A stretch of 64,000 nucleotides of DNA, taken from NCBI RefSeq assembly GCF_005543295.1, contig NZ_SRSG01000007.1, positions 1 to 64,000 on the forward strand, read 5' to 3'. The position numbers and the translations under genes were made by a program. Of the stretch, positions 1 through 64,000 are shown one piece after another. The notes under the pieces are model-generated. The model made no database searches. It was not told the origin of the DNA and worked only from the letters and a program-made list of their open reading frames with translations. This DNA comes from Halalkalirubrum salinum. Its GTDB lineage: Archaea; Halobacteriota; Halobacteria; Halobacteriales; Haloferacaceae. Numbering within the stretch: the stretch's first letter is position 1; each line of letters begins with the position of its first letter.

Positions 1-61
1 TCGCTATAGTTCGGTCAAGTTCTTCTACAGCCAGTACCCCTCAGTAAAATTTCACAAATAG

Positions 62-280
62 GGTCTCCAGATTCACACTTCGCTTGGAAGTACGCCACTT
101 CAGAAGCTTGCAAGTACCTTGGCGATGGGAACAGCAGATCAAATCGTTGTTGTAACAAGTTCATCGTTTGCTAAGACTGCGAAAGATTATGCCCGCGACT
201 TTGGCTCTGAGATATTATTGGTTGATGGATCAGATCTAATTCATCGGCTCACGGATGCTGAAGTTCCGCCACCATTATAA
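62..280 (+). pseudogene. C-terminal remnant of Mrr-like restriction endonuclease
   Basis: After an in-frame TAG at 59-61, the frame reads through PLQKLASTLAMGTADQ and VVVTSSSFAKTAKDYA to a terminal LLVDGSDLIHRL block and a TAA at 278-280. This order (QKLA, then hydrophobic VVTSSSF, then A-x-DYA, then L-VDG-x-L) matches the C-terminal half of Mrr_cat-type PD-(D/E)xK endonucleases. The catalytic part would lie upstream, outside the window or lost. The internal stop and lack of a good start suggest a broken gene. An ATG at 125 would leave only 51 residues. Assignment is by motif memory only. Confidence 0.45.
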
Positions 281-354
281 ATTTTCTAGGCTCTTACCGA
301 ATTGAGTAAAACAACACCCTGAAAATTACGGCATCCCGCCGTACGCTAGTCGCT

Positions 355-630
355 ATGTACGAACAGTCAGCCTTCGGCGAGATGCTACGAAATATTGTTG
401 ATCTTGGGTCAATAGTGTTGCGCCTAAGGCCGCTCCATTTCATCATCGAGCGGCGCTGTAAACAAGCGTGGGAGCAGGCTCTTTGTCCGAAGTGTGGCGA
501 AACCACCATCCTGCCCGAGGACCGCAGTCCCCCGGATCTGGTTTCCAACTGCCGGTATGTCTTCACCTACACGCGCAACACTCCCTTCGAAGGGCGAACT
601 CTCTCATCTGCGTCACTAAGAGCTACCTCC
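355..630 (+). pseudogene. IS1595-like transposase N-terminal remnant
   Basis: From the ATG at 355 the translation contains FIIERRCKQAWEQALCPKCGE and then CRYVFTYTRNTPFEGR. This resembles the zinc-ribbon N-terminus (CPxCG ... CxxxFTxxxxTPFxGR) of IS1595-type transposases. The first cysteine of the second knuckle seems lost, the sequence between the knuckles is scrambled, and similarity stops near 630. No DDE catalytic domain follows, and a different gene starts at 681. This is best read as a decayed insertion-sequence fragment. Family assignment is from the zinc-ribbon pattern only. Confidence 0.45.
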
Positions 631-680
631 CGTAATACAACAGCCAAAATATCATTAGAATGTGCCTCAATATCTAAATT

Positions 681-1079
681 ATGGTTGACAGAACAACTGA
701 AACGCGTGTTACGACCGAAACGGTCGACAGGTACGTCTGTCCCAACTGCGAACAAAAATATGACGAGAAGGAAATGGTATCTATCGGACTAGGAATTTCA
801 AGAGAAACAAAACAATCTGTCAGGTTACCAGTTAATAAAAATGTAACTAGGTGTTCAGAAATATCAGCAATATGTGAGAACTGTTCAGAGAATATTTTTG
901 ATTATAACGGCGAAAATGGGGATCTATTACATAAAAATGCTTCCGAGTTTGAATTACCTTCTAAGACTTTGATGGAGTCTCTACTTGATCATGAAAAGCT
1001 ACCATTCTTCTTCTGGGTGATCATAGTACCACTCTTAATATTAATAATAATTTTGTTGACTTTTTCTCCCGGGATATGA
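681..1079 (+). CDS. zinc-ribbon protein with C-terminal membrane anchor
   Basis: A 132-residue protein not assigned to a named family. Two CxxC knuckles (C20-P-N-C23 and C65-E-N-C68) should form a split zinc ribbon, with an extra Cys at 58. Residues about 108-129 (FFFWVIIVPLLILIIILLTF) form one strong transmembrane helix right at the C-terminus. It is therefore predicted to be a tail-anchored protein with a cytoplasmic zinc ribbon. It stands alone between the transposase remnant and the convergent HsdR-N-like gene. Codon use is AT-rich, as in the rest of this accessory region. Function unknown; the reading frame looks real because of the metal knuckles and clean TM segment. Confidence 0.65.
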   Translation: MVDRTTETRVTTETVDRYVCPNCEQKYDEKEMVSIGLGISRETKQSVRLPVNKNVTRCSEISAICENCSENIFDYNGENGDLLHKNASEFELPSKTLMESLLDHEKLPFFFWVIIVPLLILIIILLTFSPGI

Positions 1080-1315
1080 CACCGTATCATCAACTGTAGG
1101 AATATAGTCAACTAGATACAAAATTCGAGCAATTCAGCTGTCAGGCTTAATCGAACACAAATGGCGATATTCAAGCTCAGAGATGACCAAATCGTGGTAA
1201 AGGTCGAAGATACTTTGTCCCAAAATATTCGCGTCACTAAGCAAGCTTCAACGACTGGCTGTTTCCTTCTGTGATAGCTGAAAGATAGGATTTCAAGGAG
1301 CCGATTCAATTTGTT

Positions 1316-2410
1316 CTAATGGGACTCCCAACCGCCTTCAAACTCAACGCCAAGACTACACATTTCGGCAAACCGCTGTACGTGACGCTTTTTTGAATCT
1401 TGATTTAGACTTGTATAGAGGTAGTATCCGGAGTTCAATTCACGATACGTTCTCATCTCCCGATCACCGCCGGGATGGACAGGCTGGTCGTTGAGAATCG
1501 CATTCTTTTGACCGGGGACATAGGGTAGTGGCCCAACCTCAGAGATCAAATTGTAGTTCACAATCATGTACTCTGTCGCTTCCGCCATCACATTGCTTTG
1601 ATTGTCATCCGCAAAGTTAGCAATAATAGTATCTCCGTCTGTTATTTTGATACTGTACTCACCGGTTATATCGTCACTACTCCTAATTTCTGGCGTGGGT
1701 ACGTCATTTGCTTCACTCGGCGATGTTGTAGTGCCAATTGCTCTTCGCTGTTCCTCAAGAACGGAAATTAGCTCGTCAACAAACTCTGTGGCTTGCGCTT
1801 CAGTATCCAATGGGACGGACGCACCAATTTCATCCAACAGTACTTTGTTGAGTTCATTCGCCACCTGTTGCTTATTTTCTCGAAGATGGAGGATCGCTTC
1901 GCCTGCCTGTGCGATCTGAGTAGCGATCTCATCAGACTTACCGGACTGAATCGAATTTTTAGAGAGAATTTCCACCAACTCGGGACGCTCTTTCAGGTCA
2001 TCCAACTGAAACTGAATGAGCGAGATCTCTTCTTGTCTGCCGTCAGTTCCCTTAGTTAACACCTCAAACGATTTGCCATTGGTCACGACACCCCAATCAA
2101 CTTCCAACTTCTGACGCATATAGCTCCGAAGTTGTGCGACACTATCCTCATCGAGCCCTGAACGGGCGGGCTTGGCTTCAATAAAAACAACTGGCGTATC
2201 TCCTATCAGTAGAGCGAAATCTACCTTTGTCTTACCAGTCGCCATCCGAACCGTATATTCTGGCTCAACTTCTGTTGAGCGAGTATCCCATCCAAGAAGC
2301 TCAATAAAGGGCAAGATGAGACGTAACTTCGTCTTCTCTTCATCCATTTGCGGTGACGCTTCTAAGATAGATTCAGCTTCCTCAACAAACCCTCTCACCG
2401 CCTGTTCCAT
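1316..2410 (-). CDS. HsdR N-terminal-like (PD-(D/E)xK) nuclease-domain protein
   Basis: A 364-residue protein. The N-terminal 170 residues match the type I restriction enzyme R-protein N-terminal fold (HSDR_N_2 type): FIELLGWD near 35, VEPEYTV, then the catalytic-type pair K-VDFAL ... VVFIEAKPA (D and E-x-K of PD-(D/E)xK) near 75-95, and WGVVTNGKSFEVL. The C-terminal third is a separate region, with a Gly/Tyr-rich RTYRELNSGYYLYTSL stretch. No helicase follows, so this is a stand-alone nuclease-like protein, common in haloarchaeal accessory DNA. It may act on DNA, but activity and specificity cannot be told from the sequence. Start ATG at 2410; no partner methylase is nearby. Confidence 0.8.
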   Translation of the reverse strand: MEQAVRGFVEEAESILEASPQMDEEKTKLRLILPFIELLGWDTRSTEVEPEYTVRMATGKTKVDFALLIGDTPVVFIEAKPARSGLDEDSVAQLRSYMRQKLEVDWGVVTNGKSFEVLTKGTDGRQEEISLIQFQLDDLKERPELVEILSKNSIQSGKSDEIATQIAQAGEAILHLRENKQQVANELNKVLLDEIGASVPLDTEAQATEFVDELISVLEEQRRAIGTTTSPSEANDVPTPEIRSSDDITGEYSIKITDGDTIIANFADDNQSNVMAEATEYMIVNYNLISEVGPLPYVPGQKNAILNDQPVHPGGDREMRTYRELNSGYYLYTSLNQDSKKRHVQRFAEMCSLGVEFEGGWESH

Positions 2411-3028
2411 GATTGATTATAGAATGTTCAGTCTACTGTTATAAAGGTATCCGGCTCATCGTGCAAAATCGGATCAGATTCGGTCTTCTGTGGCTATTGT
2501 GTGAAAATACAGGCAACTCAGGCAGGTCTGTACCTGTGTCAAAGAGCAATGCCGGGTAAAAAACCCGACGAACTGACAAAGTATGGAACGTGGGAGTAGC
2601 CGGACGGACCAACGGCAGACGAGACGCAACAGCGTTGTGTTTCGTACTATCGACTAAGCGTTTAGCGTTCGTTGGCTTTGTTGAAATATTTATCAGATGA
2701 TATTTATGACCTGGCTCCGGCCAATACATGAGTATCACATACCGATTTCGACTACTAACTTCTACGCAACATGTCCGTAGCGGCGTACAAGATGTGATTA
2801 TAAGTTCAGCAACAGTCGATCGCTCATTTCAACGTATTATATTTACTCTTTCGACAAGCAATCAGAGAAATCCCAGTGTGCTAATAGAGTGAGATGGGTC
2901 ATGAGGTTTTATATATTCTCCAAAAGTTGAGTATAATCGGCTATATGACTTCCTTTCAGCATACAGTATGAGGTTCTACGATAACCCCTATAAATACGCA
3001 TATTGAGTATGAGTTTAGCGTCTGACTG
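2411..3028. other. intergenic region with hairpin and solo element end
   Basis: No convincing gene. There is a perfect hairpin (CGGGT, A-rich loop, ACCCG) at 2553-2567. An open stretch just before it encodes a CGYC motif but has no start codon. At 2673-2701 lies a sequence matching the terminal repeats of the elements at 4168-5438 and 17805-19548 (TGGCTTTGTTGAA ... TGATA), followed by a degenerate copy of their right-end box. The remainder is AT-rich with several TATA-like words and may hold promoters. Confidence 0.5.
2673..2701. repeat. solo terminal-inverted-repeat copy
   Basis: Starts TGGCTTTGTTGAA and ends TGATA, aligning with the TIRs at 4168, 5410, 17805 and 19520. The next 30 bp (ACCTGGCT ... 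CAATACA) align loosely with the right-end box at 17843-17861 (ACCGAGCT ... GAATACACA). It is therefore probably the right end of a degraded element on the minus strand. No matching left end was found nearby. Confidence 0.5.
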
Positions 3029-3517
3029 TTATCCGACCTCCTCGATAACTTCAGATTCTTTTAAACTTTCTTTCTCGTAATAAAGTCGATCATCAGTTGT
3101 TGTGAGCACACGATAGTACCTGTGATGCCGATTGTTGTGACTAGCTCCACTGACTTTGATGATATCTCCACTTTCCAAGCCAGATACGTCCATATGATAC
3201 GTTTCATCTATCCTCTGTTTTTTAAGCCATTCTCCATCTACGCTATATTTATCATGGGTGTCAGTAACATGCAGGATCCATGGCCTGACAGCCTTTAGAT
3301 TTGGATGTGCAGAAAGTTCACTCCATTTAACCCATCGACGGTTCACAAGAGGGAGGCTCTCAGCATCCTCAAGATCAGTCTTGCTGTCACGTTGTTCAAG
3401 TTCTTCAGCAATCTTAGTTTGGAGTTGCTTGAGTTCCTCCATTCCAAGTTGCTGAATTTTGTTTTTGAACTGATTAAACTTGATTTGGTCTCCATCGTTG
3501 GTGCTATTAGTAGACAT
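3029..3517 (-). CDS. hypothetical protein, 162 aa
   Basis: Not recognised. Residues 1-50 are hydrophilic and probably alpha-helical (FNQFKNKIQQLGMEELKQLQ then IAEELEQRD), suggesting a short coiled coil. Residues 60-160 look like a small beta-rich domain with conserved-looking WVKWSEL, LHVTDTHDKYSVDGEWL and DIIKVSGASHNNRHHRYYRV blocks. It has no signal peptide, no TM segment and no cysteines. It is acidic in the halophilic manner. It stands alone with AT-rich flanks, and an ATG start at 3517 follows an AT-rich leader. The frame is long relative to the local stop density, so it is probably a real gene of unknown role. Confidence 0.6.
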   Translation of the reverse strand: MSTNSTNDGDQIKFNQFKNKIQQLGMEELKQLQTKIAEELEQRDSKTDLEDAESLPLVNRRWVKWSELSAHPNLKAVRPWILHVTDTHDKYSVDGEWLKKQRIDETYHMDVSGLESGDIIKVSGASHNNRHHRYYRVLTTTDDRLYYEKESLKESEVIEEVG

Positions 3518-3762
3518 CTCTACAAACCAAAGTATGAGATATTTAGTTTAAAAGGTTAGCCCTACTAAATAATATTGAGGGAGTGGAGCTCCAATACTTT
3601 CTAAAAAATTCAAGCAACAGCACGTCGATCAGACTAATAGCAGGACTGTATTGCGATCGTAGAAAATGATTTTTCAAAAGATCATTTGTAAAAATATTAT
3701 TTCATTGGTTAGGTGATTGGAATTAATTACAGAAAGAAACGTTCGATATGGAAGATTGAAAA

Positions 3763-4156
3763 TTATATTTGCTTCTTTACGGTGAGAGCAGATGGATCGT
3801 TCAGCGATACGACCCATTCCTCTGCGTCACTTTTCCATTCCGCTCTTGCCACAGGATCGCGGATATCGGATAAAAATCCGGGCAACCAGCGCACTCCGGA
3901 TTTGCGATCCAATCCGTGAATGGACCATATCCTCCTCGTATTTTTGTTCGCTGTTGGGGATATCGATGATCTCATCTGGTAAGTTGAGCTCGTCGATGAG
4001 CCAATCCTCAAGAGCGTCGAGAGCAACCAGAGGATCCCCAGCATATCCGTGACATCCGAGCACCCAGTCGTTTTCCGCTCGGAGAAACGAATAATCGCGC
4101 ACGTTGTCCGGACCGCCTTTGGGAATTGTGATACCATGTGTTTCTGTTGATACCAT
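3763..4156 (-). pseudogene. frameshifted hypothetical gene
   Basis: Two overlapping minus frames read as one protein split by a frameshift near 3900-3910. From the ATG at 4156 the first frame gives a well-behaved acidic sequence (THGITIPKGGPDNVRDYSFL, DPLVALDALEDWLIDELNLP) up to about EEDMVHSRIGSQIR. The natural continuation, KSGVRWLPGFLSDIRDPVAR and EWVVSLNDPSALTV, is in the other frame and ends at 3763. The joined product would be about 130 residues. No family recognised. Either a pseudogene or a sequencing error in the run near 3905. Confidence 0.5.
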
Positions 4157-4341
4157 TGCAAATAGTGGGGCCCTGTTGAAGCCCTAAAGAATTGATAGGG
4201 TCGGCGTGCGAGATACAGAGCGTGAATTCAGCAAGTTCGAGTCGTCTCTATCCAAAATGAATTGGTTGAAACACCGTTAATTGCGTGAGCCATGCTGGTC
4301 AATTTTGACCCATTCTCACCCTACGATCTTGCAGGGAATAT

Positions 4342-4477
4342 TGTTTGTGGAGAGCGATTTGGTGATTTCACCAGGCGACCGTGGTCTACAAGAGGGGTGC
4401 GAGTCTAGTCCAGCGAGGAATTCTATCGGCCCAACTCAATGTATGGGCCGTCACCAACAATCTGCTTCACAAGAGTA
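4342..4477 (+). repeat. direct repeat DR1 (pairs with 5211-5353)
   Basis: Shares with DR2 the ordered words TGGAGAGCG, GCGACCGTG, GGGTGCGAG, GTCCAGCGAGGA, TTCTATC and CTTCACAAGAG over about 140 bp, with scattered substitutions and small indels. It lies upstream of the passenger gene of element A. A short frame through it (MLVNFDPFSPYDLAGNIV then GERFGDF) ends at a stop, so it may be the decayed start of another gene. Confidence 0.7.
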
Positions 4478-4510
4478 TATCATAATACATCTTATGATTG
4501 TAGCAAGTTC

Positions 4511-4518
4511 TATAAATA
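4511..4518 (+). promoter_or_regulatory. TATA box of the two-TM gene
   Basis: TATAAATA lies 28 nt before the ATG at 4539, the spacing of an archaeal TATA box that drives a leaderless transcript. This favours 4539 over upstream in-frame ATGs. Confidence 0.55.
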
Positions 4519-4538
4519 TCGTTGAGCAATTCTCATGT

Positions 4539-5174
4539 ATGTCAATAAGTGACGCAGCCCTCAATTCCCGAGTAACTAATGCTCTATCTGTAGGTCTAAC
4601 CAGTGGGGGTTTGCTTCTGGTAATAATCGGTGTGATACTCACTTTACAAAATATGCGGAATGGGAATTCTGCAGCGACTAGTCACTATTCTTCATTTGTA
4701 ACTGCTTCTGCGACAATAGTATTGGTAGGTGTGACATTATCGTATGCTTCAATTAGCAATCGGATTGCTAACGAGCATCAGAAAGACCGGCAACAGCGGA
4801 AGAATCAACGAGAAGAGGCAGCGAAGGGTCTGAGAAGGGCATTACGAAACGAGATCATGTCGGACAGTAACTACGACGACGCTATGGATTGGTCGTTGCA
4901 GGAGCTCATTACCGTAGAATCGTGGAGAAACGACAGACTGTACCTACAGAATGCTACACGGATGCATTTATTGACGGAAACTGAGATAGATAAGATTATT
5001 GGTTTTTATACAGCACAAAAATCGGTCGATAATATATGTAGCTCATACGAGACCTCAGATGATCTTCCTGAGAATTATGGTCGACTACATGAGAGAATCA
5101 GAAACAAACTCAAGGAGCTAGATACCGCACAAAAAAAGGCTAAATCTGAAATTGAACAGCATCTGGTTGATTAA
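4539..5174 (+). CDS. two-TM membrane protein with cytoplasmic helical tail (passenger of element A)
   Basis: A 211-residue protein starting MSISDAALNS. Two TM helices at about 20-38 (SGGLLLVIIGVILTL) and 52-72 (ASATIVLVGVTLSYAS) are followed by a charged, probably coiled-coil tail (EHQKDRQQRKNQREEAAKGL onward) ending KKAKSEIEQHLVD. The start is chosen from the TATA box at 4511. A longer frame from 4281 would translate the DR1 repeat and is rejected. No family recognised. The architecture (short TM hairpin plus helical cytosolic part) resembles many uncharacterised haloarchaeal accessory membrane proteins, some of which sit in defence islands, but no function is claimed. It occupies the place of the transposase in a TIR element. 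Confidence 0.65.
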   Translation: MSISDAALNSRVTNALSVGLTSGGLLLVIIGVILTLQNMRNGNSAATSHYSSFVTASATIVLVGVTLSYASISNRIANEHQKDRQQRKNQREEAAKGLRRALRNEIMSDSNYDDAMDWSLQELITVESWRNDRLYLQNATRMHLLTETEIDKIIGFYTAQKSVDNICSSYETSDDLPENYGRLHERIRNKLKELDTAQKKAKSEIEQHLVD

Positions 5175-5210
5175 AATCAAATGATTTCTTGACGCTCCTA
5201 TAGAGAGCAC

Positions 5211-5353
5211 TGTTGGTGGAGAGCGGTTCGGTAACTTTGCTGTGATTTAACCAAGCGACCGTGATCTCCAAGGTGGGTGCGAGGCTGGTCCAGCGAGGAG
5301 TTCTATCAGCCGAATACACGGGTCGTCACTAACAATTAGCTTCACAAGAGCAT
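5211..5353 (+). repeat. direct repeat DR2
   Basis: Second copy of the roughly 140-bp repeat described at 4342-4477, in the same orientation, directly downstream of the two-TM gene and upstream of the right-end box. The two copies bracket the gene, so the gene could have arrived between, or be removable by recombination between, the copies. Confidence 0.7.
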
Positions 5354-5555
5354 TTTTGACTACTCTGATGCGAGATATGCGGTGTGTATTCAGCAAGGCT
5401 GTTGAAACTTATCATCGATTGAGGGTTTCAACAAGGCTTTAAAAATCGAAAAAGAACCTGAACAGCTCATCGTACAGGAGACAGACGGTCGCGGCTGATT
5501 TTTTCATATACAAATGAAATGAGATGAGCGGGAGCTCAGGAATTCGCTCTGTTGA

Positions 5556-6150
5556 TTAGCGGGATGTGGCACCCCCTGCGTATTGGAGTAATTTGTAATG
5601 GTGATCACTGATCGTTTCGTAGGTGGCTATCTCGTTAGCCTCTGCGAGCGTCCGGCCGAGGAACCGTAGTGTGGCATCATCTACTTTGGTCGTGTCGCGG
5701 AACTCGAATGGGAGATATGTGGCATACTCATATCGATCGAGTTGGTCAACGATCGGCGAGATCGTGTCACGTACCGCTCCGAGCGTGATGTCGAGTGTGT
5801 CTGTAGTTGCCCAGTGTGCGAATGATGACGTGGTTGGGAAGCAGTCGAGCGCCAGGCGTTCGAATGATCTGCTGAAATACCGCGAGTATTCCTCGATTGA
5901 GGACGCAAGTTGGTACTCACCGATGAGTGCGCCGACGATGATCTGTGGAAGGATATCTTCCTGACACCAAGTGTAGACTGTGTCCGTTGACGTGTTGGCT
6001 AATATGCTCGATAGCGCGTTTCGAGTAGTCGCACTGGGGCATCAGCCGGTTGCCGTTCATCAAGAGGACGACATCATTCTGAGCGATGCCCTCTTGTACA
6101 CGGGTTTCGATCTCGCCAGGGTCAGAGACGGACTCTGGCTGGAACGTCAT
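5556..6150 (-). pseudogene. frameshifted monothiol glutaredoxin-like gene with foreign tail
   Basis: From the ATG at 6150 the frame begins MTFQPESVSDPG and contains VQEGIAQNDVVLLMNGN then LMPQCDYSKRAIEHISQH. This matches haloarchaeal Grx5-type glutaredoxins, whose site is usually CGYS (here C-D-Y-S). Near 6000 similarity ends in this frame and resumes one base over with ILPQIIVGALIGEYQLAS, a distorted form of the TIPQ-FVDGEFIGG segment. That frame then runs open for about 110 more residues (for example PIVDQLDRYEYATYLPFEF) to a stop at 5556, a length no normal glutaredoxin has. This is a frameshifted gene fused to sequence of unknown origin. Confidence 0.5.
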
Positions 6151-6212
6151 AGAGAGTAGTACACGGCGCTGCGGCAAATGGATTCCGCAAAGTCTGATGT
6201 GGTTCCGGTGGC

Positions 6213-6839
6213 CTACTTGTAGAAGAACCACCAAGCTGCGGTTCTTGAGTAGTCCCATCTCCGAGAGCCGCCGCCCCCGCCTCCCGAGTTCTGATTGGCG
6301 GTGTCGGAATCGCCGAACAACAGTGCAAGGATCAGGAGTACGAACACTATCTGTAGGCCGTGGATGATGGTCGCGTACTGCGGGAAGAAGATCTTAGCAA
6401 GATCTCCTGCGAAGTACAGCGATATCGGGAGTGAGATAAGCCACCCTGCGACCCCTATTATCGCAGGAATCATCATTAGCGGCGACAGGAGGGGGATATC
6501 CATATCGATTATAATCATTGAGATGATGAAGCCCCCGAAAACCAAAATGTACAGTATCTGGAAATCAGTCCAGAGGCCACCGGGGTCCGGACCCATCATC
6601 TTAGGAATCTGCAATATGACGAGTGGGCCAATCGTGACTGACAGACCGACAATTATGAAGACCCCAAAGCTGATGAGATCTAGACAAGTGCGCAGGAGTG
6701 ATCTGTCTTCTACTTCTTCGTCCTGATCGGTAGATTCTAGAGACTCTTCTGTCATATCATCCGTATTTTCCGCCGGCTTCTGGGCGTTCGTGTACATGCC
6801 CTGACTCTCGAGATAGTCACGATATTCTTCTTCATCCAT
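6213..6839 (-). CDS. multi-pass membrane protein with Gly-rich C-terminus
   Basis: A 208-residue protein. Residues 1-48 are acidic and cytoplasmic (MDEEEYRDYLESQG, STDQDEEVEDRS). About five hydrophobic helices follow between 52 and 178 (for example LISFGVFIIVGLSVTIGPLV, FQILYILVFGGFIISMIII, IIHGLQIVFVLLILALLFG). The tail is a short basic segment after a run of six glycines (SGGGGGGSRRWDY). No family recognised. A TATA-like TATATTAGATACTATAT lies just upstream of the ATG at 6839. It is transcribed toward the broken glutaredoxin gene. Confidence 0.65.
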   Translation of the reverse strand: MDEEEYRDYLESQGMYTNAQKPAENTDDMTEESLESTDQDEEVEDRSLLRTCLDLISFGVFIIVGLSVTIGPLVILQIPKMMGPDPGGLWTDFQILYILVFGGFIISMIIIDMDIPLLSPLMMIPAIIGVAGWLISLPISLYFAGDLAKIFFPQYATIIHGLQIVFVLLILALLFGDSDTANQNSGGGGGGSRRWDYSRTAAWWFFYK

Positions 6840-7173
6840 CTGTGTATATCATATATTAGATACTATATAAAACTGCTGACAGGATGGCCGCGGGAGGGGT
6901 AGTGCTGGTTACTCTTCGTCGGGGTCCGCATCACCGACGCCGTGGGTCAAGAGCATCCCCATTGCCTCTGAGGTCCGGCGCTCGATCATACGCCACCTCT
7001 GAGAGTGTAAGATGCCACGCCGCTCGACCGGGGGCGAGCAACCGGCGCGGGTGGCGTGGCGTTCATGCTGGCATGAGAATAAGGATCGTCCGTCTTGAAA
7101 CCTCCCGTCTCTCAGAAGAGTTGTGTAACGACCGTGGCCGGTCTGTTCCTCTCGTTAGTGCTCTGTGCTAACG
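6840..7173. other. intergenic region, probable decayed coding sequence
   Basis: No intact gene. On the minus strand a short frame ending at about 6907 (TSEAMGMLLTHGVGDADPDE before the stop) has halophile-like composition. It has no clear start and may be the 3' tail of a lost gene. Nothing else is supported. Confidence 0.35.
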
Positions 7174-7450
7174 CTACGTTCGGAAAGACTCACCGCAGCC
7201 ACACTCGGAGACGACGTTGGGGTTATCAACGTTGGACCCAACGGCCTGAAGACCGTTTTCGTAGTTGAGTGTGCTGCCGCCGATATAGTCTTATCTCGCT
7301 AGATCGATGAAGGTGCGCAGGCCGTGATGTTCGGTGAGGGAATCGTCTTCCTCGGGGTTGTGATTCTGCTGGCGACCACATGCAATGAAGAGGCCTGTAT
7401 CGGCGACCCATGCTACCTACTTGTGCAACGGATCGAACGGCTCGCTCATC
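7174..7450 (-). pseudogene. chimeric remnant: PIN-domain start joined to IscA/HesB C-terminus
   Basis: One minus frame reads VAWVADTGLFIACGRQQN, typical of the N-terminus of haloarchaeal PIN-domain proteins (first catalytic Asp in VADT). It then runs without a break into PEEDDSLTEHHGLRTFIDL, a TAA stop near 7288, and DYIGGSTLNYENGLQAV with the terminal VSECGCGESF. The last segment carries the two C-terminal ligand cysteines (CGC) of IscA/ErpA-type Fe-S carrier proteins. The join therefore fuses two unrelated gene fragments, one also carrying a nonsense codon. There is no start codon in frame. The PIN part lies directly after the regulator at 7461-8045, which often has such a partner. Confidence 0.55.
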
Positions 7451-7460
7451 TCCCTCGCAC

Positions 7461-8045
7461 TCACTCCTCGACGATTGGTGGCTGCTCACGAGCGTTCCGG
7501 ATTTCGTCGAAGTACGGATCGACTGTCCTCATATCAACGACGACATCTCGCAAGGCCTGCAACACAGCAATTGTGAACGAGTATTGGAGATCAAGCTCAC
7601 GGGCTGCGACCCGTTCTGACATCTCACCCTCTGCGTACGGGAGCGCATACGCGATCGCTGCGGCGAGCTTTCCGAGTCCATACCGCTCGATCAGGAGGTC
7701 AAGGTCCTGATCTCGGGGTGATCGACCGTATGTTTCGATGAGCGTTGGAGTAATCGTGTACTTGTCTCCGTCGAGATTCGCGGTGAGCGTGATTGGAACT
7801 GCCGAGTACGTGTGGGTCTTTTGTTCTTCGTCTCGAATCAGTACCCCGAGTTCAACGAGCGTACCCGCATCAGAGTACGCCGTGGTTCGCGGCATCTCCA
7901 ATTCTGCAACGATATTGTCGATGGTAACTTCGCCCTCGCGGAGAACGAACGTGTAGAGTCGCGCCAGCCGTGGCTCCTCTAACAACTGTGCGACCGACAG
8001 CAGGCCATTAACCGCTCGCTCGGGATCGCCAGCAGCCTTCGACAT
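7461..8045 (-). CDS. winged-helix transcriptional regulator (DUF7437-like)
   Basis: A 194-residue protein. Residues about 20-75 form a winged-helix segment (LARLYTFVLREGEVTIDNIV, then LEMPRTTAYSDAGTLVELGV), with the recognition helix in PRTTAYSDA. The middle (TYSAVPITLTANLDGDKYTI) and C-terminal parts are typical of a haloarchaeal regulator family I associate with DUF7437. Such regulators are frequently encoded beside a PIN-domain gene, and a truncated PIN start follows here at about 7450. A TATA-like TTATAAATT precedes the ATG. It sits between the nuclease-helicase operon and debris, so it could regulate either neighbour, but no operator is recognised. Confidence 0.75.
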   Translation of the reverse strand: MSKAAGDPERAVNGLLSVAQLLEEPRLARLYTFVLREGEVTIDNIVAELEMPRTTAYSDAGTLVELGVLIRDEEQKTHTYSAVPITLTANLDGDKYTITPTLIETYGRSPRDQDLDLLIERYGLGKLAAAIAYALPYAEGEMSERVAARELDLQYSFTIAVLQALRDVVVDMRTVDPYFDEIRNAREQPPIVEE

Positions 8046-8244
8046 GTAATTTATAATTCGTGTATTATGTAATAACGCTTGGGGAGATGGACACGCGATA
8101 AGATGCGAGTAATGTAGCCCATTGGTACCAGAATCGTACTCGATGCGATGTCTCTACAGCTTGGCGTCAGTTGGGATATAGTGATACTGGTCAAGAAGCG
8201 GCTACTTCCTACATAGCGTGCCTGCCGTGGAACTTTGCGTACAA

Positions 8245-11133
8245 CTATTCGTCTTCGTCATTGCCTGCTTCGACTGTGCGAATGATGTCACGCAATTGGC
8301 CCAGTGAGAGTGGATCAATGTGCTGTCGTTCATTGGTCGCCGTATAGAAGATACTGGCAGTGACCTCCTTCTCGGGAAAACAGTCCGTGAGGACGTGGTA
8401 GTACACACTGAGCTGTTTGCAGTATTCTTTTTCCGCGCGTCGTGTCTGATCGGTTTTGTAGTCAATGATTTCAACGCGAGTTGGAGTCTCGTGGACAAGA
8501 TCGACGATCCCAGAGACAGTCACTTGCTCGCCATCCACCGCAAGCGGGAGCACTGCTCGTTCTTCGACGTGTAGATCGCCGGGGAGGGAGTCAATGAACG
8601 CTTTGACGTGTTGTTCGTCGTCAGCATCGCTAGTCGTTGGAGAGACATCTTCCCCGAGTGCGTAGGCCTCGGCGAAGTCGTGGACCCGTGATCCGAACTC
8701 TTGACCCCGGAACTCTACTGACTCCATGTGGATCTCCTCTGTTGCAAACACATCACTATCCATCAGCGTGTGTGGCGTATGGCCGATCGGACCATCTGAT
8801 GGCACGATAGAGAACGGGAGTTGCGCCTGCGTTGTCGTTGGCTGGTCAGCGGCGTCAATCGTGGTGTCCGTGGGACGAGGTGTGAATGGCAGTTCCTCAA
8901 AGAACGTGTTTGGCTCCTCGCCGCCCGCAAAAATAACGTGATTTTCAGCACGAGTGATAGCGACGTAGAGCAGTCGTCGTTCTTCATCGTAGTCACGAGA
9001 CAGACAATGACGGCTAATGTCGTGCCGCCAGTTGTCGTAGACGTGGGGATGATCTGCAACCGAGGCGTACGTTTTTCGCTGGCGGATGCCGAGCGGTTCG
9101 GTGAATTGAATAACGCCCGATCGACCTCCACGTGGAGGGAATTTCCCGGCATTCATGTTAGCGAGCACAACGATCGGGTATTCAAGCCCTTTTGCAGAGT
9201 GAATCGTCTGAACTGTGACCGAATTCACACCAGCACTGGTATATATGTCGTGCGTACTTCCCTGTTCGATCCCGCGTTCGATATACCGAATCAAGTCCCC
9301 GAGCGTCTGTGTTGACCCATTGTGGACGGACTGTATCGTGTGGAGGATGACATCCGCGTGTTCGCCGGTGTATCCGTATCGATCGAAAACTGCCCGGGCG
9401 ACAGCACCAACGGATTCTCGCTCACGGAGGTCGTCCCTGAACGCGATCATATTGTCGGGATACGCACCAGTGTCGAGGATGTGATCAACCTCATCAAGTG
9501 TGTATCCTGCGTGTTCGAGTACGACTGCCCAGCCACGGTCTGCATCAGCCGTAAGAATCCGCAGCCACGCGAGCAGAATCTTTGCCTGGTTCGTTCTGAA
9601 GAGTTCAATCCCGCCATCGTACGCCATCGGGAAATCATACTTCTCTGCCACCGACAGCAGTTCTCGGCCGAAGTCGCGGGTTCGGGTCAGAACTGCAATA
9701 TCTCCATATTCTGGCGGCCGTGGCTCGCCGTCATCGCCTTCCACAGCGTATGCTTCGGCCCCAACAATATCTTGGATGGTAGAGAGGACCGCCTCATGTT
9801 GATCGGCATGGGCTATCCCCTCGATATGCGTATTGTCAAACGCAGCATTGGCGGACAACGAGTCAATCTCTTCGAGTACCGATCGATCGACATCATCGTG
9901 TTTGCTGCCCGGCGTTACGAGTGCTTCTTCGGAAAAGTCAAGCAGCGTTTGTGTCGAACGGTAGTTTTCGGTGAGAGGAATTCTGGTACTGTCGTCGATG
10001 TCAAAGGAGATTCGAGTCCGATCGGCGTTGAGCTCAGCGGTAAACCGCTTGATTCGATTGTCGAATTCACGGATATTCTCGACAGCAGCGTACTGAAACG
10101 AATAGATACTTTGTTTCCAATCCCCGACAACGCAGATATTGTCTGTTTCGGCGAACAAGAGCGCGAGTTTGAATTGGATCTCACTCGTGTCTTGGAACTC
10201 ATCGATCATCACGTACTCGAAACTAACGCGGTCTCTGAGCGAGTCGTCTTCACATAAGAGGACAAATGCGAAGAGCTGCAAGAAGCCGAACGTGAGGTAG
10301 TTCCGGCTGAGTGCGAAGTCAAGATATTCGAAGTAGATGTCGTGAATAAACGCTTTGAGATCCTCTCGATCTTCTTCGAAAACACGCCTAGCGACGCTGT
10401 CGGGAACCTGTTTTGTCCTGCTACCTCTGATCTCAGATTTAGCTGGGGCATCAGGAAGATACGTCTTGTTTCGTCCGAATCGACTGAGTTTACCCCGGAG
10501 TTTTGACTGCTTGCTCCCGCCGTTTCGTGGCTGATTACTGTCCTCGAAGAGCCGCTTGAACGCGTCAAAATCACCGTCAAGCGCGTCCTCGCCATTTCGA
10601 TACCATCCGGTCGATGTGGGAAAGATTCCTTTTGAGGCAAGTTCTGAGACGATATTGAGCAGGTTGCGTGGAGAAGACAACACACGGAAGAAATCAGCAT
10701 ACTCAGGGTGATCGTCACAGAATCCATCAATGAACTCCGCAAAGAGTTCATTCTCGAGGAGATCGTCCTCAACGACACGTGTTGAGTCGGTGATGCGTTC
10801 AGAAAGCCCGAGATGTGTCGGGGCGTGATGCCCGTGTTCACGTAATAGATCGAAGCAGTGAGAATGGAACGTCTGTATCGAGCCTTCAGTTAATTCGCGG
10901 AGGGAGTACGTCGAGTGCTCAACAATGCGTTCTTTCATTTCGGTCGCAGCGCTCCGGGTGAACGTCACTAACAGAACGTCTTCTGGCTCCACGCCTGGTT
11001 GATCAACAATGCGTGCGTAGCGACGAGTGACAGCGAACGTTTTCCCGGTGCCTGCACCCGCATCAACAACGTATATGCCGTCAGTACTGTGGATGAGCTG
11101 CCGCTGCTGTGAATTCGGTGTCGGTTCAGTCAT
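8245..11133 (-). CDS. AddA/UvrD-like helicase-nuclease
   Basis: A 962-residue SF1A helicase with a C-terminal nuclease domain. Visible motifs are Walker A AGAGTGKT (25-32), motif Ia LLVTFTRSAATEMKERI, motif II MIDEFQDTSEIQF, motif III VGDWKQSIYSFQYA, motif IV TENYRSTQTLLDF, motif V TIHSAKGLEYPIVVL and motif VI RRLLYVAITRAENHVI. A PD-(D/E)xK nuclease follows near residues 830-930 (GSRVHDFAEAY, SGIVDLVHE, VEIIDYKTD, KQLSVYYHVL). This is the AddA/RecB-type plan for break resection or foreign DNA degradation. The length is shorter than typical bacterial AddA (about 1200 aa). Its ATG overlaps the last codons of the AddB-like gene by 8 nt, so the two are one operon. Confidence 0.85.
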   Translation of the reverse strand: MTEPTPNSQQRQLIHSTDGIYVVDAGAGTGKTFAVTRRYARIVDQPGVEPEDVLLVTFTRSAATEMKERIVEHSTYSLRELTEGSIQTFHSHCFDLLREHGHHAPTHLGLSERITDSTRVVEDDLLENELFAEFIDGFCDDHPEYADFFRVLSSPRNLLNIVSELASKGIFPTSTGWYRNGEDALDGDFDAFKRLFEDSNQPRNGGSKQSKLRGKLSRFGRNKTYLPDAPAKSEIRGSRTKQVPDSVARRVFEEDREDLKAFIHDIYFEYLDFALSRNYLTFGFLQLFAFVLLCEDDSLRDRVSFEYVMIDEFQDTSEIQFKLALLFAETDNICVVGDWKQSIYSFQYAAVENIREFDNRIKRFTAELNADRTRISFDIDDSTRIPLTENYRSTQTLLDFSEEALVTPGSKHDDVDRSVLEEIDSLSANAAFDNTHIEGIAHADQHEAVLSTIQDIVGAEAYAVEGDDGEPRPPEYGDIAVLTRTRDFGRELLSVAEKYDFPMAYDGGIELFRTNQAKILLAWLRILTADADRGWAVVLEHAGYTLDEVDHILDTGAYPDNMIAFRDDLRERESVGAVARAVFDRYGYTGEHADVILHTIQSVHNGSTQTLGDLIRYIERGIEQGSTHDIYTSAGVNSVTVQTIHSAKGLEYPIVVLANMNAGKFPPRGGRSGVIQFTEPLGIRQRKTYASVADHPHVYDNWRHDISRHCLSRDYDEERRLLYVAITRAENHVIFAGGEEPNTFFEELPFTPRPTDTTIDAADQPTTTQAQLPFSIVPSDGPIGHTPHTLMDSDVFATEEIHMESVEFRGQEFGSRVHDFAEAYALGEDVSPTTSDADDEQHVKAFIDSLPGDLHVEERAVLPLAVDGEQVTVSGIVDLVHETPTRVEIIDYKTDQTRRAEKEYCKQLSVYYHVLTDCFPEKEVTASIFYTATNERQHIDPLSLGQLRDIIRTVEAGNDEDE

Positions 11134-13732
11134 TGCTCACCTCCGTAAGAATGAGATCACGGTTATCCACTCGCCGGTAATTTGGCTCGCCCCCCAGCCC
11201 GTCAACCGGGAATCGACCGTTGCCGCGACGGTACTCATTGAGCTCTGTAATCCTGTCGGCGACGAATGCTTCGATTGCGTCTAAATCGGATTTGAAAAAC
11301 GAATCCTTCCGAATACCGTTGAGCGCCCGAATCGCTTGGTCACAGCCTTTTTCAGCATTAACACTGGCAGACGTGTGTTTCTTTACTGCGCTCGTAAACG
11401 ATGTCGCAAAGTCTGATTCGCGGAGTTCGGATTTGACTGTGCTGTCGGGGAATGAACGTTCACTCAGGATATCGTGGTATGCCTCGAATCCTAGGTCCTC
11501 GAACGTTTCGACGCAGTCGTTGTACCCGCCAAGCAGCGTCTTGTAGGCGGTGCGTGAACGAATATGCTCGTCGAACGACCACGGATAGTACGTCACTGTT
11601 GTGAGCGTATCGTCTAGGTTGGCGTCGCCGGCGATGACATCATCAAGCGTTTCAAGAAAGTGGAAGAACGTAAACTGCAGACGCTCGTCAGGCTGAACGG
11701 TCCGGAAATGGCAGAGGTACATTGCCGCCTGATAGTTTGGTGTGTCGTGTGGCGGGTCAATGGCTGATTGTTTGATCACATCGCGTTTGGACTTCTTGCG
11801 ACTGCTTTTGAAATCTAGTAGCTGATTCGGGCTGTTGATCAGGTCGATCTTGCCTTTCATCCCGAGCGCGGTATCCTCAAACCACCGCTCAGTGAGCGGC
11901 GAGTCTACCGGCGTATCGAAATAGTCTGCGAAGTAATTGTTACCCCACCCAGTGGCCGGCGTGAGAAAGTCATCGGCTGCCGGACCATGAGCATCCAAGT
12001 ATTCGATAATCGTCTCAAGCCCAATGCGGTACGTACGGCGGCGTAGCGGCTCGTCCGTATCGGACGTGAGCGACCGTGCCTCCGTGAGCATGACCTCGAT
12101 AATCTCGTTCAGGACAGCTGCATCAACGGCATCCGGGTGATTTACATAAAATTCTGCGAAGTCGTGAAACAGGTTGCCCTCTACAAAGTAATCTTGGTCC
12201 GGATTATCGACTAATCGACTGAAAAAGTAGTCCCGGGGACAATTGACGTACTTGTTGAGGCTTGATTGGCTAATTGCCTCTACCGACTCCGGAGCAACAT
12301 CGATCGGCTCTTTCTCAAACCCGGTTGAGTCTGTGTCGTACGATCGTCGGTGTCTGACGGCATTCAAGTCACTAAATCGCTCATAATCCGTATCGAGTAA
12401 CTCGTTAAAATACAGACACGGCGTGACTGGCTGTCCGCCTTGCGTGTCCTGCACGAGATAGTATTGCTCAACACCGCTTTGCAGAAGCAGCTGAAACTGG
12501 TTGAGATATCGCTGAAACTGTGCGTCAGTATCTACCCATGGTCGCTGTGGCGCACTGTGTGTCCACGCTTCATCAATCCCAAGATGGAACACAACAGGCC
12601 GATCGACATATCCTGACGATTTTGCATCAGCCAAGAGGACACCCTCATTCTCCCGATCCACTGGGACCTCGTAGGTTTGGAAATAATACGTGAGCTCATT
12701 GATTTTGTGTTGGCGAACGCGGCTGTGTAACAGCCCTAACCGAGATAGCTCTTCTCGGAATGCGTCTAACGGTTCCCCTGTCTCAGATGCATATTCGGTG
12801 AGTGCCGCTGAAAATGTCACATCAGACAATGACGTGCAAAACTCAGTCACCCACGTCGTCGCCGGGAGATCAACCTCAAACAGTCGCTTGTTGTCGTGAT
12901 CGATCGGGACATCCACACCCATCTGCGTCAGCGTTGGCTTCACATCTCCGACGGTCGTTTCCGAGCCGCGGAACGCAGTCCGGCAGAGATTAAGGAACGC
13001 ACGATGGTGTGGGTTGTCAATGAATCCTGGTCCACCATAATACGGGATGTCGGCGGCTTCCAACCCAGCTTCGATAAGCGAGGAGTACCGGCTGTTGGCA
13101 TCCAATACAATAGCAACGTTCTCTGCAGTGTCGGGCGTGACGGTGTCGAGAATCGCACTCACAATATCTGCTGATGAGTCGAAAATATTGAACGAGGGGT
13201 ACGCGAACGACTCAGCGGTGAATAACTCAATTTGATCGTATTCGTCAGGGAGGACGCTCTGCTCTAATGTCGTCAACTGCTCTCCGCCGACAACTGCGAC
13301 AGACTCCGTATCGATGGTACACTCAGTGAGTGATTGTGATGTCGATCGGAGATCTGCCATGATGTCAACGACATCTCGGGTTACCTCATCAACATACGCA
13401 TCATACTCAAGAATTGACTCAATGGTCCCTTGATGCTCCCAGCACTGTAGGATATTCCCGATGGCGTAACTCACTGACTTCCAATCGTGGTCAGTTTGCT
13501 GCACAACTTCTAAAAACGCGGTTCGGTCCTCTGCTTGTTCTCGACGGCCTGCCGCAAATCGACGAGGAGTTGTCGCAAATGTGCCGAACTGTGGCACATC
13601 CACTCGACGATTGATTGCGCTTGCCAATGGTGCGTCTGGGGTGAGGACTAACTCATACTCTGAGACTTCTTCATAGAGTTGTTGAACTGGTTTAGCGCGC
13701 TGAATAGGCACGCTTCTACAGTGCGCAACCAC
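11126..13732 (-). CDS. AddB-like nuclease subunit
   Basis: An 868-residue protein and operon partner of the AddA-like helicase. The N-terminal about 480 residues look like a degenerate helicase scaffold (YELVLTPDAPLASAINRRV, IAIVLDANSRYSSLI-like strand, YYGGPGFIDNPHHRAFLNL), without the Walker A GxxGxGKT of bacterial AddB. A PD-(D/E)xK nuclease follows: SQSSLNKYVNCPRDYFFSRL near 495, GNLFHDFAEFYVNHPD, and the catalytic MKGKIDLINS ... LLDFKSSRKKSK near 645-670. CPRDYFF is the Cys that opens the Fe-S motif in AddB/Cas4 nucleases, but the later C-x2-C-type cluster is not evident. It probably forms a heterodimer with AddA acting on DNA ends. Confidence 0.75.
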   Translation of the reverse strand: MVAHCRSVPIQRAKPVQQLYEEVSEYELVLTPDAPLASAINRRVDVPQFGTFATTPRRFAAGRREQAEDRTAFLEVVQQTDHDWKSVSYAIGNILQCWEHQGTIESILEYDAYVDEVTRDVVDIMADLRSTSQSLTECTIDTESVAVVGGEQLTTLEQSVLPDEYDQIELFTAESFAYPSFNIFDSSADIVSAILDTVTPDTAENVAIVLDANSRYSSLIEAGLEAADIPYYGGPGFIDNPHHRAFLNLCRTAFRGSETTVGDVKPTLTQMGVDVPIDHDNKRLFEVDLPATTWVTEFCTSLSDVTFSAALTEYASETGEPLDAFREELSRLGLLHSRVRQHKINELTYYFQTYEVPVDRENEGVLLADAKSSGYVDRPVVFHLGIDEAWTHSAPQRPWVDTDAQFQRYLNQFQLLLQSGVEQYYLVQDTQGGQPVTPCLYFNELLDTDYERFSDLNAVRHRRSYDTDSTGFEKEPIDVAPESVEAISQSSLNKYVNCPRDYFFSRLVDNPDQDYFVEGNLFHDFAEFYVNHPDAVDAAVLNEIIEVMLTEARSLTSDTDEPLRRRTYRIGLETIIEYLDAHGPAADDFLTPATGWGNNYFADYFDTPVDSPLTERWFEDTALGMKGKIDLINSPNQLLDFKSSRKKSKRDVIKQSAIDPPHDTPNYQAAMYLCHFRTVQPDERLQFTFFHFLETLDDVIAGDANLDDTLTTVTYYPWSFDEHIRSRTAYKTLLGGYNDCVETFEDLGFEAYHDILSERSFPDSTVKSELRESDFATSFTSAVKKHTSASVNAEKGCDQAIRALNGIRKDSFFKSDLDAIEAFVADRITELNEYRRGNGRFPVDGLGGEPNYRRVDNRDLILTEVSND

Positions 13733-13776
13733 CTCGTTAAATCTTGGTTTTGTTTGTCATGATCTCAGCTGCTATT

Positions 13777-13995
13777 TTATTCGTCGATAATTTGTTCGTC
13801 ACTGATAGACAGAGAGGTGAGTTTTGCAACCAAGTGTAGGTCATGGAGATTAATATCGAAAGCAACCATCTCATTCCATTCCACTGACGTGGAGGGAAAG
13901 AGATTCACAGTGATATGATCGTCAGTCGGGAACGTATCTTGCGCTTGGACTTGATTTCTGACGTATGAGTGGGAACCGATGATTCTCTCAATACC
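13777..13995 (-). pseudogene. start-less coding remnant
   Basis: Between the nuclease-helicase operon and the next gene, one minus frame is open from a stop near 13996 to TAA at 13777-13779. It reads like a genuine protein (SHFEEGIERIIGSHSYVR, QDTFPTDDHITVNLFPSTS, LHDLHLVAKLTSLSISDEQ) but has no ATG or GTG start. It is about 72 codons of unknown family, probably the 3' end of a frameshifted gene. The rest of the 13733-14131 gap shows nothing else. Confidence 0.4.
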
Positions 13996-14131
13996 CTCCT
14001 CAAAGTGGCTGATATTTTCAACGGACTATTGCGTACTACTCGCCGTTTGGCGAGTGCACAGTCGTTGTTGCGTACAAGATATTTGCAACGATTGATTACC
14101 GTGTGTCGAAATTACAGTGTCGATGAGGCTG

Positions 14132-15079
14132 TTATTCAAGAATCAAGTTGTTTTGGATATCTGATAATATCTTCCGCTGTTGTACGAACCACTCAACAAC
14201 TTGTTCGTGGTCAGATGGTTCAATTGTCTCATTAATTGCGACAGTTGCAACTCCATTCCAATTTGATACAACATTCCAATTCTTAAACGACTCATCTAAC
14301 ATCTCTTCGTTCATGTCTACAAATTCTCGTATCTGCCCTTTTCGTTGGCTGTCAGTTCGTATATTAAGTGTGATGTTGCCTATATTATCGCCACTGTCTG
14401 CCTCTTTTGTGACATGCTGTCGCACACTGTAGTAGATATCAAAATCACCGATAGGATCTGGCTCAGTTTCATAACATCCGCTTTCTCTTGGGGATCGTTT
14501 GTTTCGTTCGAGTTCAGCTATGTCCTGATTAGCAAGTTCATCTGAGAGATGATCAAAAATAATTACTCGATCCATTCTAAGACCACTGGGAAAGGTAGCA
14601 CTTCGATATTCTTCCCAGTCGCTTGGAGAAACAGCTTGCGTGAACCCCATTGTTACAGACTCATCATTGGAATGACTAATCGATGGGGAAAGTGCAAAAA
14701 TAAACATTTGGTCATCATTTTCACCTATTCTAGATAGCTGTCTCTGAGTTATTGATGAAAATCTGTCAGCTATGTAAACTAAGACTGTTGCATCTTGTTC
14801 AATCGCATACTTGTGACCACGAGAAATGTGATCGTCATCAAGCTCACCAATCTTCGATTCAACTACGATTTGATCTGATCTACTTCCATAAGGTTCTGCT
14901 AAAATATCGATCCGTCCACAATCCGTTTCTGCTTCACGCTCTGCTTTACGAAACTGTACTCCAAGTTCGTACTCAAGCGCCTCACTGTGTTTAACAAGGG
15001 AGTCATTGAACTCATCTTCACTTCCAAATGCAGACACAATATCTGCTGTATCACGCTTGGCACGTATTTTTTTAGTCAT
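14132..15079 (-). CDS. PD-(D/E)xK nuclease-like protein
   Basis: A 315-residue protein. Residues about 20-120 have the layout of a restriction-endonuclease-like fold: FNDSLVKHSEALEYELGVQF (E in an early helix), CGRIDILAE (catalytic-type Asp), QIVVESKIGELDDDHISRG (E-x-K) and YAIEQDATVLVYIADRFSS. The C-terminal half (EYRSATFPSGLRMDRVIIFD, FDIYYSVRQHV) is a separate domain not recognised. The order resembles NucS/DUF91- or DUF4268-type proteins, though I cannot decide between them. It is encoded beside the AddAB-like operon and divergently from a phosphoesterase operon, so a role in DNA processing or defence is plausible but inferred only from context. Confidence 0.6.
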   Translation of the reverse strand: MTKKIRAKRDTADIVSAFGSEDEFNDSLVKHSEALEYELGVQFRKAEREAETDCGRIDILAEPYGSRSDQIVVESKIGELDDDHISRGHKYAIEQDATVLVYIADRFSSITQRQLSRIGENDDQMFIFALSPSISHSNDESVTMGFTQAVSPSDWEEYRSATFPSGLRMDRVIIFDHLSDELANQDIAELERNKRSPRESGCYETEPDPIGDFDIYYSVRQHVTKEADSGDNIGNITLNIRTDSQRKGQIREFVDMNEEMLDESFKNWNVVSNWNGVATVAINETIEPSDHEQVVEWFVQQRKILSDIQNNLILE

Positions 15080-15217
15080 ACCGCTAGTTCAGTGGCAAGA
15101 ATAATAAATATGTTAATTCATATATATGAGCTAAACTGGGTAAATTATGAGTGCCTGAAAGAACATGGGCTACCCAGATTTAGGTGGGATAAGACATAAT
15201 AGTGTTATTGAGATCAC

Positions 15218-15463
15218 ATGGCCGGATATCCAAACATAGACGAAATGGATGAATTATGGCCTGAAGAAGGCTATGCAGTGATCATCGAAGATGAGTGGAA
15301 ACCACCCGACAGTGACGATTTTATAAATATTCTAAGCGAGTTCTCCCATCCAAATTTCGAACTCCCGGTATCAACTGAAGGCTACTCATACTGGGTACAT
15401 GATGCTGACGGGAATAGGTACACCCGATCCGAATGGGAAGCACATAAAGAACATCTTGACTGA
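15218..15463 (+). CDS. small acidic protein, 81 aa
   Basis: Starts MAGYPNIDEMDELWPEEG and ends RYTRSEWEAHKEHLD. Very acidic, rich in Trp/Tyr (YSYWVHDADGNRYTRSEW), no cysteine, no TM segment. Not recognised. It lies 50 bp upstream of the phosphoesterase gene on the same strand, so the two are probably co-transcribed, with a CATAATAG element about 20 nt before the ATG as possible promoter. The size, charge and position would fit a regulator or DNA-mimic-like partner, but that is speculation. Confidence 0.55.
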   Translation: MAGYPNIDEMDELWPEEGYAVIIEDEWKPPDSDDFINILSEFSHPNFELPVSTEGYSYWVHDADGNRYTRSEWEAHKEHLD

Positions 15464-15512
15464 TTGTCTGTGGACGATTTGACGGCACACGTGGAATCTG
15501 AGAAGTGCTTCA

Positions 15513-16562
15513 GTGTCTGTGGGAGTCAGTAAGGCAGAAATAAACACCTTGGATACATCACCCATCGTAGTGCGCTATAGGGATGATATCGTTGATGGAG
15601 AGCGACTTGATGAAATCTCAGTCACAGTCTTTGAGGCAGAGAAATCTCCGAATTCTTCCCTCGCATGGATCCTTTCAGTCAAAGACGACGCAGGACAAGA
15701 GTTTGAGGTTAAGATCTGGCACACACACGACGTGGACATGTGGTGGCGTGAGGGCCAACGATATCTTCTGAGAGATGGACGTGGTACGAGACGCAGCGCC
15801 AGCGACATACTCCTCCACAGTACAGCAGATTTCACCGTCCATCGTCCGGAGGGCGTCGTTGACCTACTTGCGATAGGTGATAGCCACATTGGCAGGGAAA
15901 ACCGCCCAAAAGACAGCGGTGACCCGTTTCATACCACTCGCCAATTCGTCGCGGCAATGGGATACGCAGTCCGCTACGATGTCGATGCAGTGATCTACGC
16001 GGGTGATCTGTTCGACGAAGGTCCGAGTGTAGAGGAAATTGCTATCGCTGAGATCGGTCTCGATATTTTAGGCAAGAATGGCATTCCGTTCTATTTTGTT
16101 TACGGGAATCACGGTGTTGATACTGCAAAAGAGTTCTATGACGGGATCGAGAGCACGGACATCTCATATATCGGTCCCAAAGGGGTCTCTTTCAAGGGGA
16201 GTGTTGAAGTGTTTGGTGTTGACAATGGATCGAAGGAGGACATCAGTTCTGTTGTCTCTGACTTCGTCTCCTCTCCTGAGATAGACCGTCAGATCCTCGT
16301 GACACATAATGAGATCAAACCACCTCGTAAAACCGGTGTGATCACCGTAGAAACGCTCTATGCACTTTCGCAGATACAGTTTGATTACATTCTGTCTGGT
16401 CATCTCCATGACGCAGAATCGGGCACCTACTGTGAGACTGAAATACAATATCTCGGATCAACCGCCGATATCAGCGCGAATAAAAACGCCACAGATCAGT
16501 CTGCCTGGCTGATACATATCACGAGCGACGATATCAACAGTAGCCGGCTGAAAGTGAGCTGA
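15513..16562 (+). CDS. calcineurin-like phosphoesterase with N-terminal OB-like domain
   Basis: A 349-residue protein with a GTG start. Residues about 1-110 look like an OB-fold nucleic-acid-binding region (SLAWILSVKDDAGQEFEVKI, WWREGQRYLLRDGRGT). From 115 the metallophosphoesterase motifs run in order: GDSHIG (122-127, D-x-H), GDLFD (164-168), GNHG (198-201), THN (264-266) and GHLH (296-299). This is the Mre11/SbcD-like arrangement of a two-metal nuclease or phosphodiesterase. One oddity is that the invariant GNH(D/E) is GNHG. No Rad50/SbcC gene is adjacent. With an OB-like domain and AddAB-like neighbours, a DNA-end nuclease role is inferred. Confidence 0.8.
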   Translation: MSVGVSKAEINTLDTSPIVVRYRDDIVDGERLDEISVTVFEAEKSPNSSLAWILSVKDDAGQEFEVKIWHTHDVDMWWREGQRYLLRDGRGTRRSASDILLHSTADFTVHRPEGVVDLLAIGDSHIGRENRPKDSGDPFHTTRQFVAAMGYAVRYDVDAVIYAGDLFDEGPSVEEIAIAEIGLDILGKNGIPFYFVYGNHGVDTAKEFYDGIESTDISYIGPKGVSFKGSVEVFGVDNGSKEDISSVVSDFVSSPEIDRQILVTHNEIKPPRKTGVITVETLYALSQIQFDYILSGHLHDAESGTYCETEIQYLGSTADISANKNATDQSAWLIHITSDDINSSRLKVS

Positions 16563-16766
16563 GTTCCTTCGTTGTCTGTAACGCGGTATTATTTTCATCG
16601 GCATTCCGTTCATTTGCAGATTGACTGTTAATCAATGGCGGGGCCAAGAGAGGATTTTCAAACAACTCGCCAATAAAAACGCTCCCTCGAAAACTCTCGA
16701 TCGAACTGTCGAGTACTACCTACGAGTGTGCGGCGAGACAACTGCGACCCTCCACAGGCAAAGCAC

Positions 16767-17693
16767 TCAGACCGATCCCGTGATATCGGTTGTTGCTAAC
16801 GCTTGGTCGAGTCGCGTGAGTTCGTCACAATACTCGATTGCCTCAAGCCATCGGTCAGGCAGAGCGTCACTCCCGAACCGCGCACCCGCAAGCGCGCCTG
16901 TCACCGCACCAACAGTGTCCGTATCTCCACCGCGGTTGACTGCTGTAATGATAGCGTCTTCAGCTGTCTCAGCCGTTATGGCGTCGTATAGCGCCGTCTG
17001 TATGGTATGGACTGCATATCCCGTGGTTTTCAACTGTTTGTCATCGATCGTATCAGGAACCTTCTGCAAGGCAGTAATCAGCTCGTCTGGGGCTTCACCC
17101 CGGACACGATCGATCGCGGTCTCAAGCGGTTTGTCCACCCCGCGGAGATAGCCGGCGATCGTACAGTTGAGAATCACACACCCATACGTACATCGCGGAT
17201 CGTAATGTGTGATCGCCGAGGACTGCTTGCTGACCTGAACCAGCGTGTCAAAATCAGCAGCAAAGGCAATTCCGTGCGGGGCACAGCGCATCACGCTACC
17301 ATTACCTGCGTTTTGCCCTTCAGGACGGTCTCGCCAGACAGTACGGCCAGCCTCACGCCAAGAGACACCGCGATCGTACGCCCGGAGCGAGTCAGCAGTC
17401 ATCAATCCGATATCGAATGGACCACTCTCATACCACGCGCGAAAGCGATCCGCGATATCCTGACCGTCAAACGCCTCTCGCTCAACCAAGCTTCGGGCGA
17501 TGCAGAGCGCGAGATCTGTATCATCAGTCACTGTTCCGGCTGGTTGGCCATGCGACCCGTGTCCGAGCATCTCCGTGACTTTCCCATGCTGGGCAGCGAT
17601 CCACTCGGCTGAACGAAATTCGACAGGACGACCGAGGGCGTCTCCACACGCAAGGCCGCAGAGCACCCCTGTTGCAGAGTTATGTGAAACCAT
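16767..17693 (-). CDS. ADP-ribosylglycohydrolase (DraG family)
   Basis: A 308-residue protein with the full magnesium-binding signature of ADP-ribosylglycohydrolases: GLACGDALGRPVEF (13-26), TDDTDLA (56-62), NAGNGSVMR (128-136), ITHYDPR (161-167) and NRGGDTDTVGA (253-263). Members remove ADP-ribose from Arg or other acceptors. The all-helical length of about 300 is normal. It is a single gene, convergent with the phosphoesterase operon, just outside the TIR element at 17805. In an accessory region it could counter ADP-ribosylating toxins or reset a signalling mark, but no partner ADP-ribosyltransferase is visible in the window. Confidence 0.9.
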   Translation of the reverse strand: MVSHNSATGVLCGLACGDALGRPVEFRSAEWIAAQHGKVTEMLGHGSHGQPAGTVTDDTDLALCIARSLVEREAFDGQDIADRFRAWYESGPFDIGLMTADSLRAYDRGVSWREAGRTVWRDRPEGQNAGNGSVMRCAPHGIAFAADFDTLVQVSKQSSAITHYDPRCTYGCVILNCTIAGYLRGVDKPLETAIDRVRGEAPDELITALQKVPDTIDDKQLKTTGYAVHTIQTALYDAITAETAEDAIITAVNRGGDTDTVGAVTGALAGARFGSDALPDRWLEAIEYCDELTRLDQALATTDITGSV

Positions 17694-17797
17694 CAGTTAT
17701 CTCTCCACGATTGACAGACTGTATGCGTAGCTGTATGAAACCCACTCTGATGTGACAGACGCTCGAATGCTACAGGTAGGGTCATCACATTAGTGGA

Positions 17798-17804
17798 AAT
17801 CTTT
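17798..17804. repeat. target-site duplication, left copy
   Basis: AATCTTT directly abuts the left terminal repeat at 17805 and is repeated exactly at 19549-19555 directly after the right terminal repeat. Confidence 0.75.
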
Positions 17805-18007
17805 GGGCTCTGTTGAACTCCTCAATTAGTGATACTTTTCACCGAGCTTGCTGAATACACAGCGCGAGTCGGGGACGGTACTGATGGGAGTATGTCGGCG
17901 GTAGTTGGGGAGGGGTCGCCAAATTGGGGTGCCTATTCGCTGCTGTTCGGGTCGTCTATCGGCACTGTCCTCGCACGCTGTAATTCCTGATGATAGAGTA
18001 ATAATTA

Positions 18008-19414
18008 GTGAGTAGAGATGGAAAGCAACCTGTGACACTAGAAGACTTTTCAGAGGAGCAACGACAGTCCGTCGAGACGTTCATCTCGGACTGGTTGACC
18101 CAACATCGGATTCCCGGGGCTGCAGTAGCCGTCACCGAGGAGGGCTCGGTGGTCGCGGAAGGGTTCGGCGCCCGAACGCTTGAGAACAACACGCCGGTGA
18201 CCGGAGACACGCTGTTCGGTATCGGTTCCTGTACCAAGGCGTTCACCGCGACGGCCATCATGCAACTCGTCGAGCAGGGTGAGTTGGCACTCGATGATCC
18301 GGTCGACGAGTATATCCCGCATCTGATTGATGTGCCCGGTGAGCCGGTCACCGTCGAAGAGTTGCTCACGCACACCTCGGGTATGCCGAGCGACGACGTT
18401 GCACTGCCGCTTGTGGCCCGGCAATTCGGCGCCGGGGGTGAGGTGCCCTTATCAAGTGAAGCAGATTACCGCCGCCATGTTCAGGGGTCGACCGACCGTC
18501 GAGTCACCGACCGCGAGACGTTCTTTTACTACAACTCGGGCTATATCATGCTCGGGCGCATCATCGAGACAGTTTCCGGGAAAGAGTTCGCAGCGTACCT
18601 CGAAGAGGAGCTACTGAGCCCGCTCGGCTTAGAACGAGTGACGTTCGACCGAGATGTTTTCGAGGAAGACGACGATCGGATGACTCCGTACATGAAACAG
18701 GAGGGGCAGTCGGCGGAAGCGCCGTTCCCGTTCGACCCGCTCATCTATCCCGGGGGAGGACTCGTCAGCTCGGTACGCGATCTCGCTCACTTCGTGCGTG
18801 AGCTGTTAGACGGTGAAAGCGGCGATGAGGCTCTCCTGACGGCTGAGAGTCGCGCCTCAATGACCTCTCCGGTTGCGACACGTTCACGGTATCTTGATGG
18901 GAAGGAGGTCGGGTATGGATACGGACTCGCTATCGAGGAATTTCTCGGTGACGACCTGATCAGCCACGGGGGGTCAATCGGTGTGTCGAACGCATGGTTC
19001 GGATATCTAGAGGAAGCGGAACTCGGCGTCGCCATCGCTTGCACGACCACGCCCGAGACACACCCAGCCAAGGCCGGGAGGGGGGTTTTGGCGCTTCTCA
19101 AAGACGAAGACCCCGACGAAGTTCTCCCGTACTACCAACTCAAGAATGCGCTGAAGACGGCGTCGGGCGAGTATGCCGGGTACCAGAGCATCTCTCAGGC
19201 CAGCGTCGAACGCATTGGAAGCAACCTGAAACTACAGGTAGAGACAGCCGCTGGTGGGCAGGAGTTTCTACTCGTGCCTACATCCGTCGAAGAGGCACAG
19301 TTGAGTTGTACGACAGCTGACCCGATGGGCATGAAACAGGATGTTCGCTTCGAGCTACAGGGCGATGAGGTTGACCTCTTTATCAGCCGCTTTCGGTTTA
19401 CCAAGTCAGCCTGA
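18008..19414 (+). CDS. serine beta-lactamase/PBP-like hydrolase (passenger of element B)
   Basis: A 468-residue protein with a GTG start at 18008 (no ATG fits upstream of the conserved domain). It has class C beta-lactamase/D-peptidase family motifs: S-x-x-K in GIGSCTKAFTATAIMQLV (S74, K77), Y-x-N in FFYYNSGYIMLGRI (174-176) and HGG in LISHGGSIGVSNAWFGY near 320. Extra signatures are LTHTSGMPS and YGYGLAIEEF. The C-terminal about 100 residues are an added beta domain (YAGYQSISQASVERIG onward). No signal peptide is seen, so it is probably cytosolic. Archaea lack peptidoglycan, so substrates are more likely peptides, esters or small amides. Codon use is richer in GC than the flanks, in keeping with transfer. 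Confidence 0.85.
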   Translation: MSRDGKQPVTLEDFSEEQRQSVETFISDWLTQHRIPGAAVAVTEEGSVVAEGFGARTLENNTPVTGDTLFGIGSCTKAFTATAIMQLVEQGELALDDPVDEYIPHLIDVPGEPVTVEELLTHTSGMPSDDVALPLVARQFGAGGEVPLSSEADYRRHVQGSTDRRVTDRETFFYYNSGYIMLGRIIETVSGKEFAAYLEEELLSPLGLERVTFDRDVFEEDDDRMTPYMKQEGQSAEAPFPFDPLIYPGGGLVSSVRDLAHFVRELLDGESGDEALLTAESRASMTSPVATRSRYLDGKEVGYGYGLAIEEFLGDDLISHGGSIGVSNAWFGYLEEAELGVAIACTTTPETHPAKAGRGVLALLKDEDPDEVLPYYQLKNALKTASGEYAGYQSISQASVERIGSNLKLQVETAAGGQEFLLVPTSVEEAQLSCTTADPMGMKQDVRFELQGDEVDLFISRFRFTKSA

Positions 19415-19493
19415 GCCGCCAGTTGTGTAGCTCGCCAGCGGCAGACAGCTCTTTTACCCAGTCACGAGGCGGTGCTGTTTGTTCGGGACTCAT
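19398..19493 (-). pseudogene. possible transposase N-terminal stump
   Basis: Starts ATG at 19493, 27 bp inside the right TIR of element B, and reads MSPEQTAPPRDWVKELSAAG then ELHNWRLRLTW before a stop that overlaps the end of the beta-lactamase-like gene. A start codon this close to an IS end is where a transposase would begin. Similarity appears to stop where the passenger gene begins. No family recognised from 31 residues. Confidence 0.35.
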
Positions 19494-19548
19494 GCTGACT
19501 ATATGCAGCACGCGCTTCCTATCAGTTGCTGAGGGTTTCAACAAGCCC

Positions 19549-19555
19549 AATCTTT
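19549..19555. repeat. target-site duplication, right copy
   Basis: AATCTTT immediately after the right TIR of element B, identical to 17798-17804. Confidence 0.75.
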
Positions 19556-19764
19556 GATATAGCAATCTCAAATCCATCGATCCGATGTGTTTGACCCGGT
19601 CGAACCCTAGTATTATGTGCGTGCGCTGTCATTCAAATGTAAGCGAATCGCATGACAATGGCGACCCCCATCACGGAGCGTGACGAAATCAACACGGCCG
19701 AAGAGGGGTTCTTTTATAAGTGTCGTACTGCCGTCTGCCAAATGTTAGTCGTCACGCAGAATGA
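19556..19764. other. intergenic stretch between element B and tRNA
   Basis: No gene seen. A CTTTTATAAG word near 19712 could be a TATA box. No copy of the tRNA 3' end was found by eye. Confidence 0.35.
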
Positions 19765-19837
19765 CGGGCGCGACGGGATTTGAACCCGCGACATCTTGGT
19801 CCGGAACCAAGGACTCTGTCCACTGAGCTACGCGCCC
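19765..19837 (-). tRNA. tRNA-Arg (anticodon CCG)
   Basis: A 73-nt cloverleaf on the minus strand. The acceptor stem GGGCGCG pairs with CGCGCCC, with discriminator G at 19765. The D-arm is GCTC...GAGT, the anticodon stem CTTGG/CCAAG has loop TTCCGGA giving CCG (reads CGG, Arg), and the T-arm is GCGGGTTCAAATCCCGT. There is no intron and no encoded CCA. It divides AT-rich accessory DNA (left) from GC-rich core DNA (right), with its 3' end facing left. Confidence 0.95.
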
Positions 19838-19942
19838 TTGCGGATGTGTACCGATCGATCGCTGTTAAGCGTTCTGAAACGCACCCTCAAACAGCACACA
19901 CGGAGACACCAAAATCAGGCAGCTACGAAGAGAAACGCCGCG

Positions 19943-20527
19943 TTACGGTGCTTCGCCGGTCTCGATCGTGAAGTCGGAAATTGGGTAGGCCACACAGGTG
20001 AGCGTGTAGCCCTCGTCGAGTTCGCCGTCGTCGAGCATCTGTTGGTTGTCGTGGCGGACGTAGTCTTCGGAGTTACCGCCGCTCGTGATGTGGCCCGCAC
20101 AGGAGACACACTGGCCCTGCCGGCAGGCGTACGGGAGGTCCATCCCGGCGTCTTCGCCCTGTTCAAGGACCGTCTTGTTGTTCGCCAGTTCGATCGTCTC
20201 GCCTTCCTTTTCGAACTCGACCTCGAAGTACTCGACCTCGTCGTCGGTGATCGCGGAGGGATCGAACCCGCCGTCGTCTTCGCCTTCGAGTTCAGCGGCT
20301 TCCTCGCCTTCGGCGCCGCCGACCGCAGCGACCGCGCCGCCACCACCACCGATCGAGCGGTTCATCGGCTCCGGGAAGTCCGTCTCCGGGACCGTCGAGG
20401 CGCGACGATCGAGCAGTTCCTGGGAGATGTCTTCGGAAGCCCGCCACTCGGTTCCGCGCGCGAAGTGTATCGCGACGAACGAGAGCACGATGGTAGCCCC
20501 CAACCCAAACGCCACTAAATCGACCAT
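19943..20527 (-). CDS. membrane-anchored 2Fe-2S ferredoxin
   Basis: A 194-residue protein. The N-terminal TM helix VAFGLGATIVLSFVAIHFA (5-23) is followed by an acidic, Gly/Glu-rich linker (GGGGGAVAAVGGAEGEEAAE). A plant-type ferredoxin domain occupies residues about 98-190, with the cluster motif C-RQGQ-C-VS-C (CRQGQCVSC) near 138-146 and a fourth Cys in YTLTCVAYP near 180. The protein is a membrane-tethered electron carrier facing the cytoplasm. It is the first core gene to the right of the tRNA. The TM anchor distinguishes it from the soluble halophilic ferredoxin. Confidence 0.9.
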   Translation of the reverse strand: MVDLVAFGLGATIVLSFVAIHFARGTEWRASEDISQELLDRRASTVPETDFPEPMNRSIGGGGGAVAAVGGAEGEEAAELEGEDDGGFDPSAITDDEVEYFEVEFEKEGETIELANNKTVLEQGEDAGMDLPYACRQGQCVSCAGHITSGGNSEDYVRHDNQQMLDDGELDEGYTLTCVAYPISDFTIETGEAP

Positions 20528-20659
20528 ACGCGGTCTACGGAAGCGGGGTTTAACAGCGTTTTGTTTGGCACGGACGGCCGCTATCGGCCGGTTGGCACCC
20601 GATCGATTCGACCAATCGGAACTGAGCGCGCGATCGCCGACCTGTCCACCGAGAGACGA

Positions 20660-21559
20660 TCAGTTGTCAGTGCGCGGGACCTCGTGACGGCCGAATCCGT
20701 ACCGAAGGCGGTTCGCCAGCCGACGAGAGAATCGCCCATCGTTGCGGCTGTCGAAGCGCTCCGCAAGCGCCTGGTATATCAGCGGCACCGGCACCTCCTG
20801 GGCGAGTGCCTCCTGGACGGTCCAAGTTCCGGTCGAGCCGCCCTCGATACGATCGGCCACGGTCCCGAGGTCGTTGCCCTCCATCTCGAAGGCTTCTTCG
20901 CAGAGTTCGAGCAGCCACGATCGAATCACTGCGCCGTTGTTCCACGTCCGGGCAACCGATTCGAGGTCGAGATCGTAGCGGCCGTCTGCGAGCAGTTCGA
21001 ATCCCTCGCCGTACGCCTGCATGAGCGCGTACTCGACGCCGTTGTGGACCATCTTCACGTAGTGGCCCGCGCCGCGTGGGCCCATGCGATCGTGGCCGTC
21101 TGGTCCGGTCGCGACCGCGTCGAACACCGGCACAAACTCCTTGTACGCCCACTCTGGGCCGCCGATCATGAGCGAAAAGCCCTCTTCGGCGCTTGCGGGC
21201 CCCCCGCTCGTTCCGCAGTCGAGGTACGCCGCAGAGCACGCCGCCGCACGATCGACCGATCGCTCAAAGTGTGAGTTCCCGCCGTCGACGACGATGTCAC
21301 CGCTGTCGATATGCGGATCGAGGTCGTCTAGGGTCGCATCCACTGCCTCGCCAGCAGGGACCATGAGCCAGATCCGTTTATCATCGCCGAGTCGGTCACA
21401 GAGGTCGTCGATCGACTCGGCCGGTTCCGCGCCGGCAGCAGCCGCCTCCGCAACCGCGTCCGCGGAGAGATCGAACGCGACCACGTCGTGACCTGCGTCC
21501 ATGCTTCGATTCGCGACAATCTGCCCCATCCGGCCGAGTCCGATCACGCCGAGTTGCAT
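20660..21559 (-). CDS. gndA: 6-phosphogluconate dehydrogenase, decarboxylating
   Basis: A 299-residue short-form enzyme oxidising 6-phosphogluconate to ribulose 5-phosphate and CO2. NAD(P)-binding GVIGLGRMG (4-12), AFDLSADAV, DGGNSHFERSVDRA, the substrate motif CGTSGGPASAEEG and catalytic KMVHNGVEYALMQAYGEG are all present. The C-terminal all-helical domain is the short archaeal/YqeC-like form. Archaeal Gnd proteins of this size supply pentose phosphates in haloarchaea. It is divergent from the M29 peptidase gene, with about 130 bp between start codons. Confidence 0.92.
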   Translation of the reverse strand: MQLGVIGLGRMGQIVANRSMDAGHDVVAFDLSADAVAEAAAAGAEPAESIDDLCDRLGDDKRIWLMVPAGEAVDATLDDLDPHIDSGDIVVDGGNSHFERSVDRAAACSAAYLDCGTSGGPASAEEGFSLMIGGPEWAYKEFVPVFDAVATGPDGHDRMGPRGAGHYVKMVHNGVEYALMQAYGEGFELLADGRYDLDLESVARTWNNGAVIRSWLLELCEEAFEMEGNDLGTVADRIEGGSTGTWTVQEALAQEVPVPLIYQALAERFDSRNDGRFSRRLANRLRYGFGRHEVPRTDN

Positions 21560-21691
21560 GTGCGAGATTCAACTGGCCGCCCTCGTAGCCGTTGCGGTTC
21601 GTCGAGCCCTGCGGATCGACCGATCGAAAATCGACGGTGGAGGAGATCCATTGGCCATGGAGTCTTTATTCGATCCGATCGAACTGGCGGT

Positions 21692-22798
21692 ATGGACGAT
21701 CGAATCCACGAGCATGCACGCGTTCTTGTTGACTGGAGTGCCCGCGTCGAACGAGGAGACAACGTCGTGATGAGCGTCGCCGAGGATGCCCACGAACTGG
21801 CCGTCGCCGTCGCCGAAGCGCTGGGGGAGCGTGGCACAACGCTTCAGACAGTCTACGATTCTGACGAGGTGTCGCGGGCGTATCTCACTGCCCACGACGG
21901 TGACTTCGAAGAAAACCCCAGCCACGAACTCGCGCTGTTGGAGGAGACAGACGTGTACCTTCGCCTTGGAGGCGGCCGAAACACGGCCGCAGGCTCGGAC
22001 ATCCCCAGAGAGACCAGACAGGCGTACAGCCGATCGCGACAGGCCGCTCGGGAGGCACGCATGGACACCGACTGGGTCTCGACGATCCACCCCACACGGA
22101 GCCTCGCCCAGCAGGCCGGTATGTCCTACGAGACCTACTGTGACTTCGTCTACGACGCCATCCTGCGCGACTGGGAGTCGCTTGCCGGGGAGATGGCACA
22201 GCTCAAGACGCTCCTCGATGCCGGCAGCGAGGTTCGTATCGAGTCCGATCGGACTGACATTACCATGTCGATCGAGGGACGCACCGCAGTCAACAGCTGT
22301 GCGTCGGTCGCCTACGACTCACACAACCTGCCGTCGGGAGAGGTGTTCACCGCCCCCTATGACACCGAGGGGGAGGTGTTCTTCGACGTGCCGATGACGA
22401 TCGACGGCACGCGTCTGCAGGACGTCTGGCTCGCCTTTGAGGATGGCGAGGTGGTTGATTTCAGCGCTGGACAGGGTGAAGACACACTCGCTGGAATTCT
22501 TGATACAGACCCGGGCGCGCGTCGGCTCGGCGAACTGGGAATCGGCATGAACCGCGGAATCGATCGGTTCACCGATAACATCCTCTTCGACGAGAAGATG
22601 GGCGATACCGTCCACCTCGCGGTCGGGCGTGCGTACGATGCGTGTCTCCCGGCCGACGAATCCGGCAACGAATCGGCGGTACATGTGGATATGATCTCTG
22701 ATATGAGCGAGGAGTCAACGCTGTCGATCGACGGCGAGCCCGTTCAGCGAAACGGAACCTTCCGGTGGGAAGACGGTTTTGACGCCGAGCGTATCTGA
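21692..22798 (+). CDS. M29 family aminopeptidase
   Basis: A 368-residue protein with the ATG at 21692 chosen because MDDRIHEHARVLVDWSARV matches the family N-terminus and an ATG 204 nt upstream would invade the divergent promoter region. Metal ligands of the thermophilic M29 type are visible: Glu in LPSGEVFTAPYD, Glu in NILFDEKMGDTVHLAVGRAY, Tyr in that block, and His-x-Asp in AVHVDMISDM. Other family signatures are DIPRETRQAYSRSRQ and VVDFSAGQGEDTLAGILDTD. It is a cytosolic cobalt/zinc-dependent exopeptidase. The length is slightly under the usual 400. Confidence 0.88.
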   Translation: MDDRIHEHARVLVDWSARVERGDNVVMSVAEDAHELAVAVAEALGERGTTLQTVYDSDEVSRAYLTAHDGDFEENPSHELALLEETDVYLRLGGGRNTAAGSDIPRETRQAYSRSRQAAREARMDTDWVSTIHPTRSLAQQAGMSYETYCDFVYDAILRDWESLAGEMAQLKTLLDAGSEVRIESDRTDITMSIEGRTAVNSCASVAYDSHNLPSGEVFTAPYDTEGEVFFDVPMTIDGTRLQDVWLAFEDGEVVDFSAGQGEDTLAGILDTDPGARRLGELGIGMNRGIDRFTDNILFDEKMGDTVHLAVGRAYDACLPADESGNESAVHVDMISDMSEESTLSIDGEPVQRNGTFRWEDGFDAERI

Positions 22799-22832
22799 AC
22801 ACCGTTATTATGCTCGGGGAAAACAGTCAGAT

Positions 22833-23429
22833 ATGCCGAACTATCCGACCCACTCACGTTGGGGCCGTATCGGCGGTGCCGTCGTCGCGATCATCGTCGC
22901 AGCTGGGCTCTTTTTCGCCTTTGAGGCACTGACCGTCGCCGTTGCCGCAGCGCTTGCGGCAGGCATCACAACGTTCGCCGGTGCGATTTATCCAGATGTC
23001 GATCACCACAAGTCGATCCCAAGACGAAAGGCAGTCAGAGGCTTTCAGGGGCTCACGATCGTCGCGATCGCCTCGGCGGCCGCGCTGTACTGGACTGCGT
23101 TTGTCCCGTTGGTTGAGTCACTTGCGATCCAGGTGGCCGGTCCAGAACTTCCGGCACCGCCAGAACTCATCTCGGTGGCGGTGGTACTCGTCGGGACATT
23201 TGTTGCCGCGTCGCTTGTCGATCCGCTGATCGGACTCATCACGTTCAGACACCGCGGCTGGACCCACAGTGTGCCCATTAACGCGGTACTGATCGCGATC
23301 GTGGCCGCCGCCGTGTGGGTACTGACCCGCGATCTTCCTGTCGCACACCAGGCTGCGGCGATTGTGGTCGTCGCTGCGTTCTTCGCCGGGACACTCATCC
23401 ACCTCGGGCTCGACGGAGAAATCCGTTGA
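22833..23429 (+). CDS. YdjM-like membrane-bound metal-dependent hydrolase
   Basis: A 198-residue membrane protein. ATG at 22833 (MPNYPTHSRWGRIGGAVV). Five to six TM helices are interleaved with metal-type motifs: H7 near the N-terminus, PDVDHHKSIPRR near 52-63 (D-x-DHH), FRHRGWTHSVP near 142-152 (HRGxTHS) and the terminal LIHLGLDGEIR. These are diagnostic of the LexA-regulated YdjM family (PF04307-type). The substrate is unknown, probably phospholipid-related. It lies 35 bp downstream of the M29 gene and may be co-transcribed. Confidence 0.82.
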   Translation: MPNYPTHSRWGRIGGAVVAIIVAAGLFFAFEALTVAVAAALAAGITTFAGAIYPDVDHHKSIPRRKAVRGFQGLTIVAIASAAALYWTAFVPLVESLAIQVAGPELPAPPELISVAVVLVGTFVAASLVDPLIGLITFRHRGWTHSVPINAVLIAIVAAAVWVLTRDLPVAHQAAAIVVVAAFFAGTLIHLGLDGEIR

Positions 23430-23590
23430 TAAGACTGAACAGGGCCGCACACGCCCATTTTGAATCTCGGCGTGCTCCCAACTGCATGGACCAGACTACG
23501 CAATAGGTAATATGTATAGCTGTGGTATTTTGCCACACATGATTCAGTATGGCCGTTATCCTTGGATGCCGGGCGGTAGTATCTGTAAAT

Positions 23591-23929
23591 ATGAGTGCCA
23601 GAGCATGGCCCGAAGAACGGCCCGAGCGCCGATCAGTCGAGATCGAGACCGCGATCGAGCTGCTGGCCGACGAGTACGTTCGCATGGTGTTGCGGTGTCT
23701 GGCTGACAAGCCGCGATCAGCGCCCGAAATCACCGATCGGTGTGCCGCTTCCCGCGTGACAGTGTATCGACGGCTCAATCGCCTCGAGGAGGCCGGGCTC
23801 GTTAGTGTCGAGACCGCGATCGATCCGACAGGGAACCACCACAACATCTACCGGAGTCTTGTCGACGAACTCACTGTGAAGCTCCACTCAGATGGGCTCG
23901 TTGGTTCGGTAACATACACCGAAGAGTGA
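23591..23929 (+). CDS. ArsR-type winged-helix regulator
   Basis: A 112-residue protein from the ATG at 23591 (MSARAWPEERPER); an ATG at 23549 would add 14 residues. The winged helix spans about 20-80: AIELLADEYVRMVLRCLADK, SAPEITDRCAASRVTVYRRL (turn and recognition helix) and EEAGLVSVETAIDPTGNHHN (wing). No sensing cysteines and no second domain. This matches small haloarchaeal ArsR/HTH_20 regulators. AT-rich upstream sequence (AATATGTATAGCTG) supplies a possible TATA box. Confidence 0.75.
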   Translation: MSARAWPEERPERRSVEIETAIELLADEYVRMVLRCLADKPRSAPEITDRCAASRVTVYRRLNRLEEAGLVSVETAIDPTGNHHNIYRSLVDELTVKLHSDGLVGSVTYTEE

Positions 23930-23963
23930 TGGCGTGCAGGCAATGCCCTCCAGAGGCCACGTT

Positions 23964-24019
23964 TGTCCTGCCTCTCCCGCTGACGCCAATCTGTCCTGCA
24001 TCTCCCGCTGACGCCACTT
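23964..24019. repeat. 28-bp tandem repeat, two copies
   Basis: TGTCCTGC(C/A)TCTCCCGCTG plus eight more bases occurs twice head to tail (23964-23991 and 23992-24019) with three mismatches. It lies in the gap between the ArsR-type gene and the convergent BAT-type regulator, and could be a terminator region or slippage product. Confidence 0.75.
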
Positions 24020-24164
24020 CCGTCCACATATCTCCAATGACACACTATCTCAAACTCTCCGCTGGCGTATGGCCGCAGCTTCGGTTCTACCCACGTTCGC
24101 CAGGAGACCGCCACTCGACGCAAACCGCGTCTGTCGTTGACGATCGCCTGCCCCGACCGTTAAA

Positions 24165-26279
24165 TCAGCGTTCAGAAAGACGCGGGCGATCGGTCGTGTC
24201 CGCGGGCCCGAACAACAGATCGAATAGTTTCCCCTCCGCGAGTCGGAGATGTTTCGTCACCGTCGGTTGGGTGATTCCGAGCCGATCAGCGACTTCCTCG
24301 CTCGTGTGCTCGCGAGGCCAGCGGAAGTAGCCCATCTGATGGGCCGCCTGTAGAGTTTCGTGTTGGCGATCCGACAGCGTCGACTCAAGGCGATCGCGAA
24401 ACTCCGATGTCGTCGGTTCGGTGCGCTGATGTCGCCGGATCGCATCCAACGAAAGCGCCGGATACTGCTCGTGGAGCCGATCAACGAACGCTCTCACCTC
24501 TGTCTTTTCGGGAAGCTCGATGACAAGCCGGGCACCATCCGCATCGACAACGGCCTCACGGATCACGCCGCCAGTGTCCGTGATCACAGACCCAAACCAT
24601 TCTTCACCGTCGCGTTTGAGAAGGATTTCGCGTTCGCGACGCGAAGCGATCGAAACGTGTCCATCCACGGCGGCTTCGATCTCGGCCGCTGAAATGGACT
24701 CGACCGAACCGCGAACTGAAGCATAAACGCTTGCTGTGCCGTCCGGCGATCGAAACACCCGCTCGTAGCGAACAGTCTGTTTGGGATCAGTTGCAAACGC
24801 CGAAATCGGGAGCGCCGATCGTGGTCCACTGAATGCGACTTCGAGGGTAGTCTCGGCTTCGAGGGCGCGTCGTCGATCGATCGCCGTGATTGCGTGGGCG
24901 ATCGAGGTGCCGAGTTGTGCCAACACGTCGACAGTCGGATCGTCGAAGCCCTCTGGCCGGTCACAGACGACGGTCAAAACCCCGTGAGTGATTCCTTGGT
25001 AGGTGAGTGGCACACTACACAGCGAGCTACCGCCTGACTCGAGTACATCCTGTCGCCACGACGATCGCCGGCTTCGGCGGACAACCTCGTCGATTGTTTC
25101 GATTGTGTCCGTTCGCCATGCGTCGATCGACGGATGTTGGTCCGACCGGTCGGCATCGTTCAGTCGACGTTCAATCTCCGCTGAGTCAGCGCCTGCAACT
25201 GTCGTCGGCGACAGCCGGTCTTCGCCAACCTCGACGGCCCCGATCCACGCCGAGACAAACCGATCGGCCGCAGCGAGTCGCTCACAGACGGCCCGTTCCA
25301 TCTCTTCGCGTGTCTGAGCATTTGTGACCGCAGTCTCGATCTCGTAGGCGAGGTCAGTCAGCTGGCTTAATCGCGATGCTCGGCGCGTCTGTGCTTCGAG
25401 TCGTTGCTGTCTGTCACGCAAGGCGCGTCGCCCGCGAAGGTGATTCAATGCGCCTTCGAGCGTTGCCGCGACGACGTGTTCGGCCTCCGAGACCTCCGTG
25501 GCAGGGCTGTCCTCATCAATCCAGACGACAATTCCGTGTTCGCCAAGCGGCAATATCGAAACGGACACCTCCCGGTCAATCGGAAGCCATCCGATATTCG
25601 TCGCCGTACGTCGGACCGGCTGTTCGGTCGCAAACACCGACCACGCCGTCGATTGATCCGCGTCGAGTCTCGGTAATGCGTCGAGGGTGAGCGAACTGGG
25701 TGGCGTCACTGCCGTCGGTTCAAGACGGCCGTCTTCGTATCGAAAGACGGCCGCACAGTCGACACCAAACACGTCAGCGGCCGCGCGCATTGCTAACTGA
25801 CACGCCTCATCAGGTGTGTCGACCGACGTGATCTCTTTGGTTGCGATATGAAACGAATCCAACGTTCGTTCACGACGATGCGAAACAGTCACGTCGCGGC
25901 TGACGACGACCGCACGCGGTGTTTCATCGGGGAGGCAGAGTGGGTACACATCCGTATGAACCCACCGCGTGTCGCCGTTCGTGTGTTCAATCCGATACTC
26001 TGTCGCGTATCGCTCGGCAACGTCGCCCGTCGCTGCATCCGCGGCGATCGACTCGAGAAAGGCCTGATAGTCGTCCCTATCATCAGGATGTAGCGTGTCG
26101 AAGAAGCCCTGTGGATTGGTCTCGGCTATTGCTGCTAACGGTTCACCCCAGATTGCTTCGTATCCAGAGCTGACAAACTCGGCGGTGAAATCGGGATCGA
26201 GCAGATCAGTAATCGAGGTGAGCAACACTGCCTCGTCGATCCGATCGAGGATTGCTCTGAGAACCGTTTTTTCATCCAT
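24165..26279 (-). CDS. PAS/GAF sensor with bacterio-opsin activator (BAT) HTH domain
   Basis: About 700 residues. The N-terminal PAS domain (residues about 10-135; DRIDEAVLLTSITD, DTRWVHTDVYPL) is followed by a GAF region (EEACQLAMRAAADVFGVDCA-like), a second GAF near 310-470 (EEMERAVCERLAAADRFVSA, CSVPLTYQGITHGVLTVVCD), a BAT domain near 480-640, and a C-terminal HTH_10 (LSDRQHETLQAAHQMGYF, SEEVADRLGITQPTVTKHL). It is the classic haloarchaeal one-component redox/light or small-molecule sensing activator, cytosolic. The start is the ATG at 26279 or the in-frame one at 26291. It is convergent with the ArsR-type gene, and the target is unknown. Confidence 0.88.
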   Translation of the reverse strand: MDEKTVLRAILDRIDEAVLLTSITDLLDPDFTAEFVSSGYEAIWGEPLAAIAETNPQGFFDTLHPDDRDDYQAFLESIAADAATGDVAERYATEYRIEHTNGDTRWVHTDVYPLCLPDETPRAVVVSRDVTVSHRRERTLDSFHIATKEITSVDTPDEACQLAMRAAADVFGVDCAAVFRYEDGRLEPTAVTPPSSLTLDALPRLDADQSTAWSVFATEQPVRRTATNIGWLPIDREVSVSILPLGEHGIVVWIDEDSPATEVSEAEHVVAATLEGALNHLRGRRALRDRQQRLEAQTRRASRLSQLTDLAYEIETAVTNAQTREEMERAVCERLAAADRFVSAWIGAVEVGEDRLSPTTVAGADSAEIERRLNDADRSDQHPSIDAWRTDTIETIDEVVRRSRRSSWRQDVLESGGSSLCSVPLTYQGITHGVLTVVCDRPEGFDDPTVDVLAQLGTSIAHAITAIDRRRALEAETTLEVAFSGPRSALPISAFATDPKQTVRYERVFRSPDGTASVYASVRGSVESISAAEIEAAVDGHVSIASRREREILLKRDGEEWFGSVITDTGGVIREAVVDADGARLVIELPEKTEVRAFVDRLHEQYPALSLDAIRRHQRTEPTTSEFRDRLESTLSDRQHETLQAAHQMGYFRWPREHTSEEVADRLGITQPTVTKHLRLAEGKLFDLLFGPADTTDRPRLSER

Positions 26280-26340
26280 GCTGGAGGGCATTGGCCCGAA
26301 ATTTTCGATACTGGCTCAAAAGCGCTTCGACGAACCGATC

Positions 26341-27027
26341 TCAGACGTCGTGCGTTTGCCCACAGTGTGGACACTCGACCTCCTCAGCTCGGAGCTTCGC
26401 GCTCTCGGTTCGCACTTCTCGCATCACCGCAGAGATTCGATCTTCCGCATCGAGCTCTTCGGCGACCGCGAGATCGACACCCTCGACTTCAAGTAAGAAC
26501 TTCGCGATCTCTGTGACCTCGTACATCAGCTCATCGAGCTCTTCGGCAGTAAAAAAACCGCTCATCGCACCATACAAGAAGGTCGCGCCGGATTTTGTCA
26601 CCTTGTCTTCGAACGACGATCGCGCCTGGTTGACCGCCTGTGGAGTGTACGTGTCAGTCATAAATGGGACCAACTCGGGGAGGTTTTCACCAATTTTCGT
26701 CATCTCGACGCCAGTTTCAGTACGAAAGTCTGCACACAGTCGTGCGATCGCCCACTCGCGGGCGGTAATGTAGGTTCGATCGCGCAAGAACCCGTTGACA
26801 CGATCGTACGCCGCGCCGTCCATCTTTTTGAATCGTTCGTACTTGCGGACGTCTACAGGGACGGACTCCTCAGTAGCCGATTCGTCCCCTCCTGATTCGT
26901 CGACAGTAGATTCGTGGTCGACATCCGCACCCTGGTCGGTCGAGTCCGTGTTTGGGACTGTCTCGGCTCCGTCTTCGGAACCTGAGGTGGGCGAGGTGGC
27001 CGGCTCTGACGTGCGATCGTCGTTCAT
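26341..27027 (-). CDS. DUF5806-like conserved haloarchaeal protein
   Basis: A 228-residue protein from the ATG at 27027 (MNDDRTSEPATSP). Residues 1-60 are a disordered acidic tail. Residues 65-200 form a helical domain (YERFKKMDGAAYDRVNGFLR, TAREWAIARLCADFRT, ELVPFMTDTYTPQAVNQARS). The C-terminus is a partial zinc knuckle CPHCGQTHDV. The composition and C-terminal CPHCG tail match a widespread haloarchaeal family I know as DUF5806. Function unknown. It is divergent from the single-domain UspA gene. Confidence 0.7.
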   Translation of the reverse strand: MNDDRTSEPATSPTSGSEDGAETVPNTDSTDQGADVDHESTVDESGGDESATEESVPVDVRKYERFKKMDGAAYDRVNGFLRDRTYITAREWAIARLCADFRTETGVEMTKIGENLPELVPFMTDTYTPQAVNQARSSFEDKVTKSGATFLYGAMSGFFTAEELDELMYEVTEIAKFLLEVEGVDLAVAEELDAEDRISAVMREVRTESAKLRAEEVECPHCGQTHDV

Positions 27028-27124
27028 GTCCCGGATTCCGACTGCCCGATGCAAAAGCGTTGTCGTGGATCACCGTTTGCATCGACAAGCAACCTTTTTG
27101 ACTCGTCCGAGAGCAGACTGGGAC

Positions 27125-27493
27125 ATGAAAGTACTTCTCGGAATTGGCGGCAGCGAGGACTCTATTCAAGCACTGGAAAAAACAGTGGATCGAGCTGAAT
27201 CAGCAGGTGATAACCTGACTGTCGCGATACTCCAAAATCCGAACGCAGATCGAACGCCCGACGAGATCGAATCACAGGTTCGTGAGTATCTCACAGACCA
27301 CACTATAGAATCGTCTATTCGTCACGTCGAGGGCGACCCGGGCAGCATGCTCGTGGACATCGCGGAGTCAGAAGGCTATGAGAAGATTGTGATCGGCGGC
27401 GGACAGCGGAGCCCGATGGGGAAGATCCAACTGGGTCAAATTGCCGAGTTCGTGCTGTTGAACTCGCACACAACGGTGACATTGGTCCGATGA
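27125..27493 (+). CDS. universal stress protein (UspA-like)
   Basis: A 122-residue Usp-fold protein. ATG at 27125 (MKVLLGIGGSEDSIQALEKT). It has an alternating beta/alpha pattern ending with the nucleotide-binding-type signature VIGGGQRSPMGKIQLGQIAE then TTVTLVR. The canonical G-x2-G-x9-G-(S/T) is altered (GGGQRSPMGK). It is shorter than typical UspA (about 140 aa), with loss in the middle helix. The stop codon overlaps the start of the acetyltransferase gene (ATGA at 27490-27493), so the two are translationally coupled. Confidence 0.8.
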   Translation: MKVLLGIGGSEDSIQALEKTVDRAESAGDNLTVAILQNPNADRTPDEIESQVREYLTDHTIESSIRHVEGDPGSMLVDIAESEGYEKIVIGGGQRSPMGKIQLGQIAEFVLLNSHTTVTLVR

Positions 27494-28047
27494 CTGATCG
27501 CCGCTATCCTACCGAACCGACCGAAGGCTTCGAGACCCCGCCAGTCTCGTTCACCGATCGGACGGGGCGGACGATCACGATCCGCCCGTATGACGGCACA
27601 GATTCGGCATTCGAGACGCTTGTCGAAATGTACGAGGCGTTCGACCCGGCGGATCGCGCACAGGGGATCCCGCCCGGCCAAGAGCCGCAGATCCGAAGCT
27701 GGCTCGAGACGATTCTTGGGAACAACTGTCTGAATATTATCGCGTGGGATGGTGGCACTGCTGCCGGGCACGCAACGCTCGTTCCCGATGGTGACGCGTA
27801 CGAGCTCGCGATCTTCGTGCTGCAGGCGTATCAAGAGGCCGGCATTGGGACGCACCTAATCGAGGCATTGTTGGGTCACGGAGCAGCGAATGGGATCGAA
27901 AAGGTCTGGCTCACGGTCGAACGATGGAACCGTCCGGCGGTTGGGTTGTACAAGAAGGTCGGCTTCGAGACGAGCAACGCCGAAAGCTTCGAACTGGAGA
28001 TGGCGATCCGGTTGGCCGCCGAACCGGTTTCCGACGACAGCGAGTAA
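27490..28047 (+). CDS. GNAT-family N-acetyltransferase
   Basis: A 185-residue protein. Residues about 25-170 form the GNAT fold: TIRPYDGTDSAFETLVEMYE, AAGHATLVPDGDAYELAIFV, acetyl-CoA pyrophosphate-binding loop QAYQEAGIGTHLIEALLGHG (Q/R-x-x-G-x-G/A type), and VWLTVERWNRPAVGLYKKVG with FE. The acceptor is unknown. It is coupled to the upstream UspA-like gene through an ATGA overlap. Usp-GNAT pairs are common in haloarchaea and may link stress sensing to protein acetylation, but that is inference. Confidence 0.88.
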   Translation: MTDRRYPTEPTEGFETPPVSFTDRTGRTITIRPYDGTDSAFETLVEMYEAFDPADRAQGIPPGQEPQIRSWLETILGNNCLNIIAWDGGTAAGHATLVPDGDAYELAIFVLQAYQEAGIGTHLIEALLGHGAANGIEKVWLTVERWNRPAVGLYKKVGFETSNAESFELEMAIRLAAEPVSDDSE

Positions 28048-28094
28048 TCACCAGAGATGGGGTGTGGGCGATCATCTGACTATTTGACGATCGA

Positions 28095-28544
28095 TCAAAC
28101 CGACAGCACTGGCTGACTAGCGTATAACAACACGTACTCGGCAGCTTTCTCGAGGACGTCACTGGCGTCGTCGTTTCGTGGTTCTCGAGGGACGACAATG
28201 AAATCCGCGTCGATGTCCTCGGCAGTATCGAGGACCACACTCCCCGGATGGACGGTCTTGATTCGGGTTGAAAATCCGTACGCGATCGAACTCGTCAGTT
28301 CGACGCTAGCGGTCGCCGCGATCGTTCCGATATCGGTCGTAAACGAGTGCGTATCGTCTGCAACATCGTCTTCGTGGACCGCACCGTTTTCCAGCCCCCG
28401 GACGATCTCTTCGCCGAGCACGTACACCGCGTGGACCGACGCATCGTATACGTCAGCGATCGCTGCGGCGTACTCGACGGCGCTCCGAGACTCATCGCTC
28501 CCGTCGACCGGAACCAACACGAGATCGATATCGAGATCGGCCAT
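28095..28544 (-). CDS. universal stress protein UspA
   Basis: A 149-residue protein starting MADLDIDLVLVPVDGSDESR (ATG at 28544). It has the Usp N-terminal strand and DGS motif, a middle region with a dense acidic loop (HEDDVADDTHSF), and a terminal DFIVVPREPRNDDASDVLEK where the usual G-x2-G-x9-G-S is missing. It may therefore not bind ATP. It is divergent from the UspA gene at 28669 with 124 bp between, sharing a promoter region. Confidence 0.82.
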   Translation of the reverse strand: MADLDIDLVLVPVDGSDESRSAVEYAAAIADVYDASVHAVYVLGEEIVRGLENGAVHEDDVADDTHSFTTDIGTIAATASVELTSSIAYGFSTRIKTVHPGSVVLDTAEDIDADFIVVPREPRNDDASDVLEKAAEYVLLYASQPVLSV

Positions 28545-28637
28545 GAGAGTCTCTCGAACGGGAACCCTCAAAAACGCTCCCCTCCGATCGTCGAGTTCCT
28601 GTTCCGTGTGTCCATTTGTCACGGACGTGTGTTGAGG

Positions 28638-28644
28638 TTTTATA
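28638..28644 (+). promoter_or_regulatory. TATA box for the 28669 UspA gene
   Basis: TTTTATA lies 28 nt before the ATG at 28669, the spacing for leaderless archaeal transcription. It is placed in the divergent region between the two UspA genes. Confidence 0.5.
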
Positions 28645-28668
28645 CCAGATGGCAGCGAATCGTTGGTC

Positions 28669-29103
28669 ATGTTTGAACGGATCGCGATCGCCACGGACGG
28701 GTCTGACAGCGTGAGTCGGGCAGTCGACGTGGCGCTCAACCTCGCCGAACGGTTCGACGCGGAGGTACACGCGCTGTCGATCGTTGACGCCAGCGAGGTC
28801 GAATCCTCACCGGAAGCGATCAGAGACGATCTTCGTGAAGCACTGTCGACGCAGGCAGCCGATGCGCTCGAGTCAGTTCGCGATCGGGCTGGTGAGCGAG
28901 TCACGACTGCAGTCCGAGAAGGGCGGCCAGCCGCAGAAATTACCGCGTACGCACGAGAAAACGACATCGACGTGGTCGCGACCGGCACGCGCGGGCGCCA
29001 CGGCGAAAATCGATTTCTGATCGGCAGCGTCGCCGAACGAGTCGTCCGTACCTGTCCCGTGCCTGTTTTGACCGTTAGACAGCTCTCAGAGGCAGAACAA
29101 TAA
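28669..29103 (+). CDS. universal stress protein UspA (ATP-binding type)
   Basis: A 144-residue, full-length Usp protein. MFERIAIATDGSDSVSRAVD opens the fold. ATP-binding signature GTRGRHGENRFLIGSVAERV (G-x2-G-x9-G-S) sits near 109-128, followed by CPVPVLTV. The start at 28669 is supported by a TATA box at 28638. An in-frame ATG two codons upstream is less likely. It is divergent from another UspA gene. The 115 bp after it carry a 24-bp imperfect direct repeat and no gene. Confidence 0.88.
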   Translation: MFERIAIATDGSDSVSRAVDVALNLAERFDAEVHALSIVDASEVESSPEAIRDDLREALSTQAADALESVRDRAGERVTTAVREGRPAAEITAYARENDIDVVATGTRGRHGENRFLIGSVAERVVRTCPVPVLTVRQLSEAEQ

Positions 29104-29106
29104 CAC

Positions 29107-29166
29107 ACGCCACTGCGAGATAGCCAGCGTACGAAAGAACGCACGTCATTACGAGATAGCCAAGCG
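29107..29166. repeat. imperfect direct repeat, about 24 bp, 35-bp period
   Basis: CACGCCACTGCGAGATAGCC at 29107 recurs as CACGTCATTACGAGATAGCC at 29142, in the gap between the UspA and DHH genes. It may be part of a terminator or a duplication scar. Confidence 0.6.
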
Positions 29167-29218
29167 CGCGAGCACACAGAACACGCGGGCTTTTAGGGCT
29201 CTGTTTCGTCGATCCGGT

Positions 29219-30451
29219 ATGGACGACGAGTTTTTCGATACAAATCGGCTCTCGCTACGGCGACGATCGCTCATCCCGGGTGCGGGCTTTTTTTATCCGG
29301 ATTCGCTCGACGACGAACGCGCCGAGGCACAAGCGAAGGACGCAATTGAAGGTACGGAGGCCGTCGTCGTCACTGACTCGGACGCCGACGGACTCGGCTG
29401 TGTCGCGCTCATTCGTGAGGCGTACGACGCTGCACTCGATGTTGACCCCTACCTCGCCGCAGTCGAAGCCAGACTGGCCGAGGACACAGATTCCGACGAT
29501 GAAGCTGTGCCTGCGGTAGACGATGGCAATACGTCTAACGAAGAGCCAACAGAGACAGAGCCAACCGGAGATGAGTCACCGGTTGCACTGCTGGCCGCCA
29601 GCCCGCATTCGCTCGATACCGCACTCGAACGCGTGGCAGCCTACGCCGAACCGGGGATCGACCTGTTCGTCTGTGACCTCTGTCCGGACTCGTACGATCG
29701 GATCGCCGAGCCGCTCGAGACGCTGTCGGAACGCTGCGATCGAATCGCGTGGTACGACCATCACCAGTGGGGCGACAATGTCGAAGCCGCGGTCCGAGAC
29801 GCTGGCGTCGAGCTCGTGATCGGCGAGTCTGACGAAGAGTGTAGCACAGATGTCGCACTGCGATCAATCGACTACGACTTCCCGGCGCGCTTCGAGGAGC
29901 TTGCAACGGTGACCCGAGATCACGACCTGTGGCTCAACGAGGACGAACGGAGCGCGGATCTCGCCGACTACGCCTACTGGTCGGGTGCCGAGGAGTACGC
30001 CGCGATCGTCGGCGCATACGGCGCGTCACTGCCCGACCCGGTTGTGGACTACATTGCCCACCGGCGGGTGGAAAAAGAGCGGCTAATCGAAGCCGCAGTC
30101 GATCGGGCCGAGCACGTCGATGTCGGCCCCTGGACCGTTGGCGTGACCTACGGCCGGTGTTCACAAAACGAGGTCGCCGACGCGCTCCGAGAGGCAGGGA
30201 CGGATGCCGCGGTGATCGTCAAACCCTCCGGCAGTGCGAGCATCCGCGGCAGCGACGGGTTCGAACAGAGCCACCTCGTCGCCCGGCAGGTCAACGGCGG
30301 CGGCCACCCGAAAGCCGCCGGCTGCAAGCCAGATATCTACGACGACATGCTCGATTACGCCCACCACTGGACGACCGAAGGCGCGGCTGCAAAGCGCGTG
30401 ATCCTAGCTGCGTTTGATCGCGTTGCGGACGGAAGCGTCGCTGAGGAGTAG
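29219..30451 (+). CDS. DHH-family phosphoesterase
   Basis: A 410-residue protein. DHH motifs are VVTDSDADGLGCVALIREAY near 44-63 (D-x-D), CDLCPDSYDR, the namesake WYDHHQWGDN near 179-188, and VTRDHDLWLNEDE. The DHHA1 end is VNGGGHPKAAGCKP near 358-371. An acidic insert (TDSDDEAVPAVDDGNTSNEE) interrupts the first domain at about 90-120. The family includes RecJ-like exonucleases and small-nucleotide phosphodiesterases. The archaeal GAN/RecJ proteins are related, but which role this has cannot be told. It is a single gene followed by the convergent DUF5807-type gene. Confidence 0.87.
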   Translation: MDDEFFDTNRLSLRRRSLIPGAGFFYPDSLDDERAEAQAKDAIEGTEAVVVTDSDADGLGCVALIREAYDAALDVDPYLAAVEARLAEDTDSDDEAVPAVDDGNTSNEEPTETEPTGDESPVALLAASPHSLDTALERVAAYAEPGIDLFVCDLCPDSYDRIAEPLETLSERCDRIAWYDHHQWGDNVEAAVRDAGVELVIGESDEECSTDVALRSIDYDFPARFEELATVTRDHDLWLNEDERSADLADYAYWSGAEEYAAIVGAYGASLPDPVVDYIAHRRVEKERLIEAAVDRAEHVDVGPWTVGVTYGRCSQNEVADALREAGTDAAVIVKPSGSASIRGSDGFEQSHLVARQVNGGGHPKAAGCKPDIYDDMLDYAHHWTTEGAAAKRVILAAFDRVADGSVAEE

Positions 30452-30499
30452 CGCAGAAGCGATCGTCCTATTGGACGTATTCGGGATGATCGTCCGTCG

Positions 30500-30934
30500 T
30501 TAGCGATCGCCGGCAACCCACTTGTGACTGAAATTCACGCCACACGTACAGTGGGCGTACGCATGAATAACGTCACCATCGGCGTACATGCCGCCAACGC
30601 CGGAGTTCTGTGCTTCGGCGAACGAAAAGACGAATTCGATCTCGTGGGTTTCGTCGGCCTCGCCGTCACTGTTGGGACAGACGCCGCCGGCGAGATCGGG
30701 AGCAATATCTCCCTCGGTGCCCATTGCCGCACCTGCGAATTCCATGGGATCGATCCCGGTGCCCTGTGAGAACGCGGCGCGACCCTCCTCGCCGTCGACG
30801 ACGAGCACGACGCCGCCATCGACATCTTCGCCGTGGTTCGCGATCACCGCGTTTTGATTCATGAACGCGTTGCTGACAAAAATCGCTACGTCGTCGAGGC
30901 GATCGCCGGCCAGGTACGCCGAAAGCTCGCTCAT
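30500..30934 (-). CDS. DUF5807-like conserved haloarchaeal protein
   Basis: A 144-residue acidic protein (MSELSAYLAGDRLDDVAIFV ... CGVNFSHKWVAGDR). It contains a possible metal site CPNSDGE and YAHCTCG near the end, with three Cys and two His in the C-terminal half. No TM segment. The match to DUF5807 is from family memory. Function unknown. Cytosolic, single gene, convergent with the DHH gene. Confidence 0.7.
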   Translation of the reverse strand: MSELSAYLAGDRLDDVAIFVSNAFMNQNAVIANHGEDVDGGVVLVVDGEEGRAAFSQGTGIDPMEFAGAAMGTEGDIAPDLAGGVCPNSDGEADETHEIEFVFSFAEAQNSGVGGMYADGDVIHAYAHCTCGVNFSHKWVAGDR

Positions 30935-31021
30935 ACCCGCGATAGCTCTGCCAGGGGTAAATGCGCTCGCAATTTCGATTGGGGACGATCGATGAGCGGA
31001 GAGAGTCCGATCAAGAGACGA

Positions 31022-31456
31022 TTATCTGTCGCCGTCAAGACGCTCTGCGATCGACGAAAGCGAATCTGTTGGACCCGACACCGCGTCGTACACCGCTCTA
31101 TCACCCGGCCGCCGGAGGCCGTACAGCTCACCAGGAATGACCGAATCGAGGTCGACCCCATCGCCGACCTCGCGATCGAGTTCAGCGAGCCACATGGCGA
31201 GATAGTTCTCTTCTCCACGGCCGGCTCTCGCTTCCCGTTTGAACGCGAACGCGCCGCGGAGCAAGCGCCCGCGCGCGTCTGTCTCAACACGTGCGTGTCG
31301 CTCGGATCGATCGATCACAAGGCGGATAAAATCGCCGTCAGAGAGTTCATCATCGAGCCCGTCGGGGAGGCGAAGACAGCGGGTGCGGGTGCTGCCAAGC
31401 CGGGCGATCTCTGCTCTGTGTGTCTCGAGGTCGTCGCTCGTCACTCTGGGTGCCAT
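31022..31456 (-). CDS. DUF7112-like conserved haloarchaeal protein
   Basis: A 144-residue protein starting MAPRVTSDDLETHRAEIARL with Arg-rich RCLRLPDGL and FKREARAGRGEENYLAMWL segments, unusually basic for a haloarchaeon. This may indicate nucleic-acid or ribosome contact. It lies 40 bp downstream of the S6e gene on the same strand and is probably co-transcribed, so a translation-related role is possible. Family label from memory. Confidence 0.68.
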   Translation of the reverse strand: MAPRVTSDDLETHRAEIARLGSTRTRCLRLPDGLDDELSDGDFIRLVIDRSERHARVETDARGRLLRGAFAFKREARAGRGEENYLAMWLAELDREVGDGVDLDSVIPGELYGLRRPGDRAVYDAVSGPTDSLSSIAERLDGDR

Positions 31457-31496
31457 GGAGTTGGTGTGCTAGCCGTGCGGAGGGCCGGTGGTCTCG

Positions 31497-31898
31497 TTAT
31501 TCGTCGTCTTCGTCCTCGCCGCCCTCGCCGAGCGCGTCGGCGACAGAGCCGTCGCCGTCGACAACAGTGGCGTTGATCTGGGCGACCGCGTCGCTGATTT
31601 CTCGGCCGCGGACGGTGACGCGCTTGCGCTCGCCGTCGCGGGTTGGCTTGTAGCCGACACCGCCTTCGAGGAGGAGCTCTTTCAGGCTCGAGCCGGGGAC
31701 GTCTGCCCGCAGCGGACGACCGGTTTCATCGGAGCCGCCCGTCAACTCGAGCGTGAATCCGTCGAGGCCGACGGCGCTACCGTCGACCTCGTCACCGAGA
31801 TCACGGCCGAGGAATCGGTTTGCGTCCTGTCCGTCAACTTCGAATTGGAACGTCTCGCCGGTCTCGGGGTCGGCGACGACGACTTTGAATTCTGCCAT
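31497..31898 (-). CDS. rps6e: 30S ribosomal protein S6e
   Basis: A 133-residue ribosomal protein of the small subunit, found only in archaea and eukaryotes. [54 protein letters not shown] (the conserved GG(S/N)DxxGxPM-type motif), [20 protein letters not shown] and [13 protein letters not shown] match the S6e core. The acidic tail ([10 protein letters not shown]) is halophile-specific. It heads a two-gene unit with the DUF7112-like gene. Confidence 0.95.
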
Positions 31899-31995
31899 TA
31901 CGAACTCTCACTCGACGGGCGATAAAAAGCACGTCGAAAGCGATTTGACTCGCGACGATCCGTGCAAGCCTGTTTTTCACCGAAATGAATGCTCC

Positions 31996-32460
31996 TTACT
32001 CTCTGAATAACCGATAGGAGCCCTGTCCGACGACGACTGTCTTGGTTCCCCCCTCCGGGGTCGGGCTTTCGACGCGCATCTCTGACACGCCGATCGAACT
32101 GCCCGAGCGGACCACTTCGCCGATCGCCCGCAGATCGCCGTCAGCCCGACGCAGGTAGTTCACGTTGAGGTTCACTGTCGCAACCCCACCCATCGTGGGC
32201 TCATCGAACGTCGTTCGTAGCGCAAGGCCACCAGCGGTGTCGATGAGCGTCGCCGCAACCCCACCGTGGACCGTCGTCGGCATTGTCGTGTTGGTTAGCT
32301 TCTCGTCGAACGGAATCGACATGACGATCCGCCCTTGCTCGACCTCCTCGATCGTCGTATCGAGCCACGACAGGTAGCCGTGTTGCTCTTCGATTGCGTG
32401 ACAAAGCTCCTCGACGAACGCCTCGTCGATCGATCCGGCACTGTCTGATTCTTCGCTCAT
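31996..32460 (-). CDS. PaaI-type hotdog thioesterase
   Basis: A 154-residue hotdog-fold protein; ATG at 32460 (MSEESDSAGSIDEAFVEELC). The key helix and catalytic loop TVHGGVAATLIDTAGGLALR (HGG...D) is intact near 72-91, followed by TVNLNVNYLRRADGDLRAIG and GSSIGVSEMRVES. These proteins hydrolyse aryl- or acyl-CoA esters to free CoA and are tetrameric and cytosolic. It is transcribed in the same direction as the multicopper oxidase gene upstream, about 106 bp apart. An upstream in-frame ATG would overlap that gene and is rejected. Confidence 0.88.
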   Translation of the reverse strand: MSEESDSAGSIDEAFVEELCHAIEEQHGYLSWLDTTIEEVEQGRIVMSIPFDEKLTNTTMPTTVHGGVAATLIDTAGGLALRTTFDEPTMGGVATVNLNVNYLRRADGDLRAIGEVVRSGSSIGVSEMRVESPTPEGGTKTVVVGQGSYRLFRE

Positions 32461-32566
32461 GTACTCCCGGTTGTGATAGGCGAACTTGTGCGCGCCGGTT
32501 TCGATCGGGATGTTCGCCCGTTGCAAGGCAGCCACAGGACACCCGGGTTCAACTCTGCCGGGCCAA

Positions 32567-33766
32567 TCAGCCTTCGTAGCCGGCTTTGTCCATCGCGTCT
32601 GCGAACTGCGGGGTATCCATCGCGCTCTCGTAGACAATCGCGGTCAACATCCCACCGGGGTAGTTCTCGCCGTTCATGACGTGGTGGACCTTGTGACAGT
32701 GGACTAGGTAGATGCCAGGGTCGGCGTCCGCGGTGAACTCGATCGTCTTGCGCTCTGCGGGTGCAAGCGAGGTCACGTCCTCCTCGTGGCGTGCTGCCGG
32801 TGGGATGACGCCGCCGTCTTTTTCCACGACCTCGAAGCGGTGGTTGTGCAGGTGAATCGAGTGCGATTCGTAGCCGTTGTTCGTCACGTGGATGCGGACG
32901 CGATCGCCCTCCTTGACGACGAACGGCGACCCCTCCTCAGGGTGGAAGGTGTACGGCGCGCTCCGGCCGTTGATCGTGAAGACGTCTGGACGGCGATCGC
33001 GGTGGCTATACTCCGTGTTGCCACCAGCGAACTTGTTGGAGAGCCGCGAGTCCCACTCTTTGACGGTCATGAAGAACTCCTTGTCCGGCAGTTCGTAGTC
33101 AACCGGATCGACACGGACGATTCCGTACATCCCCAGATCGAGGTGGTTCTGCGTCTGGTAGTGACAGTGATACAGGTGGGTTCCCGGAACGTTTGCGGTT
33201 AGCCCGTAGGTGTGAGACTCGTCTGCACCGACCTGAATGCCGGTGCTCGCTGGTGCGCCGTCGTCCATCCAGTCTTTCTTGAGGGCGTGGACGTGGAAGG
33301 TGTGCGGCCGGACGTCCTCGGTGTTTTCTAGGTGGACGTCGAACTCCGTACCCTCCTCGACGCGAAGGATCGGTCCCGGGACACTCGGATCGTTGTCGTC
33401 GGCCTGCCAGGCCCACACCTCCGGCAGTTCGAGCGGGCCGCCGGCGGCCTCGCTGACGAGCGTGTGCCGCGAGGGAACGACTCGCATCGTCGTCTCTGCG
33501 CCCTGTTCGTTCAGATCGACGATCGTCGGCACCCCCGTGTACGGATAATCTGTCTCGGCGGGGTTCGCCGGTCCGTTCGGCTCTTCGGTCTCCTCAGTCT
33601 CGTCGCCGCCGTCGGTCGAGGTCTGTTCGCTGCCGTCTGCGTTACTGGTTGCGATCGGTTCACGTATCGGGGCCGCACAGCCCGCTAGTCCAAGGATCCC
33701 GGCGACGCCGGTCGCCTGGACGAATCGCCGTCTCGATGCCCGTCCGCTTGTGGAACGATCTGCCAT
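32567..33766 (-). CDS. Tat-exported multicopper oxidase lipoprotein
   Basis: A 399-residue protein from the ATG at 33766 (MADRSTSGRASRRRFVQATG). The twin-arginine motif SRRRFVQ and lipobox LAGC near 33 indicate Tat export and lipid anchoring, followed by a Ser/Thr/acidic linker. Copper motifs are HTFHVHALKKDW, GTHLYHCHYQTQNHLDLGM, SHSIHLHNHRFEV and YLVHCHKVHHVMNGENYPGG. The His-Cys-His and two H-x-H sets supply T1, T2 and T3 coppers. The small size suggests a two-domain or compact three-domain laccase-like oxidase, possibly related to NirK. The substrate is unknown. It probably acts on the outer face of the membrane. A second possible start at 33805 would spoil the signal peptide. Confidence 0.85.
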   Translation of the reverse strand: MADRSTSGRASRRRFVQATGVAGILGLAGCAAPIREPIATSNADGSEQTSTDGGDETEETEEPNGPANPAETDYPYTGVPTIVDLNEQGAETTMRVVPSRHTLVSEAAGGPLELPEVWAWQADDNDPSVPGPILRVEEGTEFDVHLENTEDVRPHTFHVHALKKDWMDDGAPASTGIQVGADESHTYGLTANVPGTHLYHCHYQTQNHLDLGMYGIVRVDPVDYELPDKEFFMTVKEWDSRLSNKFAGGNTEYSHRDRRPDVFTINGRSAPYTFHPEEGSPFVVKEGDRVRIHVTNNGYESHSIHLHNHRFEVVEKDGGVIPPAARHEEDVTSLAPAERKTIEFTADADPGIYLVHCHKVHHVMNGENYPGGMLTAIVYESAMDTPQFADAMDKAGYEG

Positions 33767-33870
33767 AGCTACCTCTGGCACTGGGGGAATATATCCCCGA
33801 AGCACCGTTCTCAGCGGGTTAGAACGCTTGTGCGACTCGTGTGGACAACCGACACGAGGTGTGTGAGCGC

Positions 33871-34770
33871 TCAGCGGCGGCCACCGAGGCGGATCGGGTC
33901 ATCGCTCGGCTCGATCGTCACCTCGACACGATCGCCAACCGCGAAATCCGCGTCGATCGTCACGAGTTTCCCACCCCAGTCGCCGGTTTGATCCGCAAAC
34001 AGCGACAAGCCGGTGATCCGTTCGCCGTTCGCGAACACATCGACTGGGTCCCAGCGAACCGTCCGTCCCGAGGCAATCCCGATCGGGGTGCCGAACAGCC
34101 GAAGGTGGCAATCTGCCGCAGCACCCGTTGGGGCCGAGAGGACGCCACCACCACCGTAGTGTGTGAGCCCACCGTCGATAGGCACACCCGCATCTGTGGC
34201 GATCGCTGCGAACTGTCCAGGATTGGGGTGCGATGGGGTATCCAGCCGTGCGTGTGTCGGGCCGGTTTCGACGACCGTCCCGGTCCCGTCCCACGCGATC
34301 GGTTCGACGTTGATCGGGAGACTGATGGGCACAGAGCCGCTCGCCCGCCGTGGATGTTGGGTCACGCTGCGAAAGTCGAGATGAAGGTGATTTGCAACCC
34401 ACCGTCCGAAGAACCCCGATCGGATGAGCGTGCCGAGGCGGTCACCGATCTCGACGCGATCACCCGCTTCAACAGACGGCTCGACGTGGAGGATCCGCGC
34501 GACGAATCCCTCCGGCAGGTCGGTTGGCGTCGCCCCGCGGTCGACCTCGACGACGATCAGATGGTCGCGATTGACGGCGTAGGGGCGATCCGGACAGTTG
34601 ACCGACAGCGTCTCAGTGACCGTCCCGGCGACCGGTGAGAACGCGATGTCCGAGCCGGGATAGAGGTCGATCCCACAGCCGCGATCGTGAGCCGGATACG
34701 GCGAGTTGAAAAGCGAGAACCGATCGTACGACCGCAGCACCGATTCATCGACGACGACGGAGGGGTCCAT
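33871..34770 (-). CDS. M23-peptidase-like protein
   Basis: A 299-residue protein from the ATG at 34770 (MDPSVVVDESVLRSYDRFSL). It resembles the LytM/M23 fold: PAHDRGCGIDLYPGSDIAFS near 28-47 (H-x4-G-x-D), a VEAGDRVEIGDRLGTL lysostaphin-like turn, and NHLHLDFR near 130 (H-x-H), the last metal pair. A C-terminal beta domain of about 150 residues (GLTHYGGGGVLSAPTG onward) is added. No signal peptide. Archaea have no murein, so this is probably a fold relative with another target. It is divergent from the lipoate-ligase-like gene. Confidence 0.65.
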   Translation of the reverse strand: MDPSVVVDESVLRSYDRFSLFNSPYPAHDRGCGIDLYPGSDIAFSPVAGTVTETLSVNCPDRPYAVNRDHLIVVEVDRGATPTDLPEGFVARILHVEPSVEAGDRVEIGDRLGTLIRSGFFGRWVANHLHLDFRSVTQHPRRASGSVPISLPINVEPIAWDGTGTVVETGPTHARLDTPSHPNPGQFAAIATDAGVPIDGGLTHYGGGGVLSAPTGAAADCHLRLFGTPIGIASGRTVRWDPVDVFANGERITGLSLFADQTGDWGGKLVTIDADFAVGDRVEVTIEPSDDPIRLGGRR

Positions 34771-34938
34771 TCGAGTTGGGTTATGAGTTACATCCTCAAT
34801 ATCTGCGCGGTTTTCGGTGCCTGCGTGTGGTTGGCGGGACAGATCAGACTCACTGTGGCCACGCACGAAAACAGCTATGCGATTTGCTGCAGCCGCGCCG
34901 GAAAACAGCTATTGCGACCGGCGGCCAAAAGAGCAGCC

Positions 34939-35646
34939 GTGATCTGCTGTCGCGGGCGACTGGAATCGATCGATGCGGACCGGCGAGCGACGGCCGCGCT
35001 GCTCGATCGCAGCGCAGAGACCGATGAGACGATCGTCCGCGTGTGGACACCCGCCCGCCAGCTCGCGTTCGGCCGTCGGGACGCCCAACGCGACGGATAC
35101 GAGGAAGCCCGGACGATCGCCAAATCCCATGGATATCTGCCGATCGAGCGGTCCGTGGGTGGCCGTGCAGTCGCCTACACGGGCAGTGTCGTCGCGTTCG
35201 CGCACGTCCAGCCGATCGAGGACATCAGGCGTGGGATGGACGACAGATACGACGCGGCCGTGGAAACGGTCATCGCCGCGCTCGAACGGACGGGTGCGTC
35301 GGTTCGTTCCGGCGAGCCAGATCGATCGTACTGTCCCGGTGCACACTCCATACAAGGGACGGGGTCGGTCGGCAAGATCGCTGGGATCGCCCAGCGGGTC
35401 ACCGCCGGTGCGGCGCTCGTCTCCGGCTGTGTAACCGTCTCAGCGGTGGATCAAGAGTCGATCGCCGACGTGCTCTCCCCAGTCTACAGGGCACTCTCAG
35501 TTCCGTTTGCACCGGCATCGGTCGGCTCGGTCGAAGCCGCAGGGGGCACGGATGACCCAGAGACGGTTATCCGGGCGATCGAACAGGAACTCGCAGGCAC
35601 CGACCCAGAGATCGTTGATATCGCAGCTGTCATCTCTGAGACGTGA
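34939..35646 (+). CDS. lipoate/biotin protein ligase-like protein
   Basis: 235 residues from a GTG at 34939. The family start (VICCRGRLESIDADRRATAA) lines up with haloarchaeal LplA homologues, whereas longer frames upstream are compositionally wrong. Core motifs are TIVRVWTPARQLAFGRRD near 37-54, PIERSVGGRAVAYTGSVVAF near 76-95 (R-x2-GGR-x-V) and YCPGAHSIQGTGSVGKIAGI near 135-154 (GxxKI/AGxxQ). These transfer lipoyl or biotinyl groups to acceptor proteins via an acyl-AMP. The acceptor is not in the window. It ends 59 bp before the dihydroorotase start and may be co-transcribed. Confidence 0.8.
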   Translation: MICCRGRLESIDADRRATAALLDRSAETDETIVRVWTPARQLAFGRRDAQRDGYEEARTIAKSHGYLPIERSVGGRAVAYTGSVVAFAHVQPIEDIRRGMDDRYDAAVETVIAALERTGASVRSGEPDRSYCPGAHSIQGTGSVGKIAGIAQRVTAGAALVSGCVTVSAVDQESIADVLSPVYRALSVPFAPASVGSVEAAGGTDDPETVIRAIEQELAGTDPEIVDIAAVISET

Positions 35647-35705
35647 GCGATCGCCGTCGCCTCGAAGCCGCCGGCTTTAGGACGGTCACTCGCGGAGTAT
35701 CGCGT

Positions 35706-37040
35706 ATGCTTATCACCGACGCGACGTTGGCGGACGGCCGGACGGTCGACGTACGGATCGACGGGGAGACGATCGCCGCCGTCGAGCCGTCACTCGATTT
35801 GCTCGACCACGAACGGCTGATCGACGCCGACGGGAAGCTGCTGTTACCCGGCGCGATCGACGCACACGTCCACTTTCGACAGCCGGGGTTCACCCACAAG
35901 GAGACGTTCGAGACGGGCTCACAAAGCGCCGCAGCCGGCGGGGTAACGACCGTGATCGATCAGCCCAACACAGCGCCGCCGACGATCGACGGCGCGTCGT
36001 TCGATCGCAAGGCAACCGCAGCAGCAGCGTCGCTCGTAGACTACGGACTCAACGGTGGGGTGACCCCCAAGTGGGATCCAGAATCGTTGTTCGATCGACC
36101 CATTTGCGCGCTCGGAGAGGTATTTCTCGCAGATTCGACAGGAGAGATGGGGATCGATCTCGACCTGTTCGCGGATGCCGTTGAACGGGCCAGCGATCAC
36201 GGCGTTCCAGTGACGGTTCACGCAGAGGACGCGACGCGGTTCGACGAATCACAGCGCGATCGCGACGCCGGTGGAACGGGAAAAGATGCGAACGCGGACC
36301 TGTGGAGTGCCTACCGAACGGCTGAAGCGGAAGTGGCAGCGATCGAACGTGCCGTGGACGTGGGCCGCGACTCGGCAGCGTCGATCCACATCGCACACAC
36401 CTCGACGCCCGGAGGGATCGACGCCGCGACCGCCGGCGGGGCGACCTGTGAGGTCTGTCCGCACCATCTATTTTTATCCCGTGATGACCTCGACGAACTC
36501 GGCACCTTCGGGCGGATGAACCCGCCGCTGCGCAGCGAAGAACGACGGCAAGCGGTGTTCGATCGGGTCGCCGACGGCACTGTTGACATTATTGCCACCG
36601 ATCACGCGCCGCACACCACGGCCGAAAAGCAACAAGGGCTCTGGGACGCACCAAGCGGCGTCCCCGGCGTCGAGACGATGGTTCCGCTGCTTTTGGCGGC
36701 CGCCACAGAAGGCCACTGGGACTACGAACGGGTCCGTGATCTGGTTGCGACGAATCCCGCGCGGATCTTCAATCTCTCCCAGAAGGGCCGGATCGAACCC
36801 GGCCGCGATGCGGATGTGGCGCTGTACGATCCAGAGCGTCCACGTTCGATCCGTGGGGACGAACTGCACTCGAAGTGTGGGTGGACGCCGTACGAGGGAT
36901 TCGAGGGGATATTCCCCGAGCTGACGATCGTCCGTGGGGCGGTCGTCTACGAGCAAGCACCCGGCTCCGCACCAGCCGACGCCACCGATCGGGCGACAGA
37001 GCGGTTCGGCGAACTACCCGGACACAACGTCCGCCGATAG
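35706..37040 (+). CDS. pyrC: dihydroorotase
   Basis: A 444-residue amidohydrolase closing carbamoyl-aspartate to dihydroorotate in pyrimidine synthesis. ATG at 35706 (MLITDATLADGRTVDVRI), after discarding 21 upstream residues that lack family similarity. Metal ligands are GAIDAHVHFRQPGFTHKETF (H-x-H), VHAEDA, HIAHTSTP and ATDHAPHTTAEKQ. GGRIEPGRDADVALYD-like C-terminal strands complete the barrel. The motif usually MPNT reads DQPNTAPPT. The 3' end overlaps the convergent gene at 37014 by 27 bp. Confidence 0.93.
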   Translation: MLITDATLADGRTVDVRIDGETIAAVEPSLDLLDHERLIDADGKLLLPGAIDAHVHFRQPGFTHKETFETGSQSAAAGGVTTVIDQPNTAPPTIDGASFDRKATAAAASLVDYGLNGGVTPKWDPESLFDRPICALGEVFLADSTGEMGIDLDLFADAVERASDHGVPVTVHAEDATRFDESQRDRDAGGTGKDANADLWSAYRTAEAEVAAIERAVDVGRDSAASIHIAHTSTPGGIDAATAGGATCEVCPHHLFLSRDDLDELGTFGRMNPPLRSEERRQAVFDRVADGTVDIIATDHAPHTTAEKQQGLWDAPSGVPGVETMVPLLLAAATEGHWDYERVRDLVATNPARIFNLSQKGRIEPGRDADVALYDPERPRSIRGDELHSKCGWTPYEGFEGIFPELTIVRGAVVYEQAPGSAPADATDRATERFGELPGHNVRR

Positions 37041-37529
37041 CGACGCCGACTCATCCCCGCCAGCGCAGAGATCGTGTTCGTGCCGGAGTACCGCACCATC
37101 ACGGGTCACGTCGATCCACAGCCGAAACGGCGCGCTGTCGGCGGCAGTAACGGTGACGGTGGCGTTTTCGCGGTCGATCGAGACCGTCGGCGGCGAATCG
37201 TCTCCCGGACGACTCGCGGATGCGTTCAGAATTGTCCCGTCGACTTCGATCTCGACGGTGGCGTTGTCGCCGGACTGGTTGCTCCTAACGCTGTCGATCC
37301 CGGTTCCATTCTGGATTGTCTGATCGATTGTGTACTCGCCACTGTGTGTGGGTTCTGGGTCGCCGTCGAGTTCACAGCGGAACTCAGAGAGCGGGTCCTC
37401 GCCGATCGGGCTTGTGGCATCAGTAGTCAAAACGACGTACAATCCGCCGACACCGGCGGCGACGGCCAGCAGGCCGAAGCCGACACCGAACGCAAGCGCA
37501 AACTGATATCGGCTCAATCCGGATGGCAT
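37014..37529 (-). CDS. membrane-anchored hypothetical protein
   Basis: A 171-residue protein from the ATG at 37529 (MPSGLSRYQFALAFGVGFG). A single N-terminal TM helix at 8-33 leaves about 135 residues outside. The external domain is acidic and beta-rich, with NGT/NAT-type N-glycosylation sequons (NQSG, NATVEI, NASASR, NATVTV). Two cysteines (FRCEL, HDLCAGG) may be paired. No family recognised. Transcription converges on pyrC with 27-bp overlap at the 3' ends. Confidence 0.7.
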   Translation of the reverse strand: MPSGLSRYQFALAFGVGFGLLAVAAGVGGLYVVLTTDATSPIGEDPLSEFRCELDGDPEPTHSGEYTIDQTIQNGTGIDSVRSNQSGDNATVEIEVDGTILNASASRPGDDSPPTVSIDRENATVTVTAADSAPFRLWIDVTRDGAVLRHEHDLCAGGDESASLSADVVSG

Positions 37530-37670
37530 TATCGGGTGTACGATGGCGGGATAAATCAACGTTCGCCGATCGAACCACCAGACGGACTGTGTGACAGTCC
37601 GATTGGAATAGCGCTTCAGATTCCGATCCGAACCCGAAGCTTTAGTCCGATCGGCTGACCACCCTCTCGC

Positions 37671-38150
37671 ATGACTGATCGGCCTGCGCGGGTTGCCTCG
37701 GCGGTGTGGGACGAACTCATCAGCGATCGGGACGCGACGGCCGCTGAACTGGCGGCCGAGGGCTGGGTGGTCCAGTCGGTGACAGTCGGCGACGTGACTG
37801 CCCTGCCGGCGAAAGACGGTACCGAGAACGACTTTGTCGGCCTGTCCGTGCTCGTCCCCGGCGGCGAGTTCCGCGAGCTGGAGGCGTCGATCGATGACGG
37901 GGATGTTGACAGCTACGAGGCCTACGGCGCGGTTCGAGACGGCGTGATGCTGTTGGTGCTCGTCCTGAAAGCGAGCGAGGACAAACGCGCGGTCTGTCTG
38001 CCAGCGTACTACGGCATCCACGAGGCCGAGGCGATGATCGACGCCGCCCGCGACGTGGGTCACATGTCGACGGCGATCAGGCCGCTTTCGGGTGATCGGC
38101 GTGTGGTGTTCAGCCACGACGATGTCGAGCCGTTGCTGCCAGCGCAGTAG
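37671..38150 (+). CDS. DUF7529-like conserved haloarchaeal protein
   Basis: A 159-residue acidic protein (MTDRPARVASAVWDELISDR ... FSHDDVEPLLPAQ). It has alternating helices and strands with a conserved-looking PAYYGIHEAEAMIDAARDVG block. No cysteine cluster (one Cys, KRAVCLP) and no TM segment. Family label is from memory. It is 75 bp upstream of serS on the same strand and possibly co-transcribed. Confidence 0.65.
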   Translation: MTDRPARVASAVWDELISDRDATAAELAAEGWVVQSVTVGDVTALPAKDGTENDFVGLSVLVPGGEFRELEASIDDGDVDSYEAYGAVRDGVMLLVLVLKASEDKRAVCLPAYYGIHEAEAMIDAARDVGHMSTAIRPLSGDRRVVFSHDDVEPLLPAQ

Positions 38151-38225
38151 CTGGTCTCGACTGGTTTTTGCCGATCGCTTTCGGACCCGATACCGTTTTG
38201 AGTCGCCCCGAAGAACGGACGACAA

Positions 38226-39605
38226 ATGCTGTCCAGACAGTTCGTTCGCGAGAACCCCGAGACGGTCCGAGCGGCCCTCGACAACAAGGGGGTCGACGTG
38301 GATCTCGATCGGGTCCTCGAGACCGACGAGGAGTGGCGATCGCTCAAGAGCCGCGGCGACGACCTTCGACACGAGCGAAACGAGGTGAGCCGCTCGATCG
38401 GCCAGCTCAAACAAGAAGGCGACGAGACGGCCGCCCAGGAGGCGATCGAGCGATCGAGTGAGCTCAAAACTGAACTCCAGGACGTCGAAGCCCGCGCGGA
38501 CGAACTCGAAGCCGAACTCGAATCGGCGCTGTTGACGCTGCCCGGGATTCCTCACGAGTCGGTGCCGATCGGCGCAGACGAGTCCGAAAACGTCGAACGA
38601 CGGCGAGAGGGCTTCGACGATCTTCGGGAAGTCCCCGGGGAGGTCGTCCCACACTACGATCTCGGCGAGGAACTCGACATCCTCGACTTTGAGCGCGGTG
38701 CAAAGGTCTCCGGTGGCGGCTTTTATTTCGCGAAAGGTGATGGCGCGCGGCTCGAACACGCGCTGGTGCAGTTCATGCTCGACGTCCACCGCGAGCAGGG
38801 GTACGTCGACGTGTTCCCACCGCTGCCGGTCAACAGCGCCTCGATGCGCGGCACCGGCCAGTTCCCGAAATTCACCGAGGACGCCTACCGGATCGAGGGC
38901 TCGAACGAGGAACCCTACGACGACGACGACCTGTGGCTGTTGCCGACCGCCGAGGTGCCGGTGACGAACCTCCACCGCGACGAGATCCTGCTCGACGACG
39001 ACCTGCCGCTGAAGTACCAGGCGTACTCGCCGAACTTCAGACAGGAGGCCGGCGAACACGGCACTGAGACCCGCGGGATCGTCCGGGTCCACCAGTTCAA
39101 CAAGGTCGAGATGGTCAACTTCGTCCGCCCAGAGGACAGCTACGATCGCTTCGAGGGACTCGTCGATGAGGCCGAGGAAGTCCTCAGACGACTCGAACTG
39201 CCGTATCGGATTCTCGAGATGTGTACGGGCGATCTGGGCTTTACCCAGTCGAAAAAGTACGACATCGAGGTGTGGGCTCCCGCCGACGACATGGACGAGG
39301 GTCCCGACGAAGGCGGCCGGTGGCTCGAGGTGTCGTCGGTGTCGAACTTCGAGGACTTCCAGGCCCGGCGGGCGGGGATTCAGTACCGTCCCGAGCGCCA
39401 CGAGTCCGCGGAGTATCTGCACACGCTGAACGGCTCCGGGGTGGCGATCCCGCGGGTGGTCGTGGCGATCCTCGAATACTATCAAAACGAGGACGGAACC
39501 GTCGACGTGCCCGAGGCGCTACAGCCGTACATGGGCGACCAGACGGTCATCGAGGGTCACGAACCAGTCGGCGAGCGGGCTGTTGGGTCTGGCGATAAGG
39601 CCTGA
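38226..39605 (+). CDS. serS: seryl-tRNA synthetase
   Basis: A 459-residue class II synthetase. An N-terminal helical arm (residues 1-110, [18 protein letters not shown], with long [15 protein letters not shown] helices) binds tRNA-Ser. Class II motifs are [10 protein letters not shown] and [12 protein letters not shown] (motif 1/2 region), [20 protein letters not shown] (motif 2) and [20 protein letters not shown] (motif 3). Serine-binding E in VEMVNF and TAEVPVT are present. It is of the common bacterial/eukaryal-like type, not the rare methanogenic type. Confidence 0.95.
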
Positions 39606-39656
39606 GACAGCGCTCGGCTCGGTACGTATAATCGATGACAATTTATCTGTGACCCG

Positions 39657-40649
39657 CTACGATTCGAGATCTGACAGCGCACTCGCAGTCTCGACTCCCC
39701 GTTCGGCCGGTGGGTCAGCGCTCGTCTCCTCGAACTCCGATCGCGCACACTCCGCACAGTAGTGGTTGTGTTCCAGTTCGTGGGTGAACACCGGCAGCCC
39801 AGCGATCACCGTCTCATCGCGCCGGCGACGGATCATCCCGCCGTCGAATTGCTCGCCACAAACGACACAGGGCTCGTCGACGTGGTCGATCGGCTTTACC
39901 ACTCGATGATCGACAGTCCGGGTACGGCCGAACGCGGTGATCGCGTGTCGACGCCCAAGTTTACACTTGAGTTGGCGCTCGATCGGCGGCGCGACCGCCA
40001 GCCCGAGTATGCCGATCAACGCGCCGGCGGTCCCGAACAGGAGAGTGCCGTCGCTGACCGCGATCGCACCGAACACGACCGCAAGAAACACCAATAGTAC
40101 CGACAGCGCGTACGACGAAGCGGTCTCAACCGGGCCGTCCGTATTGTCAGTCCGGCGCTTCGGCGGCGATCGGTTCGCGTCATCGACGGAGAGATGACGG
40201 CGTTCAGCCCGCTTGACGTAGCTGTACCAGCCATACGCGAGGTTTCCGAGGCCGCCAGTAAAGAGCAACAACAGCAGGTGGACACCGATCGAGCCGATGT
40301 CGCGGTCGACGACCGTGACGCGATCGCCGTAGTCGTGTTCGATCTCCCAGCCTGCCTCGACGTGTTGTTCGACATGGTCGCGGAAGTCGTCGTAGTCCTG
40401 GTCGTTTGTGGAGCGTTGGGGTTGATTGTGTGGCTCCGCGACATCCGCATCAATTTCGGGTCTGGGGGTACCACAGGCCGAGCAAAACCGATCGCCGCGA
40501 TCGAGCGTCTCACCACAGGCGGAACACTCGGCCACACCGAGCGACTGTGCGCCGCAGTTCGGACAAAACTGTGCGTCCGGCGGGAGCGTCGTATCGCACT
40601 CGTGACACTGTATTCTGGCCGCAGGAGGTGTCTCAGACGAGGAGGGCAT
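39657..40649 (-). CDS. zinc-ribbon membrane protein
   Basis: A 330-residue protein. Two N-terminal zinc ribbons (QCHECDTTLPPDAQFCPNCG and ECSACGETLDRGDRFCSACG, residues 14-60) precede an acidic linker, a hairpin TM (HLLLLLFTGGLGNLAYGW, 120-138), and a second TM pair near 180-230 (LSVLLVFLAVVFGAIAVSD, LIGILGLAVAPPIE). A third CVVCGEQFDGG ... HYCAECARSEFEE zinc site lies at the C-terminus (270-310). It resembles haloarchaeal zinc-ribbon/SHOCT-type membrane proteins of unknown role. It is convergent with serS. Confidence 0.75.
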   Translation of the reverse strand: MPSSSETPPAARIQCHECDTTLPPDAQFCPNCGAQSLGVAECSACGETLDRGDRFCSACGTPRPEIDADVAEPHNQPQRSTNDQDYDDFRDHVEQHVEAGWEIEHDYGDRVTVVDRDIGSIGVHLLLLLFTGGLGNLAYGWYSYVKRAERRHLSVDDANRSPPKRRTDNTDGPVETASSYALSVLLVFLAVVFGAIAVSDGTLLFGTAGALIGILGLAVAPPIERQLKCKLGRRHAITAFGRTRTVDHRVVKPIDHVDEPCVVCGEQFDGGMIRRRRDETVIAGLPVFTHELEHNHYCAECARSEFEETSADPPAERGVETASALSDLES

Positions 40650-40730
40650 CTAGTCGTTCGTTTGGGTGGACGGCACTTAGCTCCAATGTCTGCTTTCGCC
40701 GGCAGGGACAGTGGGTGAACAACGCGTCTC

Positions 40731-41057
40731 TCAGCTGTACGTCTCGATCGCGTCGATCGCGCCCGCATCGTCGAACCGAAACACGTCGATGAACGCGAAC
40801 ACGTCGGTCCCATCGGCGCCAATCAGCGTGCCGTGGGCCGCCACCCCGAGGTCGTTCGCGAGCACGTCCGCAAGCTGATGCGTGGTGTCGGTCATCGGTC
40901 GATCGTCTCGCATGAACGCCACGAAGGCCACTGGGCTTTCGAAGGTCCGGTCCGGGCGATACTGTGTAAACGAGTCGCTGAGATGCGAGCGGAGGGTCTC
41001 GTAGTCGCCCTCGTCGAGACATCGGTAGTATTCGTGGACGACTGCGGTTCGATCCAT
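40731..41057 (-). CDS. SnoaL/NTF2-like protein
   Basis: A 108-residue cone-shaped alpha+beta barrel protein. ATG at 41057 ([20 protein letters not shown]), rejecting a 35-residue N-terminal extension that overlaps the divergent Tsr3 start. The pattern (three helices then [20 protein letters not shown] and [20 protein letters not shown] strands) is typical of SnoaL-like proteins, which bind or isomerise small molecules. Ligand unknown. Single gene, divergent from Tsr3. Confidence 0.78.
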
Positions 41058-41148
41058 GTGCTGCTGTTGGGCTGATTGGCACAAGAACGTTCCCGCAACC
41101 GTTGCCAAGCGGGTCGTTTTTGTCCGTCGGTCGCCGAAACGCTCTATC

Positions 41149-41679
41149 GTGGAGTTGCACATCCGCTACGAGGGCGACGACGATCCTGACAAGTGCACCG
41201 CCCGAAAGCTCGCGCGGTTCGATCTGGCGACGTTGCACCGTAGCAACCGGGCAACGCCGTACGGGATCGTGCTCAATCCTCACGCCGAGCAGGCGCTCTC
41301 GCGAGCGGATCTGTCGGCGATCGGCGCGGACGCTACAGAACCCGACGATCGACCGGACGGGAGACTCGTCGCGTTAGATTGCTCGTGGGAGTCTGCCGGC
41401 GAAGCGCGCTTTAGTCTCGCCGGCGAGCACCGCGCGCTGCCATACCTCGTGGCGGCGAATCCAGTAAACTTCGGACGACCGATGCAGCTCACAACTGTCG
41501 AGGCGCTGGCAGCGGCGCTTATTATTCTGGGCGATCGCGACCACGCCGAGCGAATTCTCGCGAAGTTCACGTGGGGCGAGACGTTTCTCGAACTGAACGA
41601 AGAACCATTGCGCCGCTACGCGGCGTGTGCAGACTCGACTGCGGTTGTCGAGGTGCAGGCAGCGTATCTCGATCGCTGA
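41149..41679 (+). CDS. tsr3: small-subunit rRNA aminocarboxypropyltransferase Tsr3
   Basis: 176 residues from a GTG at 41149 ([20 protein letters not shown]). Family blocks are [34 protein letters not shown] (GIVLxPxxExxLSxxD), [10 protein letters not shown] (LDCSW) and [20 protein letters not shown] (RxLPxLxAxNPVNYGRP), then the [14 protein letters not shown] and [19 protein letters not shown] helices. The enzyme adds an aminocarboxypropyl group from SAM to a hypermodified uridine of small-subunit rRNA. It is an archaeal/eukaryal marker. Divergent from the SnoaL-like gene. Confidence 0.9.
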
Positions 41680-41714
41680 AGGGCCCGAATCGACGGTCGA
41701 TCGAGAATAGCTGC

Positions 41715-42074
41715 TCACCCGAAGACGCCGCCGATCGCCCCCGCCAGCGCGCTGTCGAGCGCAAAAATAACCGTGACGAGCACACCGGCAACGAGCACAC
41801 CGCCAAAGCCGAGGACGCTCCCAAGTGGCCCGCCGACAAGTCCCAGTACGCCCGCGAAGATCGCAAACAGCACCGTCAGCACGATGCCAGCAATCGAGCC
41901 GGCCAAGAGACCGTGCCAGGCACCGCTCGCGAGCCCGCCACCGGCAACGTAGCCCGCGGCAAGCCCGCCGATGATCCCCGCGCCGATGTGGCCGACGATC
42001 GGCGCACCCGTCGCCAACACGCCAGCGATGAGCGTCACGAGAAAGCCGACGCCGACCGCGTACCAGTCCGTCAT
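41715..42074 (-). CDS. DUF5518-like membrane protein
   Basis: 119 residues from the ATG at 42074 (MTDWYAVGVGFLVTLIAGVL); an ATG at 42152 would add 26 non-hydrophobic residues. Four glycine-rich TM helices (GFLVTLIAGVLATGAPIVG, GAGIIGGLAAGYVAGG, SIAGIVLTVLFAIFAGVLG, VLVAGVLVTVIFALD) make up nearly the whole protein. The Gly-rich composition fits the haloarchaeal DUF5518 family. Function unknown. Transcribed away from the P-type ATPase gene. Confidence 0.72.
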   Translation of the reverse strand: MTDWYAVGVGFLVTLIAGVLATGAPIVGHIGAGIIGGLAAGYVAGGGLASGAWHGLLAGSIAGIVLTVLFAIFAGVLGLVGGPLGSVLGFGGVLVAGVLVTVIFALDSALAGAIGGVFG

Positions 42075-42194
42075 GTCGAATTGATCGTGCCCAACGGTCA
42101 TAAGCCCTATCGACCCGATCGTGCTGACGGTGATACGACCTGCCAAATCCACGAGTTGTGAATTATTATTAAAAATTGGCCTCTTTTCGTAGCC

Positions 42195-42210
42195 GAATTA
42201 ATATAATTGC
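42195..42210 (+). promoter_or_regulatory. AT-rich promoter of the P-type ATPase gene
   Basis: GAATTAATATAATTGC centres about 26 nt before the ATG at 42229, matching the spacing of a TATA box for a leaderless transcript. The surrounding gap is the only AT-rich stretch in this part of the core. Confidence 0.5.
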
Positions 42211-42228
42211 AGCACGTATCTCAACACA

Positions 42229-44712
42229 ATGACGACCGCAGCCGATCACTCGCACTCTCTCCGGCTGTCAGTTCCCGACATGGACTGTGGCTCCTGTGCG
42301 GCGAAAATCGAGCGTGGACTCGCAGAGGCCCCCGGCGTGTTGTCGATCCGACCGCAGGTCACCGCGGGGACGCTCGTCGTGGAGTACGATCCCGAGTTGA
42401 TTGACGAATCCACAATTGAGGCGCTGGTCGAAGACACCGGCTACGCCGTCGAATCGACCCAGACTGAGCGATTCTCTGTACCGGAGATGGACTGTGCGTC
42501 CTGTGCTGGCAAGGTCGAGTCGGCACTCTCTACCAAATCGGGGGTTCGATCGATCGACACCCGGCCGACGAGCGGCGTCGTCGTTGTCGAGTACGACAGC
42601 ACCGAGACGACCACCGGCGGGCTGATCGCAGCGATCGAGGGCGCTGGCTATGCAGTTGAACAGGGTGAGGCCGACGACAGCGAGTCAATCTTCCGAACTC
42701 GACGGGCGTACACGACGGCGATCGGCGCTATCATGCTCGCAACCGGGGTATTCTTCGAGTGGATCGTCCCTTCACTCAACGTGGTCTTCGCCGAGGTGTG
42801 GCTGTGGACGATCGCGCCTGACTGGATCGCGTACACCCTCGGCGCGCTCGTCGCCGGGACAGCAATCCTCCGGAACGGCTACTACTCCGCGCGGACCCGC
42901 CAACTCGACATCGACCTGTTGATGAGCGCGGGCATCCTCGGCGCGTTTGCCGTCGGGCTGCCGTTCGAGGCAGCGACGCTTGCGACGCTGTACAGCGTTG
43001 CGGAGCTGTTAGAGCGGTACTCGATCGATCGTGCGCGCAACTCCCTTGAGGAACTGATCGAACTCTCCCCGGACACTGCAACTGTCGGGCGTGACGGCGA
43101 GGAAGTCACCGTCCCGGTCGAAGAGATTGAAGTCGGTGAGACCGTGCTCGTCCGGCCCGGCGAGACAGTCCCGATCGACGGCCGAGTGATCGAGGGTCAC
43201 AGTGCGCTCGACGAGTCGGCAGTGACCGGCGAGAGTGTGCCTGTCGACAAAACACTGGGCGACGAGGTGTACGCCGGGAGCCAGAACACCTCGGGGTATA
43301 TCGAGATCGAAACGACCGCGCTGGCCGGCGAGTCGACGCTTGCGACGGTGATCGATCTCGTCGCCGACGCCGAGGCCGAAAAGACCGAACGCGAGCGGTT
43401 TGTCGACCGCTTTGCCGCGATCTATACGCCGATTATCGTTGTCGGGGCGCTTGTGACGATCATCGTTCCGCCGGTCGTCTTCGGCGCACCCTTTACCGAG
43501 TGGTTCGTCCGCGGGCTCACGCTCTTGGTCATCGCCTGTCCGTGTGCGTTCGTCATCTCGACACCTGTCAGCGTCGTCTCTGGGCTGACGAGCGCCGCGC
43601 GAAACGGCGTGTTGATCAAAGGCGGCAGCCACCTCGAATCGATGGGTGAGATCGGCGCGATCGCGGTTGACAAGACGGGCACGCTCACGACTGGCGAACT
43701 CTCAGTCACTGATGTCATCGCGCTCAACGGCAACGACGAGGCAGATGTGCTCTCGTGTGCGGGCGCGATCGAGCGCCGCAGCGAACATCCGATCGCCCAG
43801 GCGATCGTCACCCATGCTGACGAGAACGCGGTCGACACACGAGCGGTCGATGGCTTCGAAGCGCTCCTCGGAGAGGGTGTGAGCGCGACGATTGACGGGG
43901 TTCGCCACTACGCCGGCAAGCCAGCGCTGTTTAGCGAACTCGGATTCGATCTCGAACATGCTCACCTCCGTACTGACGGCGGAATGGCGACCGCCACGCC
44001 GATCGCCGATGAGGCGGCAGACTGTGAGCACGGCTCGTACCTTGATTTACACAACGAGACGATCCCCCGGCTCCAGCGAGCGGGCAAGACTGTCATCCTC
44101 GTCGGGACTGACGAAGAGATCGAAGGCGTGATCGCGGTCGCCGACACGGTCCGTCCGGAAGCACGCGAGGCAATCGAGCAACTCAAATCCCTCGGCGTCG
44201 GGCGGATCGTCATGCTGACCGGCGACAACGAGCGAACGGCGCAGGCGATCGCCGAGACGGTCGGAATCGAGGAGGTCCACGCCGGCCTGTTGCCCGAGGA
44301 GAAACTCGAACAGGTCCGGGAGTTGGATCGAACGACCGACGGCGGGGTCGCGATGGTCGGCGACGGCATCAACGATGCGCCGGCGCTTGCGACCGCGTCG
44401 GTCGGGATCGCAATGGGTGCGGCCGGAACCGACACCGCGATCGAGACTGCCGACATCGCGCTCATGGCCGACAACCTCTCGCGGCTGCCGTACCTGTACG
44501 ACCTCTCGCGGACCGCCAACGGCGTCATCAAACAGAACATCGGTGCGAGCCTCGCGGTGAAGGCAGTGCTCGCGATCGGTGCGCCGTTGGGATACGTTTC
44601 AGTGATCGTCGCGATCGTCGTCGGCGACATGGGCATGAGTCTCGCGGTCACGTCGAACGCGATGCGGCTCGCGGGGATCGAACCAGACGAGAGCGAACCC
44701 AGACAGGAGTAG
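42229..44712 (+). CDS. heavy-metal P1B-type ATPase (CPC type)
   Basis: An 827-residue metal pump. Two N-terminal HMA domains each carry MDCGSCAAKIE (22-32) and MDCASCAGKVE (88-98), i.e. M-D-C-x-x-C. Core motifs are TGES in AVTGESVPVDK, the transport motif CPC in VIACPCAFVIS, the phosphorylation site DKTGTLTTGE, HP locus SEHPIAQAI and hinge GDGINDAPALATA. CPC with two HMA domains fits copper/silver or zinc/cadmium/lead export. Ion selectivity cannot be fixed, although downstream MgtE-type genes make a metal-homeostasis block. An internal Cys/His insert (ADEAADCEHGSYLDLH) may be an extra metal site. Inner-membrane location, eight TM helices. Confidence 0.93.
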   Translation: MTTAADHSHSLRLSVPDMDCGSCAAKIERGLAEAPGVLSIRPQVTAGTLVVEYDPELIDESTIEALVEDTGYAVESTQTERFSVPEMDCASCAGKVESALSTKSGVRSIDTRPTSGVVVVEYDSTETTTGGLIAAIEGAGYAVEQGEADDSESIFRTRRAYTTAIGAIMLATGVFFEWIVPSLNVVFAEVWLWTIAPDWIAYTLGALVAGTAILRNGYYSARTRQLDIDLLMSAGILGAFAVGLPFEAATLATLYSVAELLERYSIDRARNSLEELIELSPDTATVGRDGEEVTVPVEEIEVGETVLVRPGETVPIDGRVIEGHSALDESAVTGESVPVDKTLGDEVYAGSQNTSGYIEIETTALAGESTLATVIDLVADAEAEKTERERFVDRFAAIYTPIIVVGALVTIIVPPVVFGAPFTEWFVRGLTLLVIACPCAFVISTPVSVVSGLTSAARNGVLIKGGSHLESMGEIGAIAVDKTGTLTTGELSVTDVIALNGNDEADVLSCAGAIERRSEHPIAQAIVTHADENAVDTRAVDGFEALLGEGVSATIDGVRHYAGKPALFSELGFDLEHAHLRTDGGMATATPIADEAADCEHGSYLDLHNETIPRLQRAGKTVILVGTDEEIEGVIAVADTVRPEAREAIEQLKSLGVGRIVMLTGDNERTAQAIAETVGIEEVHAGLLPEEKLEQVRELDRTTDGGVAMVGDGINDAPALATASVGIAMGAAGTDTAIETADIALMADNLSRLPYLYDLSRTANGVIKQNIGASLAVKAVLAIGAPLGYVSVIVAIVVGDMGMSLAVTSNAMRLAGIEPDESEPRQE

Positions 44713-44725
44713 TCGTCTCGGCAGA

Positions 44726-44799
44726 TCACAGAACGATCGAGACGAAGGGGGTCACAGGACGATCAGGACAACTGAGTGGATTACAGAACGATCGAGACA
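44726..44799. repeat. three imperfect repeats of the MgtE gene end
   Basis: TCACAGAACGATCGAGAC (44726), TCACAGGACGATCAGGAC (44752) and TTACAGAACGATCGAGAC (44781) recur at 26-29 bp spacing. The last is the actual stop codon and final VSIVL codons of the minus-strand MgtE gene. The other two would each encode V-(S/L)-I-V-L-stop, so they are decayed tandem copies of the gene's 3' end. Confidence 0.7.
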
Positions 44800-45449
44800 A
44801 CTCCAAAGAGAATCAATACACCGGTGATATCAGCGATATTGGTCACCACCGGAATCGTCGTGTCGTCTGGGTTGTACCCCAGTCGGTAGGAGCTGTACAC
44901 GGACACGAGGCTAAGTACGACGACGAACGCACACAGCAACATCCCGCTGACGAGCGAGATCGTCATCACCTCAACCAGGGAGAGTGTCCCGCCGAGGACC
45001 CTACCGATCGCCCACGCGGCGACACCGACAAGCGTGAAAACGGTGAATCCGAGGCCGAAGATCGCCAGCGAGTTCGATTGCACGTTATCGTTTCGCGGAG
45101 AGAACTCGAACGTCCCGAGGTGCAACTGTGTCGACAGCCGTGAACACATAATAGAGCCGAGGTTTCCGGCGGTGCCGATCTGGACGGGAACGAGGATCAA
45201 AAGCGACGGCGTCTCCAGCAGAATATCCTCGAATGATTCGAGCACCGATCCCGAGAGCATCTGCAGGATCGACAGTCCGGCCAAAAGCGGCACCATCGTC
45301 ACGACCATCCGACGGATACTCCACTCGTCTTCAAGCTGGTCCATCAGGCTCTCGGGCTCATCGTCGGGATCGGCGAACAGCTCGTCGTAGAAGTCTTGGA
45401 CCGTATCGCTCATCCCACCGAGATTTTCACCAGCGTCGATGTCGGTCAT
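44781..45449 (-). CDS. MgtE-type (SLC41-like) magnesium transporter half 2
   Basis: A 222-residue membrane protein. Residues 1-45 are acidic and cytosolic (DDEPESLMDQLEDEW). The MgtE membrane domain follows: MVPLLAGLSILQMLSGSVLE, TPSLLILVPVQIGTAGNLGS (P-x-x-x-GTAGN pore-type motif), MCSRLSTQLHLG, and a final NIADITGVLILFGVVSIVL (D-x-x-G-x-L). It has five TM helices, as in a single MgtE membrane half, without N-terminal or CBS domains. The ATG overlaps the stop of the upstream half (45446-45449), so both are made together and probably pair. Confidence 0.87.
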   Translation of the reverse strand: MTDIDAGENLGGMSDTVQDFYDELFADPDDEPESLMDQLEDEWSIRRMVVTMVPLLAGLSILQMLSGSVLESFEDILLETPSLLILVPVQIGTAGNLGSIMCSRLSTQLHLGTFEFSPRNDNVQSNSLAIFGLGFTVFTLVGVAAWAIGRVLGGTLSLVEVMTISLVSGMLLCAFVVVLSLVSVYSSYRLGYNPDDTTIPVVTNIADITGVLILFGVVSIVL

Positions 45450-46018
45450 ACGACGAGCCCCACGACGTAGATCGCAATTAACAGGAAAACGACACCAAAC
45501 ACGTCACCGAGGGTGGTGACGATCGGCCCGACGAGGTTGTCGGGGTCGATCCCGCGACGGTAGCCCAAAAACACGACCGTCACGAGCACGGAGAGCATCA
45601 CGATCGCCGACAGAAACCCCGCGATGAGCATGATCCCGGCCAGTTCGAGGAGGCTCCCGTTTCGGCCGAGAAGCGACACGACGACGAAGGCGACGATCGC
45701 GATGAACAGCGAGACGATCATGCCGTTGATGAACGAGGCGATGACGGCGTTCGACAGCCGCTTATCCAGTTCGAACCGCGGTTCGATCACACCCTGGTGG
45801 AGTCCGCTTGAGATCCGCGCACCGAGCGAGCCGTACACCCCGCCGCGAGTCGCGAGGAACGCGGGCAGTAACACAAGGATGCCGGGCACCTCCTCGATGC
45901 CGCTGCGCATCGTCTCGCTGCCCAGTACCGTCCCGGAAAACAGCCCGGCGACGAGACTCACGAGGATGACCGGAAGCGCCTGCCGGTAGATGGTGAGCGC
46001 CGAGCTCCGTCCGCTCAT
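45446..46018 (-). CDS. MgtE-type (SLC41-like) magnesium transporter half 1
   Basis: A 190-residue membrane protein from the ATG at 46018 (MSGRSSALTIYRQALPVILV). It contains VPGILVLLPAFLATRGGVYG (P-A-F-x-A-T-R-G-G pore-type), ARISSGLHQGVIEPRFELDK and GPIVTTLGDVFGVVFLLIAI (T-x-x-D-x-x-G). It is one half of a divided MgtE-like divalent cation channel. Translation is coupled to the second half by a 4-bp ATGA overlap. Likely to transport Mg2+ or related ions across the cell membrane. Confidence 0.87.
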   Translation of the reverse strand: MSGRSSALTIYRQALPVILVSLVAGLFSGTVLGSETMRSGIEEVPGILVLLPAFLATRGGVYGSLGARISSGLHQGVIEPRFELDKRLSNAVIASFINGMIVSLFIAIVAFVVVSLLGRNGSLLELAGIMLIAGFLSAIVMLSVLVTVVFLGYRRGIDPDNLVGPIVTTLGDVFGVVFLLIAIYVVGLVV

Positions 46019-46137
46019 ACACGGTGATGACTGCCAACCCGAATAAAGCCTGATGTCTCCGATCGCTGCCATCCAGCCCTACCAACAACAGTGTTTCGTC
46101 GCCGGCTATTTACTGAAACGCGTCGTAGCTGGCGGTG

Positions 46138-47082
46138 ATGGTCCCCGCCCCCTCTACAGACGCTTCGACGCCGTCGGCAGAGGACGACTCGACACTCGCG
46201 TCTGACCCGCTGCCTGCTTCAACTGTCTCGTGGGCAGTTCCCACGTTTCCACGGCTTGCCCGGACGATCGACGCGCTGTACGCCGGAAGCAAACTGCTCG
46301 CAGTCATATTCGTTTTGACGGTGGCTGCGATCGCGGCCTGGGGCGGAATTGCGGGCGGCGGCGCAGCGATCGCGTTCGTCGTCGGCTATCGGCTATTGCT
46401 CGCGATGTTGGTGATCGGTGTTCCAATTGCCGTCGCTGCAGGCGCAAAGCGAGGCCGATTGCTCCGAGATATTGGGCTCTCAGACCTCCTCCGGGCTGGA
46501 CTGCCGATCGGCTCAGCCAGCGAGGCAGTCGTGGCAACGGTGAGCGCAATAGGCGTGGGAGCAGTGGTGATCGCCGCGGCACAGCATCCAGTTGGGTGGG
46601 TACTTGCCATGGCCGGAATTTCCCTTGTATTCGTGTCGCTGTCGTCAGGTCGTGGCGGAACCGCGCGAATCGATCCGAGCGATCGCGAGTATTACCGCGA
46701 ATACGACGAACCGGATCGCCTCGGTGAGTCGGCCCGATCGTTCACATTGTCGGGACTGCGGACGGTGCGGGTGGTGACGATCGGCTCGGTCGCGCTCATT
46801 TCGCTCTCGGGCGGACAGGCTGGGTTGAGCGGCCCGGGCCTGCTCATCGCCCCCGCAGACAAGCGGGCGGAGATCGTCGAGACACTAGAGGCGATCGCGG
46901 CTGCGGAAGCCGACAGCGCAAACAGCCGGTGGCTCCGTGGCGTGGGCGTGGCGCTTATTATGGGATCAATCGGACTCCCGATCGTCGCGTTTGCCCTCGG
47001 TGCGTCCGGCGATCTGGTAGCGATCCTGGGGGTATTGGCCACGTTCGGTGTCTTGCTCGGGCTAGTGATCGCAGTGTACTGA
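46138..47082 (+). CDS. membrane protein of unknown function, 314 aa
   Basis: Starts MVPAPSTDASTPSAEDDSTL with a Ser/Thr/Pro-rich N-terminus (1-45). It is followed by about seven hydrophobic helices (LLAVIFVLTVAAIAAWGGIA, LLLAMLVIGVPIAVAAGAKR, AVVATVSAIGVGAVVIAA, GWVLAMAGISLVFVSLSSG, and three near the end). A cytosolic loop GRGGTARIDPSDREYYREYD precedes VVTIGSVALISLSGGQAGLS. No family recognised. It is divergent from the MgtE pair. Confidence 0.65.
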   Translation: MVPAPSTDASTPSAEDDSTLASDPLPASTVSWAVPTFPRLARTIDALYAGSKLLAVIFVLTVAAIAAWGGIAGGGAAIAFVVGYRLLLAMLVIGVPIAVAAGAKRGRLLRDIGLSDLLRAGLPIGSASEAVVATVSAIGVGAVVIAAAQHPVGWVLAMAGISLVFVSLSSGRGGTARIDPSDREYYREYDEPDRLGESARSFTLSGLRTVRVVTIGSVALISLSGGQAGLSGPGLLIAPADKRAEIVETLEAIAAAEADSANSRWLRGVGVALIMGSIGLPIVAFALGASGDLVAILGVLATFGVLLGLVIAVY

Positions 47083-47128
47083 CCGCAGAGAGCGTGCGAC
47101 TCAACCGTCTCGAACCCGTAGTCTTGTT

Positions 47129-47422
47129 GTGGACTACGAACAGCTCGATCGGGCGTTGAATGATCGCTTTGGCGGGACGGCTCCGGAGCGAAAGGTACTG
47201 TGCAGGGAAATCCGCGATCTTGTTGACGCAGGAATCGCTGCAGACGATCGTGGCGTGGAACTGACTGTTGAGGAGATCCTCACACACCTCTCGGATGCCC
47301 CCGAGGGGACAGATCTGATCGAGAAGTGGAACTGGTGGATGGGCGCGCTGGATATCGCCTACGGCGGCTACGAGCGGTTCACGATCCAATTCGTCTCAGA
47401 AGAAAACGACATCTATCGTTGA
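47129..47422 (+). CDS. hypothetical acidic protein, 97 aa
   Basis: GTG start at 47129 (VDYEQLDRALNDRFGGTAPE) and end FTIQFVSEENDIYR. It is predicted helical, with a Trp-rich EKWNWWMGALDIAYGGYERF block. No TM segment, one Cys. Not recognised, but the frame quality and halophilic acid content support a real gene. It lies 46 bp after the 314-aa membrane protein on the same strand, so it is probably in the same transcript. Confidence 0.55.
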   Translation: MDYEQLDRALNDRFGGTAPERKVLCREIRDLVDAGIAADDRGVELTVEEILTHLSDAPEGTDLIEKWNWWMGALDIAYGGYERFTIQFVSEENDIYR

Positions 47423-47460
47423 GTCACGGAGCACCGCTGAATCGCTGGGTTGTGTCGGGA

Positions 47461-48054
47461 TCACTGATTGAGCATCGGCGGTTCCTCGAGGCCGCCGAGG
47501 CGCATCCGTCGGCCGACGATCTGGTGGATGATCGCCGAGACAGCGAAGCTGACCGAAATGAACGCGAAGATACTGTACGGCGAGAGCGATTCGAACCACG
47601 GCACGTCGACGGCGTACGCGAGGACGATCGCGCCGATGAGCACTGAGAGCCCGAGATAGTAGTACGCCCAGGGGATTTCACGGCCGCGGATAATTTCGAC
47701 ATAGACATCAATCTCTTCGAGTAGCGGCGTGGGCTTGACGAGACTTTTTTCCTCGTCGATCTCAACGACGCCTTTTGATTCCAACAGTGGCAGGTGCGAT
47801 CGCTGAAGCGTCGTGTGAACGCTTCTGCGGCAGTCGTAATCAACGTCTTCGAGTGGGATTTCCTCCTCCCAGGCGGCGATGAGCGTCGATAAATCCTTGA
47901 TCGTCAGCGGCTCCTCAGCGCGTTTGAGCGCGTGGATGGTGTAGCGCCGTCGGGTGTTTCTGAGAATTTCGAACACCTCCTGCTTGGAGAGGTCGATCGG
48001 GGTCGAGTGGCCGTGCGTTGTCGGACTGGCTGAGAGCATATTTGATGCGGGCAT
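47461..48054 (-). CDS. DUF7344-like winged-helix protein with two TM helices
   Basis: About 197 residues from the ATG at 48054 (MPASNMLSASPTTHGHST); an ATG at 48036 is also possible. Residues 20-110 form a winged helix: SKQEVFEILRNTRRRYTIHA (N-x-R-R-R), RAEEPLTIKDLSTLIAAWEE and SVHTTLQRSHLPLLESKGVV. Two TM helices follow (AYYYLGLSVLIGAIVLAYAV, SIFAFISVSFAVSAIIHQIV). This matches haloarchaeal membrane-tethered DUF7344-type regulators. It marks the left edge of the second accessory patch. Confidence 0.75.
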   Translation of the reverse strand: MPASNMLSASPTTHGHSTPIDLSKQEVFEILRNTRRRYTIHALKRAEEPLTIKDLSTLIAAWEEEIPLEDVDYDCRRSVHTTLQRSHLPLLESKGVVEIDEEKSLVKPTPLLEEIDVYVEIIRGREIPWAYYYLGLSVLIGAIVLAYAVDVPWFESLSPYSIFAFISVSFAVSAIIHQIVGRRMRLGGLEEPPMLNQ

Positions 48055-48119
48055 GTGTGGGCGTGCGTGTCGCTGGAACGCGTTGTGGCGGGGTCTGGTC
48101 CCCACCAGAGGTACTGTGC

Positions 48120-48871
48120 TGTCAGGCTAGAGGAAATAATTGCTTATAAACTAGTGGGATAATTGAACTTTAATATCCGGAATCATGACAGGAGATGGCA
48201 TATCCTGAAGGCGTGTCAACGAGCACGTGAACGTACTGTTGAGATTCAAGCGGGTGTTAGCCCGCGATCTTTGGTTGGGACCTCAGCCGTTGATGGGCTT
48301 GACAACGACCACCTGAAGCGCGGACATCGGGCGTTGAATGCGATCAGCGGGTGGCTGAAGGATCGATCGGCATGCTTGTTGGACTACCGTCGTGTCGCTG
48401 TGGATTGTCAACGCGAGGGTTCCGATTCGTCAATATGAGACACCAATATACGTATAGTAGTAGTTTGGAATATGACCCAGATTTATATACAAATCCGACT
48501 GAGTATGGTCTGGAACGGTATTATACGCGTTCCGAACGGAATACAGACAACCAAATTGCCAACAACTGACAATAATATACCTCCCCATCATGAGGTGAGG
48601 GCTGAGCAAGACAGGGCATGTATGGGTGGGTTCGATTGTACACGAAGGTACTACGACCGTGAAGTGACGCAAATTCTGAGTCCGTTTGTGGGGCGTATTG
48701 AATCGTAATAAGACAGTGGAATACACTGTTTCACGGCTCGCTTGGTGGTATAGACGACACATGTCTGAATAATTTTACGGAACTAGGAACCCGCCCGCAC
48801 GGCAAGAGTGATTAGCGTAAGATTTGCCCACCTGGGAGGAACGTATTAATCCAGTCAACGGCGAAGCTCAG
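48120..48871. other. AT-rich accessory stretch without a recognised gene
   Basis: An open plus frame at 48163-48438 (includes RARERTVEIQAGVSPRSLVG) is not assignable and lacks a convincing start. The rest (48440-48870) is AT-rich with no support for coding. It may be decayed mobile DNA continuous with the IS630 remnant at 48872. Confidence 0.4.
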
Positions 48872-49093
48872 TCAACGCCTCAACCGCAGGAAAGTCTCAG
48901 TGAGAAACTCTCTGAAGTGATCTTTGTCCTCGAAGCTCACTGGTGAAATCTTACGCTTGAAATCCATCCACAGCTGTTCGATCGCGTTCGATCTCAGCGA
49001 ATATGGTGGAATAAAGACGAAGATGAGCGGCTCTTCTTCGATTGCTGGGTAGTCTTCGCCATTCTCGGCCGAGTGCATCCAGACGACGGTCAT
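48872..49093 (-). pseudogene. IS630-family transposase C-terminal remnant
   Basis: A 73-codon minus frame reads FVFIPPYSLRSNAIEQLWMD then FKRKISPVSFEDKDHFREFL. It matches the C-terminal DDE_3 signature of IS630-type transposases (PPYSPxLNPIExxW, with the catalytic Glu in NAIEQLW). The first two catalytic Asp residues and the N-terminal HTH are missing. The fragment abuts a DUF1102 remnant at 49094, so it marks an old insertion or deletion join. Confidence 0.75.
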
Positions 49094-49114
49094 GGCGGGC
49101 GAGTCGTGTTCAAT

Positions 49115-49290
49115 TCATATCTCGGCGGGCTCGCTCCCGTTGTGGACGACGTAGAAGAGGTCGTCTTCGGCCGTGAAGGTGTTCGGTTCACTCCCTCGGC
49201 GTCGGGGTTCGGGTTGTCCTCTGAGACGTCGATGACGAGTTCGCCCTCCTCGTGGAAGTACGCATCGGGTTGTCGCCCGGCTGGAGGGTG
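49115..49290 (-). pseudogene. frameshifted DUF1102-like fragment A
   Basis: One frame gives DAYFHEEGELVIDVSEDNPN then DAEGVN. The next frame continues PNTFTAEDDLFYVVHNGSEP then AEI. Together they parallel the intact protein at 51167-51736 (INDDGELEIEFAEN ... GVNPNAVTLFEDVFAIKNRG then TEPMEI). So this is the middle of a DUF1102-type surface protein broken by a frameshift and cut off by the IS630 remnant. Confidence 0.6.
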
Positions 49291-49499
49291 ACCGCGTCGT
49301 TGAGGGGGGGTCGGTGGACCGTCTACCAGGTAGCACCGGTTGAAGCGATACATAGCAGCACAGTTCCGAGTGAAATCATGGCGAGGAGGGTGCTGGAGCC
49401 GTAACGTATACAAGATTGATCTCGGGTTATATATTAATAAGTAATCATAACACGCGGGGAGCTTGAGAAGTCCCTGAAGAGACAACATGGACACCACCA

Positions 49500-49862
49500 T
49501 GGATGTTAAATGGACGCGGACCCGAACCCATTCTCGATCAATACGAGAGCTACCTCACAACGGCCTGTGGTGGTACATCTCCGAATTGAATTGTTACTGA
49601 ATAGACTGGACATCTAAGCTTTCGACTCGATATGGAATGAGTAGGTGAACTCTCCGGCACCGTGGTTACCAGCGGAACATCGCATTGGAGGGAAATATAA
49701 TTCGATTTATATTAAATTGATATTATTCTATTAGATTATAAAACTGCCAAAGAGACCACTCAGCGAACTACCAACTATCAGGGACTAATTAGAAATCTTC
49801 TATAAAAAGAAATAACACACTTGAGTCGGCTGAAATAGATATACTTATTTGAAAATTCTGGA
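49500..49862. other. AT-rich gap, no gene seen
   Basis: Short stop-broken frames only. It includes an almost pure A/T block at 49698-49745 (ATATAATTCGATTTATATTA). Possible promoter debris. Confidence 0.4.
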
Positions 49863-50135
49863 TCTAATTACTGAACGATTCCGGATCAGCCGCAGTAACA
49901 GAGAACCTTGCTCTGAAGTCGTCTCCAAGTTCTCCTTCAATCGCGTTTACAGCAAATGAAACACCACAGCCTCCCCGGGATCAAGGTTCTTTACTACAAT
50001 CAGATCTTCGTTGGCTACTTCCCCTGAAAACAGGATTGTATCTTCGACTTCTCCGTCATGATGGGCCTCGAAAATCAAATTTGTTCCGTTTGACTGAGAG
50101 CCTTCCCGACCAAGCTCAAATTTGACATTTTTCAC
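49863..50135 (-). pseudogene. frameshifted DUF1102-like fragment B
   Basis: From an ATG at 50135 the frame reads MKNVKFELGREGSQSNGTNL and EDLIVVKNLDPGEAV, then hits a stop. One base over the sequence continues GVSFAVNAIEGELGDDFRAR then FSVTAADPESFSN before TAG. This is the C-terminal half of a DUF1102-type protein, equivalent to the AIKVDT...FGGTVTFAAES end of the 51167 gene. It carries a frameshift near 49960 and lacks the signal peptide. Because it lies at higher coordinates than fragment A on the same strand, A and B are not simply two halves of one gene in order. Confidence 0.55.
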
Positions 50136-50260
50136 ATCATTAGTCTAATTTGTTATGAGGGTAGTTGGATAGCAGTCCCATGCCGAGACGATTTCGTAGC
50201 AGTCTCATAGATCGTTCACTAGTACTGAACTACTGTGTCGCTGGGGAGTCGCGGATCAAC

Positions 50261-50518
50261 GGAATCGACAGATTCCGTGATCCGCACGGATAATAGTTCG
50301 CTACTCCGCCAGCAGTTGGTAATCAAAGAGCTTGAGAACCGATTTCTACGACGCCAGATCACCGCACAAAAACAGGAGATCGAACTGGCGTCCGCGCCGA
50401 TAGCGTGGGTGATCGCGGTCACACAGGTCTTACCGTCGGCGATCGGGTGTCGACCACGACGCCGACTAGGATGCGTTCGTCGACAGGGATGAGACGCGCC
50501 GTGGTCACCTCTGAGTAG
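50261..50518 (+). pseudogene. possible remnant of a proteasome-activating nucleotidase (PAN) N-terminus
   Basis: A plus frame reads RQQLVIKELENRFLRRQITA then QKQEIELASAPIAWVIAV. It is followed after a frameshift by RMRSSTGMRRAVVTSE and a stop at 50516-50518. A leucine-rich coiled coil followed by a beta segment with RSSTG is the layout of the PAN/Rpt N-terminal region. There is no AAA domain. The match is short and by eye only. Confidence 0.3.
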
Positions 50519-50520
50519 CG

Positions 50521-51138
50521 CTATTCTGTCGATTCAGAGCGGATAATGATATCGGCCGCAAGAGAATCGCCGACATCGGCACCGTTCGTGTCTATAACAA
50601 ACGATATACCGAACGCGTCTCCGACATCAAGAGTTGTCTGTACCTCGTATGTTCCATCTTCTGAGAAGCCTGCAGCGCTGATCTCATCCCCGTCGACATC
50701 ATGACTTTGGAATAGGAGGGCCATCCCCTCAGGAATGCTCTGATCGATTGTCAATTCGACGAGCTGATCCTCCGTCGATTGGTTCACGACGAGAAACGCG
50801 GACGTGAACCCTTCACTGCTTGATATCGGCTTCTCCGTGGTTCGAGGATCGAATCCGTCACGTTCGTCTTCTGTTTCTGCGAAGTGACCCAACTGCGTCG
50901 TTGCGCTCGGGTTTAGCCCAGTACCGGTGAGATCTACTTCCAGCTCTCCAGATTCGGACTCTCGGATTCCTTTGATCTGCGTATTAGGAACGAGACCTAG
51001 ATACGCGGAGGAATCCCTCGCCACTCGAACTGACATCGATCGGTCGGCCTCTACCTGACTGAACGCACCACTACCCACCAATAGAGTTGAGGCTGCCGCC
51101 GTCGATCCAACGCCAAGTAATAGTTGTCGTCGGTTCAT
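50521..51138 (-). CDS. DUF1102-like exported protein 2
   Basis: A 205-residue protein with an N-terminal signal of the TasA/SipW-dependent type: MNRRQLLLGVGSTAAASTLL then VGSGAFSQVEADRSMSVRVA. The Arg pair followed by a hydrophobic stretch and GAFSxVEAxR cleavage region matches its neighbour. The mature part is a beta-sandwich-like acidic domain (GELEVDLTGTGLNPSATTQL, DVGDAFGISFVIDTNGADVG) with no Cys. These proteins are thought to be secreted, possibly fibre- or surface-associated. It is paired with the DUF1102 gene at 51167. Confidence 0.75.
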   Translation of the reverse strand: MNRRQLLLGVGSTAAASTLLVGSGAFSQVEADRSMSVRVARDSSAYLGLVPNTQIKGIRESESGELEVDLTGTGLNPSATTQLGHFAETEDERDGFDPRTTEKPISSSEGFTSAFLVVNQSTEDQLVELTIDQSIPEGMALLFQSHDVDGDEISAAGFSEDGTYEVQTTLDVGDAFGISFVIDTNGADVGDSLAADIIIRSESTE

Positions 51139-51166
51139 GTCAAAAATCGGAATTGAGTAGAGCTAC

Positions 51167-51736
51167 CTACCGAGATTCGGCCGCGAAAGTGACTGTGCCA
51201 CCAAACTCTTCTGGGAGATCAGCTTGATCCGACGGCGTGTCTGTCGTATCAACCTTGATTGCGACCCGCATCTGCTCTCCGACGTCGGTGTTCCACGAGC
51301 GCGACTCCGAATCTGGGTAGACGAACCCATCATCATCGGGATCGTCCGCGACGTAGTACATGTTGAGCCCGATGTTCGATTCGACATCACCACCGAACTC
51401 AACAGAGATCTCCATGGGCTCCGTTCCTCTGTTTTTGATGGCGAAGACATCCTCAAACAGCGTTACGGCGTTTGGATTAACACCGAGTCCGCCTGCGTCG
51501 TTCTCAGCAAACTCAATCTCGAGCTCGCCATCATCGTTGATTTCGGCGTACTCGTAGTTGTTGTCAGGCGCGTCTCCTAGATCAGTTTCGAACTGGAGGT
51601 ATGCGTCAGAGTCATCTGCAATCTGCACATTCATAGTCCGCGTCGCCTCAACAGAGCTGAACGCTCCCGTACCCACTGCAGCCGCGCTTCCTGTAGCCAA
51701 TGCACCTAGTCCGATCACGAATTTGCGTCGTTCCAT
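51167..51736 (-). CDS. DUF1102-like exported protein 1
   Basis: A 189-residue protein from the ATG at 51736 (MERRKFVIGLGALATGSAAA). It has a signal of the form MERRKFVIG...VGTGAFSSVEATRTMNVQIA, nearly the same design as the next gene. The mature domain contains INDDGELEIEFAEND, LGVNPNAVTLFEDVFAIKNR and VGEQMRVAIKVDTTD. The two intact genes are 28 bp apart on the same strand, an operon, and two broken relatives lie just downstream. A dedicated signal peptidase gene was not found in the window. Confidence 0.78.
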   Translation of the reverse strand: MERRKFVIGLGALATGSAAAVGTGAFSSVEATRTMNVQIADDSDAYLQFETDLGDAPDNNYEYAEINDDGELEIEFAENDAGGLGVNPNAVTLFEDVFAIKNRGTEPMEISVEFGGDVESNIGLNMYYVADDPDDDGFVYPDSESRSWNTDVGEQMRVAIKVDTTDTPSDQADLPEEFGGTVTFAAESR

Positions 51737-52178
51737 ATCGTATCTCACCTGTGTTCACACGCCCCCGTAACCCAGACATCTGGGCCGGGAGCGCTTGGAT
51801 ATCCCATACGGGGGATGGAACATAGTTATGAGATCCTCGGCATGTCTCTGGGTCTCTCTTGATGGATCGACGGGGCCTCTTGATGCGTCACTCGCCCATT
51901 TCAGGCGCCAGTCGATAGGGGGGCGAAACTCTCAAGTAGCCGTCAGATCGACCTTCAGGCAGTCCTCGCGGTGTCATAAACGACACTCTGAGACGCGGAG
52001 TTGGATCGCCGTTCCGCTTCTGACTGCGCTTGCAGCGACGACAAGAAAATGCTGACATTATTAAGAAATCAAGTTGACAAATTAAGTTCCATTTTTTCAA
52101 GCGCAAATAAGAATGCGCGCAGCATACATTCTTTACAAGTCAGCGAATTAAAACAGCTGCTCGAGCTAGGTCCCAGTA
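51737..52178. other. promoter-bearing gap before the MBL gene
   Basis: No gene seen. The right part (52060-52178) is AT-rich (AAATTAAGTTCCATTTTTTC, TACATTCTTTACAAGTC) and probably includes the promoter of the hydrolase at 52179. The left part probably holds the promoter of the DUF1102 operon. Confidence 0.4.
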
Positions 52179-53411
52179 ATGAACCTCCAGTTTCTCGGCG
52201 GCGCGGGCGAAGTCGGCCGCAGCGCGATCGTCGTCAACGATCGCCTGCTGCTCGATTACGGCTCGCTGACCGCCACCCCCCCGCAGTATCCAGTCGGCGA
52301 CGTTGCTCCCGACGCGGTGGTCGTCTCCCACGGCCATCTCGATCACGTCGGCGCGATCCCCGCACTCCTCTCGGGCACGAATCGCCCGGAGATCCACTGG
52401 ACACCACCGACTGCTCGCCTGGCAGCCGTGCTCGCCCGCGACACGCTCAATCTTCACGGCGGGACGCTCGCGTGTCCGTTCACTGAAACCGACGTGATGC
52501 GGATGTCTGAGGTCGATCGCCGCCACGGCTACGGCGAGTCCTTCGAGGCCGCCGGCCACGAGGTCACCTTCTTCAACGCGGGCCACATCCCCGGCAGCGC
52601 ACACGTCCTCGTCGACGACGGCGAGACGCGGCTGTTGTACACCGGCGATTTTCACACCGACGACACCCGGCTGCTTTCCGGCACGACCGATCGCCCCGAC
52701 GCAGACGTGGTCCTCTGTGAGTCAACGTACGCCGACACGACCCACGAGGACCGCAAATCGGTCGAATCGCGGTTCGCCCAGCAGGTCAAATCGACGATCT
52801 GGGAGGGAGGTAGCGTCGTCGTTCCTGCCTTCGCGATCGGCCGGACCCAAGAGGTGCTCATGGTCTGTGCGGCCCACGACATCGACTGCTACGTCGACGG
52901 GATGGGCGTGGAGGTGCTGTCGATCGTCCGCGATCACCCCGAATTCCTCCGTGATCCCGATGCGCTTGCACACGCGAAGCGCCACGCCCGCATTGTTACG
53001 GGCCGAGACGGCCAGCGAAAGCGAATTGCCAACGGCAACAACGTGATCGTCACCACCGCCGGAATGCTCTCGGGTGGGCCAGCGATGACGTACATCCCCG
53101 AGATCAGCACGCACCCGAAACACCGGATCGCGCTCACCGGCTACCAGGTTGAGGGCACGCCCGGCAGAGAGCTGCTGGAAACCGGCCGCTGTGAGCTGAA
53201 TGGCACAATACAGCCGGTCTCTGCGCAGGTCGATCTATTCGATTTCTCCGCACACGCCGATCGAGACGGCCTGCGATCGTTCCTCGCGAGCTACGAAGAC
53301 GCAACCGTGCTCGTCAACCACGGCGATTCGACCGATCGCTTTGCAGAGACGCTCCGCGTGGATGGATACGACGCACGCGCGCCGAGCATCGGCGATCGTA
53401 TGCGGGTATAA
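52179..53411 (+). CDS. beta-CASP/RMMBL-type metallo-beta-lactamase hydrolase
   Basis: A 410-residue protein. Metal motifs are SHGHLDHVGAIPAL (H-x-H-x-D-H, residues 50-63), NAGHIPGSAHVLVDD (H) and YTGDFHTDDTRL (D), with VVPAFAIGRTQEVLMVCAAH as the start of the beta-CASP domain and the RMMBL end FDFSAHADRDGLRSFL then VNHGDSTDRF. This is the CPSF/RNase J superfamily: a zinc-dependent RNA endo- or exonuclease. The length fits the short archaeal CPSF-like class without KH domains. A role in RNA processing is inferred from the family. Confidence 0.9.
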   Translation: MNLQFLGGAGEVGRSAIVVNDRLLLDYGSLTATPPQYPVGDVAPDAVVVSHGHLDHVGAIPALLSGTNRPEIHWTPPTARLAAVLARDTLNLHGGTLACPFTETDVMRMSEVDRRHGYGESFEAAGHEVTFFNAGHIPGSAHVLVDDGETRLLYTGDFHTDDTRLLSGTTDRPDADVVLCESTYADTTHEDRKSVESRFAQQVKSTIWEGGSVVVPAFAIGRTQEVLMVCAAHDIDCYVDGMGVEVLSIVRDHPEFLRDPDALAHAKRHARIVTGRDGQRKRIANGNNVIVTTAGMLSGGPAMTYIPEISTHPKHRIALTGYQVEGTPGRELLETGRCELNGTIQPVSAQVDLFDFSAHADRDGLRSFLASYEDATVLVNHGDSTDRFAETLRVDGYDARAPSIGDRMRV

Positions 53412-53449
53412 GCGATGGCGATTGGCCGCAGTCTGTCTACCCAAGACAC

Positions 53450-55186
53450 TCAGTCCACAGAGCCCGCGGACCTCGTGTCCGACCCAGCGGCAGCGTGGGC
53501 TGCCGTCTCGGCGCTCGATTCCTCGTCAGTGACGAACGACAGCCCAGAGAGCCGGATCGCGAGGGGACAATCAGTTTGATCGATCGCGATAGACCACCCG
53601 TGCAGGGTCGCCAGCGTTCGGGCGTTCGCGAGCGCAAGCCGTACCTGGTCTTCGGTTTCGACCCCGTAGCGGAATAGTTCGTCCGTGTTGCCGGTCTGAA
53701 AGGCTGCACCATCGCTTTCGATGACGAGTGAGTTGTCCGAGAGCTGCACGCCGATCTTCGTCGCCCCACGCTGCTTGTGGGTCCGAAACAGGTACTCGAA
53801 CAGCTCGATCGCCCGCTCTCGCTCTGTGCGGACAGCCCGCGAGGGTAACTCGCACGTGAACCTAACGGCGGGATCGGCCTGGACCTGCCATGCATCTTCA
53901 AGAAGCGAACGAAGCGCATACGGCTCGGAATCGACGATCGGCGTCCCGTGGCGGGTAATCGAGATTAGATCGTCGGTGACGACTTCGATCCGCTCGGCCG
54001 CACGGTGTGCAGAGTCAATCGCCGCCCGCGCGTCTGCCGACGAGAGCGCGGTGTCGGTCTCCTGGGATGCGATCTTCTGCAGCCGCGCGAGTTGGCCCAA
54101 CACGATCGTCAGCGGGTTGCGAAGTTCGTGAGCCATCGCCTCAGTGAGGTTTTCGGCGTGTTTGGCCTGCTGTTCGAGCCGCGATCGCTTCCGCTCCAGT
54201 TCGGTGACATCGGTCAACACGAACACCCGACCAACCGTGTGTGGCCCGACTGAAACCTCGCGAATTAACGTCGTAAAGTGGTGGACGTGGCCGGTACGGT
54301 TGATCGTTGTCGGCGAGCCGTCGGCTCCGGGGATGATCTCGGGTGCGATAGCCGCAAGCGGACGGCCAGTTGCTTGCTCGAGTTCGGGGAACGTCTCGAG
54401 TGCGGCCGCGTTGTATTCGACGATTCGATCGGCCCGATCGACTGTGACGACGATCTCACCCAGCCGGTCGGGAAGCTGCCGCCAGGCAGTCCCGTGGACG
54501 GTCACAAACGAGTTCTGTGCGACGGTCACAACGCCCACGGCGAAGATTGCGGTCCCGATCGGCTCGTAGTGCAACAACAAGAGCACGTTCGGAAAGACGC
54601 CGGCGATGACCTTCGTGACCGCAGGCAGCGCGATCACGACCGTCAATCCGACGAGCATCGTTACATCTCGATCGGAGTCGAAATACGCCTCAAACAGCAT
54701 ATACAACCCAACCGCTGAGCCGGCGTACGCAATCGCCGTAACGAGCCAATACAACACCGACACCTCGGGCGCGAAATGGACGAACGGGGTCGTCTCGACT
54801 CGCGGTTCGAAGTACCAGCCGTGAATTGGATTGGTGAGCTTGACAGCGATGACTGTCGCGAACACCCCGATCGCAGCGGCCTGGATCCGTCGATCGTAGT
54901 GGTAGCCGTGGCCGGTATAGGCCGAACAGAACCACAGCCACGCAATGACGGTCCCAAAGCCAACCACGAGGCCGATCAGATAGACGACGTACAGTACGGC
55001 CTCCGAAGACACGACCAACAACAGCGTGTTAGACGCCGCCCACACGGCGGTGAACCACACGAACACACCAAGTGGCTGACGGATTTCGGCCTCCTCAAAC
55101 TGCCGGACACGGACAGCGGCCCACACACACCCAACAGCGGCGAGCGCAAACGAAACGAGATAGCCGGTATAAAGGAGCGTAATCAT
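53450..55186 (-). CDS. 7TM histidine-kinase-like sensor with eroded ATP site
   Basis: A 578-residue protein from the ATG at 55186 (MITLLYTGYLVSFALAAVGC). Seven TM helices to about 225 form the HisK-N 7TM sensor (for example YLIGLVVGFGTVIAWLWFCS). A PAS-like domain spans 230-330, and HisKA has the H-box AMAHELRNPLTIVLGQL near 355. The ATPase region is abnormal. The N-box, usually of ENLFRN form, reads FEYLFRTHKQRGA. The G1 box D-x-G-x-G reads ESDGAAFQTGN, and the G2 GxGLGL reads VRLALANARTL. It may therefore be a catalytically dead relay or a phosphatase. An upstream in-frame ATG at 55402 is rejected, as it would place 72 non-membrane residues first. Confidence 0.8.
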   Translation of the reverse strand: MITLLYTGYLVSFALAAVGCVWAAVRVRQFEEAEIRQPLGVFVWFTAVWAASNTLLLVVSSEAVLYVVYLIGLVVGFGTVIAWLWFCSAYTGHGYHYDRRIQAAAIGVFATVIAVKLTNPIHGWYFEPRVETTPFVHFAPEVSVLYWLVTAIAYAGSAVGLYMLFEAYFDSDRDVTMLVGLTVVIALPAVTKVIAGVFPNVLLLLHYEPIGTAIFAVGVVTVAQNSFVTVHGTAWRQLPDRLGEIVVTVDRADRIVEYNAAALETFPELEQATGRPLAAIAPEIIPGADGSPTTINRTGHVHHFTTLIREVSVGPHTVGRVFVLTDVTELERKRSRLEQQAKHAENLTEAMAHELRNPLTIVLGQLARLQKIASQETDTALSSADARAAIDSAHRAAERIEVVTDDLISITRHGTPIVDSEPYALRSLLEDAWQVQADPAVRFTCELPSRAVRTERERAIELFEYLFRTHKQRGATKIGVQLSDNSLVIESDGAAFQTGNTDELFRYGVETEDQVRLALANARTLATLHGWSIAIDQTDCPLAIRLSGLSFVTDEESSAETAAHAAAGSDTRSAGSVD

Positions 55187-55476
55187 AGTGTAATAAAGAG
55201 GGAGATGTGAGATGATGTACGCCGTTTTTAGGCTAGTAATATCGACCACACGGTCAATATATATAGTCTCAGGGGTCCGGGGTTGGGGGGTTGTGTGAGA
55301 ACTTCGTCCGCGCTGCTGCGATCGGACTCTCGTGTGGCTGGCGAGCCACCACGAGTGGTCGCCACAAACGGAGTGACACCAGCCACCGAGTGTTGCATAC
55401 AAAATAATTTCAGAGCGGTTTATAAAAATGAAGCGACAAAAATATCACCTCTGATAGATCGGGTGCGTCCGTCAGC
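55187..55476. other. intergenic region with inverted repeats
   Basis: A stem-loop GTGGCT-GGCG-AGCCAC lies at 55334-55349, directly followed by CACGAGTGGTCGCCAC, which is partly complementary to it. AT-rich words TATATATAG (55257) and TTTATAAAAATG (55418) are possible promoters or terminators. No gene seen. Confidence 0.5.
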
Positions 55477-55947
55477 TCAGGCACCGATCGCATCTAACAC
55501 GGTCTCATAGTCCGGTTCGTTGGTCGGATCGTCGGCGATCCACGTGTACGTCACCGTCCCGTCCTCGTCGATGACGAACACCGCACGATTTGCGGATCCG
55601 TGCAGGCCGAGTTCTGGGATGTCGAGCGCCACGTCGTAGGCGTCGATCGCCTCGCCAGCCATGTCACTAATAAGATCGAACTCGATGCCGTGTTTCTCGC
55701 GGAACTCCCCCTGTGAGAACGGCGAGTCGGCACTGACGCCCAGTACTGTCGCTCCCGCCTCGTCGAACGAGTCGAGGTAATCCTGGAAGGCGATCATCTC
55801 GTTCGTACACGGCGGAGTAAACGCGCCGGGGAAGAACGCGAGGACGACCGGACCATCACCGAGATGGTTTTCAAGATCGAACGATTCGTGGTCTTTCGTG
55901 CCGACTTTTCCGGTAAACGTGGGTGCAGAATCTCCGGTTGATACCAT
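55477..55947 (-). CDS. peroxiredoxin (AhpC/TSA family)
   Basis: A 156-residue thioredoxin-fold peroxidase that reduces peroxides. MVSTGDSAPTFTGKVGTKDH then LAFFPGAFTPPCTNEMIAFQ holds the peroxidatic site (P-x3-T-x2-C; C47-type, PGAFTPPC). No second conserved Cys, so 1-Cys or with an external reductant. SADSPFSQGEFREKHGIEFD and VFVIDEDGTVTYTWIADD complete the fold. Cytosolic. Same strand as the DUF6360-like gene. Confidence 0.92.
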   Translation of the reverse strand: MVSTGDSAPTFTGKVGTKDHESFDLENHLGDGPVVLAFFPGAFTPPCTNEMIAFQDYLDSFDEAGATVLGVSADSPFSQGEFREKHGIEFDLISDMAGEAIDAYDVALDIPELGLHGSANRAVFVIDEDGTVTYTWIADDPTNEPDYETVLDAIGA

Positions 55948-56007
55948 CGGTATAGGATATGGTCGTCGGGCGAATAAACCCGTTGCCGAACAGCCCGACA
56001 GCCCTCG

Positions 56008-56301
56008 CTATTCGCTGTCCGACTCAGTTGCCACGTCGACCCGATCGGCGTATTTTTCCAGCTCACCGGCGAGCGTGCGGGCTTGCTCGGCTGAGAGCCG
56101 GACCCGATCGGCGTGCGCCGGCAGGTGCTCCAGTTGGGTGTTGTCCAGTTCCAATTCGAGTGTTACGTGATCGGGATTTTTTCGCGGCGCAGTGACGTTC
56201 AACACCGCCAGCGCCTCCTCCTCGAAGTCGTGGGCGATCGCCTCGGCGTCGAGCAAATCGAAGGTCGTGTACGCGTTCACGCGGATGAGCCGGTCCGGCA
56301 T
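56008..56301 (-). CDS. DUF6360-like small acidic protein
   Basis: A 97-residue protein (MPDRLIRVNAYTTFDLLDAE to RVDVATESDSE) with alternating strands and helices (VTLELELDNTQLEHLPAHAD). No Cys, no TM. Same-strand neighbour of the peroxiredoxin. The label DUF6360 is from memory. Function unknown. Confidence 0.68.
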   Translation of the reverse strand: MPDRLIRVNAYTTFDLLDAEAIAHDFEEEALAVLNVTAPRKNPDHVTLELELDNTQLEHLPAHADRVRLSAEQARTLAGELEKYADRVDVATESDSE

Positions 56302-56378
56302 ACCCGTTTTGTGGCCCTCACGTCCGAAATGGATGTCGATCGCATGCGAAATGGATCGCAGTCACACGCGAAGTGCGA

Positions 56379-57248
56379 TCACGAACTGTCCGCGGAAACC
56401 GTCACAACAGGAACTGGAGCTGTCCGGACGGTGCGTTGGGCAACGCTGCCGAGGAGGATCTGTTCAATCCCGTGGCGGCCGGTGGTTCCGAGGACAACCA
56501 GATCGATCGCGTCTTCGTCGACGTGGCGTCGAATCTCCGCAACCGGATCGCCGTGCTCGATCCGTTCGAACGCCTCGACGCCGGCGGTTGCGGCGGCTTC
56601 GATCGCCCCGTCGACGGCCTGCTGGGCTCGCGACTCGCTTTCGGCGACAGAGACCGACGATTCGCTTTCGTCACCGAGCGAACTGTCCTCAACGATCGAC
56701 AGGACGTACAACGCTGCCTCTGTCGCATCAGCCAGATCGACTGCGTGTTCGACCGCCCGATCGGCCGCGGCGCTGCCATCGGTCGCAACGAGTATTCGCT
56801 CGTATGGGAACGTGAGCCGTTCGTCTGCGCGCAGTCGGGTTGTCAACACGGGAACCGGAGACAGGCGGACAAGCTTTTCAGCAACACTGCCAAGCACATA
56901 CCGCGAGACACCCTCACGACCGCGAGTCGGGACGACGAGAAGATCACAGCCGTGTTTGTCTGCGTACTCGACGATCGTCTGAGCTGGATTGCCCTGAATC
57001 ACGACCCTCGTGTGTGAGACATTCGCCGCGTCGACGCGTTCGCCAACTGTCTCGACGATAGACTCGCCTTTCCGGACGAGCGCGTCAACGAACTCCCCAC
57101 GAACAGTGGTAACACTGTCTCGGGTTGTGTCAGCGACAAAGAGAACGTGGAGGGTCGCGTCCATGCGATCGGCGATCGAAATCGCGTGATCGACGACGGC
57201 GTCGATCTCCTCGCTTCGGTCGATCGGGAGCAGAATGTCGTCGTACAT
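56379..57248 (-). CDS. tandem UspA universal stress protein
   Basis: A 289-residue protein from the ATG at 57248 (MYDDILLPIDRSEEIDAVVD), made of two Usp domains. The first ends with PTRGREGVSRYVLGSVAEKL and SPVPVLTT. The second (YERILVATDGSAAADRAVEH) ends with GTTGRHGIEQILLGSVAQRT and APVPVVTV. Both G-x2-G-x9-G-S signatures are intact, so both halves should bind ATP. Duplicated Usp proteins are common in archaea. An in-frame ATG 14 codons upstream is rejected since Usp proteins open with M-x-x-I-L-L. Confidence 0.9.
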   Translation of the reverse strand: MYDDILLPIDRSEEIDAVVDHAISIADRMDATLHVLFVADTTRDSVTTVRGEFVDALVRKGESIVETVGERVDAANVSHTRVVIQGNPAQTIVEYADKHGCDLLVVPTRGREGVSRYVLGSVAEKLVRLSPVPVLTTRLRADERLTFPYERILVATDGSAAADRAVEHAVDLADATEAALYVLSIVEDSSLGDESESSVSVAESESRAQQAVDGAIEAAATAGVEAFERIEHGDPVAEIRRHVDEDAIDLVVLGTTGRHGIEQILLGSVAQRTVRTAPVPVVTVSADSS

Positions 57249-57320
57249 GCGGAAGGCTACAACCCACCGGCCAAAGAGCCTACGGGACAAACTGGACTCT
57301 CGCGACTGCGCCGTGGCCGA

Positions 57321-59129
57321 TCAGTCGTTGCTCGCAATCGGCGTCCCGTCGGCCGTCGCGGGCGCTGGGCTGGCGTCCATGGAATCGTCCTCGGCGTACG
57401 GATACCACGTTAGCTTCGTGTTGTGCATGTATGGGTCCTCGTAGCTCGTTTCCTGGGGTTCGATGAGCGCTTCGAGAGCCTCCTCATCTTGGCGGGCGAT
57501 GAATTCTCGGAAAGTCTCCTCGCCTTCGCGTTGGTCATCGAAGGACGCCAGCAGGTTCTTGATCGCGCCGGGAACCTCGTCTACCGGGACACGCTGGCCG
57601 ACCCACGCCGCGAACTGTGGTTCCTCGCCAAGCCCGCCGCCGAGGCCAATGTCGAGTGCCTCGACAGCCTCACCGTTTTTGCGCGTCTTCATCCCGCGCA
57701 GGGAGACGTCAGCGATCTGTGGCTGCGCACATGAGGCCGTACACCCCGAGAGATGGATGTGGAACTCCTCGACTCCATCTGGCAGTTCGACATGCTGTTT
57801 GAGCCAGCGGGCAAACCGAACCTGGCGGTTTTTTGTCTCGACGATCGACAGCGAGCAGAACTCGGTGCCCGTACAGGCGATCGAGCCGCGCATGAACGGG
57901 TGCGGATCAGGCGAGTAGTGTTCGAGTAGATCCTCGGCTAACAGCGCGTCGAGGTCCTCCTCAGGCACGTCAGTGATGATGACGTTCTGTCGCTGGGTGA
58001 CTCGGACCTCTCCGGAGCCGTACTCGTCAGCGAGCCGGGCGAGTTCCGTGGTGTCGTCCGCGCCCATTCGGCCGACGAGCACGTTCAGCCCGACGTAGTA
58101 GTTGCCGTCGTTTTGTTCGTGAACGCCGACGTGATCGTTGTGGCCGCCCTGTCCGCCACCGGCGTTGTAGGTGTACTCCTCGCGGAAATCGGTTCCCGCG
58201 GTTTCGAGCTCCCAGTCGACGTACTCGTCTTGGAGCACCTCGCGGAACTTCTCGGGGCCCCACTCGTCCATGAGGAACTTGATCCGGGCGCTGTAGCGGT
58301 TCTCTCTGTCGCCGTGATCGCGAAACAGCGCCGAGATCGCGCCGCCGACCTCGATCGCCTGCTCGGGCGTCACGAACACGTCGATGTTGCGGGCGAACCG
58401 CGGTTCGTTTCTGGCGAGTCCGCCACCGACGCGGATGTTGAAGCCGTCGACGGTCTCGCCGTCGATCTCTTTGTAGGCGGGTTCGAACGCCAGGTCGTTG
58501 ATATCGCCCTGCCCACAGCCCTCGCGGCAGCCGGTCACGGACACCTTCCACTTCCGCGGGAGGTTCGTGTGTTCCTCGTTGCCCTTGTAGGTCTCGTGGA
58601 GTCCCTCAGCGACGGGCCAGGCGTCGACGTGTTCGTGGCGGTCCTTGCCAGCGACCGGACAGCCAACGATGTTTCGCCAAGAGTCCCCACATGCCTGCTG
58701 AGTTGAGAGCCCGTTGTCTTCGAGTTTTTCGAAGATCGCCGGAATGTCTTCGAGTTTTTCGAAGATCGCCGGAATGTCTTCGAGGCGGATCCAGTGCAGT
58801 TGGATCGACTGTCTCGTCGTCCAGTCGACGTAGGCGTCGCCGAACTCAGGGTTTTCGACTGGGCCGGTCGCGTACTCCTTTGCAATCTCGGCGACAGCCT
58901 CGGTCTGGCCGGGCTTGAGTACGCCGTTGGGCGTCCCGATCCGCATCATGAAGTAGCTCTCCTGACCGTTGCGCTGGTGGTACAGCCCCCACCATTTGAA
59001 GCGCTCGAACCACGCGTCGCGCTCGTCGTCGGGGAGCGACTCCCACCCATTCTCCGCGAACTGATAGAGGTGCTCACGGATCTCGTTCCCGTAGACCTCA
59101 GATTTCCACCGCTCCACATCTGTTGGCAT
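57321..59129 (-). CDS. nitrite/sulfite reductase (siroheme and 4Fe-4S)
   Basis: About 602 residues from the ATG at 59129 (MPTDVERWKSEVYGNEIREH). Two duplicated NIR/SIR halves carry ferredoxin-like domains. The first-half siroheme region is CREGCGQGDINDLAFEPAYK and VGGGLARNEPRFARNIDVFV. In the second half the 4Fe-4S/siroheme ligands are GTEFCSLSIVETKNRQ and HLSGCTASCAQPQIADVSLR. Ferredoxin-type NirA in haloarchaea reduces nitrite to ammonia. Sulfite as substrate is not excluded. A 10-codon block is duplicated in tandem (IPAIFEKLED), an oddity treated in the findings. Confidence 0.9.
   Translation of the reverse strand: MPTDVERWKSEVYGNEIREHLYQFAENGWESLPDDERDAWFERFKWWGLYHQRNGQESYFMMRIGTPNGVLKPGQTEAVAEIAKEYATGPVENPEFGDAYVDWTTRQSIQLHWIRLEDIPAIFEKLEDIPAIFEKLEDNGLSTQQACGDSWRNIVGCPVAGKDRHEHVDAWPVAEGLHETYKGNEEHTNLPRKWKVSVTGCREGCGQGDINDLAFEPAYKEIDGETVDGFNIRVGGGLARNEPRFARNIDVFVTPEQAIEVGGAISALFRDHGDRENRYSARIKFLMDEWGPEKFREVLQDEYVDWELETAGTDFREEYTYNAGGGQGGHNDHVGVHEQNDGNYYVGLNVLVGRMGADDTTELARLADEYGSGEVRVTQRQNVIITDVPEEDLDALLAEDLLEHYSPDPHPFMRGSIACTGTEFCSLSIVETKNRQVRFARWLKQHVELPDGVEEFHIHLSGCTASCAQPQIADVSLRGMKTRKNGEAVEALDIGLGGGLGEEPQFAAWVGQRVPVDEVPGAIKNLLASFDDQREGEETFREFIARQDEEALEALIEPQETSYEDPYMHNTKLTWYPYAEDDSMDASPAPATADGTPIASND
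58706..58765 (-). repeat. 30-bp exact-type tandem duplication inside the reductase gene
   Basis: A 30-bp block occurs twice in tandem. The word CGAAGATCGCCGGAATGTCT starts at 58731 and again at 58761, each preceded by TTCGAGTTTTT. It adds ten in-frame residues (LEDIPAIFEK) after SIQLHWIR. The identity of the copies suggests a recent slippage or unequal exchange. Confidence 0.8.
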
Positions 59130-59216
59130 GGATACCCTTTCAGGCTCATCGGATAAACCGCCGACTGCCGCGTCAACCATCCCCGGTGCTTCCGGGAACC
59201 AGACTATATTGCCGAT

Positions 59217-59537
59217 TTATTCTGCAGAGCGATCGATCGGCGTCAAAACGGCTCGTTCGCGGTCGTAGCCGTGGAATACGCCGTCGATGACCTTCCCGAC
59301 GGGAACGTGACCGACGATGCCGTCGGTTCCACAACAGATGCACTCACCGTAGGTTTCGATCGCAATTGTCTGTCCGGCCGCACGCGCTGACAAAAAGCCC
59401 TGTGTGAGAAAGTCGGGTTGCTCGCAGGGGCAAAAATCCGGGGCAGTGAGCCGCCAGAGTTCGCTTACGCTCACTCGCCGTTCGTCGTTCACCGACAGCC
59501 ACGCCCCGTCGTCGAGGATCCGAACTGCGACACTCAT
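59217..59537 (-). CDS. small cysteine-rich protein, 106 aa
   Basis: MSVAVRILDDGAWLSVNDER then VSVSELWRLTAPDFCPCEQP, with further cysteines in YGECICCGTDG. Four to six Cys in CPCEQ and ECICC form a likely metal site. No TM segment. It lies about 90 bp upstream of the nitrite/sulfite reductase on the same strand, so it may belong to the same unit. Function unknown. Confidence 0.65.
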   Translation of the reverse strand: MSVAVRILDDGAWLSVNDERRVSVSELWRLTAPDFCPCEQPDFLTQGFLSARAAGQTIAIETYGECICCGTDGIVGHVPVGKVIDGVFHGYDRERAVLTPIDRSAE

Positions 59538-59826
59538 ATCGGGCTAGTCGCGGCGGTCACACCTGTATCGATCGTCTGCTGCAACCGATGACCCAGTTGA
59601 TGACGACCGTACAGTCGTTATGGGGCTTCAATATGGTGATTCTGTCCGCACGCTGCGACCGAAATATCGGCATAAATTTCTGGTATATCGAAGCAACGGT
59701 ACGTGTTACAGGCGAAGGCGACGTTATATAGTGTCCGTGTCTGTGTAGTGATGATGACTCAAACTGGGATCTCCGTTAGACAACACGCCTCCGCAGACGT
59801 CGCCCCAGAGCTGTACGAGACCGATC

Positions 59827-60060
59827 GTGAACACAGCCACCGGGAGGAACCGGATGCATAGCCAGAAACACCGTCCAGACGGCGGCACCCCCGAGACGGC
59901 CGCCACCGAGGCTGACCCAGACAGCGAGGTCCCAGCGGACGGTGAAAACCCGGCGGACGAACCAGAAGATGACACCGCAGATAGTCATCTTACAGGACTC
60001 ACTGACGGCGTCGGCTGCACCGAAATCTGGGAGTACCTCTCCGAGCAGCGCGAGGAGTGA
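59827..60060 (+). CDS. short acidic haloarchaeal protein, 77 aa
   Basis: MNTATGRNRMHSQKHRPDGG followed by a Glu/Asp-rich middle and the ending DGVGCTEIWEYLSEQREE. The terminal GCTEIWEYLSE block is one I associate with a conserved haloarchaeal small-protein family. The true start may be the ATG at 59854. No TM segment. The gap before it (59540-59826) shows AT-rich promoter-like words near 59690 but no gene. Confidence 0.5.
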   Translation: MNTATGRNRMHSQKHRPDGGTPETAATEADPDSEVPADGENPADEPEDDTADSHLTGLTDGVGCTEIWEYLSEQREE

Positions 60061-60073
60061 CTGCGGCTGATTC

Positions 60074-60149
60074 GGTGTGCGATCAGTTCCGCGGAGCATG
60101 GGACGGACGGTCAGTTCCGCCGCGGATGGGGTGTGCGATCAGTTTCGCC
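60074..60149. repeat. short repeats upstream of the DUF7119-like gene
   Basis: GGTGTGCGATCAGTTCCGC (60074) recurs as GGTGTGCGATCAGTTTCGCC (60130), with a shorter GGTCAGTTCCGCCGCGG at 60109 between. Closely spaced direct copies upstream of a promoter could be operator sites for the ParB-like protein or another regulator. Confidence 0.5.
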
Positions 60150-60168
60150 GTCGATCAACCTACGGAGG

Positions 60169-60180
60169 TATTTTATTTAC
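60169..60180 (+). promoter_or_regulatory. TATA box of the DUF7119-like gene
   Basis: TATTTTATTTAC lies about 28 nt before the ATG at 60200, the spacing of an archaeal TATA box, consistent with leaderless transcription. Confidence 0.5.
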
Positions 60181-60199
60181 GGGAACGAATCCGTGTGTA

Positions 60200-60862
60200 A
60201 TGGCCGATGAGTTCACAGGTAACCGCCGATCGCCCGTCGGTGAGCCAGTCGTCCGCGCGGATCCAGCCGTCACGGGCGAGCGGGCCCGCGAGGCGATCGG
60301 ATTCGATCCTGATGACCCCGAAAGTGTTGCCGAGGCCGCAGAGACGGTTCGACAGTTCGCTGATAACACCGTCGGTGCCGACGATAACGTTTTGATGTTG
60401 CGTGGAGCGGCCGCGTGTGCGGCACTCGTTCGCGGCGTTGGCTCGTACAAGGCAGCCGCCGAACGCGCAGGCGGCAACGTCTCAGTCTCTTTTATTCGTA
60501 AGTGGGCACGCGTCCACGATCTCCCGCAGGCGGTCCGCCGGCACGTCGCTCGCGGACACATCGCTCCAACCGCAGCGAAACACATCGCTCGTGTGCCCGG
60601 TGAGGCGCGCTACGCCCTTGCGTGGGCGGTAATTGACGGCAATCTGACAGTCCGCGACGTCCGCTCGATCGCCAGCGAAATCAACGACAGCGTCGATCCA
60701 CAGCGCGCACTTCGCTCGTATGGCGTCACCCCTGGCCAGCTCTCGATTCAGCTCTCATTCGATACGTACATCGAACTCCGGCGACGGGCGTCGATGGCCA
60801 ACGAGTCGCCCGACGCGATCGTCGATGCGGCACTCACAGCGTATTTCGACGCAGAAGAGTAG
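60200..60862 (+). CDS. DUF7119-like, ParB-type helix-turn-helix protein
   Basis: 220 residues from the ATG at 60200 (MADEFTGNRRSPVGEPVVRA). The middle (residues about 70-150) looks like the ParB/KorB HTH: ALVRGVGSYKAAAERAGGNV then SVSFIRKWARVHDLPQAVRR and HIAPTAAKHIARVPGEARYA. The C-terminus is a ribbon-helix-helix-like SFDTYIELRRRASMANESPD. No ParB nuclease domain is present. Repeats upstream may be its operator. The label DUF7119 is from memory. DNA binding is inferred from the HTH. Confidence 0.75.
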   Translation: MADEFTGNRRSPVGEPVVRADPAVTGERAREAIGFDPDDPESVAEAAETVRQFADNTVGADDNVLMLRGAAACAALVRGVGSYKAAAERAGGNVSVSFIRKWARVHDLPQAVRRHVARGHIAPTAAKHIARVPGEARYALAWAVIDGNLTVRDVRSIASEINDSVDPQRALRSYGVTPGQLSIQLSFDTYIELRRRASMANESPDAIVDAALTAYFDAEE

Positions 60863-60929
60863 CGATTGGACGATCCAGACGCCAGCATCGATAGCAACCA
60901 ATTTGTACGCCGCAGAACACGTGCAGGGT

Positions 60930-62267
60930 ATGCACGTGGTCATCGTCGGTGCCGGAGAGGTCGGGACGACCATCGCCGAGAATCTCGCCGCCGACCACAA
61001 CGTGGTCGTGATCGACATCGACGCCGATCGAGTCGACTCGCTGCAGTACGAAATCGACGTACTCACCATCGCCGGTGACGGGACCGCACTCTCGACACTC
61101 GAATCGGCAAACGTGGCCAAGGCGGATCTCTTCATCGCGAGTACCGACGACGATCAGACGAACCTCGTTGCCTGTGGGACCGCAAAGACGCTCTCTGACG
61201 TATTTACCATCGCTCGAACGAGATCTGTCGAGTATCTCCGCACGTGGGAGCGAACGGAGACGGCCTTCGGTGCGGATTTTGTTGTCTGTACGGACCTGTT
61301 GAGCGCCGAGACAGTCGTCCGGGTAATCGGGCTGCCGGCGGCGATCGACGTCGACCCCTTCGCCGGCGGACTCGTCCAGATGGCCGAGTTCAAAATTCAT
61401 CCGGAGAGCCCCGTCGCTGGCCAGACTGTCGCGGAAGCCGATCGGTTCGATTCGCTCACGTTCGCTGGACTGTTCCGCAACGGCGACATGATACTGCCGA
61501 CCGGCCAGACGGTCATCAATCCGAACGATCGGGCGGTTGTCATCGGCAGCCCAGAAAGTGTTCAGGCGTTTGCGACTGACATCAACCCCGGGACAACCCC
61601 TGGCGCGGCCGACGAGATTGTGATCGTCGGTGGGAGTGCGATCGGCTATCAGGTCGCTCGCCTCCTCGAACAGCGGGGATTCAAACCACGACTGATCGAA
61701 CGCGACGCCGATCGCGCCCGCTGGCTGGCCGAACAGCTCCCGAAGACGACCGTCATGCAACACGACGCGACCGACACGGGGTTTCTCTCGCGAGAGCACG
61801 TCGACAAAGCCGACGTCGTCGTCTCGGCGCTCGATTCAGACGAAAAGAACCTCCTGGCGTCGGTGCTCGCAAAGCGGGTCGGTGCGGATCGCGTCCTCTC
61901 GATCGTCGACAGCGGTGACTACGTCACGCTGTTCGAGGAGGTCGGTATCGATGTCGTGATCAACCCCCGGCAGGTCACGGCTGAAGAAATAATCAAGTAC
62001 ACCTACGAGACGGTCGCTGAGAACCTCGCAGTGCTCGAAAACGATGCCGCAGAAGTTGTCGAACTCGAACTGAGCGCCAACAGCGAGCTCGTCGGCGTCC
62101 CGATCGCCGAACTCGTCCCCTCACTTGACGCTGAGCTTGTTATTGGTGCGATCACCCGGAACCGATCGTTCGTCACGCCGCGCGGAGACACTGTGTTACA
62201 GCCCGGTGACCACGTGATTATTTTCGTGGAGACGAGTTACGTCAACGAACTCACTGGGATGGCCTAA
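60930..62267 (+). CDS. trkA: Trk potassium uptake regulatory subunit TrkA
   Basis: A 445-residue cytosolic subunit. Two RCK halves: the first Rossmann fold is MHVVIVGAGEVGTTIAENLA with VVVIDIDADRVD, and the second is EIVIVGGSAIGYQVARLLEQ with KPRLIERDADRARW. Each is followed by a TrkA-C domain (VAEADRFDSLTFAGLF, and VVELELSANSELVGVPIAEL to VIIFVETSYVNELTGM). It binds NAD(H)/ATP and gates the membrane subunit. The trkH start follows one base after the stop, so they are one operon. Confidence 0.93.
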   Translation: MHVVIVGAGEVGTTIAENLAADHNVVVIDIDADRVDSLQYEIDVLTIAGDGTALSTLESANVAKADLFIASTDDDQTNLVACGTAKTLSDVFTIARTRSVEYLRTWERTETAFGADFVVCTDLLSAETVVRVIGLPAAIDVDPFAGGLVQMAEFKIHPESPVAGQTVAEADRFDSLTFAGLFRNGDMILPTGQTVINPNDRAVVIGSPESVQAFATDINPGTTPGAADEIVIVGGSAIGYQVARLLEQRGFKPRLIERDADRARWLAEQLPKTTVMQHDATDTGFLSREHVDKADVVVSALDSDEKNLLASVLAKRVGADRVLSIVDSGDYVTLFEEVGIDVVINPRQVTAEEIIKYTYETVAENLAVLENDAAEVVELELSANSELVGVPIAELVPSLDAELVIGAITRNRSFVTPRGDTVLQPGDHVIIFVETSYVNELTGMA

Positions 62268-62268
62268 G

Positions 62269-63783
62269 ATGGCGTTCTCGCCCGTTCGGGTCGGGTGGCG
62301 GGCGAGCCTCGATTTAGCTGGACAGGTGCTCGTGTATCTCGCGGTCCCGCTCGCGTTCCCGCTCGCGATCGCGGTGTACTACGGCGAATCGGTTGTTCCG
62401 TTCGTGGCAACGATTGCGGTGACTCTCACAATCGGGAGTGCGTTTCGCTACCTCTCAGATCCAGACGAAAACCTCGGGCCGAGAGAGGCGTTCTTTGCGG
62501 TCGCGCTGATCTGGCTCCTGGTCGCAGTCATTGGTGCGATCCCGTTTCTCGTCGTCGGGGTCGGAACGACAGCCCACCCGGTCAACGCGATGTTCGAGGC
62601 GATGAGCGGATTGACCACGACGGGCGCAACCGTGTTTGGCGACGGCGACTTCGCCGCCCACAGCCGATCGGTGTTGATGTGGCGACAGGTTATCCAGTGG
62701 CTCGGCGGGCTCGGAATCTTGATCCTCGCGACGGCCGTGCTGTCTGAGCTTGGGGTTGGTGGTGCACAGCTCATGGAAACCGAGACCCAGACCAAAGACG
62801 TCAACAAACTCACCCCGAAAATTTCGGAGACCGCACAGCTGATCTGGGGCCTGTACGTCGGCATTACGGCGCTCGCGGTCGTCGTCTACTACGGACTTGG
62901 TGTCTCGGGGCTCGCGCCGAACATGGATCTGTATAACGCGATCGCCCACGCGTTTACGTCGGTTGCGACCGCTGGATTCTCCCCGGAGGCAGAGAGCATG
63001 GGTGCGTTCGCGCCGATCGTTCAGTGGGCAGCGATTCCGTTCATGCTCGTCGGTTCGACGAGTTTCGTGTTGTTGTACTTGTTCATCAACGGCGAGCCCG
63101 GTCGACTCTTGAAGAATCAGGAGTTTCACTTCTACATCGGGGTGTTCGTCCTCGCAAGCGCCCTCATTTCGATGCTCTTGGCGTTCGACGCGGAGATCAA
63201 CTACGGCCTAGAAGAAACCGTTCGCCATGCTGCGTTCAACGCCGCGTCGATCCTGACGACGACAGGGTACGCGAGTGCTGATTTCGCGTTGTGGTCGCCC
63301 GGGGCAACATACGTGCTCTTTTTGCTGATGTTCATCGGCGGGATGGTCGGTTCGACGACCTGTTCGATCAAGTCGCTGCGGTGGCTCGTCGCGCTGAAGT
63401 CGTTCCGCCGGCTCCTGTTCACGAGCATTCATCCCGAGGCAATTCGCCCGATCCGGATCTCCGGACGTCCGGTCGACGAGAACACAATTCGCGATATCTA
63501 CAGCTATCTGCTTTTGAGTATCGTCATTTTCGTGGTCCTCACGGTATTTATTGTCGCAAACAACGAGCGAGTCGGTGCACCGATCGGTGTGTTCGACGCC
63601 ATGGGTGCGGCCGCCTCAACGTTTCTGAATATCGGCCCCGCGTTTGGGGAAGCCGGACCGTACGGAACCTACGACGGGTTTCCGATGAGCACAAAGGTGG
63701 TAATGATCGTCCTCATGTGGATCGGGCGTATCGAGATTATCCCCGTGTTGGTGTTGTTCACCCGATCGTTCTGGACGTCTTAG
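62269..63783 (+). CDS. trkH: Trk potassium uptake channel subunit TrkH
   Basis: A 504-residue membrane protein with eight TM helices plus four pore loops. Filter-type segments are MSGLTTTGATVFGDGDF, SVATAGFSPEAESMG, ILTTTGYASADFALWS and STFLNIGPAFGEAGPYGTYD. An IIGRIEIIPV-type end (MWIGRIEIIPVLVLFTRSFW) is typical of TrkH/KtrB. K+ uptake is essential for the salt-in strategy of haloarchaea. Starts one base after trkA. The gene ends at 63783, right where the convergent partial gene's stop begins. Confidence 0.93.
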   Translation: MAFSPVRVGWRASLDLAGQVLVYLAVPLAFPLAIAVYYGESVVPFVATIAVTLTIGSAFRYLSDPDENLGPREAFFAVALIWLLVAVIGAIPFLVVGVGTTAHPVNAMFEAMSGLTTTGATVFGDGDFAAHSRSVLMWRQVIQWLGGLGILILATAVLSELGVGGAQLMETETQTKDVNKLTPKISETAQLIWGLYVGITALAVVVYYGLGVSGLAPNMDLYNAIAHAFTSVATAGFSPEAESMGAFAPIVQWAAIPFMLVGSTSFVLLYLFINGEPGRLLKNQEFHFYIGVFVLASALISMLLAFDAEINYGLEETVRHAAFNAASILTTTGYASADFALWSPGATYVLFLLMFIGGMVGSTTCSIKSLRWLVALKSFRRLLFTSIHPEAIRPIRISGRPVDENTIRDIYSYLLLSIVIFVVLTVFIVANNERVGAPIGVFDAMGAAASTFLNIGPAFGEAGPYGTYDGFPMSTKVVMIVLMWIGRIEIIPVLVLFTRSFWTS

Positions 63784-64000
63784 TTACTGCAGACCGAAAA
63801 GCCGCTGAGCGATCCCCCGCCCGGCAGGCCGCTCTGCGAGGACAACAGAGCTGTCAACGTCGTTGATCACGTCGAGGTGCAGCGAGTTTGTCACCAGCCG
63901 CGAGAGCATTCCCCGCTCAGTTGCGCCGATCAGCATGAGGCCGTGGCTCTTTGCGTGCTGAGCGATCGCCGCCTCGACATCCCCGGAGTCCTCAATCACG
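63784..64000 (-). CDS. partial Usp-domain transporter-like protein (C-terminus)
   Basis: Only the last 71 or so codons are in the window. They end DVINDVDSSVVLAERPAGRG then IAQRLFGLQ and carry LMLIGATERGMLSRLVTNSL (G-x2-RGxxS type). This is the end of a Usp domain of the kind fused to haloarchaeal amino-acid/cation transporters, whose tails end in ERP...RLFG. The N-terminal membrane part would lie beyond the right edge. Convergent with trkH. Confidence 0.6.
   Translation of the reverse strand, partial: VIEDSGDVEAAIAQHAKSHGLMLIGATERGMLSRLVTNSLHLDVINDVDSSVVLAERPAGRGIAQRLFGLQ

Follow-up and report, generated by a model that had tools for sequence, protein, structure and literature searches.

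Two elements with common ends in the window

The window analyzed here, i.e., the whole 64,000-nucleotide stretch of Halalkalirubrum salinum contig NZ_SRSG01000007.1, carries two small elements, one spanning 4169-5438 (1,270 bp; the focal element) and one spanning 17806-19548 (1,743 bp; inverted relative to the first), and the question raised by this locus is what such elements are and how genes come to lie in them. The initial annotation had assigned both elements the same ends and a shared box, had noted that neither holds a transposase, and had taken their unrelated cargo as a sign of a family of passenger-gene cassettes. Our data agree with the first three points: profile matches placed an L-type and an R-type end on both elements, in opposite orientation; three copies of the box GTGTATTCAGCAAG lie in the window if up to 2 mismatches are allowed, where 0.13 would be expected; and an ORF check found no transposase within the two elements. 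The focal ends scored 67.7 bits (L-type, 4169-4234) and 72.1 bits (R-type, 5368-5438) with profiles whose seed set included them, and the same profiles also detect independent copies elsewhere. Chance similarity of AT-rich DNA, which the initial annotation had named as the alternative, does not account for the ends.

The second element is cleanly inserted, with an 8-bp target duplication on its two sides (Table 1), and at its empty site in the congeneric genome G001 the flanks are joined with a single target copy (ATTTTTTG). No target duplication flanks the focal element, at whose ends 1 of 8 positions matches, and no copy of its left flank was found elsewhere. Because homology to G001 begins exactly at the focal right end, 5438 is a true breakpoint.

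As to the cargo of the focal element, the best reading of the two-transmembrane gene described initially is an ORF of 212 aa with two hydrophobic segments, which were called by eye. Its match to Pfam family DUF7269 (E = 0.0024) is below the cut-off, and we rejected an identity as the defense protein LeoBC, for which the match is weak (E = 3e-5) and probably reflects coiled-coil similarity. The direct repeats noted on either side of this ORF are real and imperfect (140-160 bp; 121 of 167 alignment columns identical), and they do not stem from one gene split in two, as both lie in noncoding DNA flanking the cargo ORF. Recombination between these repeats, proposed as the route by which the cargo came in, found no support: the exchange sits at the 29-bp boxes described below, and no further copy of the repeats was found among the loci or plasmids searched. 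Elsewhere in the window, at 8245-13732, large ORFs of 962 and 868 aa lie side by side and resemble, by eye, an AddA/AddB-type helicase-nuclease pair.

Table 1 Positions of the features of the two elements within the window
Feature	Position	Strand	Remarks
Left terminal inverted repeat (TIR) and L spacer, focal element	4169..4205	+	GGCCCTGTTGAAGCCC...; TIR as in IS5-family elements
Lbox, focal element	4206..4234	+	arm GTGCGAGATAC, core AGAGCGT, arm GAATTCAGCAA
Direct repeat 1, focal element	4323..4478	+	noncoding, within cassette
Cargo ORF, focal element	4536..5174	+	212 aa; two hydrophobic segments, C-terminal half charged
Direct repeat 2, focal element	5192..5353	+	
Rbox, focal element	5368..5396	+	arm ATGCGAGATAT, core GCGGTGT, arm GTATTCAGCAA
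R spacer and right TIR, focal element	5397..5438	-	G001 homology begins at 5438
8-bp target duplication, left copy, second element	17798..17805	.	AATCTTTG
Right TIR and R spacer, second element	17806..17847	-	
Rbox, second element	17848..17876	-	
Cargo, second element	18008..19414	+	468 aa, serine beta-lactamase-fold (PF00144) and Pab87_oct domain
Lbox, second element, degenerate	19483..19511	-	
Left TIR and L spacer, second element	19512..19548	-	
8-bp target duplication, right copy, second element	19549..19556	.	AATCTTTG, exact

A family of single-gene cassettes

The family surmised from these two elements does exist, with many more copies and unrelated cargo in this genome and its relatives. 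Each end of the two window elements consists of an outer terminal repeat of IS5 type (GGCTCTGTTGAAA...; consensus GGCTCTGTTGAAATCCTCAG) and, approximately 37-43 bp further in, a 29-bp box built of two 11-bp arms around a 7-bp core. Read from left to right, the Lbox has the form GTGCGAGATAC-AGAGGGT-GTATTCAGCAC and the Rbox the form arm-GCGCTCT-GTATTCAGCAC; the cores follow the patterns AGAGNNT (left) and GCGCNNT (right), and both begin with AGAG when read inward. Searches of the window's own genome matched the focal query 9 times and, at a loose threshold, the C20 right end 27 times. Pairing of ends by profile then delimited elements of 0.6-2.5 kb, in this genome as well as in relatives, with cargo that differs from one element to the next. 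Among 29 elements, 3 reach contig ends, leaving 26 testable for a target duplication, which was exact in 9, matched at 7 of 8 positions in 5, and was absent in 12; the chance of a match of at least 7/8 for random 8-mers is 0.00055.

Over the fetched loci we counted 196 cassettes (median inner length, 708 bp), which gave 163 distinct longest ORFs, and 142 of these were scanned together with the focal cargo, entered in its 212-aa form in place of a 297-aa ORF, for a total of 143. The roughly 20 ORFs omitted from the scan, mostly short, include two at recombinase loci (L167:5909-6583 and L272:10001-10990). That no recombinase appears among the 25 commonest cargo families listed is therefore partly by construction. 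Among the cargo recognized by eye are a CPBP protease, a serine acetyltransferase, a cation exchanger, universal stress proteins, and an AbrB/PIN pair. Defense as a general theme of the cargo was rejected, since PADLOC gave only scattered matches among the 143 ORFs. The C25 cassette contains a nested inverted repeat, GGTCGCGTCGCAAAG (L012:585-771), that resembles a small IS6-type miniature element.

Cassettes joined into arrays

Cassettes also occur in series, in which each interval is marked by a junction consisting of an Rbox, 38 bp, and an Lbox. On a Haladaptatus plasmid (L117), for example, a single L end and a single R end enclose four junctions, with an ORF in every interval; genome G174 has >20 junctions within one region, and at least 28 junctions were scored in G035. 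Neighboring junctions within 2.5 kb of each other have the same orientation in 111 cases and the opposite orientation in 1. The 38-bp spacer has a consensus of its own, ending in CTGTCAGAAACGGC, and the terminal repeats are missing from array junctions. Six contigs of the window genome (L087, L078, L077, L079 [at their starts], L112, and L113) share approximately 90 bp at an end, which in four of the six is fused to the box (TGAATACAG); these shared ends are probably one repeated long unit that is joined at the box and breaks the assembly.

A model of the junction matched 205 of 293 Halobacteriales genomes (E ≤ 1e-4). Within a sample of the phylum it matched 19 of 24 Halobacteriales genomes and 0 of 124 other genomes, 109 of these nonmatching genomes being assigned outside Halobacteriales because the list was ordered by kinship.

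Exchange occurs at the box core

Where the same cassette was found in different contexts, the cassette is similar, the surroundings are dissimilar, and the shared sequence ends at the box core. Pairs were kept for breakpoint mapping if their inner identity was ≥0.8 and their outer identity <0.62. For the left outer arm (11 nonredundant pairs), identities at positions -7 to -5 were 0.18, 0.27, and 0.00, versus 0.24, 0.40, and 0.46, respectively, for unrelated sites, i.e., the background. In these 11 pairs, identity rose well above background just inside AGAG, reached 1.00 at +4, ranged from 0.64 to 1.00 (mostly 0.7 to 1.0) further in, and was 1.00 at +11 to +16. At the right end, identity ends after GCGC in alignments read by hand, with only 3 pairs having met the strict filter.

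A swap in situ was observed between the congeneric genomes G253 and G271, which share a 2.3-kb flank (98% identity), approximately 1.5 kb of the other flank (94 to 96%), and both junctions. Between the shared junctions lie different cassettes, both switch points fall within the boxes, at their cores, and the swapped cassette of G253 is 93% identical to one in G035. The end of homology at the box core, together with this replacement of one cassette in place, argues for site-specific recombination. Homologous recombination between repeated junction sequences would also swap cassettes, and the junctions are indeed repeats of approximately 93 bp that are similar within a genome; however, the crossovers of the 11 left-end pairs cluster in the 7-bp core and the outer arms are as dissimilar as those of unrelated pairs, and we give this explanation hardly any credence.

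Forms devoid of a cassette were also found. In L076, a cassette-free box has an R end on one side and a junction spacer on the other, and G086 holds a 108-bp element (L259:1501-1608) with two TIRs around a single box, a form that had been predicted beforehand; no target duplication flanks this empty element. An exact-pattern census, which is a weak one, found empty elements in 1 of 392 genomes, a low count attributable to exact TIRs being probably rare.

A minimal tyrosine recombinase at the spacer position

A candidate enzyme for the exchange is a 234-aa tyrosine recombinase that consists essentially of the catalytic domain alone (PF00589). It has the fold and the catalytic R..K..HxxR..W/H..Y signature of tyrosine recombinases, the first His being Tyr in the first aligned sequence; all of 21 homologues share Arg65, Lys124, Arg184, Trp207, and Tyr216, and His181 is almost as constant. 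In structural comparison, the AlphaFold model, which is of moderate quality (pLDDT 67), had XerA as its top match and an integron integrase among the best matches. Homologues are present in 87 of 392 Halobacteriales genomes (E ≤ 1e-20, distant homologues counted). Among the carriers of an intact recombinase unit are Halorientalis and Natronorubrum halalkaliphilum.

The recombinase gene is associated with the sites and occupies a fixed place among them. Sites were found within 1.5 kb in 24 of the 30 best recombinase loci versus 9 of 30 integrase controls, two of which belong to the 234-aa recombinase family, and likewise in 20 of 25 named recombinase loci. Boxes flank the gene on both sides in 32 of 42 recombinase loci, although the 42 include probable double entries (L239/L262, L238/L261, L242/L263, and L252/L275, among others) and thus represent fewer independent cases. 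The order was Rbox-int-Lbox, i.e., the spacer position, in all 32, and none of 28 other integrases had both boxes. In L242, L263, and L264 the best score was for the order L-int-R, with one box only detected. Since the recombinase takes the spacer position in every scored locus, we read the 38-bp spacer as a remnant of a recombinase unit, probably derived from it by deletion. By the same placement, the 234-aa recombinase would be the catalyst of exchange at the boxes.

Other integrases near arrays (L155, L084, and L191, among others) were dismissed as candidates, as they are diverse and have no consistent placement. At L155:5075-6118, an integrase catalytic domain is fused to a zinc ribbon immediately upstream of a cassette array.

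The recombinase gene is missing from the window genome, its congener, and G174, and arrays there are therefore static or served by another enzyme. Such an enzyme could be the host's XerA, which would act on the boxes as dif-like sites in an archaeal counterpart of dif modules, with the 234-aa recombinase as a successful passenger. The 11-7-11 architecture and alternating orientation of the boxes do resemble dif modules (PMC13141974); G000 and G174 bear arrays and lack the 234-aa enzyme; and at least 5 of 6 genomes scanned encode a conserved XerA-like protein. We nonetheless consider this role of XerA unlikely. The box is no universal dif: of 12 array-free genomes, 7 gave no match when up to 1 mismatch was allowed and 5 gave one, and the reversed control pattern gave 0 matches in 16 genomes. 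The recombinase took the spacer position, rather than that of cargo, in all 32 scored loci, and no other cargo gene was observed to recur between boxes in this manner.

The outer ends are those of IS5-family elements

The terminal repeats led to a second class of enzyme. An element with cassette-type TIRs (L081:625-2451; 1.8 kb, 7/8 duplication) contains a decayed IS5 transposase, and plasmid relatives of this transposase are annotated as IS5 family transposases. In all six IS5 transposase loci the left TIR was present at the same offset (13 of 13 bases), and two of the six, in Haloprofundus sp. MHR1 and Halomarina sp. BCD28, had both TIRs and a perfect 8-bp duplication; in the remaining four, the right TIR was not found in the stretch scanned. 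Because a full IS5-family element shares both the ends and the 8-bp duplications, IS5 is the likely helper, and its transposase, judged from these sequences, likely mobilizes the cassettes in trans. The subgroup involved is presumably ISH1-like. IS6, suggested as the mobilizing family by the combination of TIR and 8-bp duplication, was rejected, as the IS6 copies in the genome and its congener have other TIRs. The L081 element also holds an ORF that resembles, by eye, an aminoglycoside 3-N-acetyltransferase.

Elements with the same TIRs, 7- to 8-bp duplications, and weak or missing boxes were found at L069:14653-15945, L082:2384-3228 (whose cargo is, by eye, an AbrB/PIN pair), and L073:1667-2765, and they may represent a separate, older layer of passenger elements. 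Together with L081:625-2451, the first two of these box-less elements would suit an explanation in which all units are ordinary mobile insertion cassettes, i.e., transposons with IS5 ends whose arrays arise when elements transpose in tandem or into one another and the inner terminal repeats disappear, as would the IS5 TIRs and 8-bp duplications in general. Such an origin is very improbable: the junctions have one conserved 38-bp spacer rather than variable TIR remnants, the exchange points lie at the box core rather than at the TIRs, and the duplication is borne by whole arrays, perfectly so in L116 (4.2 kb, ACCGACGT), L092 (5.4 kb, GGAATTGA), and L278 (5.7 kb, GAAGGATT).

A probable two-layer mobile system

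The focal element is, very probably, a one-gene cassette of a two-layer haloarchaeal mobile system. In the inner layer, site-specific recombination would act at the two 29-bp boxes that flank a gene. Recombination within the cores would exchange gene units; alternatively, a gene and a 38-bp spacer unit (Rbox-spacer-Lbox) would be gained or lost as a pair, and as gene units alternate with spacer units, arrays could grow. The candidate catalyst would be the 234-aa minimal tyrosine recombinase, whose gene takes the place of the spacer, with an Rbox on one side and an Lbox on the other. The arrays with their spacing and orientation, the core breakpoints, the in-situ swap, the empty box, and the 108-bp element are direct observations on this layer. 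In the outer layer, the outermost units terminate in repeats of the IS5 family, and insertion of a single cassette or an entire array with an 8-bp target duplication is presumably the work of an IS5 transposase supplied in trans; here the observations are the TIR common to intact IS5 elements, the duplications, and one empty site. The outer layer, with passenger genes between IS ends, is ordinary; the inner layer is striking. Certainty is highest for the existence of cassettes and arrays, for the breakpoints in the core, and for the 8-bp duplications; it is lower for the identity of the acting enzyme and for activity today.

Comparison with known systems

Haloarchaea are known for rampant gene exchange. 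The system is present in most sampled Halobacteriales and holds many different accessory genes, and it may therefore explain part of the small-island patchwork in their genomes. Its compact recombinase with defined sites could be tested directly in Haloferax volcanii, and the system offers a natural comparison for the independent origin of integron-like systems. We think it probable that it constitutes a third independent class of cassette capture beside integrons and dif modules, in which cargo alternates with recombinase units (mostly shrunk to the 38-bp spacer), a dedicated minimal tyrosine recombinase is employed, the whole is spread by IS5 transposition, and about two-thirds of Halobacteriales have such arrays. 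The system is apparently undescribed: no account of it was found in searches of open-access papers, the text of a paper on archaeal integrons (Ghaly 2022, PMC9668308) contains neither "haloarchaea" nor a word beginning with "Halobacter," and the word "cassette" is missing from a review of archaeal tyrosine recombinases (PMC8371274).

Acinetobacter dif modules comprise one or a few genes between ~28-bp sites of two 11-bp arms and a short core; the sites alternate in orientation and two kinds of unit alternate, with single units exchanged and pairs gained or lost (PMC13141974). The haloarchaeal system is closer in behavior to dif modules than to integrons, sharing the alternating orientation and the exchange of units at the core (AGAG forward and reverse). 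It differs from the pdif sites of XerC/XerD, as given there, in site sequence and in a core of 7 rather than 6 bp. Further differences from dif modules are that the haloarchaeal units lie inside an IS5-ended transposon, on archaeal chromosomes and plasmids, and that what alternates with the cargo is a 38-bp spacer or the gene of a dedicated recombinase.

With integrons (IntI/attC) the system shares tandem one-gene cassettes of approximately 0.7 kb with a conserved recombination site between them, a tyrosine recombinase, and possible transport on transposons. A folded, attC-like junction was rejected, as RNAalifold, the one method used, predicted no pair in 14 junctions. Against the NCBIfam integron integrase model, the 234-aa recombinase scored 22.5 bits (E = 6e-5) with a cut-off of 265; being little more than a catalytic domain, it is not an IntI-type enzyme, which has an additional domain. 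Unlike in integrons, the cargo genes face both ways, the longest ORFs (≥100 aa) running along the array in 84 cases and against it in 63. The haloarchaeal system thus fits the definition of neither integrons nor dif modules.

Mobile insertion cassettes (MIC; IS231-type) and transporter IS carry a passenger gene between IS ends, have no transposase, and are presumably mobilized in trans. The haloarchaeal units likewise have IS ends, a passenger gene, no transposase, and a target duplication, the focal copy itself being without one. They share the terminal repeat and 8-bp duplication of intact IS5-family elements but lack the transposase; an own DDE transposase was found in neither window element, and among the cassette-type elements only the decayed one at L081 has one. 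They differ from MIC in that the gene is exchangeable between the ends via dedicated recombination sites and in that arrays form.

Follow-up and report, generated by a model that had tools for sequence, protein, structure and literature searches.

The window analysed here, a 64,000-nucleotide stretch of a draft haloarchaeal genome (3.4 Mb in 62 contigs), contains at positions 17806-19548 a 1743-bp unit in which translation and search reveal one complete gene between imperfect inverted ends. An exact 8-bp direct repeat, AATCTTTG, flanks this unit on the left (17798-17805) and again on the right (19549-19556). The neighbours are an ADP-ribosylglycohydrolase-like gene on one side and, on the other, a minus-strand tRNA-Arg (CCG) gene (19765-19837), which lies about 210 bp past the right end and is untouched by the unit.

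Results

Ends and boundaries

From the left tip inward, the unit displays a terminal inverted repeat, GGCTCTGTTGAACTCCTCAATTAGTGATA (17806-17834, plus strand), with one mismatch to the family pattern GGCTCTGTTGAAAYCCTCAnnnnnTGATA, and a subterminal box, TGCTGAATACACAGCGCG (17849-17866, plus strand), that is conserved at left ends in many genomes. The corresponding right-hand features, both on the minus strand, are the terminal inverted repeat GGGCTTGTTGAAACCCTCAGCAACTGATA (19520-19548), with three mismatches to the pattern, and the box TGCTGCATATA (19500-19510). Two end types are distinguished by the placement of the box: a TGCTGAATACA-like box begins some 43-53 bases in from the tip of a 'casL' end, and some 36-42 bases in from that of a 'casR' end. 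The left end here is of the casL type and the right end of the casR type, with its box about 5 bp closer to the tip; over 30 bp the two ends are identical to each other at 20 positions. Inverted ends with a flanking duplication of 7 bp had been proposed for this locus from the window's sequence; both are present, but the duplication is 8 bp long and the element starts at 17806, because alignment of the ends with those of relatives shifts the boundary by one base.

The insertion is further delimited by an orthologous, unoccupied site in a congener (G006, the one congener compared), which bears a single target copy, ATTTTTTG. When the window's flanks are joined with one copy of the repeat, they align to this site without a break at the junction, in a single match of 954 bp and 95% identity; the empty site that the original prediction had called for in a relative thus exists. 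The congener's target differs from the duplicated AATCTTTG at 2 of 8 positions, which is presumably normal for two species at such a distance.

The serine hydrolase cargo

The gene inside the unit, which had been recognized from the outset as a complete serine hydrolase gene, runs on the plus strand from a GTG start at 18008 to a stop at 19414 and encodes 468 residues. Its product matches the catalytic domain PF00144, with the motifs SCTK (residue 74) and YYN (174) corresponding to SxxK and YxN, as well as HGG (320) corresponding to HxG, and it also matches the octamerisation domain PF13969. Through both of these domains it aligns over its full length with the archaeal protein Pab87 (PDB 2QMI; E 2.9e-77). 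Plasmids of Haladaptatus, Halobaculum and Haloprofundus carry homologues with the annotation 'serine hydrolase'. Hence an archaeal host is no surprise, contrary to the earlier view that such a gene is unusual in an archaeon; judging from these homologues, the hydrolase is of a type common in haloarchaea. A class C beta-lactamase was considered and rejected: NF033085 scores 93.5 bits where 415 are needed, and all class C models fall far under their cut-offs, so that the sequence gives no ground for a resistance-gene label. The hydrolase may confer something on its host.

GC-richer codon use had been taken as a sign of transfer. The gene's GC content is 0.59 (window, 0.57) and its third-position GC content is 0.68, within the range of 0.31-0.80 spanned by neighbouring genes, and the argument therefore lapses. 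Nor is this hydrolase generally borne on cassettes, since no cassette ends surround the other loci of its family that were inspected (L018-L029). A hydrolase search of genome contigs returned distant bacterial relatives only, from a set that may be without records of close kin.

Neither a transposase nor, between the hydrolase gene and the ends, a remnant of one was found within 17806-19548 by translation and search. The right-end box and a 31-codon minus-strand reading frame beginning MSPEQTAPPRDW (19401-19493), which overlaps the end of the hydrolase gene, had been interpreted as the start of a transposase; a search of the genome for a transposase starting in this way returned the window copy and one 41% chance match only, and related transposases start with MDALPKSRLLRF or MQTLPKSQLLRF. 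The frame is therefore probably fortuitous. Transposase-bearing insertion sequences (IS) with related ends do exist, as had been anticipated, but none of them starts with MSPEQTAPPRDW.

Related units in the window and in the same genome

A second stretch of the window, 4169-5438, is probably another cassette of the same family, judged by its ends (plus strand at 4169, minus strand at 5438), which enclose one open reading frame of about 212 residues with a weak, sub-threshold match to DUF7269. No matching duplication flanks this stretch (TAGTG on one side, TTTAAAAAT on the other), so it would be either old or rearranged. A lone, degenerate end of the family type, GGCTTTGTTGAAATATTTATCAGATGATA, occurs at 2674 (plus strand), with no partner identified.

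Elsewhere in the genome the ends recur. Allowing up to 3 mismatches, the family pattern matches 32 times, and a reversed control matches 0 times. At least eight transposase-less units are flanked by 8-bp duplications whose copies agree in 7 or all 8 bases. Besides the hydrolase unit in the window, these comprise: a second hydrolase cassette on contig C32 (L002, 1276-3033; duplication GTCAACTT); units for a CPBP-type protease (C20; GCCTATTC), a YihY/BrkB-type membrane protein (C19; CTGATAAT/CTCATAAT), a secreted-looking protein (C58; CAAATTAT) and an Lrp-like regulator (C42; GTTCATTT); a unit with an AbrB-like gene paired with a PIN-domain gene (C16; AGTGAGTT/GGTGAGTT); and a gene-less unit of 348 bp (L315, on C5; AAACAGAT). 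The two hydrolases are paralogous, 62% identical as proteins, and the ends of their cassettes have diverged from each other. At the site of the C32 cassette, the congener shares both flanks, with a different intervening 940 bp. Another pair of ends, also on C58, surrounds a UspA-like gene and lacks a matching duplication.

A family of cassettes across Halobacteria

Applied to fetched loci, an end finder returned 53 distinct inverted-end pairs whose flanking 8-bp duplications agree in 7 or all 8 bases; a few of these pairs are nested, or are alternative ways of pairing the ends at a single locus (e.g., L134). By a motif test, 34 of the pairs enclose no transposase, eight of them in the genome under study, and 19 enclose one. 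The transposase-less pairs include 18 that join casL to casR and 8 that join casL to a diverged partner; IS-type pairs with a transposase make up 13 of the 53.

As had been expected, further cassettes with similar ends enclose different genes. The cargos are mutually unrelated, with a mean column identity of 7% under forced alignment, and they fall into toxin-antitoxin pairs, kinases, regulators, hydrolases, transporters, or no gene at all. Examples, named from Pfam matches where present and elsewhere from the author's reading of the sequences, are a VapBC-like pair (L075), a ribbon-helix-helix/RelE-like pair (L133), a nucleotidyltransferase gene with its neighbour (L149), a PAS/response-regulator histidine kinase (L146), an alpha/beta hydrolase (L168), pentapeptide repeats (L139) and HVO_A0261-type regulators (L185). 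A scan of the cargo for defence genes yielded scattered weak matches only, and no enrichment is claimed.

Several members bear directly on mobility. The histidine kinase cassette of L146 (2794 bp, duplication AAATAACC) and that of L160, in another species and between unrelated flanks, share 97.9% identity from one end to the other, and the match stops within 2 bases of the ends; the duplication around the L160 copy does not match. At L129 (637-2004) one cassette (duplication AGCGTAAC) lies inside another (ACCTCGCC), and both duplications are exact at 8 bp. Other members resemble miniature inverted-repeat elements (MITEs), namely L152 (178 bp) and L315.

Among 292 genomes of the class, 168 have a match to an 81-bp left end, spread over 60 of 77 genera, and so do 78 plasmid records. 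Since this query was taken from an element with a transposase, the figures count ends, those of autonomous elements included, rather than proven cassettes. A search of phage records with the same left end gave no match.

A candidate helper transposase

The helper-type transposases belong to the IS5 family (NF033579, cut-off 140 bits; scores of 210 and 220 bits, E 4e-62 and 5.5e-65) and also match PF01609 (DDE_Tnp_1). Most transposase-bearing elements have a transposase-proximal end on one side and their own type of distal end on the other. In L140 (CCTAGCCC), L280 (GTTCCAGC) and L286 (CGCCGTTT), however, the transposase-proximal end is combined with casL, and the duplications are exact; L282 has the same ends as L286 and a duplication matching at 7 of 8 positions. 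(L140, L280 and L282 are among the 19 transposase-bearing pairs; L286, a near-copy, is the fourth.) The reverse hybrids, in which casL is joined to the IS distal end without a transposase, are L152 (CGTATTTC) and L315, and L308 and L324 are probably further transposase-less hybrids of an IS distal end and a cassette-type end, likewise with duplications. Ends of the casR type were found with casL or casR partners only.

A transposase able to insert units bounded by an IS end on one side and casL on the other must act on casL. It is mainly such units that suggest that an IS5-type transposase could move the cassettes in trans. The short outer repeats leave room for the possibility that a related but different transposase recognizes them.

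One intact transposase of this group is present in the genome under study, on contig C10 (273 residues, duplication ACATGAGA), in an element with the IS_Tp end type; no autonomous element ending in casL turned up among the 62 contigs of the draft. In five elements (L280, L279, L282, L286 and L195) a transposase and a passenger share one end pair. In L279 (2090-4443) the passenger is a cytochrome P450 gene, beside an IS5-type transposase and between transposase-proximal and casL ends, with a duplication that is not clean. An IS5-type element at L096 (476-2819), with the exact duplication ACACTGCT, has an IS1595-type transposase gene nested within it.

Discussion

The most satisfactory explanation, and one that is held with good confidence, is that the stretch 17806-19548 represents a transposable gene cassette of the non-autonomous kind, a mobile insertion cassette (MIC), whose ends are the substrate of an IS5-family transposase acting in trans. 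This agrees with the original prediction of a transposase-less cassette with IS-type ends: one gene without a transposase, an exact duplication, and an empty site in a relative. The unit combines what characterizes a MIC, namely IS-related inverted ends, insertion as a unit with a target duplication, and a non-transposase gene in place of a transposase; its outer repeat is common to transposase-bearing elements, and its casL end to L140, L280, L282 and L286. Inasmuch as an autonomous IS5 element encodes an IS5-type DDE transposase and 17806-19548 does not, the hydrolase cassette is not filed as an IS. Nor is it a MITE, a class of short, non-coding elements, since it comprises 1743 bp and a gene of 468 codons.

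Mechanistically, an autonomous element would supply a haloarchaeal IS5-family DDE transposase in trans; this enzyme would recognize the asymmetric casL and casR ends and cut the unit out at them; staggered cuts at the target, followed by repair, would leave the 8-bp duplication; and the Pab87-type hydrolase gene, together with its own start region, would ride as a passenger. Both the action of the IS5 transposase on the hydrolase cassette and the cut-and-paste character of its movement are deduced from comparisons of sequences.

The alternative that survives best, yet is unlikely, is that a full-length IS or transporter IS arrived with both transposase and hydrolase and that the transposase was later deleted in place. 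The five elements that hold a transposase and a passenger within one end pair show that such an ancestor is conceivable, but the lack of any transposase remnant between the hydrolase gene and the ends speaks against a deletion. So do the many transposase-less units that have intact casL and casR ends and exact duplications, and the kinase cassette, likewise without a transposase, that two species share from end to end at different sites. Because of these last two observations, the transposase-less form itself appears to be mobile.

It is very unlikely that a transposase or recombinase other than IS5, such as one of the IS1595 or IS6 type, moves the cassettes. An 8-bp duplication by itself would allow this, inasmuch as several IS families generate duplications of that length, IS1595-type and IS6-type elements among them. 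The transposases found in casL-ending units, however, are all IS5-type, for which reason IS6, suspected from a GGCTCTGTTG start, was set aside. IS1595 (PF12762) was rejected likewise: no such transposase occurs in the genome under study, and the ends around 30 fetched IS1595 genes are not of the family type, one nested case excepted.

That the ends are merely ordinary intergenic inverted repeats beside an unrelated gene, an artefact of chance or composition, is hardly conceivable: single short inverted repeats are indeed common and the hydrolase cassette's ends are imperfect, but among 70 unique inverted pairs of the end pattern, less than 6 kb apart and gathered from fetched loci, 21 have an exact 8-bp duplication and 10 a 7/8 match, whereas 4736 combinations of left and right flanks from different elements gave 0 exact duplications and 0.3% with a 7/8 match; the 31 unique pairs with 7/8 or 8/8 duplications include 21 exact at 8 bp and 0 at 6, 7 or 9 bp; the genome holds 32 matches to the pattern against 0 to its control; and the orthologous empty site in the congener refutes this explanation outright.

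Heavy gene exchange is a known trait of haloarchaea; descriptions of small vehicles that carry single chromosomal genes are, to our knowledge, few. Taken as a mobile insertion cassette, the unit at 17806-19548 and its relatives suggest that single genes may be moved around with borrowed IS5-type machinery across salt-loving archaea. A broader picture is put forward tentatively, with rather less than even confidence: that Halobacteria maintain an order-wide cassette economy, in which asymmetric cassettes without a transposase, each carrying one or a few selected genes (for toxin-antitoxin systems, sensors, regulators or hydrolases), form a shared pool that a few common IS5-type helpers move within and between species. 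If true, this economy would be functionally comparable to that of integron cassettes, with a DDE transposase replacing the integrase. In practical terms, an end pair together with an 8-bp duplication would provide a direct listing of recently moved genes in any haloarchaeal genome, so that cargo can be sought through its ends instead of its function, and mobilisation in trans becomes open to test; in the one genome scanned (32 matches against 0) the end pattern is sharp enough for use in annotation pipelines.

Comparison with known systems

A literature search covering both the repeat sequence and haloarchaeal cassettes, with most subscription journals outside its reach, found no description of the casL/casR family, which is therefore regarded, provisionally, as new. 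Its general kind is not: MICs, MITEs and transporter IS (tIS) are established (PMC3129680), and haloarchaeal MITEs, as well as the movement of ISH2 in trans by ISH8, have been described (PMC3119063, PMC10264941). With MICs the cassettes share IS-type ends, a target duplication, a passenger gene, the lack of a transposase and presumed mobilisation in trans (PMC3129680); what distinguishes the haloarchaeal set is that it forms a large, order-wide family with asymmetric casL and casR ends, tens of unrelated cargos and, in one genome, at least eight units. In a tIS a transposase and an unrelated passenger occupy one end pair (PMC3129680), as in L280, L279 and L195; the window unit shares one end type with these three but lacks the transposase.

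ISH1 is a haloarchaeal IS of the IS5 family that generates 8-bp duplications (PMC10264941). It resembles the autonomous relatives of the cassettes in its IS5-type DDE transposase and its duplication length, whereas the window element carries no transposase. The passenger, for its part, shares both domains with Pab87 (2QMI), an enzyme of the penicillin-binding/beta-lactamase fold, and differs from it in sitting within a mobile cassette. Another haloarchaeal parallel is ISH2, a 531-bp element of Halobacterium that has been called a MITE and is mobilised in trans by the ISH8 transposase (PMC10264941), and for which a coding open reading frame has been reported (PMC3119063). Like the cassettes, for which trans mobilisation is presumed, ISH2 lacks a transposase and has a non-transposase reading frame; but whereas ISH2 has 10-bp duplications, ISH8-type ends and one small open reading frame, the cassettes have 8-bp duplications, a candidate IS5-type helper and diverse full genes.

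Follow-up and report, generated by a model that had tools for sequence, protein, structure and literature searches.

The stretch of DNA analysed here (the window, 64,000 nucleotides) comprises positions 1-64,000 of contig C59 of this genome, so that its first base coincides with the contig end. The minus strand carries at 19765-19837 a tRNA-Arg(CCG), the attachment gene of the locus, which a first-pass annotation had placed here and which both ARAGORN and Rfam recovered (RF00005, 64.8 bits); it is the sole RNA family match over the Rfam gathering score in the window. The same annotation had described AT-rich DNA to the left of the tRNA and CGATCG-rich DNA to the right, and this contrast was borne out, with a GC content of 49.6% versus 60.5% and CGATCG densities of 1.21 versus 5.62 per kb. 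The shift in GC at the border is gradual, the DNA at 17-20 kb still having about 57% GC. A second AT-richer dip (GC 49-54%) lies inside the GC-rich right part, at 47500-52000.

Reading leftwards from the tRNA, the first protein encoded is a serine hydrolase of the beta-lactamase family (18008-19414, plus strand; Pfam PF00144 and Pab87_oct). Beyond it lie genes that would be cargo of an element: an ADP-ribosylglycohydrolase (16767-17693, minus; PF03747), a calcineurin-like phosphoesterase (15513-16562, plus; PF00149), a protein resembling the candidate defence family PDC-S11 (14132-15079, minus; PADLOC, 1.4e-12), a PD-(D/E)XK nuclease protein that we judge to be AddB-like (11126-13732, minus; PF12705), a UvrD helicase with a PD-(D/E)XK domain that we judge to be AddA-like (8245-11133, minus; PF00580 and PF12705), and a protein with a type I restriction R N-terminal domain (1316-2410, minus; PF13588). 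None of the 11 ORFs scanned left of the tRNA is an integrase, in line with the first-pass annotation. A dispersed repeat of about 65 bp, which may be one end of a small element with inverted repeats, is present in the window at 5385-5433 and 17806-17870 and on contig C51 at 4673-4737. It is found on several contigs of this genome and in related genera.

The candidate left attachment site, attL, is a 24-nt sequence that takes in the 3' end of the tRNA and one further base, GGGTTCAAATCCCGTCGCGCCCGT (19764-19787, minus strand). The first 20 kb of the window hold no copy of this 24-mer with up to 6 mismatches other than the tRNA itself, as the first-pass annotation had also noted; it had concluded that an island might be present whose left boundary lies beyond position 1 or has decayed, and had suggested looking further out for a repeat of the tRNA tail. 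That search was productive. The suggested 20-mer has one further mismatch-free occurrence in the genome, at C51:5977-5996, where ARAGORN finds no tRNA; the block common to the tRNA tail and C51 is the full 24 nt (C51:5974-5997) and lies 0.1-0.2 kb from a tyrosine integrase. The integrase ORF (C51:4753-5868) carries Phage_integrase (PF00589) and Phage_int_SAM (PF02899) domains and faces a 13-nt core copy at C51:5884-5896, which is 16 bp from the first possible start of the ORF and 117 bp from the start that we judge likely (5766). With the contig end at position 1 and both the tail copy and an integrase on C51, the proposal of an island reaching past the window gained support. Two further stretches near this integrase are recombinase-like: C51:123-1433, which lies with the integrase at the island end and has a weak match below the Pfam cut-off, and C51:1399-2646, so judged by eye and having no Pfam hit. 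C51 also bears a second tyrosine-recombinase ORF at 12033-12977.

How the pieces may fit together is clearest in the congener, halophilic archaeon SHRA6. Its Scaffold2 (ML241294.1) carries the tRNA (656007-656079), a 76.4-kb island, the integrase and the far core (732483-732495), all on one contig. Four blocks of the window, at 19553-19763, 17597-17805, 8261-13804 and 5438-5994, recur in the same order in SHRA6 and make up about one third of the window's left part. The block at 8261-13804 is 97.4% identical in the SHRA6 island and that at 5438-5994 (no strand assigned) 96%; the short block 17597-17805 reaches 89.5%, and most of the blocks lie above the identity of the core DNA. The serine hydrolase gene has no match at the equivalent place in the SHRA6 flank. 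Contig C34 matches SHRA6 705040-726703 piecewise, at 94-99%, over the first 17.7 of its 35.5 kb, and C51:93-5896 matches SHRA6 726692-732495 with 3 mismatches in 5,804 bp (99.95%). In SHRA6 the C34 and C51 sequences abut with a 12-bp overlap, which is consistent with an insertion, with a target duplication of the IS kind, having split them here. In its middle part the island is not alike in the two genomes, and so it is a mosaic.

The core DNA to the right of the tRNA is 87-96% identical to SHRA6 (about 91% weighted; seven blocks of at least 500 bp, 37.5 kb). Against this background, the 99.95% identity of the integrase end argues that the element moved recently, and a recent transfer would be the simplest reading. 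Core identity varies, however, since a 763-bp stretch with the tRNA and a ferredoxin gene is 97% identical. The first-pass annotation had named a left flank conserved in relatives as the finding that would speak against an island, and formally this is half the case, as the congener does have blocks of the left flank. These blocks, however, belong to the same mobile island, with the same integrase and core copy at its end, and mostly exceed core identity. In six other genomes, from five other genera, the DNA adjoining tRNA-Arg(CCG) differs, and no protein from the left flank was found in the fetched flanks of 7-20 kb.

What is read directly from the DNA is thus an intact tRNA, displaced copies of its tail, an adjoining integrase, a one-contig island in SHRA6, and excess identity at the integrase end. 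We regard it as very probable that the DNA left of tRNA-Arg(CCG) (1-19763, no strand assigned) is the tRNA-proximal part of an integrated element, E1, within an overall account that includes an SNJ2-family integrase at the far end, a switch of isoacceptor, and serial docking sites. In this account, the far-end integrase would recombine a short core with the sequence of the 3' tail of the tRNA, CCCGTCGCGCCCG; because the core equals the tail, the tRNA gene stays whole and the displaced tail copy marks the far end. The integrase presumably acts on these core sites, and C59, C34 and C51 presumably join here in the order seen in SHRA6, with E1 broken by the contig end and continuing on C34 and C51. 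E1, 76.4 kb in SHRA6, would measure about 61 kb here with all of C34, or about 43 kb with the SHRA6-matching part of C34 only. Two further inferences concern its history and its setting: the ancestors of E1 may have used tRNA-Arg(TCG) before an isoacceptor switch, and the locus may be a series of docking sites, consisting of the tRNA tail and two stubs repeating its sequence, with one element at each.

The tail copies on C51 could instead derive from another locus or from a separate replicon, for example as the attP of a plasmid, with the AT-rich region being merely decayed accessory DNA. C59 and C51 are indeed unjoined in the draft assembly, in which no contig joins C59 to C34 either, and both ends of C51 are repeated sequences. 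We nevertheless consider this very improbable, given that a single contig of SHRA6 carries the same integrase end and the same tRNA, 76.4 kb apart and with C34 DNA between them, and that the exact 20-nt tail occurs in this genome only in tRNA-Arg(CCG) and on C51. Beyond the far core, the SHRA6 DNA is unlike C51 and maps to other contigs in this genome, and for that reason the SHRA6 far flank failed as an empty site. A core-like copy with 1 mismatch also lies beside an integrase remnant in SHRA6 (G001:C2, 745227-745239), 12.7 kb past the far core, which may point to one more element in the array of that genome.

Much of the recognisable cargo of E1 is predicted defence genes. In addition to the proteins of the window, C34 encodes HmaB- and HmaC-like proteins, McrBC, Mrr and an HNH protein, and the SHRA6 island encodes a type IIG enzyme, PLD-helicases and an HNH protein. 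Several predicted defence systems are thus clustered, as in a defence island (those of C34, the PDC-S11-like protein of the window and the type IIG enzyme of SHRA6). Pfam scans of 47 proteins chosen from the window, from C34 and C51 and from the island of SHRA6 named no gene for conjugation or for a capsid. The border hint of the first-pass annotation has thereby become a mapped, recently moving defence island with an integrase, two ends, and a congener for comparison.

Immediately left of the tRNA, a stretch of about 160 bp (19604-19763, minus strand) is conserved at the tails of tRNA-Arg genes in other genomes, and we take it to be the left terminus of the element. It is noncoding so far as the ORF lists go, and by eye contains a TATA-like CTTATAAAAG (19711-19720) and an imperfect palindrome (19670-19684). 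A search of 392 genomes of the order gave a match in 40, counting this genome and SHRA6. From the 42 places listed we drew 30 distinct loci, the other 12 being mostly weak and outside the count (31 rows were examined, of which L129 and L163 are one locus by coordinates, and counts are given per 30). The border falls at a tRNA-Arg tail in all 30, extrapolated in L182, L183 and L185, where the match begins further in. The neighbour is a complete tRNA-Arg(TCG) in 19 loci, a bare CCTGCAGCGCCCA core in nine, and tRNA-Arg(CCG) in two, namely this genome and SHRA6 only; the tail is thus of the TCG type in 28 of 30.

The 160 bp might alternatively be host sequence, either a conserved element downstream of tRNA-Arg or a small RNA, and its position behind a complete tRNA-Arg(TCG) in 19 of 30 loci and its TATA-like box would fit such a role. 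Yet in nine of 30 loci it follows a bare tail core with other DNA in front, and at L163 that other DNA is where a related integrase element ends; in this genome it follows a different tRNA, and in 352 of the 392 genomes no match was found. A host origin therefore seems most unlikely to us, and we retain the reading as an element terminus. With this, all four features of the Islander type by which tRNA-targeting genomic islands are recognised are present: an intact tRNA at one end, a displaced tRNA 3' fragment in the same orientation at the other (on one contig in SHRA6, on the separate contig C51 here), a tyrosine integrase inside, and sporadic presence, as seen in the differing flanks of six genomes from five genera and in the patchy distribution of the terminus.

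Among phage records, the E1 integrase is closest to that of SNJ2 (43.9% identity over 99%, tblastn). An extract of PMC8371274 gives at least 30% identity over 60% of the protein as the mark of the SNJ2 family, and the E1 integrase lies above both values. It also has the two domains of the family, Phage_int_SAM (PF02899) and Phage_integrase (PF00589), and its relatives follow the restriction of the family to Halobacteria, with all 58 related GTDB loci titled haloarchaeal or archaeal. Matches on Sinorhizobium plasmids reached only 23% identity among the matches listed, and viral contigs yielded a single distant relative. Upstream of the related integrases, the Arg-tRNA core was present with at most 1 mismatch at 43 of 58 loci and with at most 2 at 47, mostly 100-118 bp from the integrase gene; controls at up to 2 mismatches gave 1 of 56 downstream and 0 of 58 for the reversed core. 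The core tails are of the TCG type in 34 cases, CCG in 10 and Haloferax-type CCG in 3, some of them at odd distances and doubtful.

To place the E1 integrase among its relatives, a tree was built from 47 of the 58 loci (at least 270 aa before a stop) together with three sequences from this genome. The E1 integrase falls inside the users of tRNA-Arg(TCG), in a nine-row clade with seven TCG users (support 100/97), while the nodes nearest to it have moderate support (94/80, 91/64 and 88/76). At six of the nearest loci, integrases 87-93% identical to that of E1 sit at the tail of the gene for another Arg isoacceptor. The second C51 integrase falls in a Halorubrum and Halobellus clade of CCG type (100/99). 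Since the terminus lies at TCG tails in 28 of 30 loci and the tree agrees, the best reading is that E1 descends from tRNA-Arg(TCG) elements and switched isoacceptor. E1 would then be a natural case for studying how a tyrosine integrase changes its target. At the tRNA-Arg(TCG) tail of SHRA6 (G001:C3:89535-98200), we noted by eye the apparent left end of another element, and 8.6 kb further along there is a core copy with 1 mismatch; an E1-like integrase was not found in the 20-kb stretch there. In Halobium salinum (G006), a diverged integrase of the same family (33% identity; 4227-5898 of its locus) lies about 0.5 kb behind the same tRNA-Arg.

The island resembles several described elements. Genomic Island 3 of Haloquadratum walsbyi is a strain-specific insertion of about 52 kb at tRNA-His with a 43-nt repeat (PMC3119063, in extract). 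Like E1, it starts at a tRNA, ends with a repeat of the tRNA 3' end and carries an integrase and restriction genes; by the same extract, its integrase adjoins the intact tRNA and is related to that of virus HF2, whereas E1 has a short core at tRNA-Arg and its integrase at the far end. Integrases of the SNJ2 family are characterised in the extract of PMC8371274 by very short att sites of 13-14 nt at tRNA 3' ends and by confinement to Halobacteria. The SNJ2 provirus shares with E1 the family integrase and the short att at a tRNA 3' end, and differs in being a small virus, E1 being a large island at tRNA-Arg with no virus structural genes among those scanned. Halfgib1 and Halfvol3, pleolipovirus-like proviruses of 12.5 and 16.3 kb, likewise lie near the end of a tRNA-Arg, in their case in Haloferax (PMC7911831, in extract), and the XerC/D-like integrase of Halfgib1 is 41.6% identical to that of E1. 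The E1 island is thus of a known kind, and the unexplained part is the stubs. Two pieces of background are useful for comparison: SNJ2 itself targets tRNA-Met, and several elements lying side by side at one attachment gene are termed tandem accretion, from which C51 differs in that two of its putative docking cores sit in short tail-repeat stubs of a sort that occurs elsewhere without elements.

C51 bears five copies of the core, at 5884-5896, 5984-5996 (within the 24-mer), 9457-9469, 9531-9543 and 13145-13157 (one mismatch). Two stubs, counted with their tails, lie at 5897-5996 (100 bp) and 9470-9543 (74 bp). The segment 5998-9469 holds Yip1 and Fic genes, and an integrase was not found in it; the segment 9544-13157 encodes SWIM and ATPase proteins as well as the second integrase, with ATA at its aligned start. 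Removing E1, 5998-9469 and 9544-13157 in silico leaves a tRNA-stub-stub arrangement, and the same layout is found behind tRNA-Arg(CCG) in G032, with core copies at 106 bp and a further 77 bp. A single stub follows this tRNA in G011, G035, G010 and G026 and none in G006, and in each genome the copies track the sequence of its own tRNA. The SHRA6 far core has no stub behind it, so the stub layout is absent from the nearest relative. The likeliest reading of the five cores is that three elements have docked, one of them at the tail of the tRNA and the others at the two tail-repeat stubs. Matching of left and right end motifs was rejected as proof of the element limits for E1 (107/200) and E5 (41/200) because shuffles do as well, and beat the shuffles only for the small element E3 (2/200). 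We also considered whether the C51 SWIM-domain gene might be the native neighbour of the tRNA, as one lies near the same tRNA in G011. Two Halorubrum loci, L113 and L114, spoke against this reading, since a similar stretch lies directly behind an att core there; the gene may therefore be element cargo, and the reading was dropped.

Stubs of this kind are common behind haloarchaeal tRNAs. Defined as a 13-nt copy of the tail with at most 1 mismatch within 260 bp of the tRNA, a stub follows 27 of 76 tRNAs in eight genomes (G000, G011, G035, G038, G044, G055, G056 and G057), compared with 1, 0 and 0 of 76 in upstream, far and reversed controls. The loci were the best-scoring tRNAs plus chosen regions, and are therefore not a random draw; before exclusions the counts were 13/30, 6/42 and 9/29. 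The exclusions comprised 14 tRNAs belonging to the L226 array, 8 tRNAs closely followed by another, 8 duplicates and 3 tRNAs at edges. For one of the 27, ARAGORN called a tRNA without a type. The tail is always that of the stub's own tRNA, and the copy is separated from the tRNA by 52-194 bp. In 12 of these stubs, 10 nt or more from the last 26 nt of the tRNA are also present in reverse complement (reversed control 0/27). Folded as DNA and compared with shuffles, two stubs of G032 fold well (z -3.7 and -5.5, with intervals off by about 1 base), and the two C51 stubs hardly better than shuffles (z -1.6 and -1.0).

We propose tentatively, at somewhat short of an even chance, that these short downstream modules (about 50-190 bp), with a copy of their own tail, often its reverse complement, and an ability to fold back, are extra attachment sites for serial docking, as with the three elements at three tails on C51. 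Alternatively, the C51 stubs could be all that deletion has left of older elements at this site, and the series plain tandem accretion. Tandem accretion is a term used for bacteria, deletions would leave displaced tails, and the SHRA6 far core lacks a stub. On the other hand, remnants of deletions should vary more than stubs of such similar design, with their 52-194 bp spacing, own tails and, in 12 of 27, a reverse complement (the latter is also seen at 6 of 49 tRNAs without a copy). We therefore think deletion remnants the less probable of the two and rather doubtful, and continue to favour docking sites. We know of no description of tail-repeat modules behind haloarchaeal tRNAs, and among the papers listed by literature searches there was none announcing tail-repeat stubs; the nearest likeness known to us is the E. 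coli tyrT locus, with its repeats holding tRNA 3' ends. In Haloferax gibbonsii, a 90-bp direct repeat at a tRNA-Arg was deemed a likely misassembly (PMC7911831, in extract), and it could be such a stub. Standing behind about a third of the tRNAs examined, stubs are a testable feature of haloarchaeal tRNA genes. The array set aside above (L226, G011:C1:1152500-1155500) consists of at least 14 tightly packed tRNA genes and is reminiscent of virus-encoded tRNA arrays.
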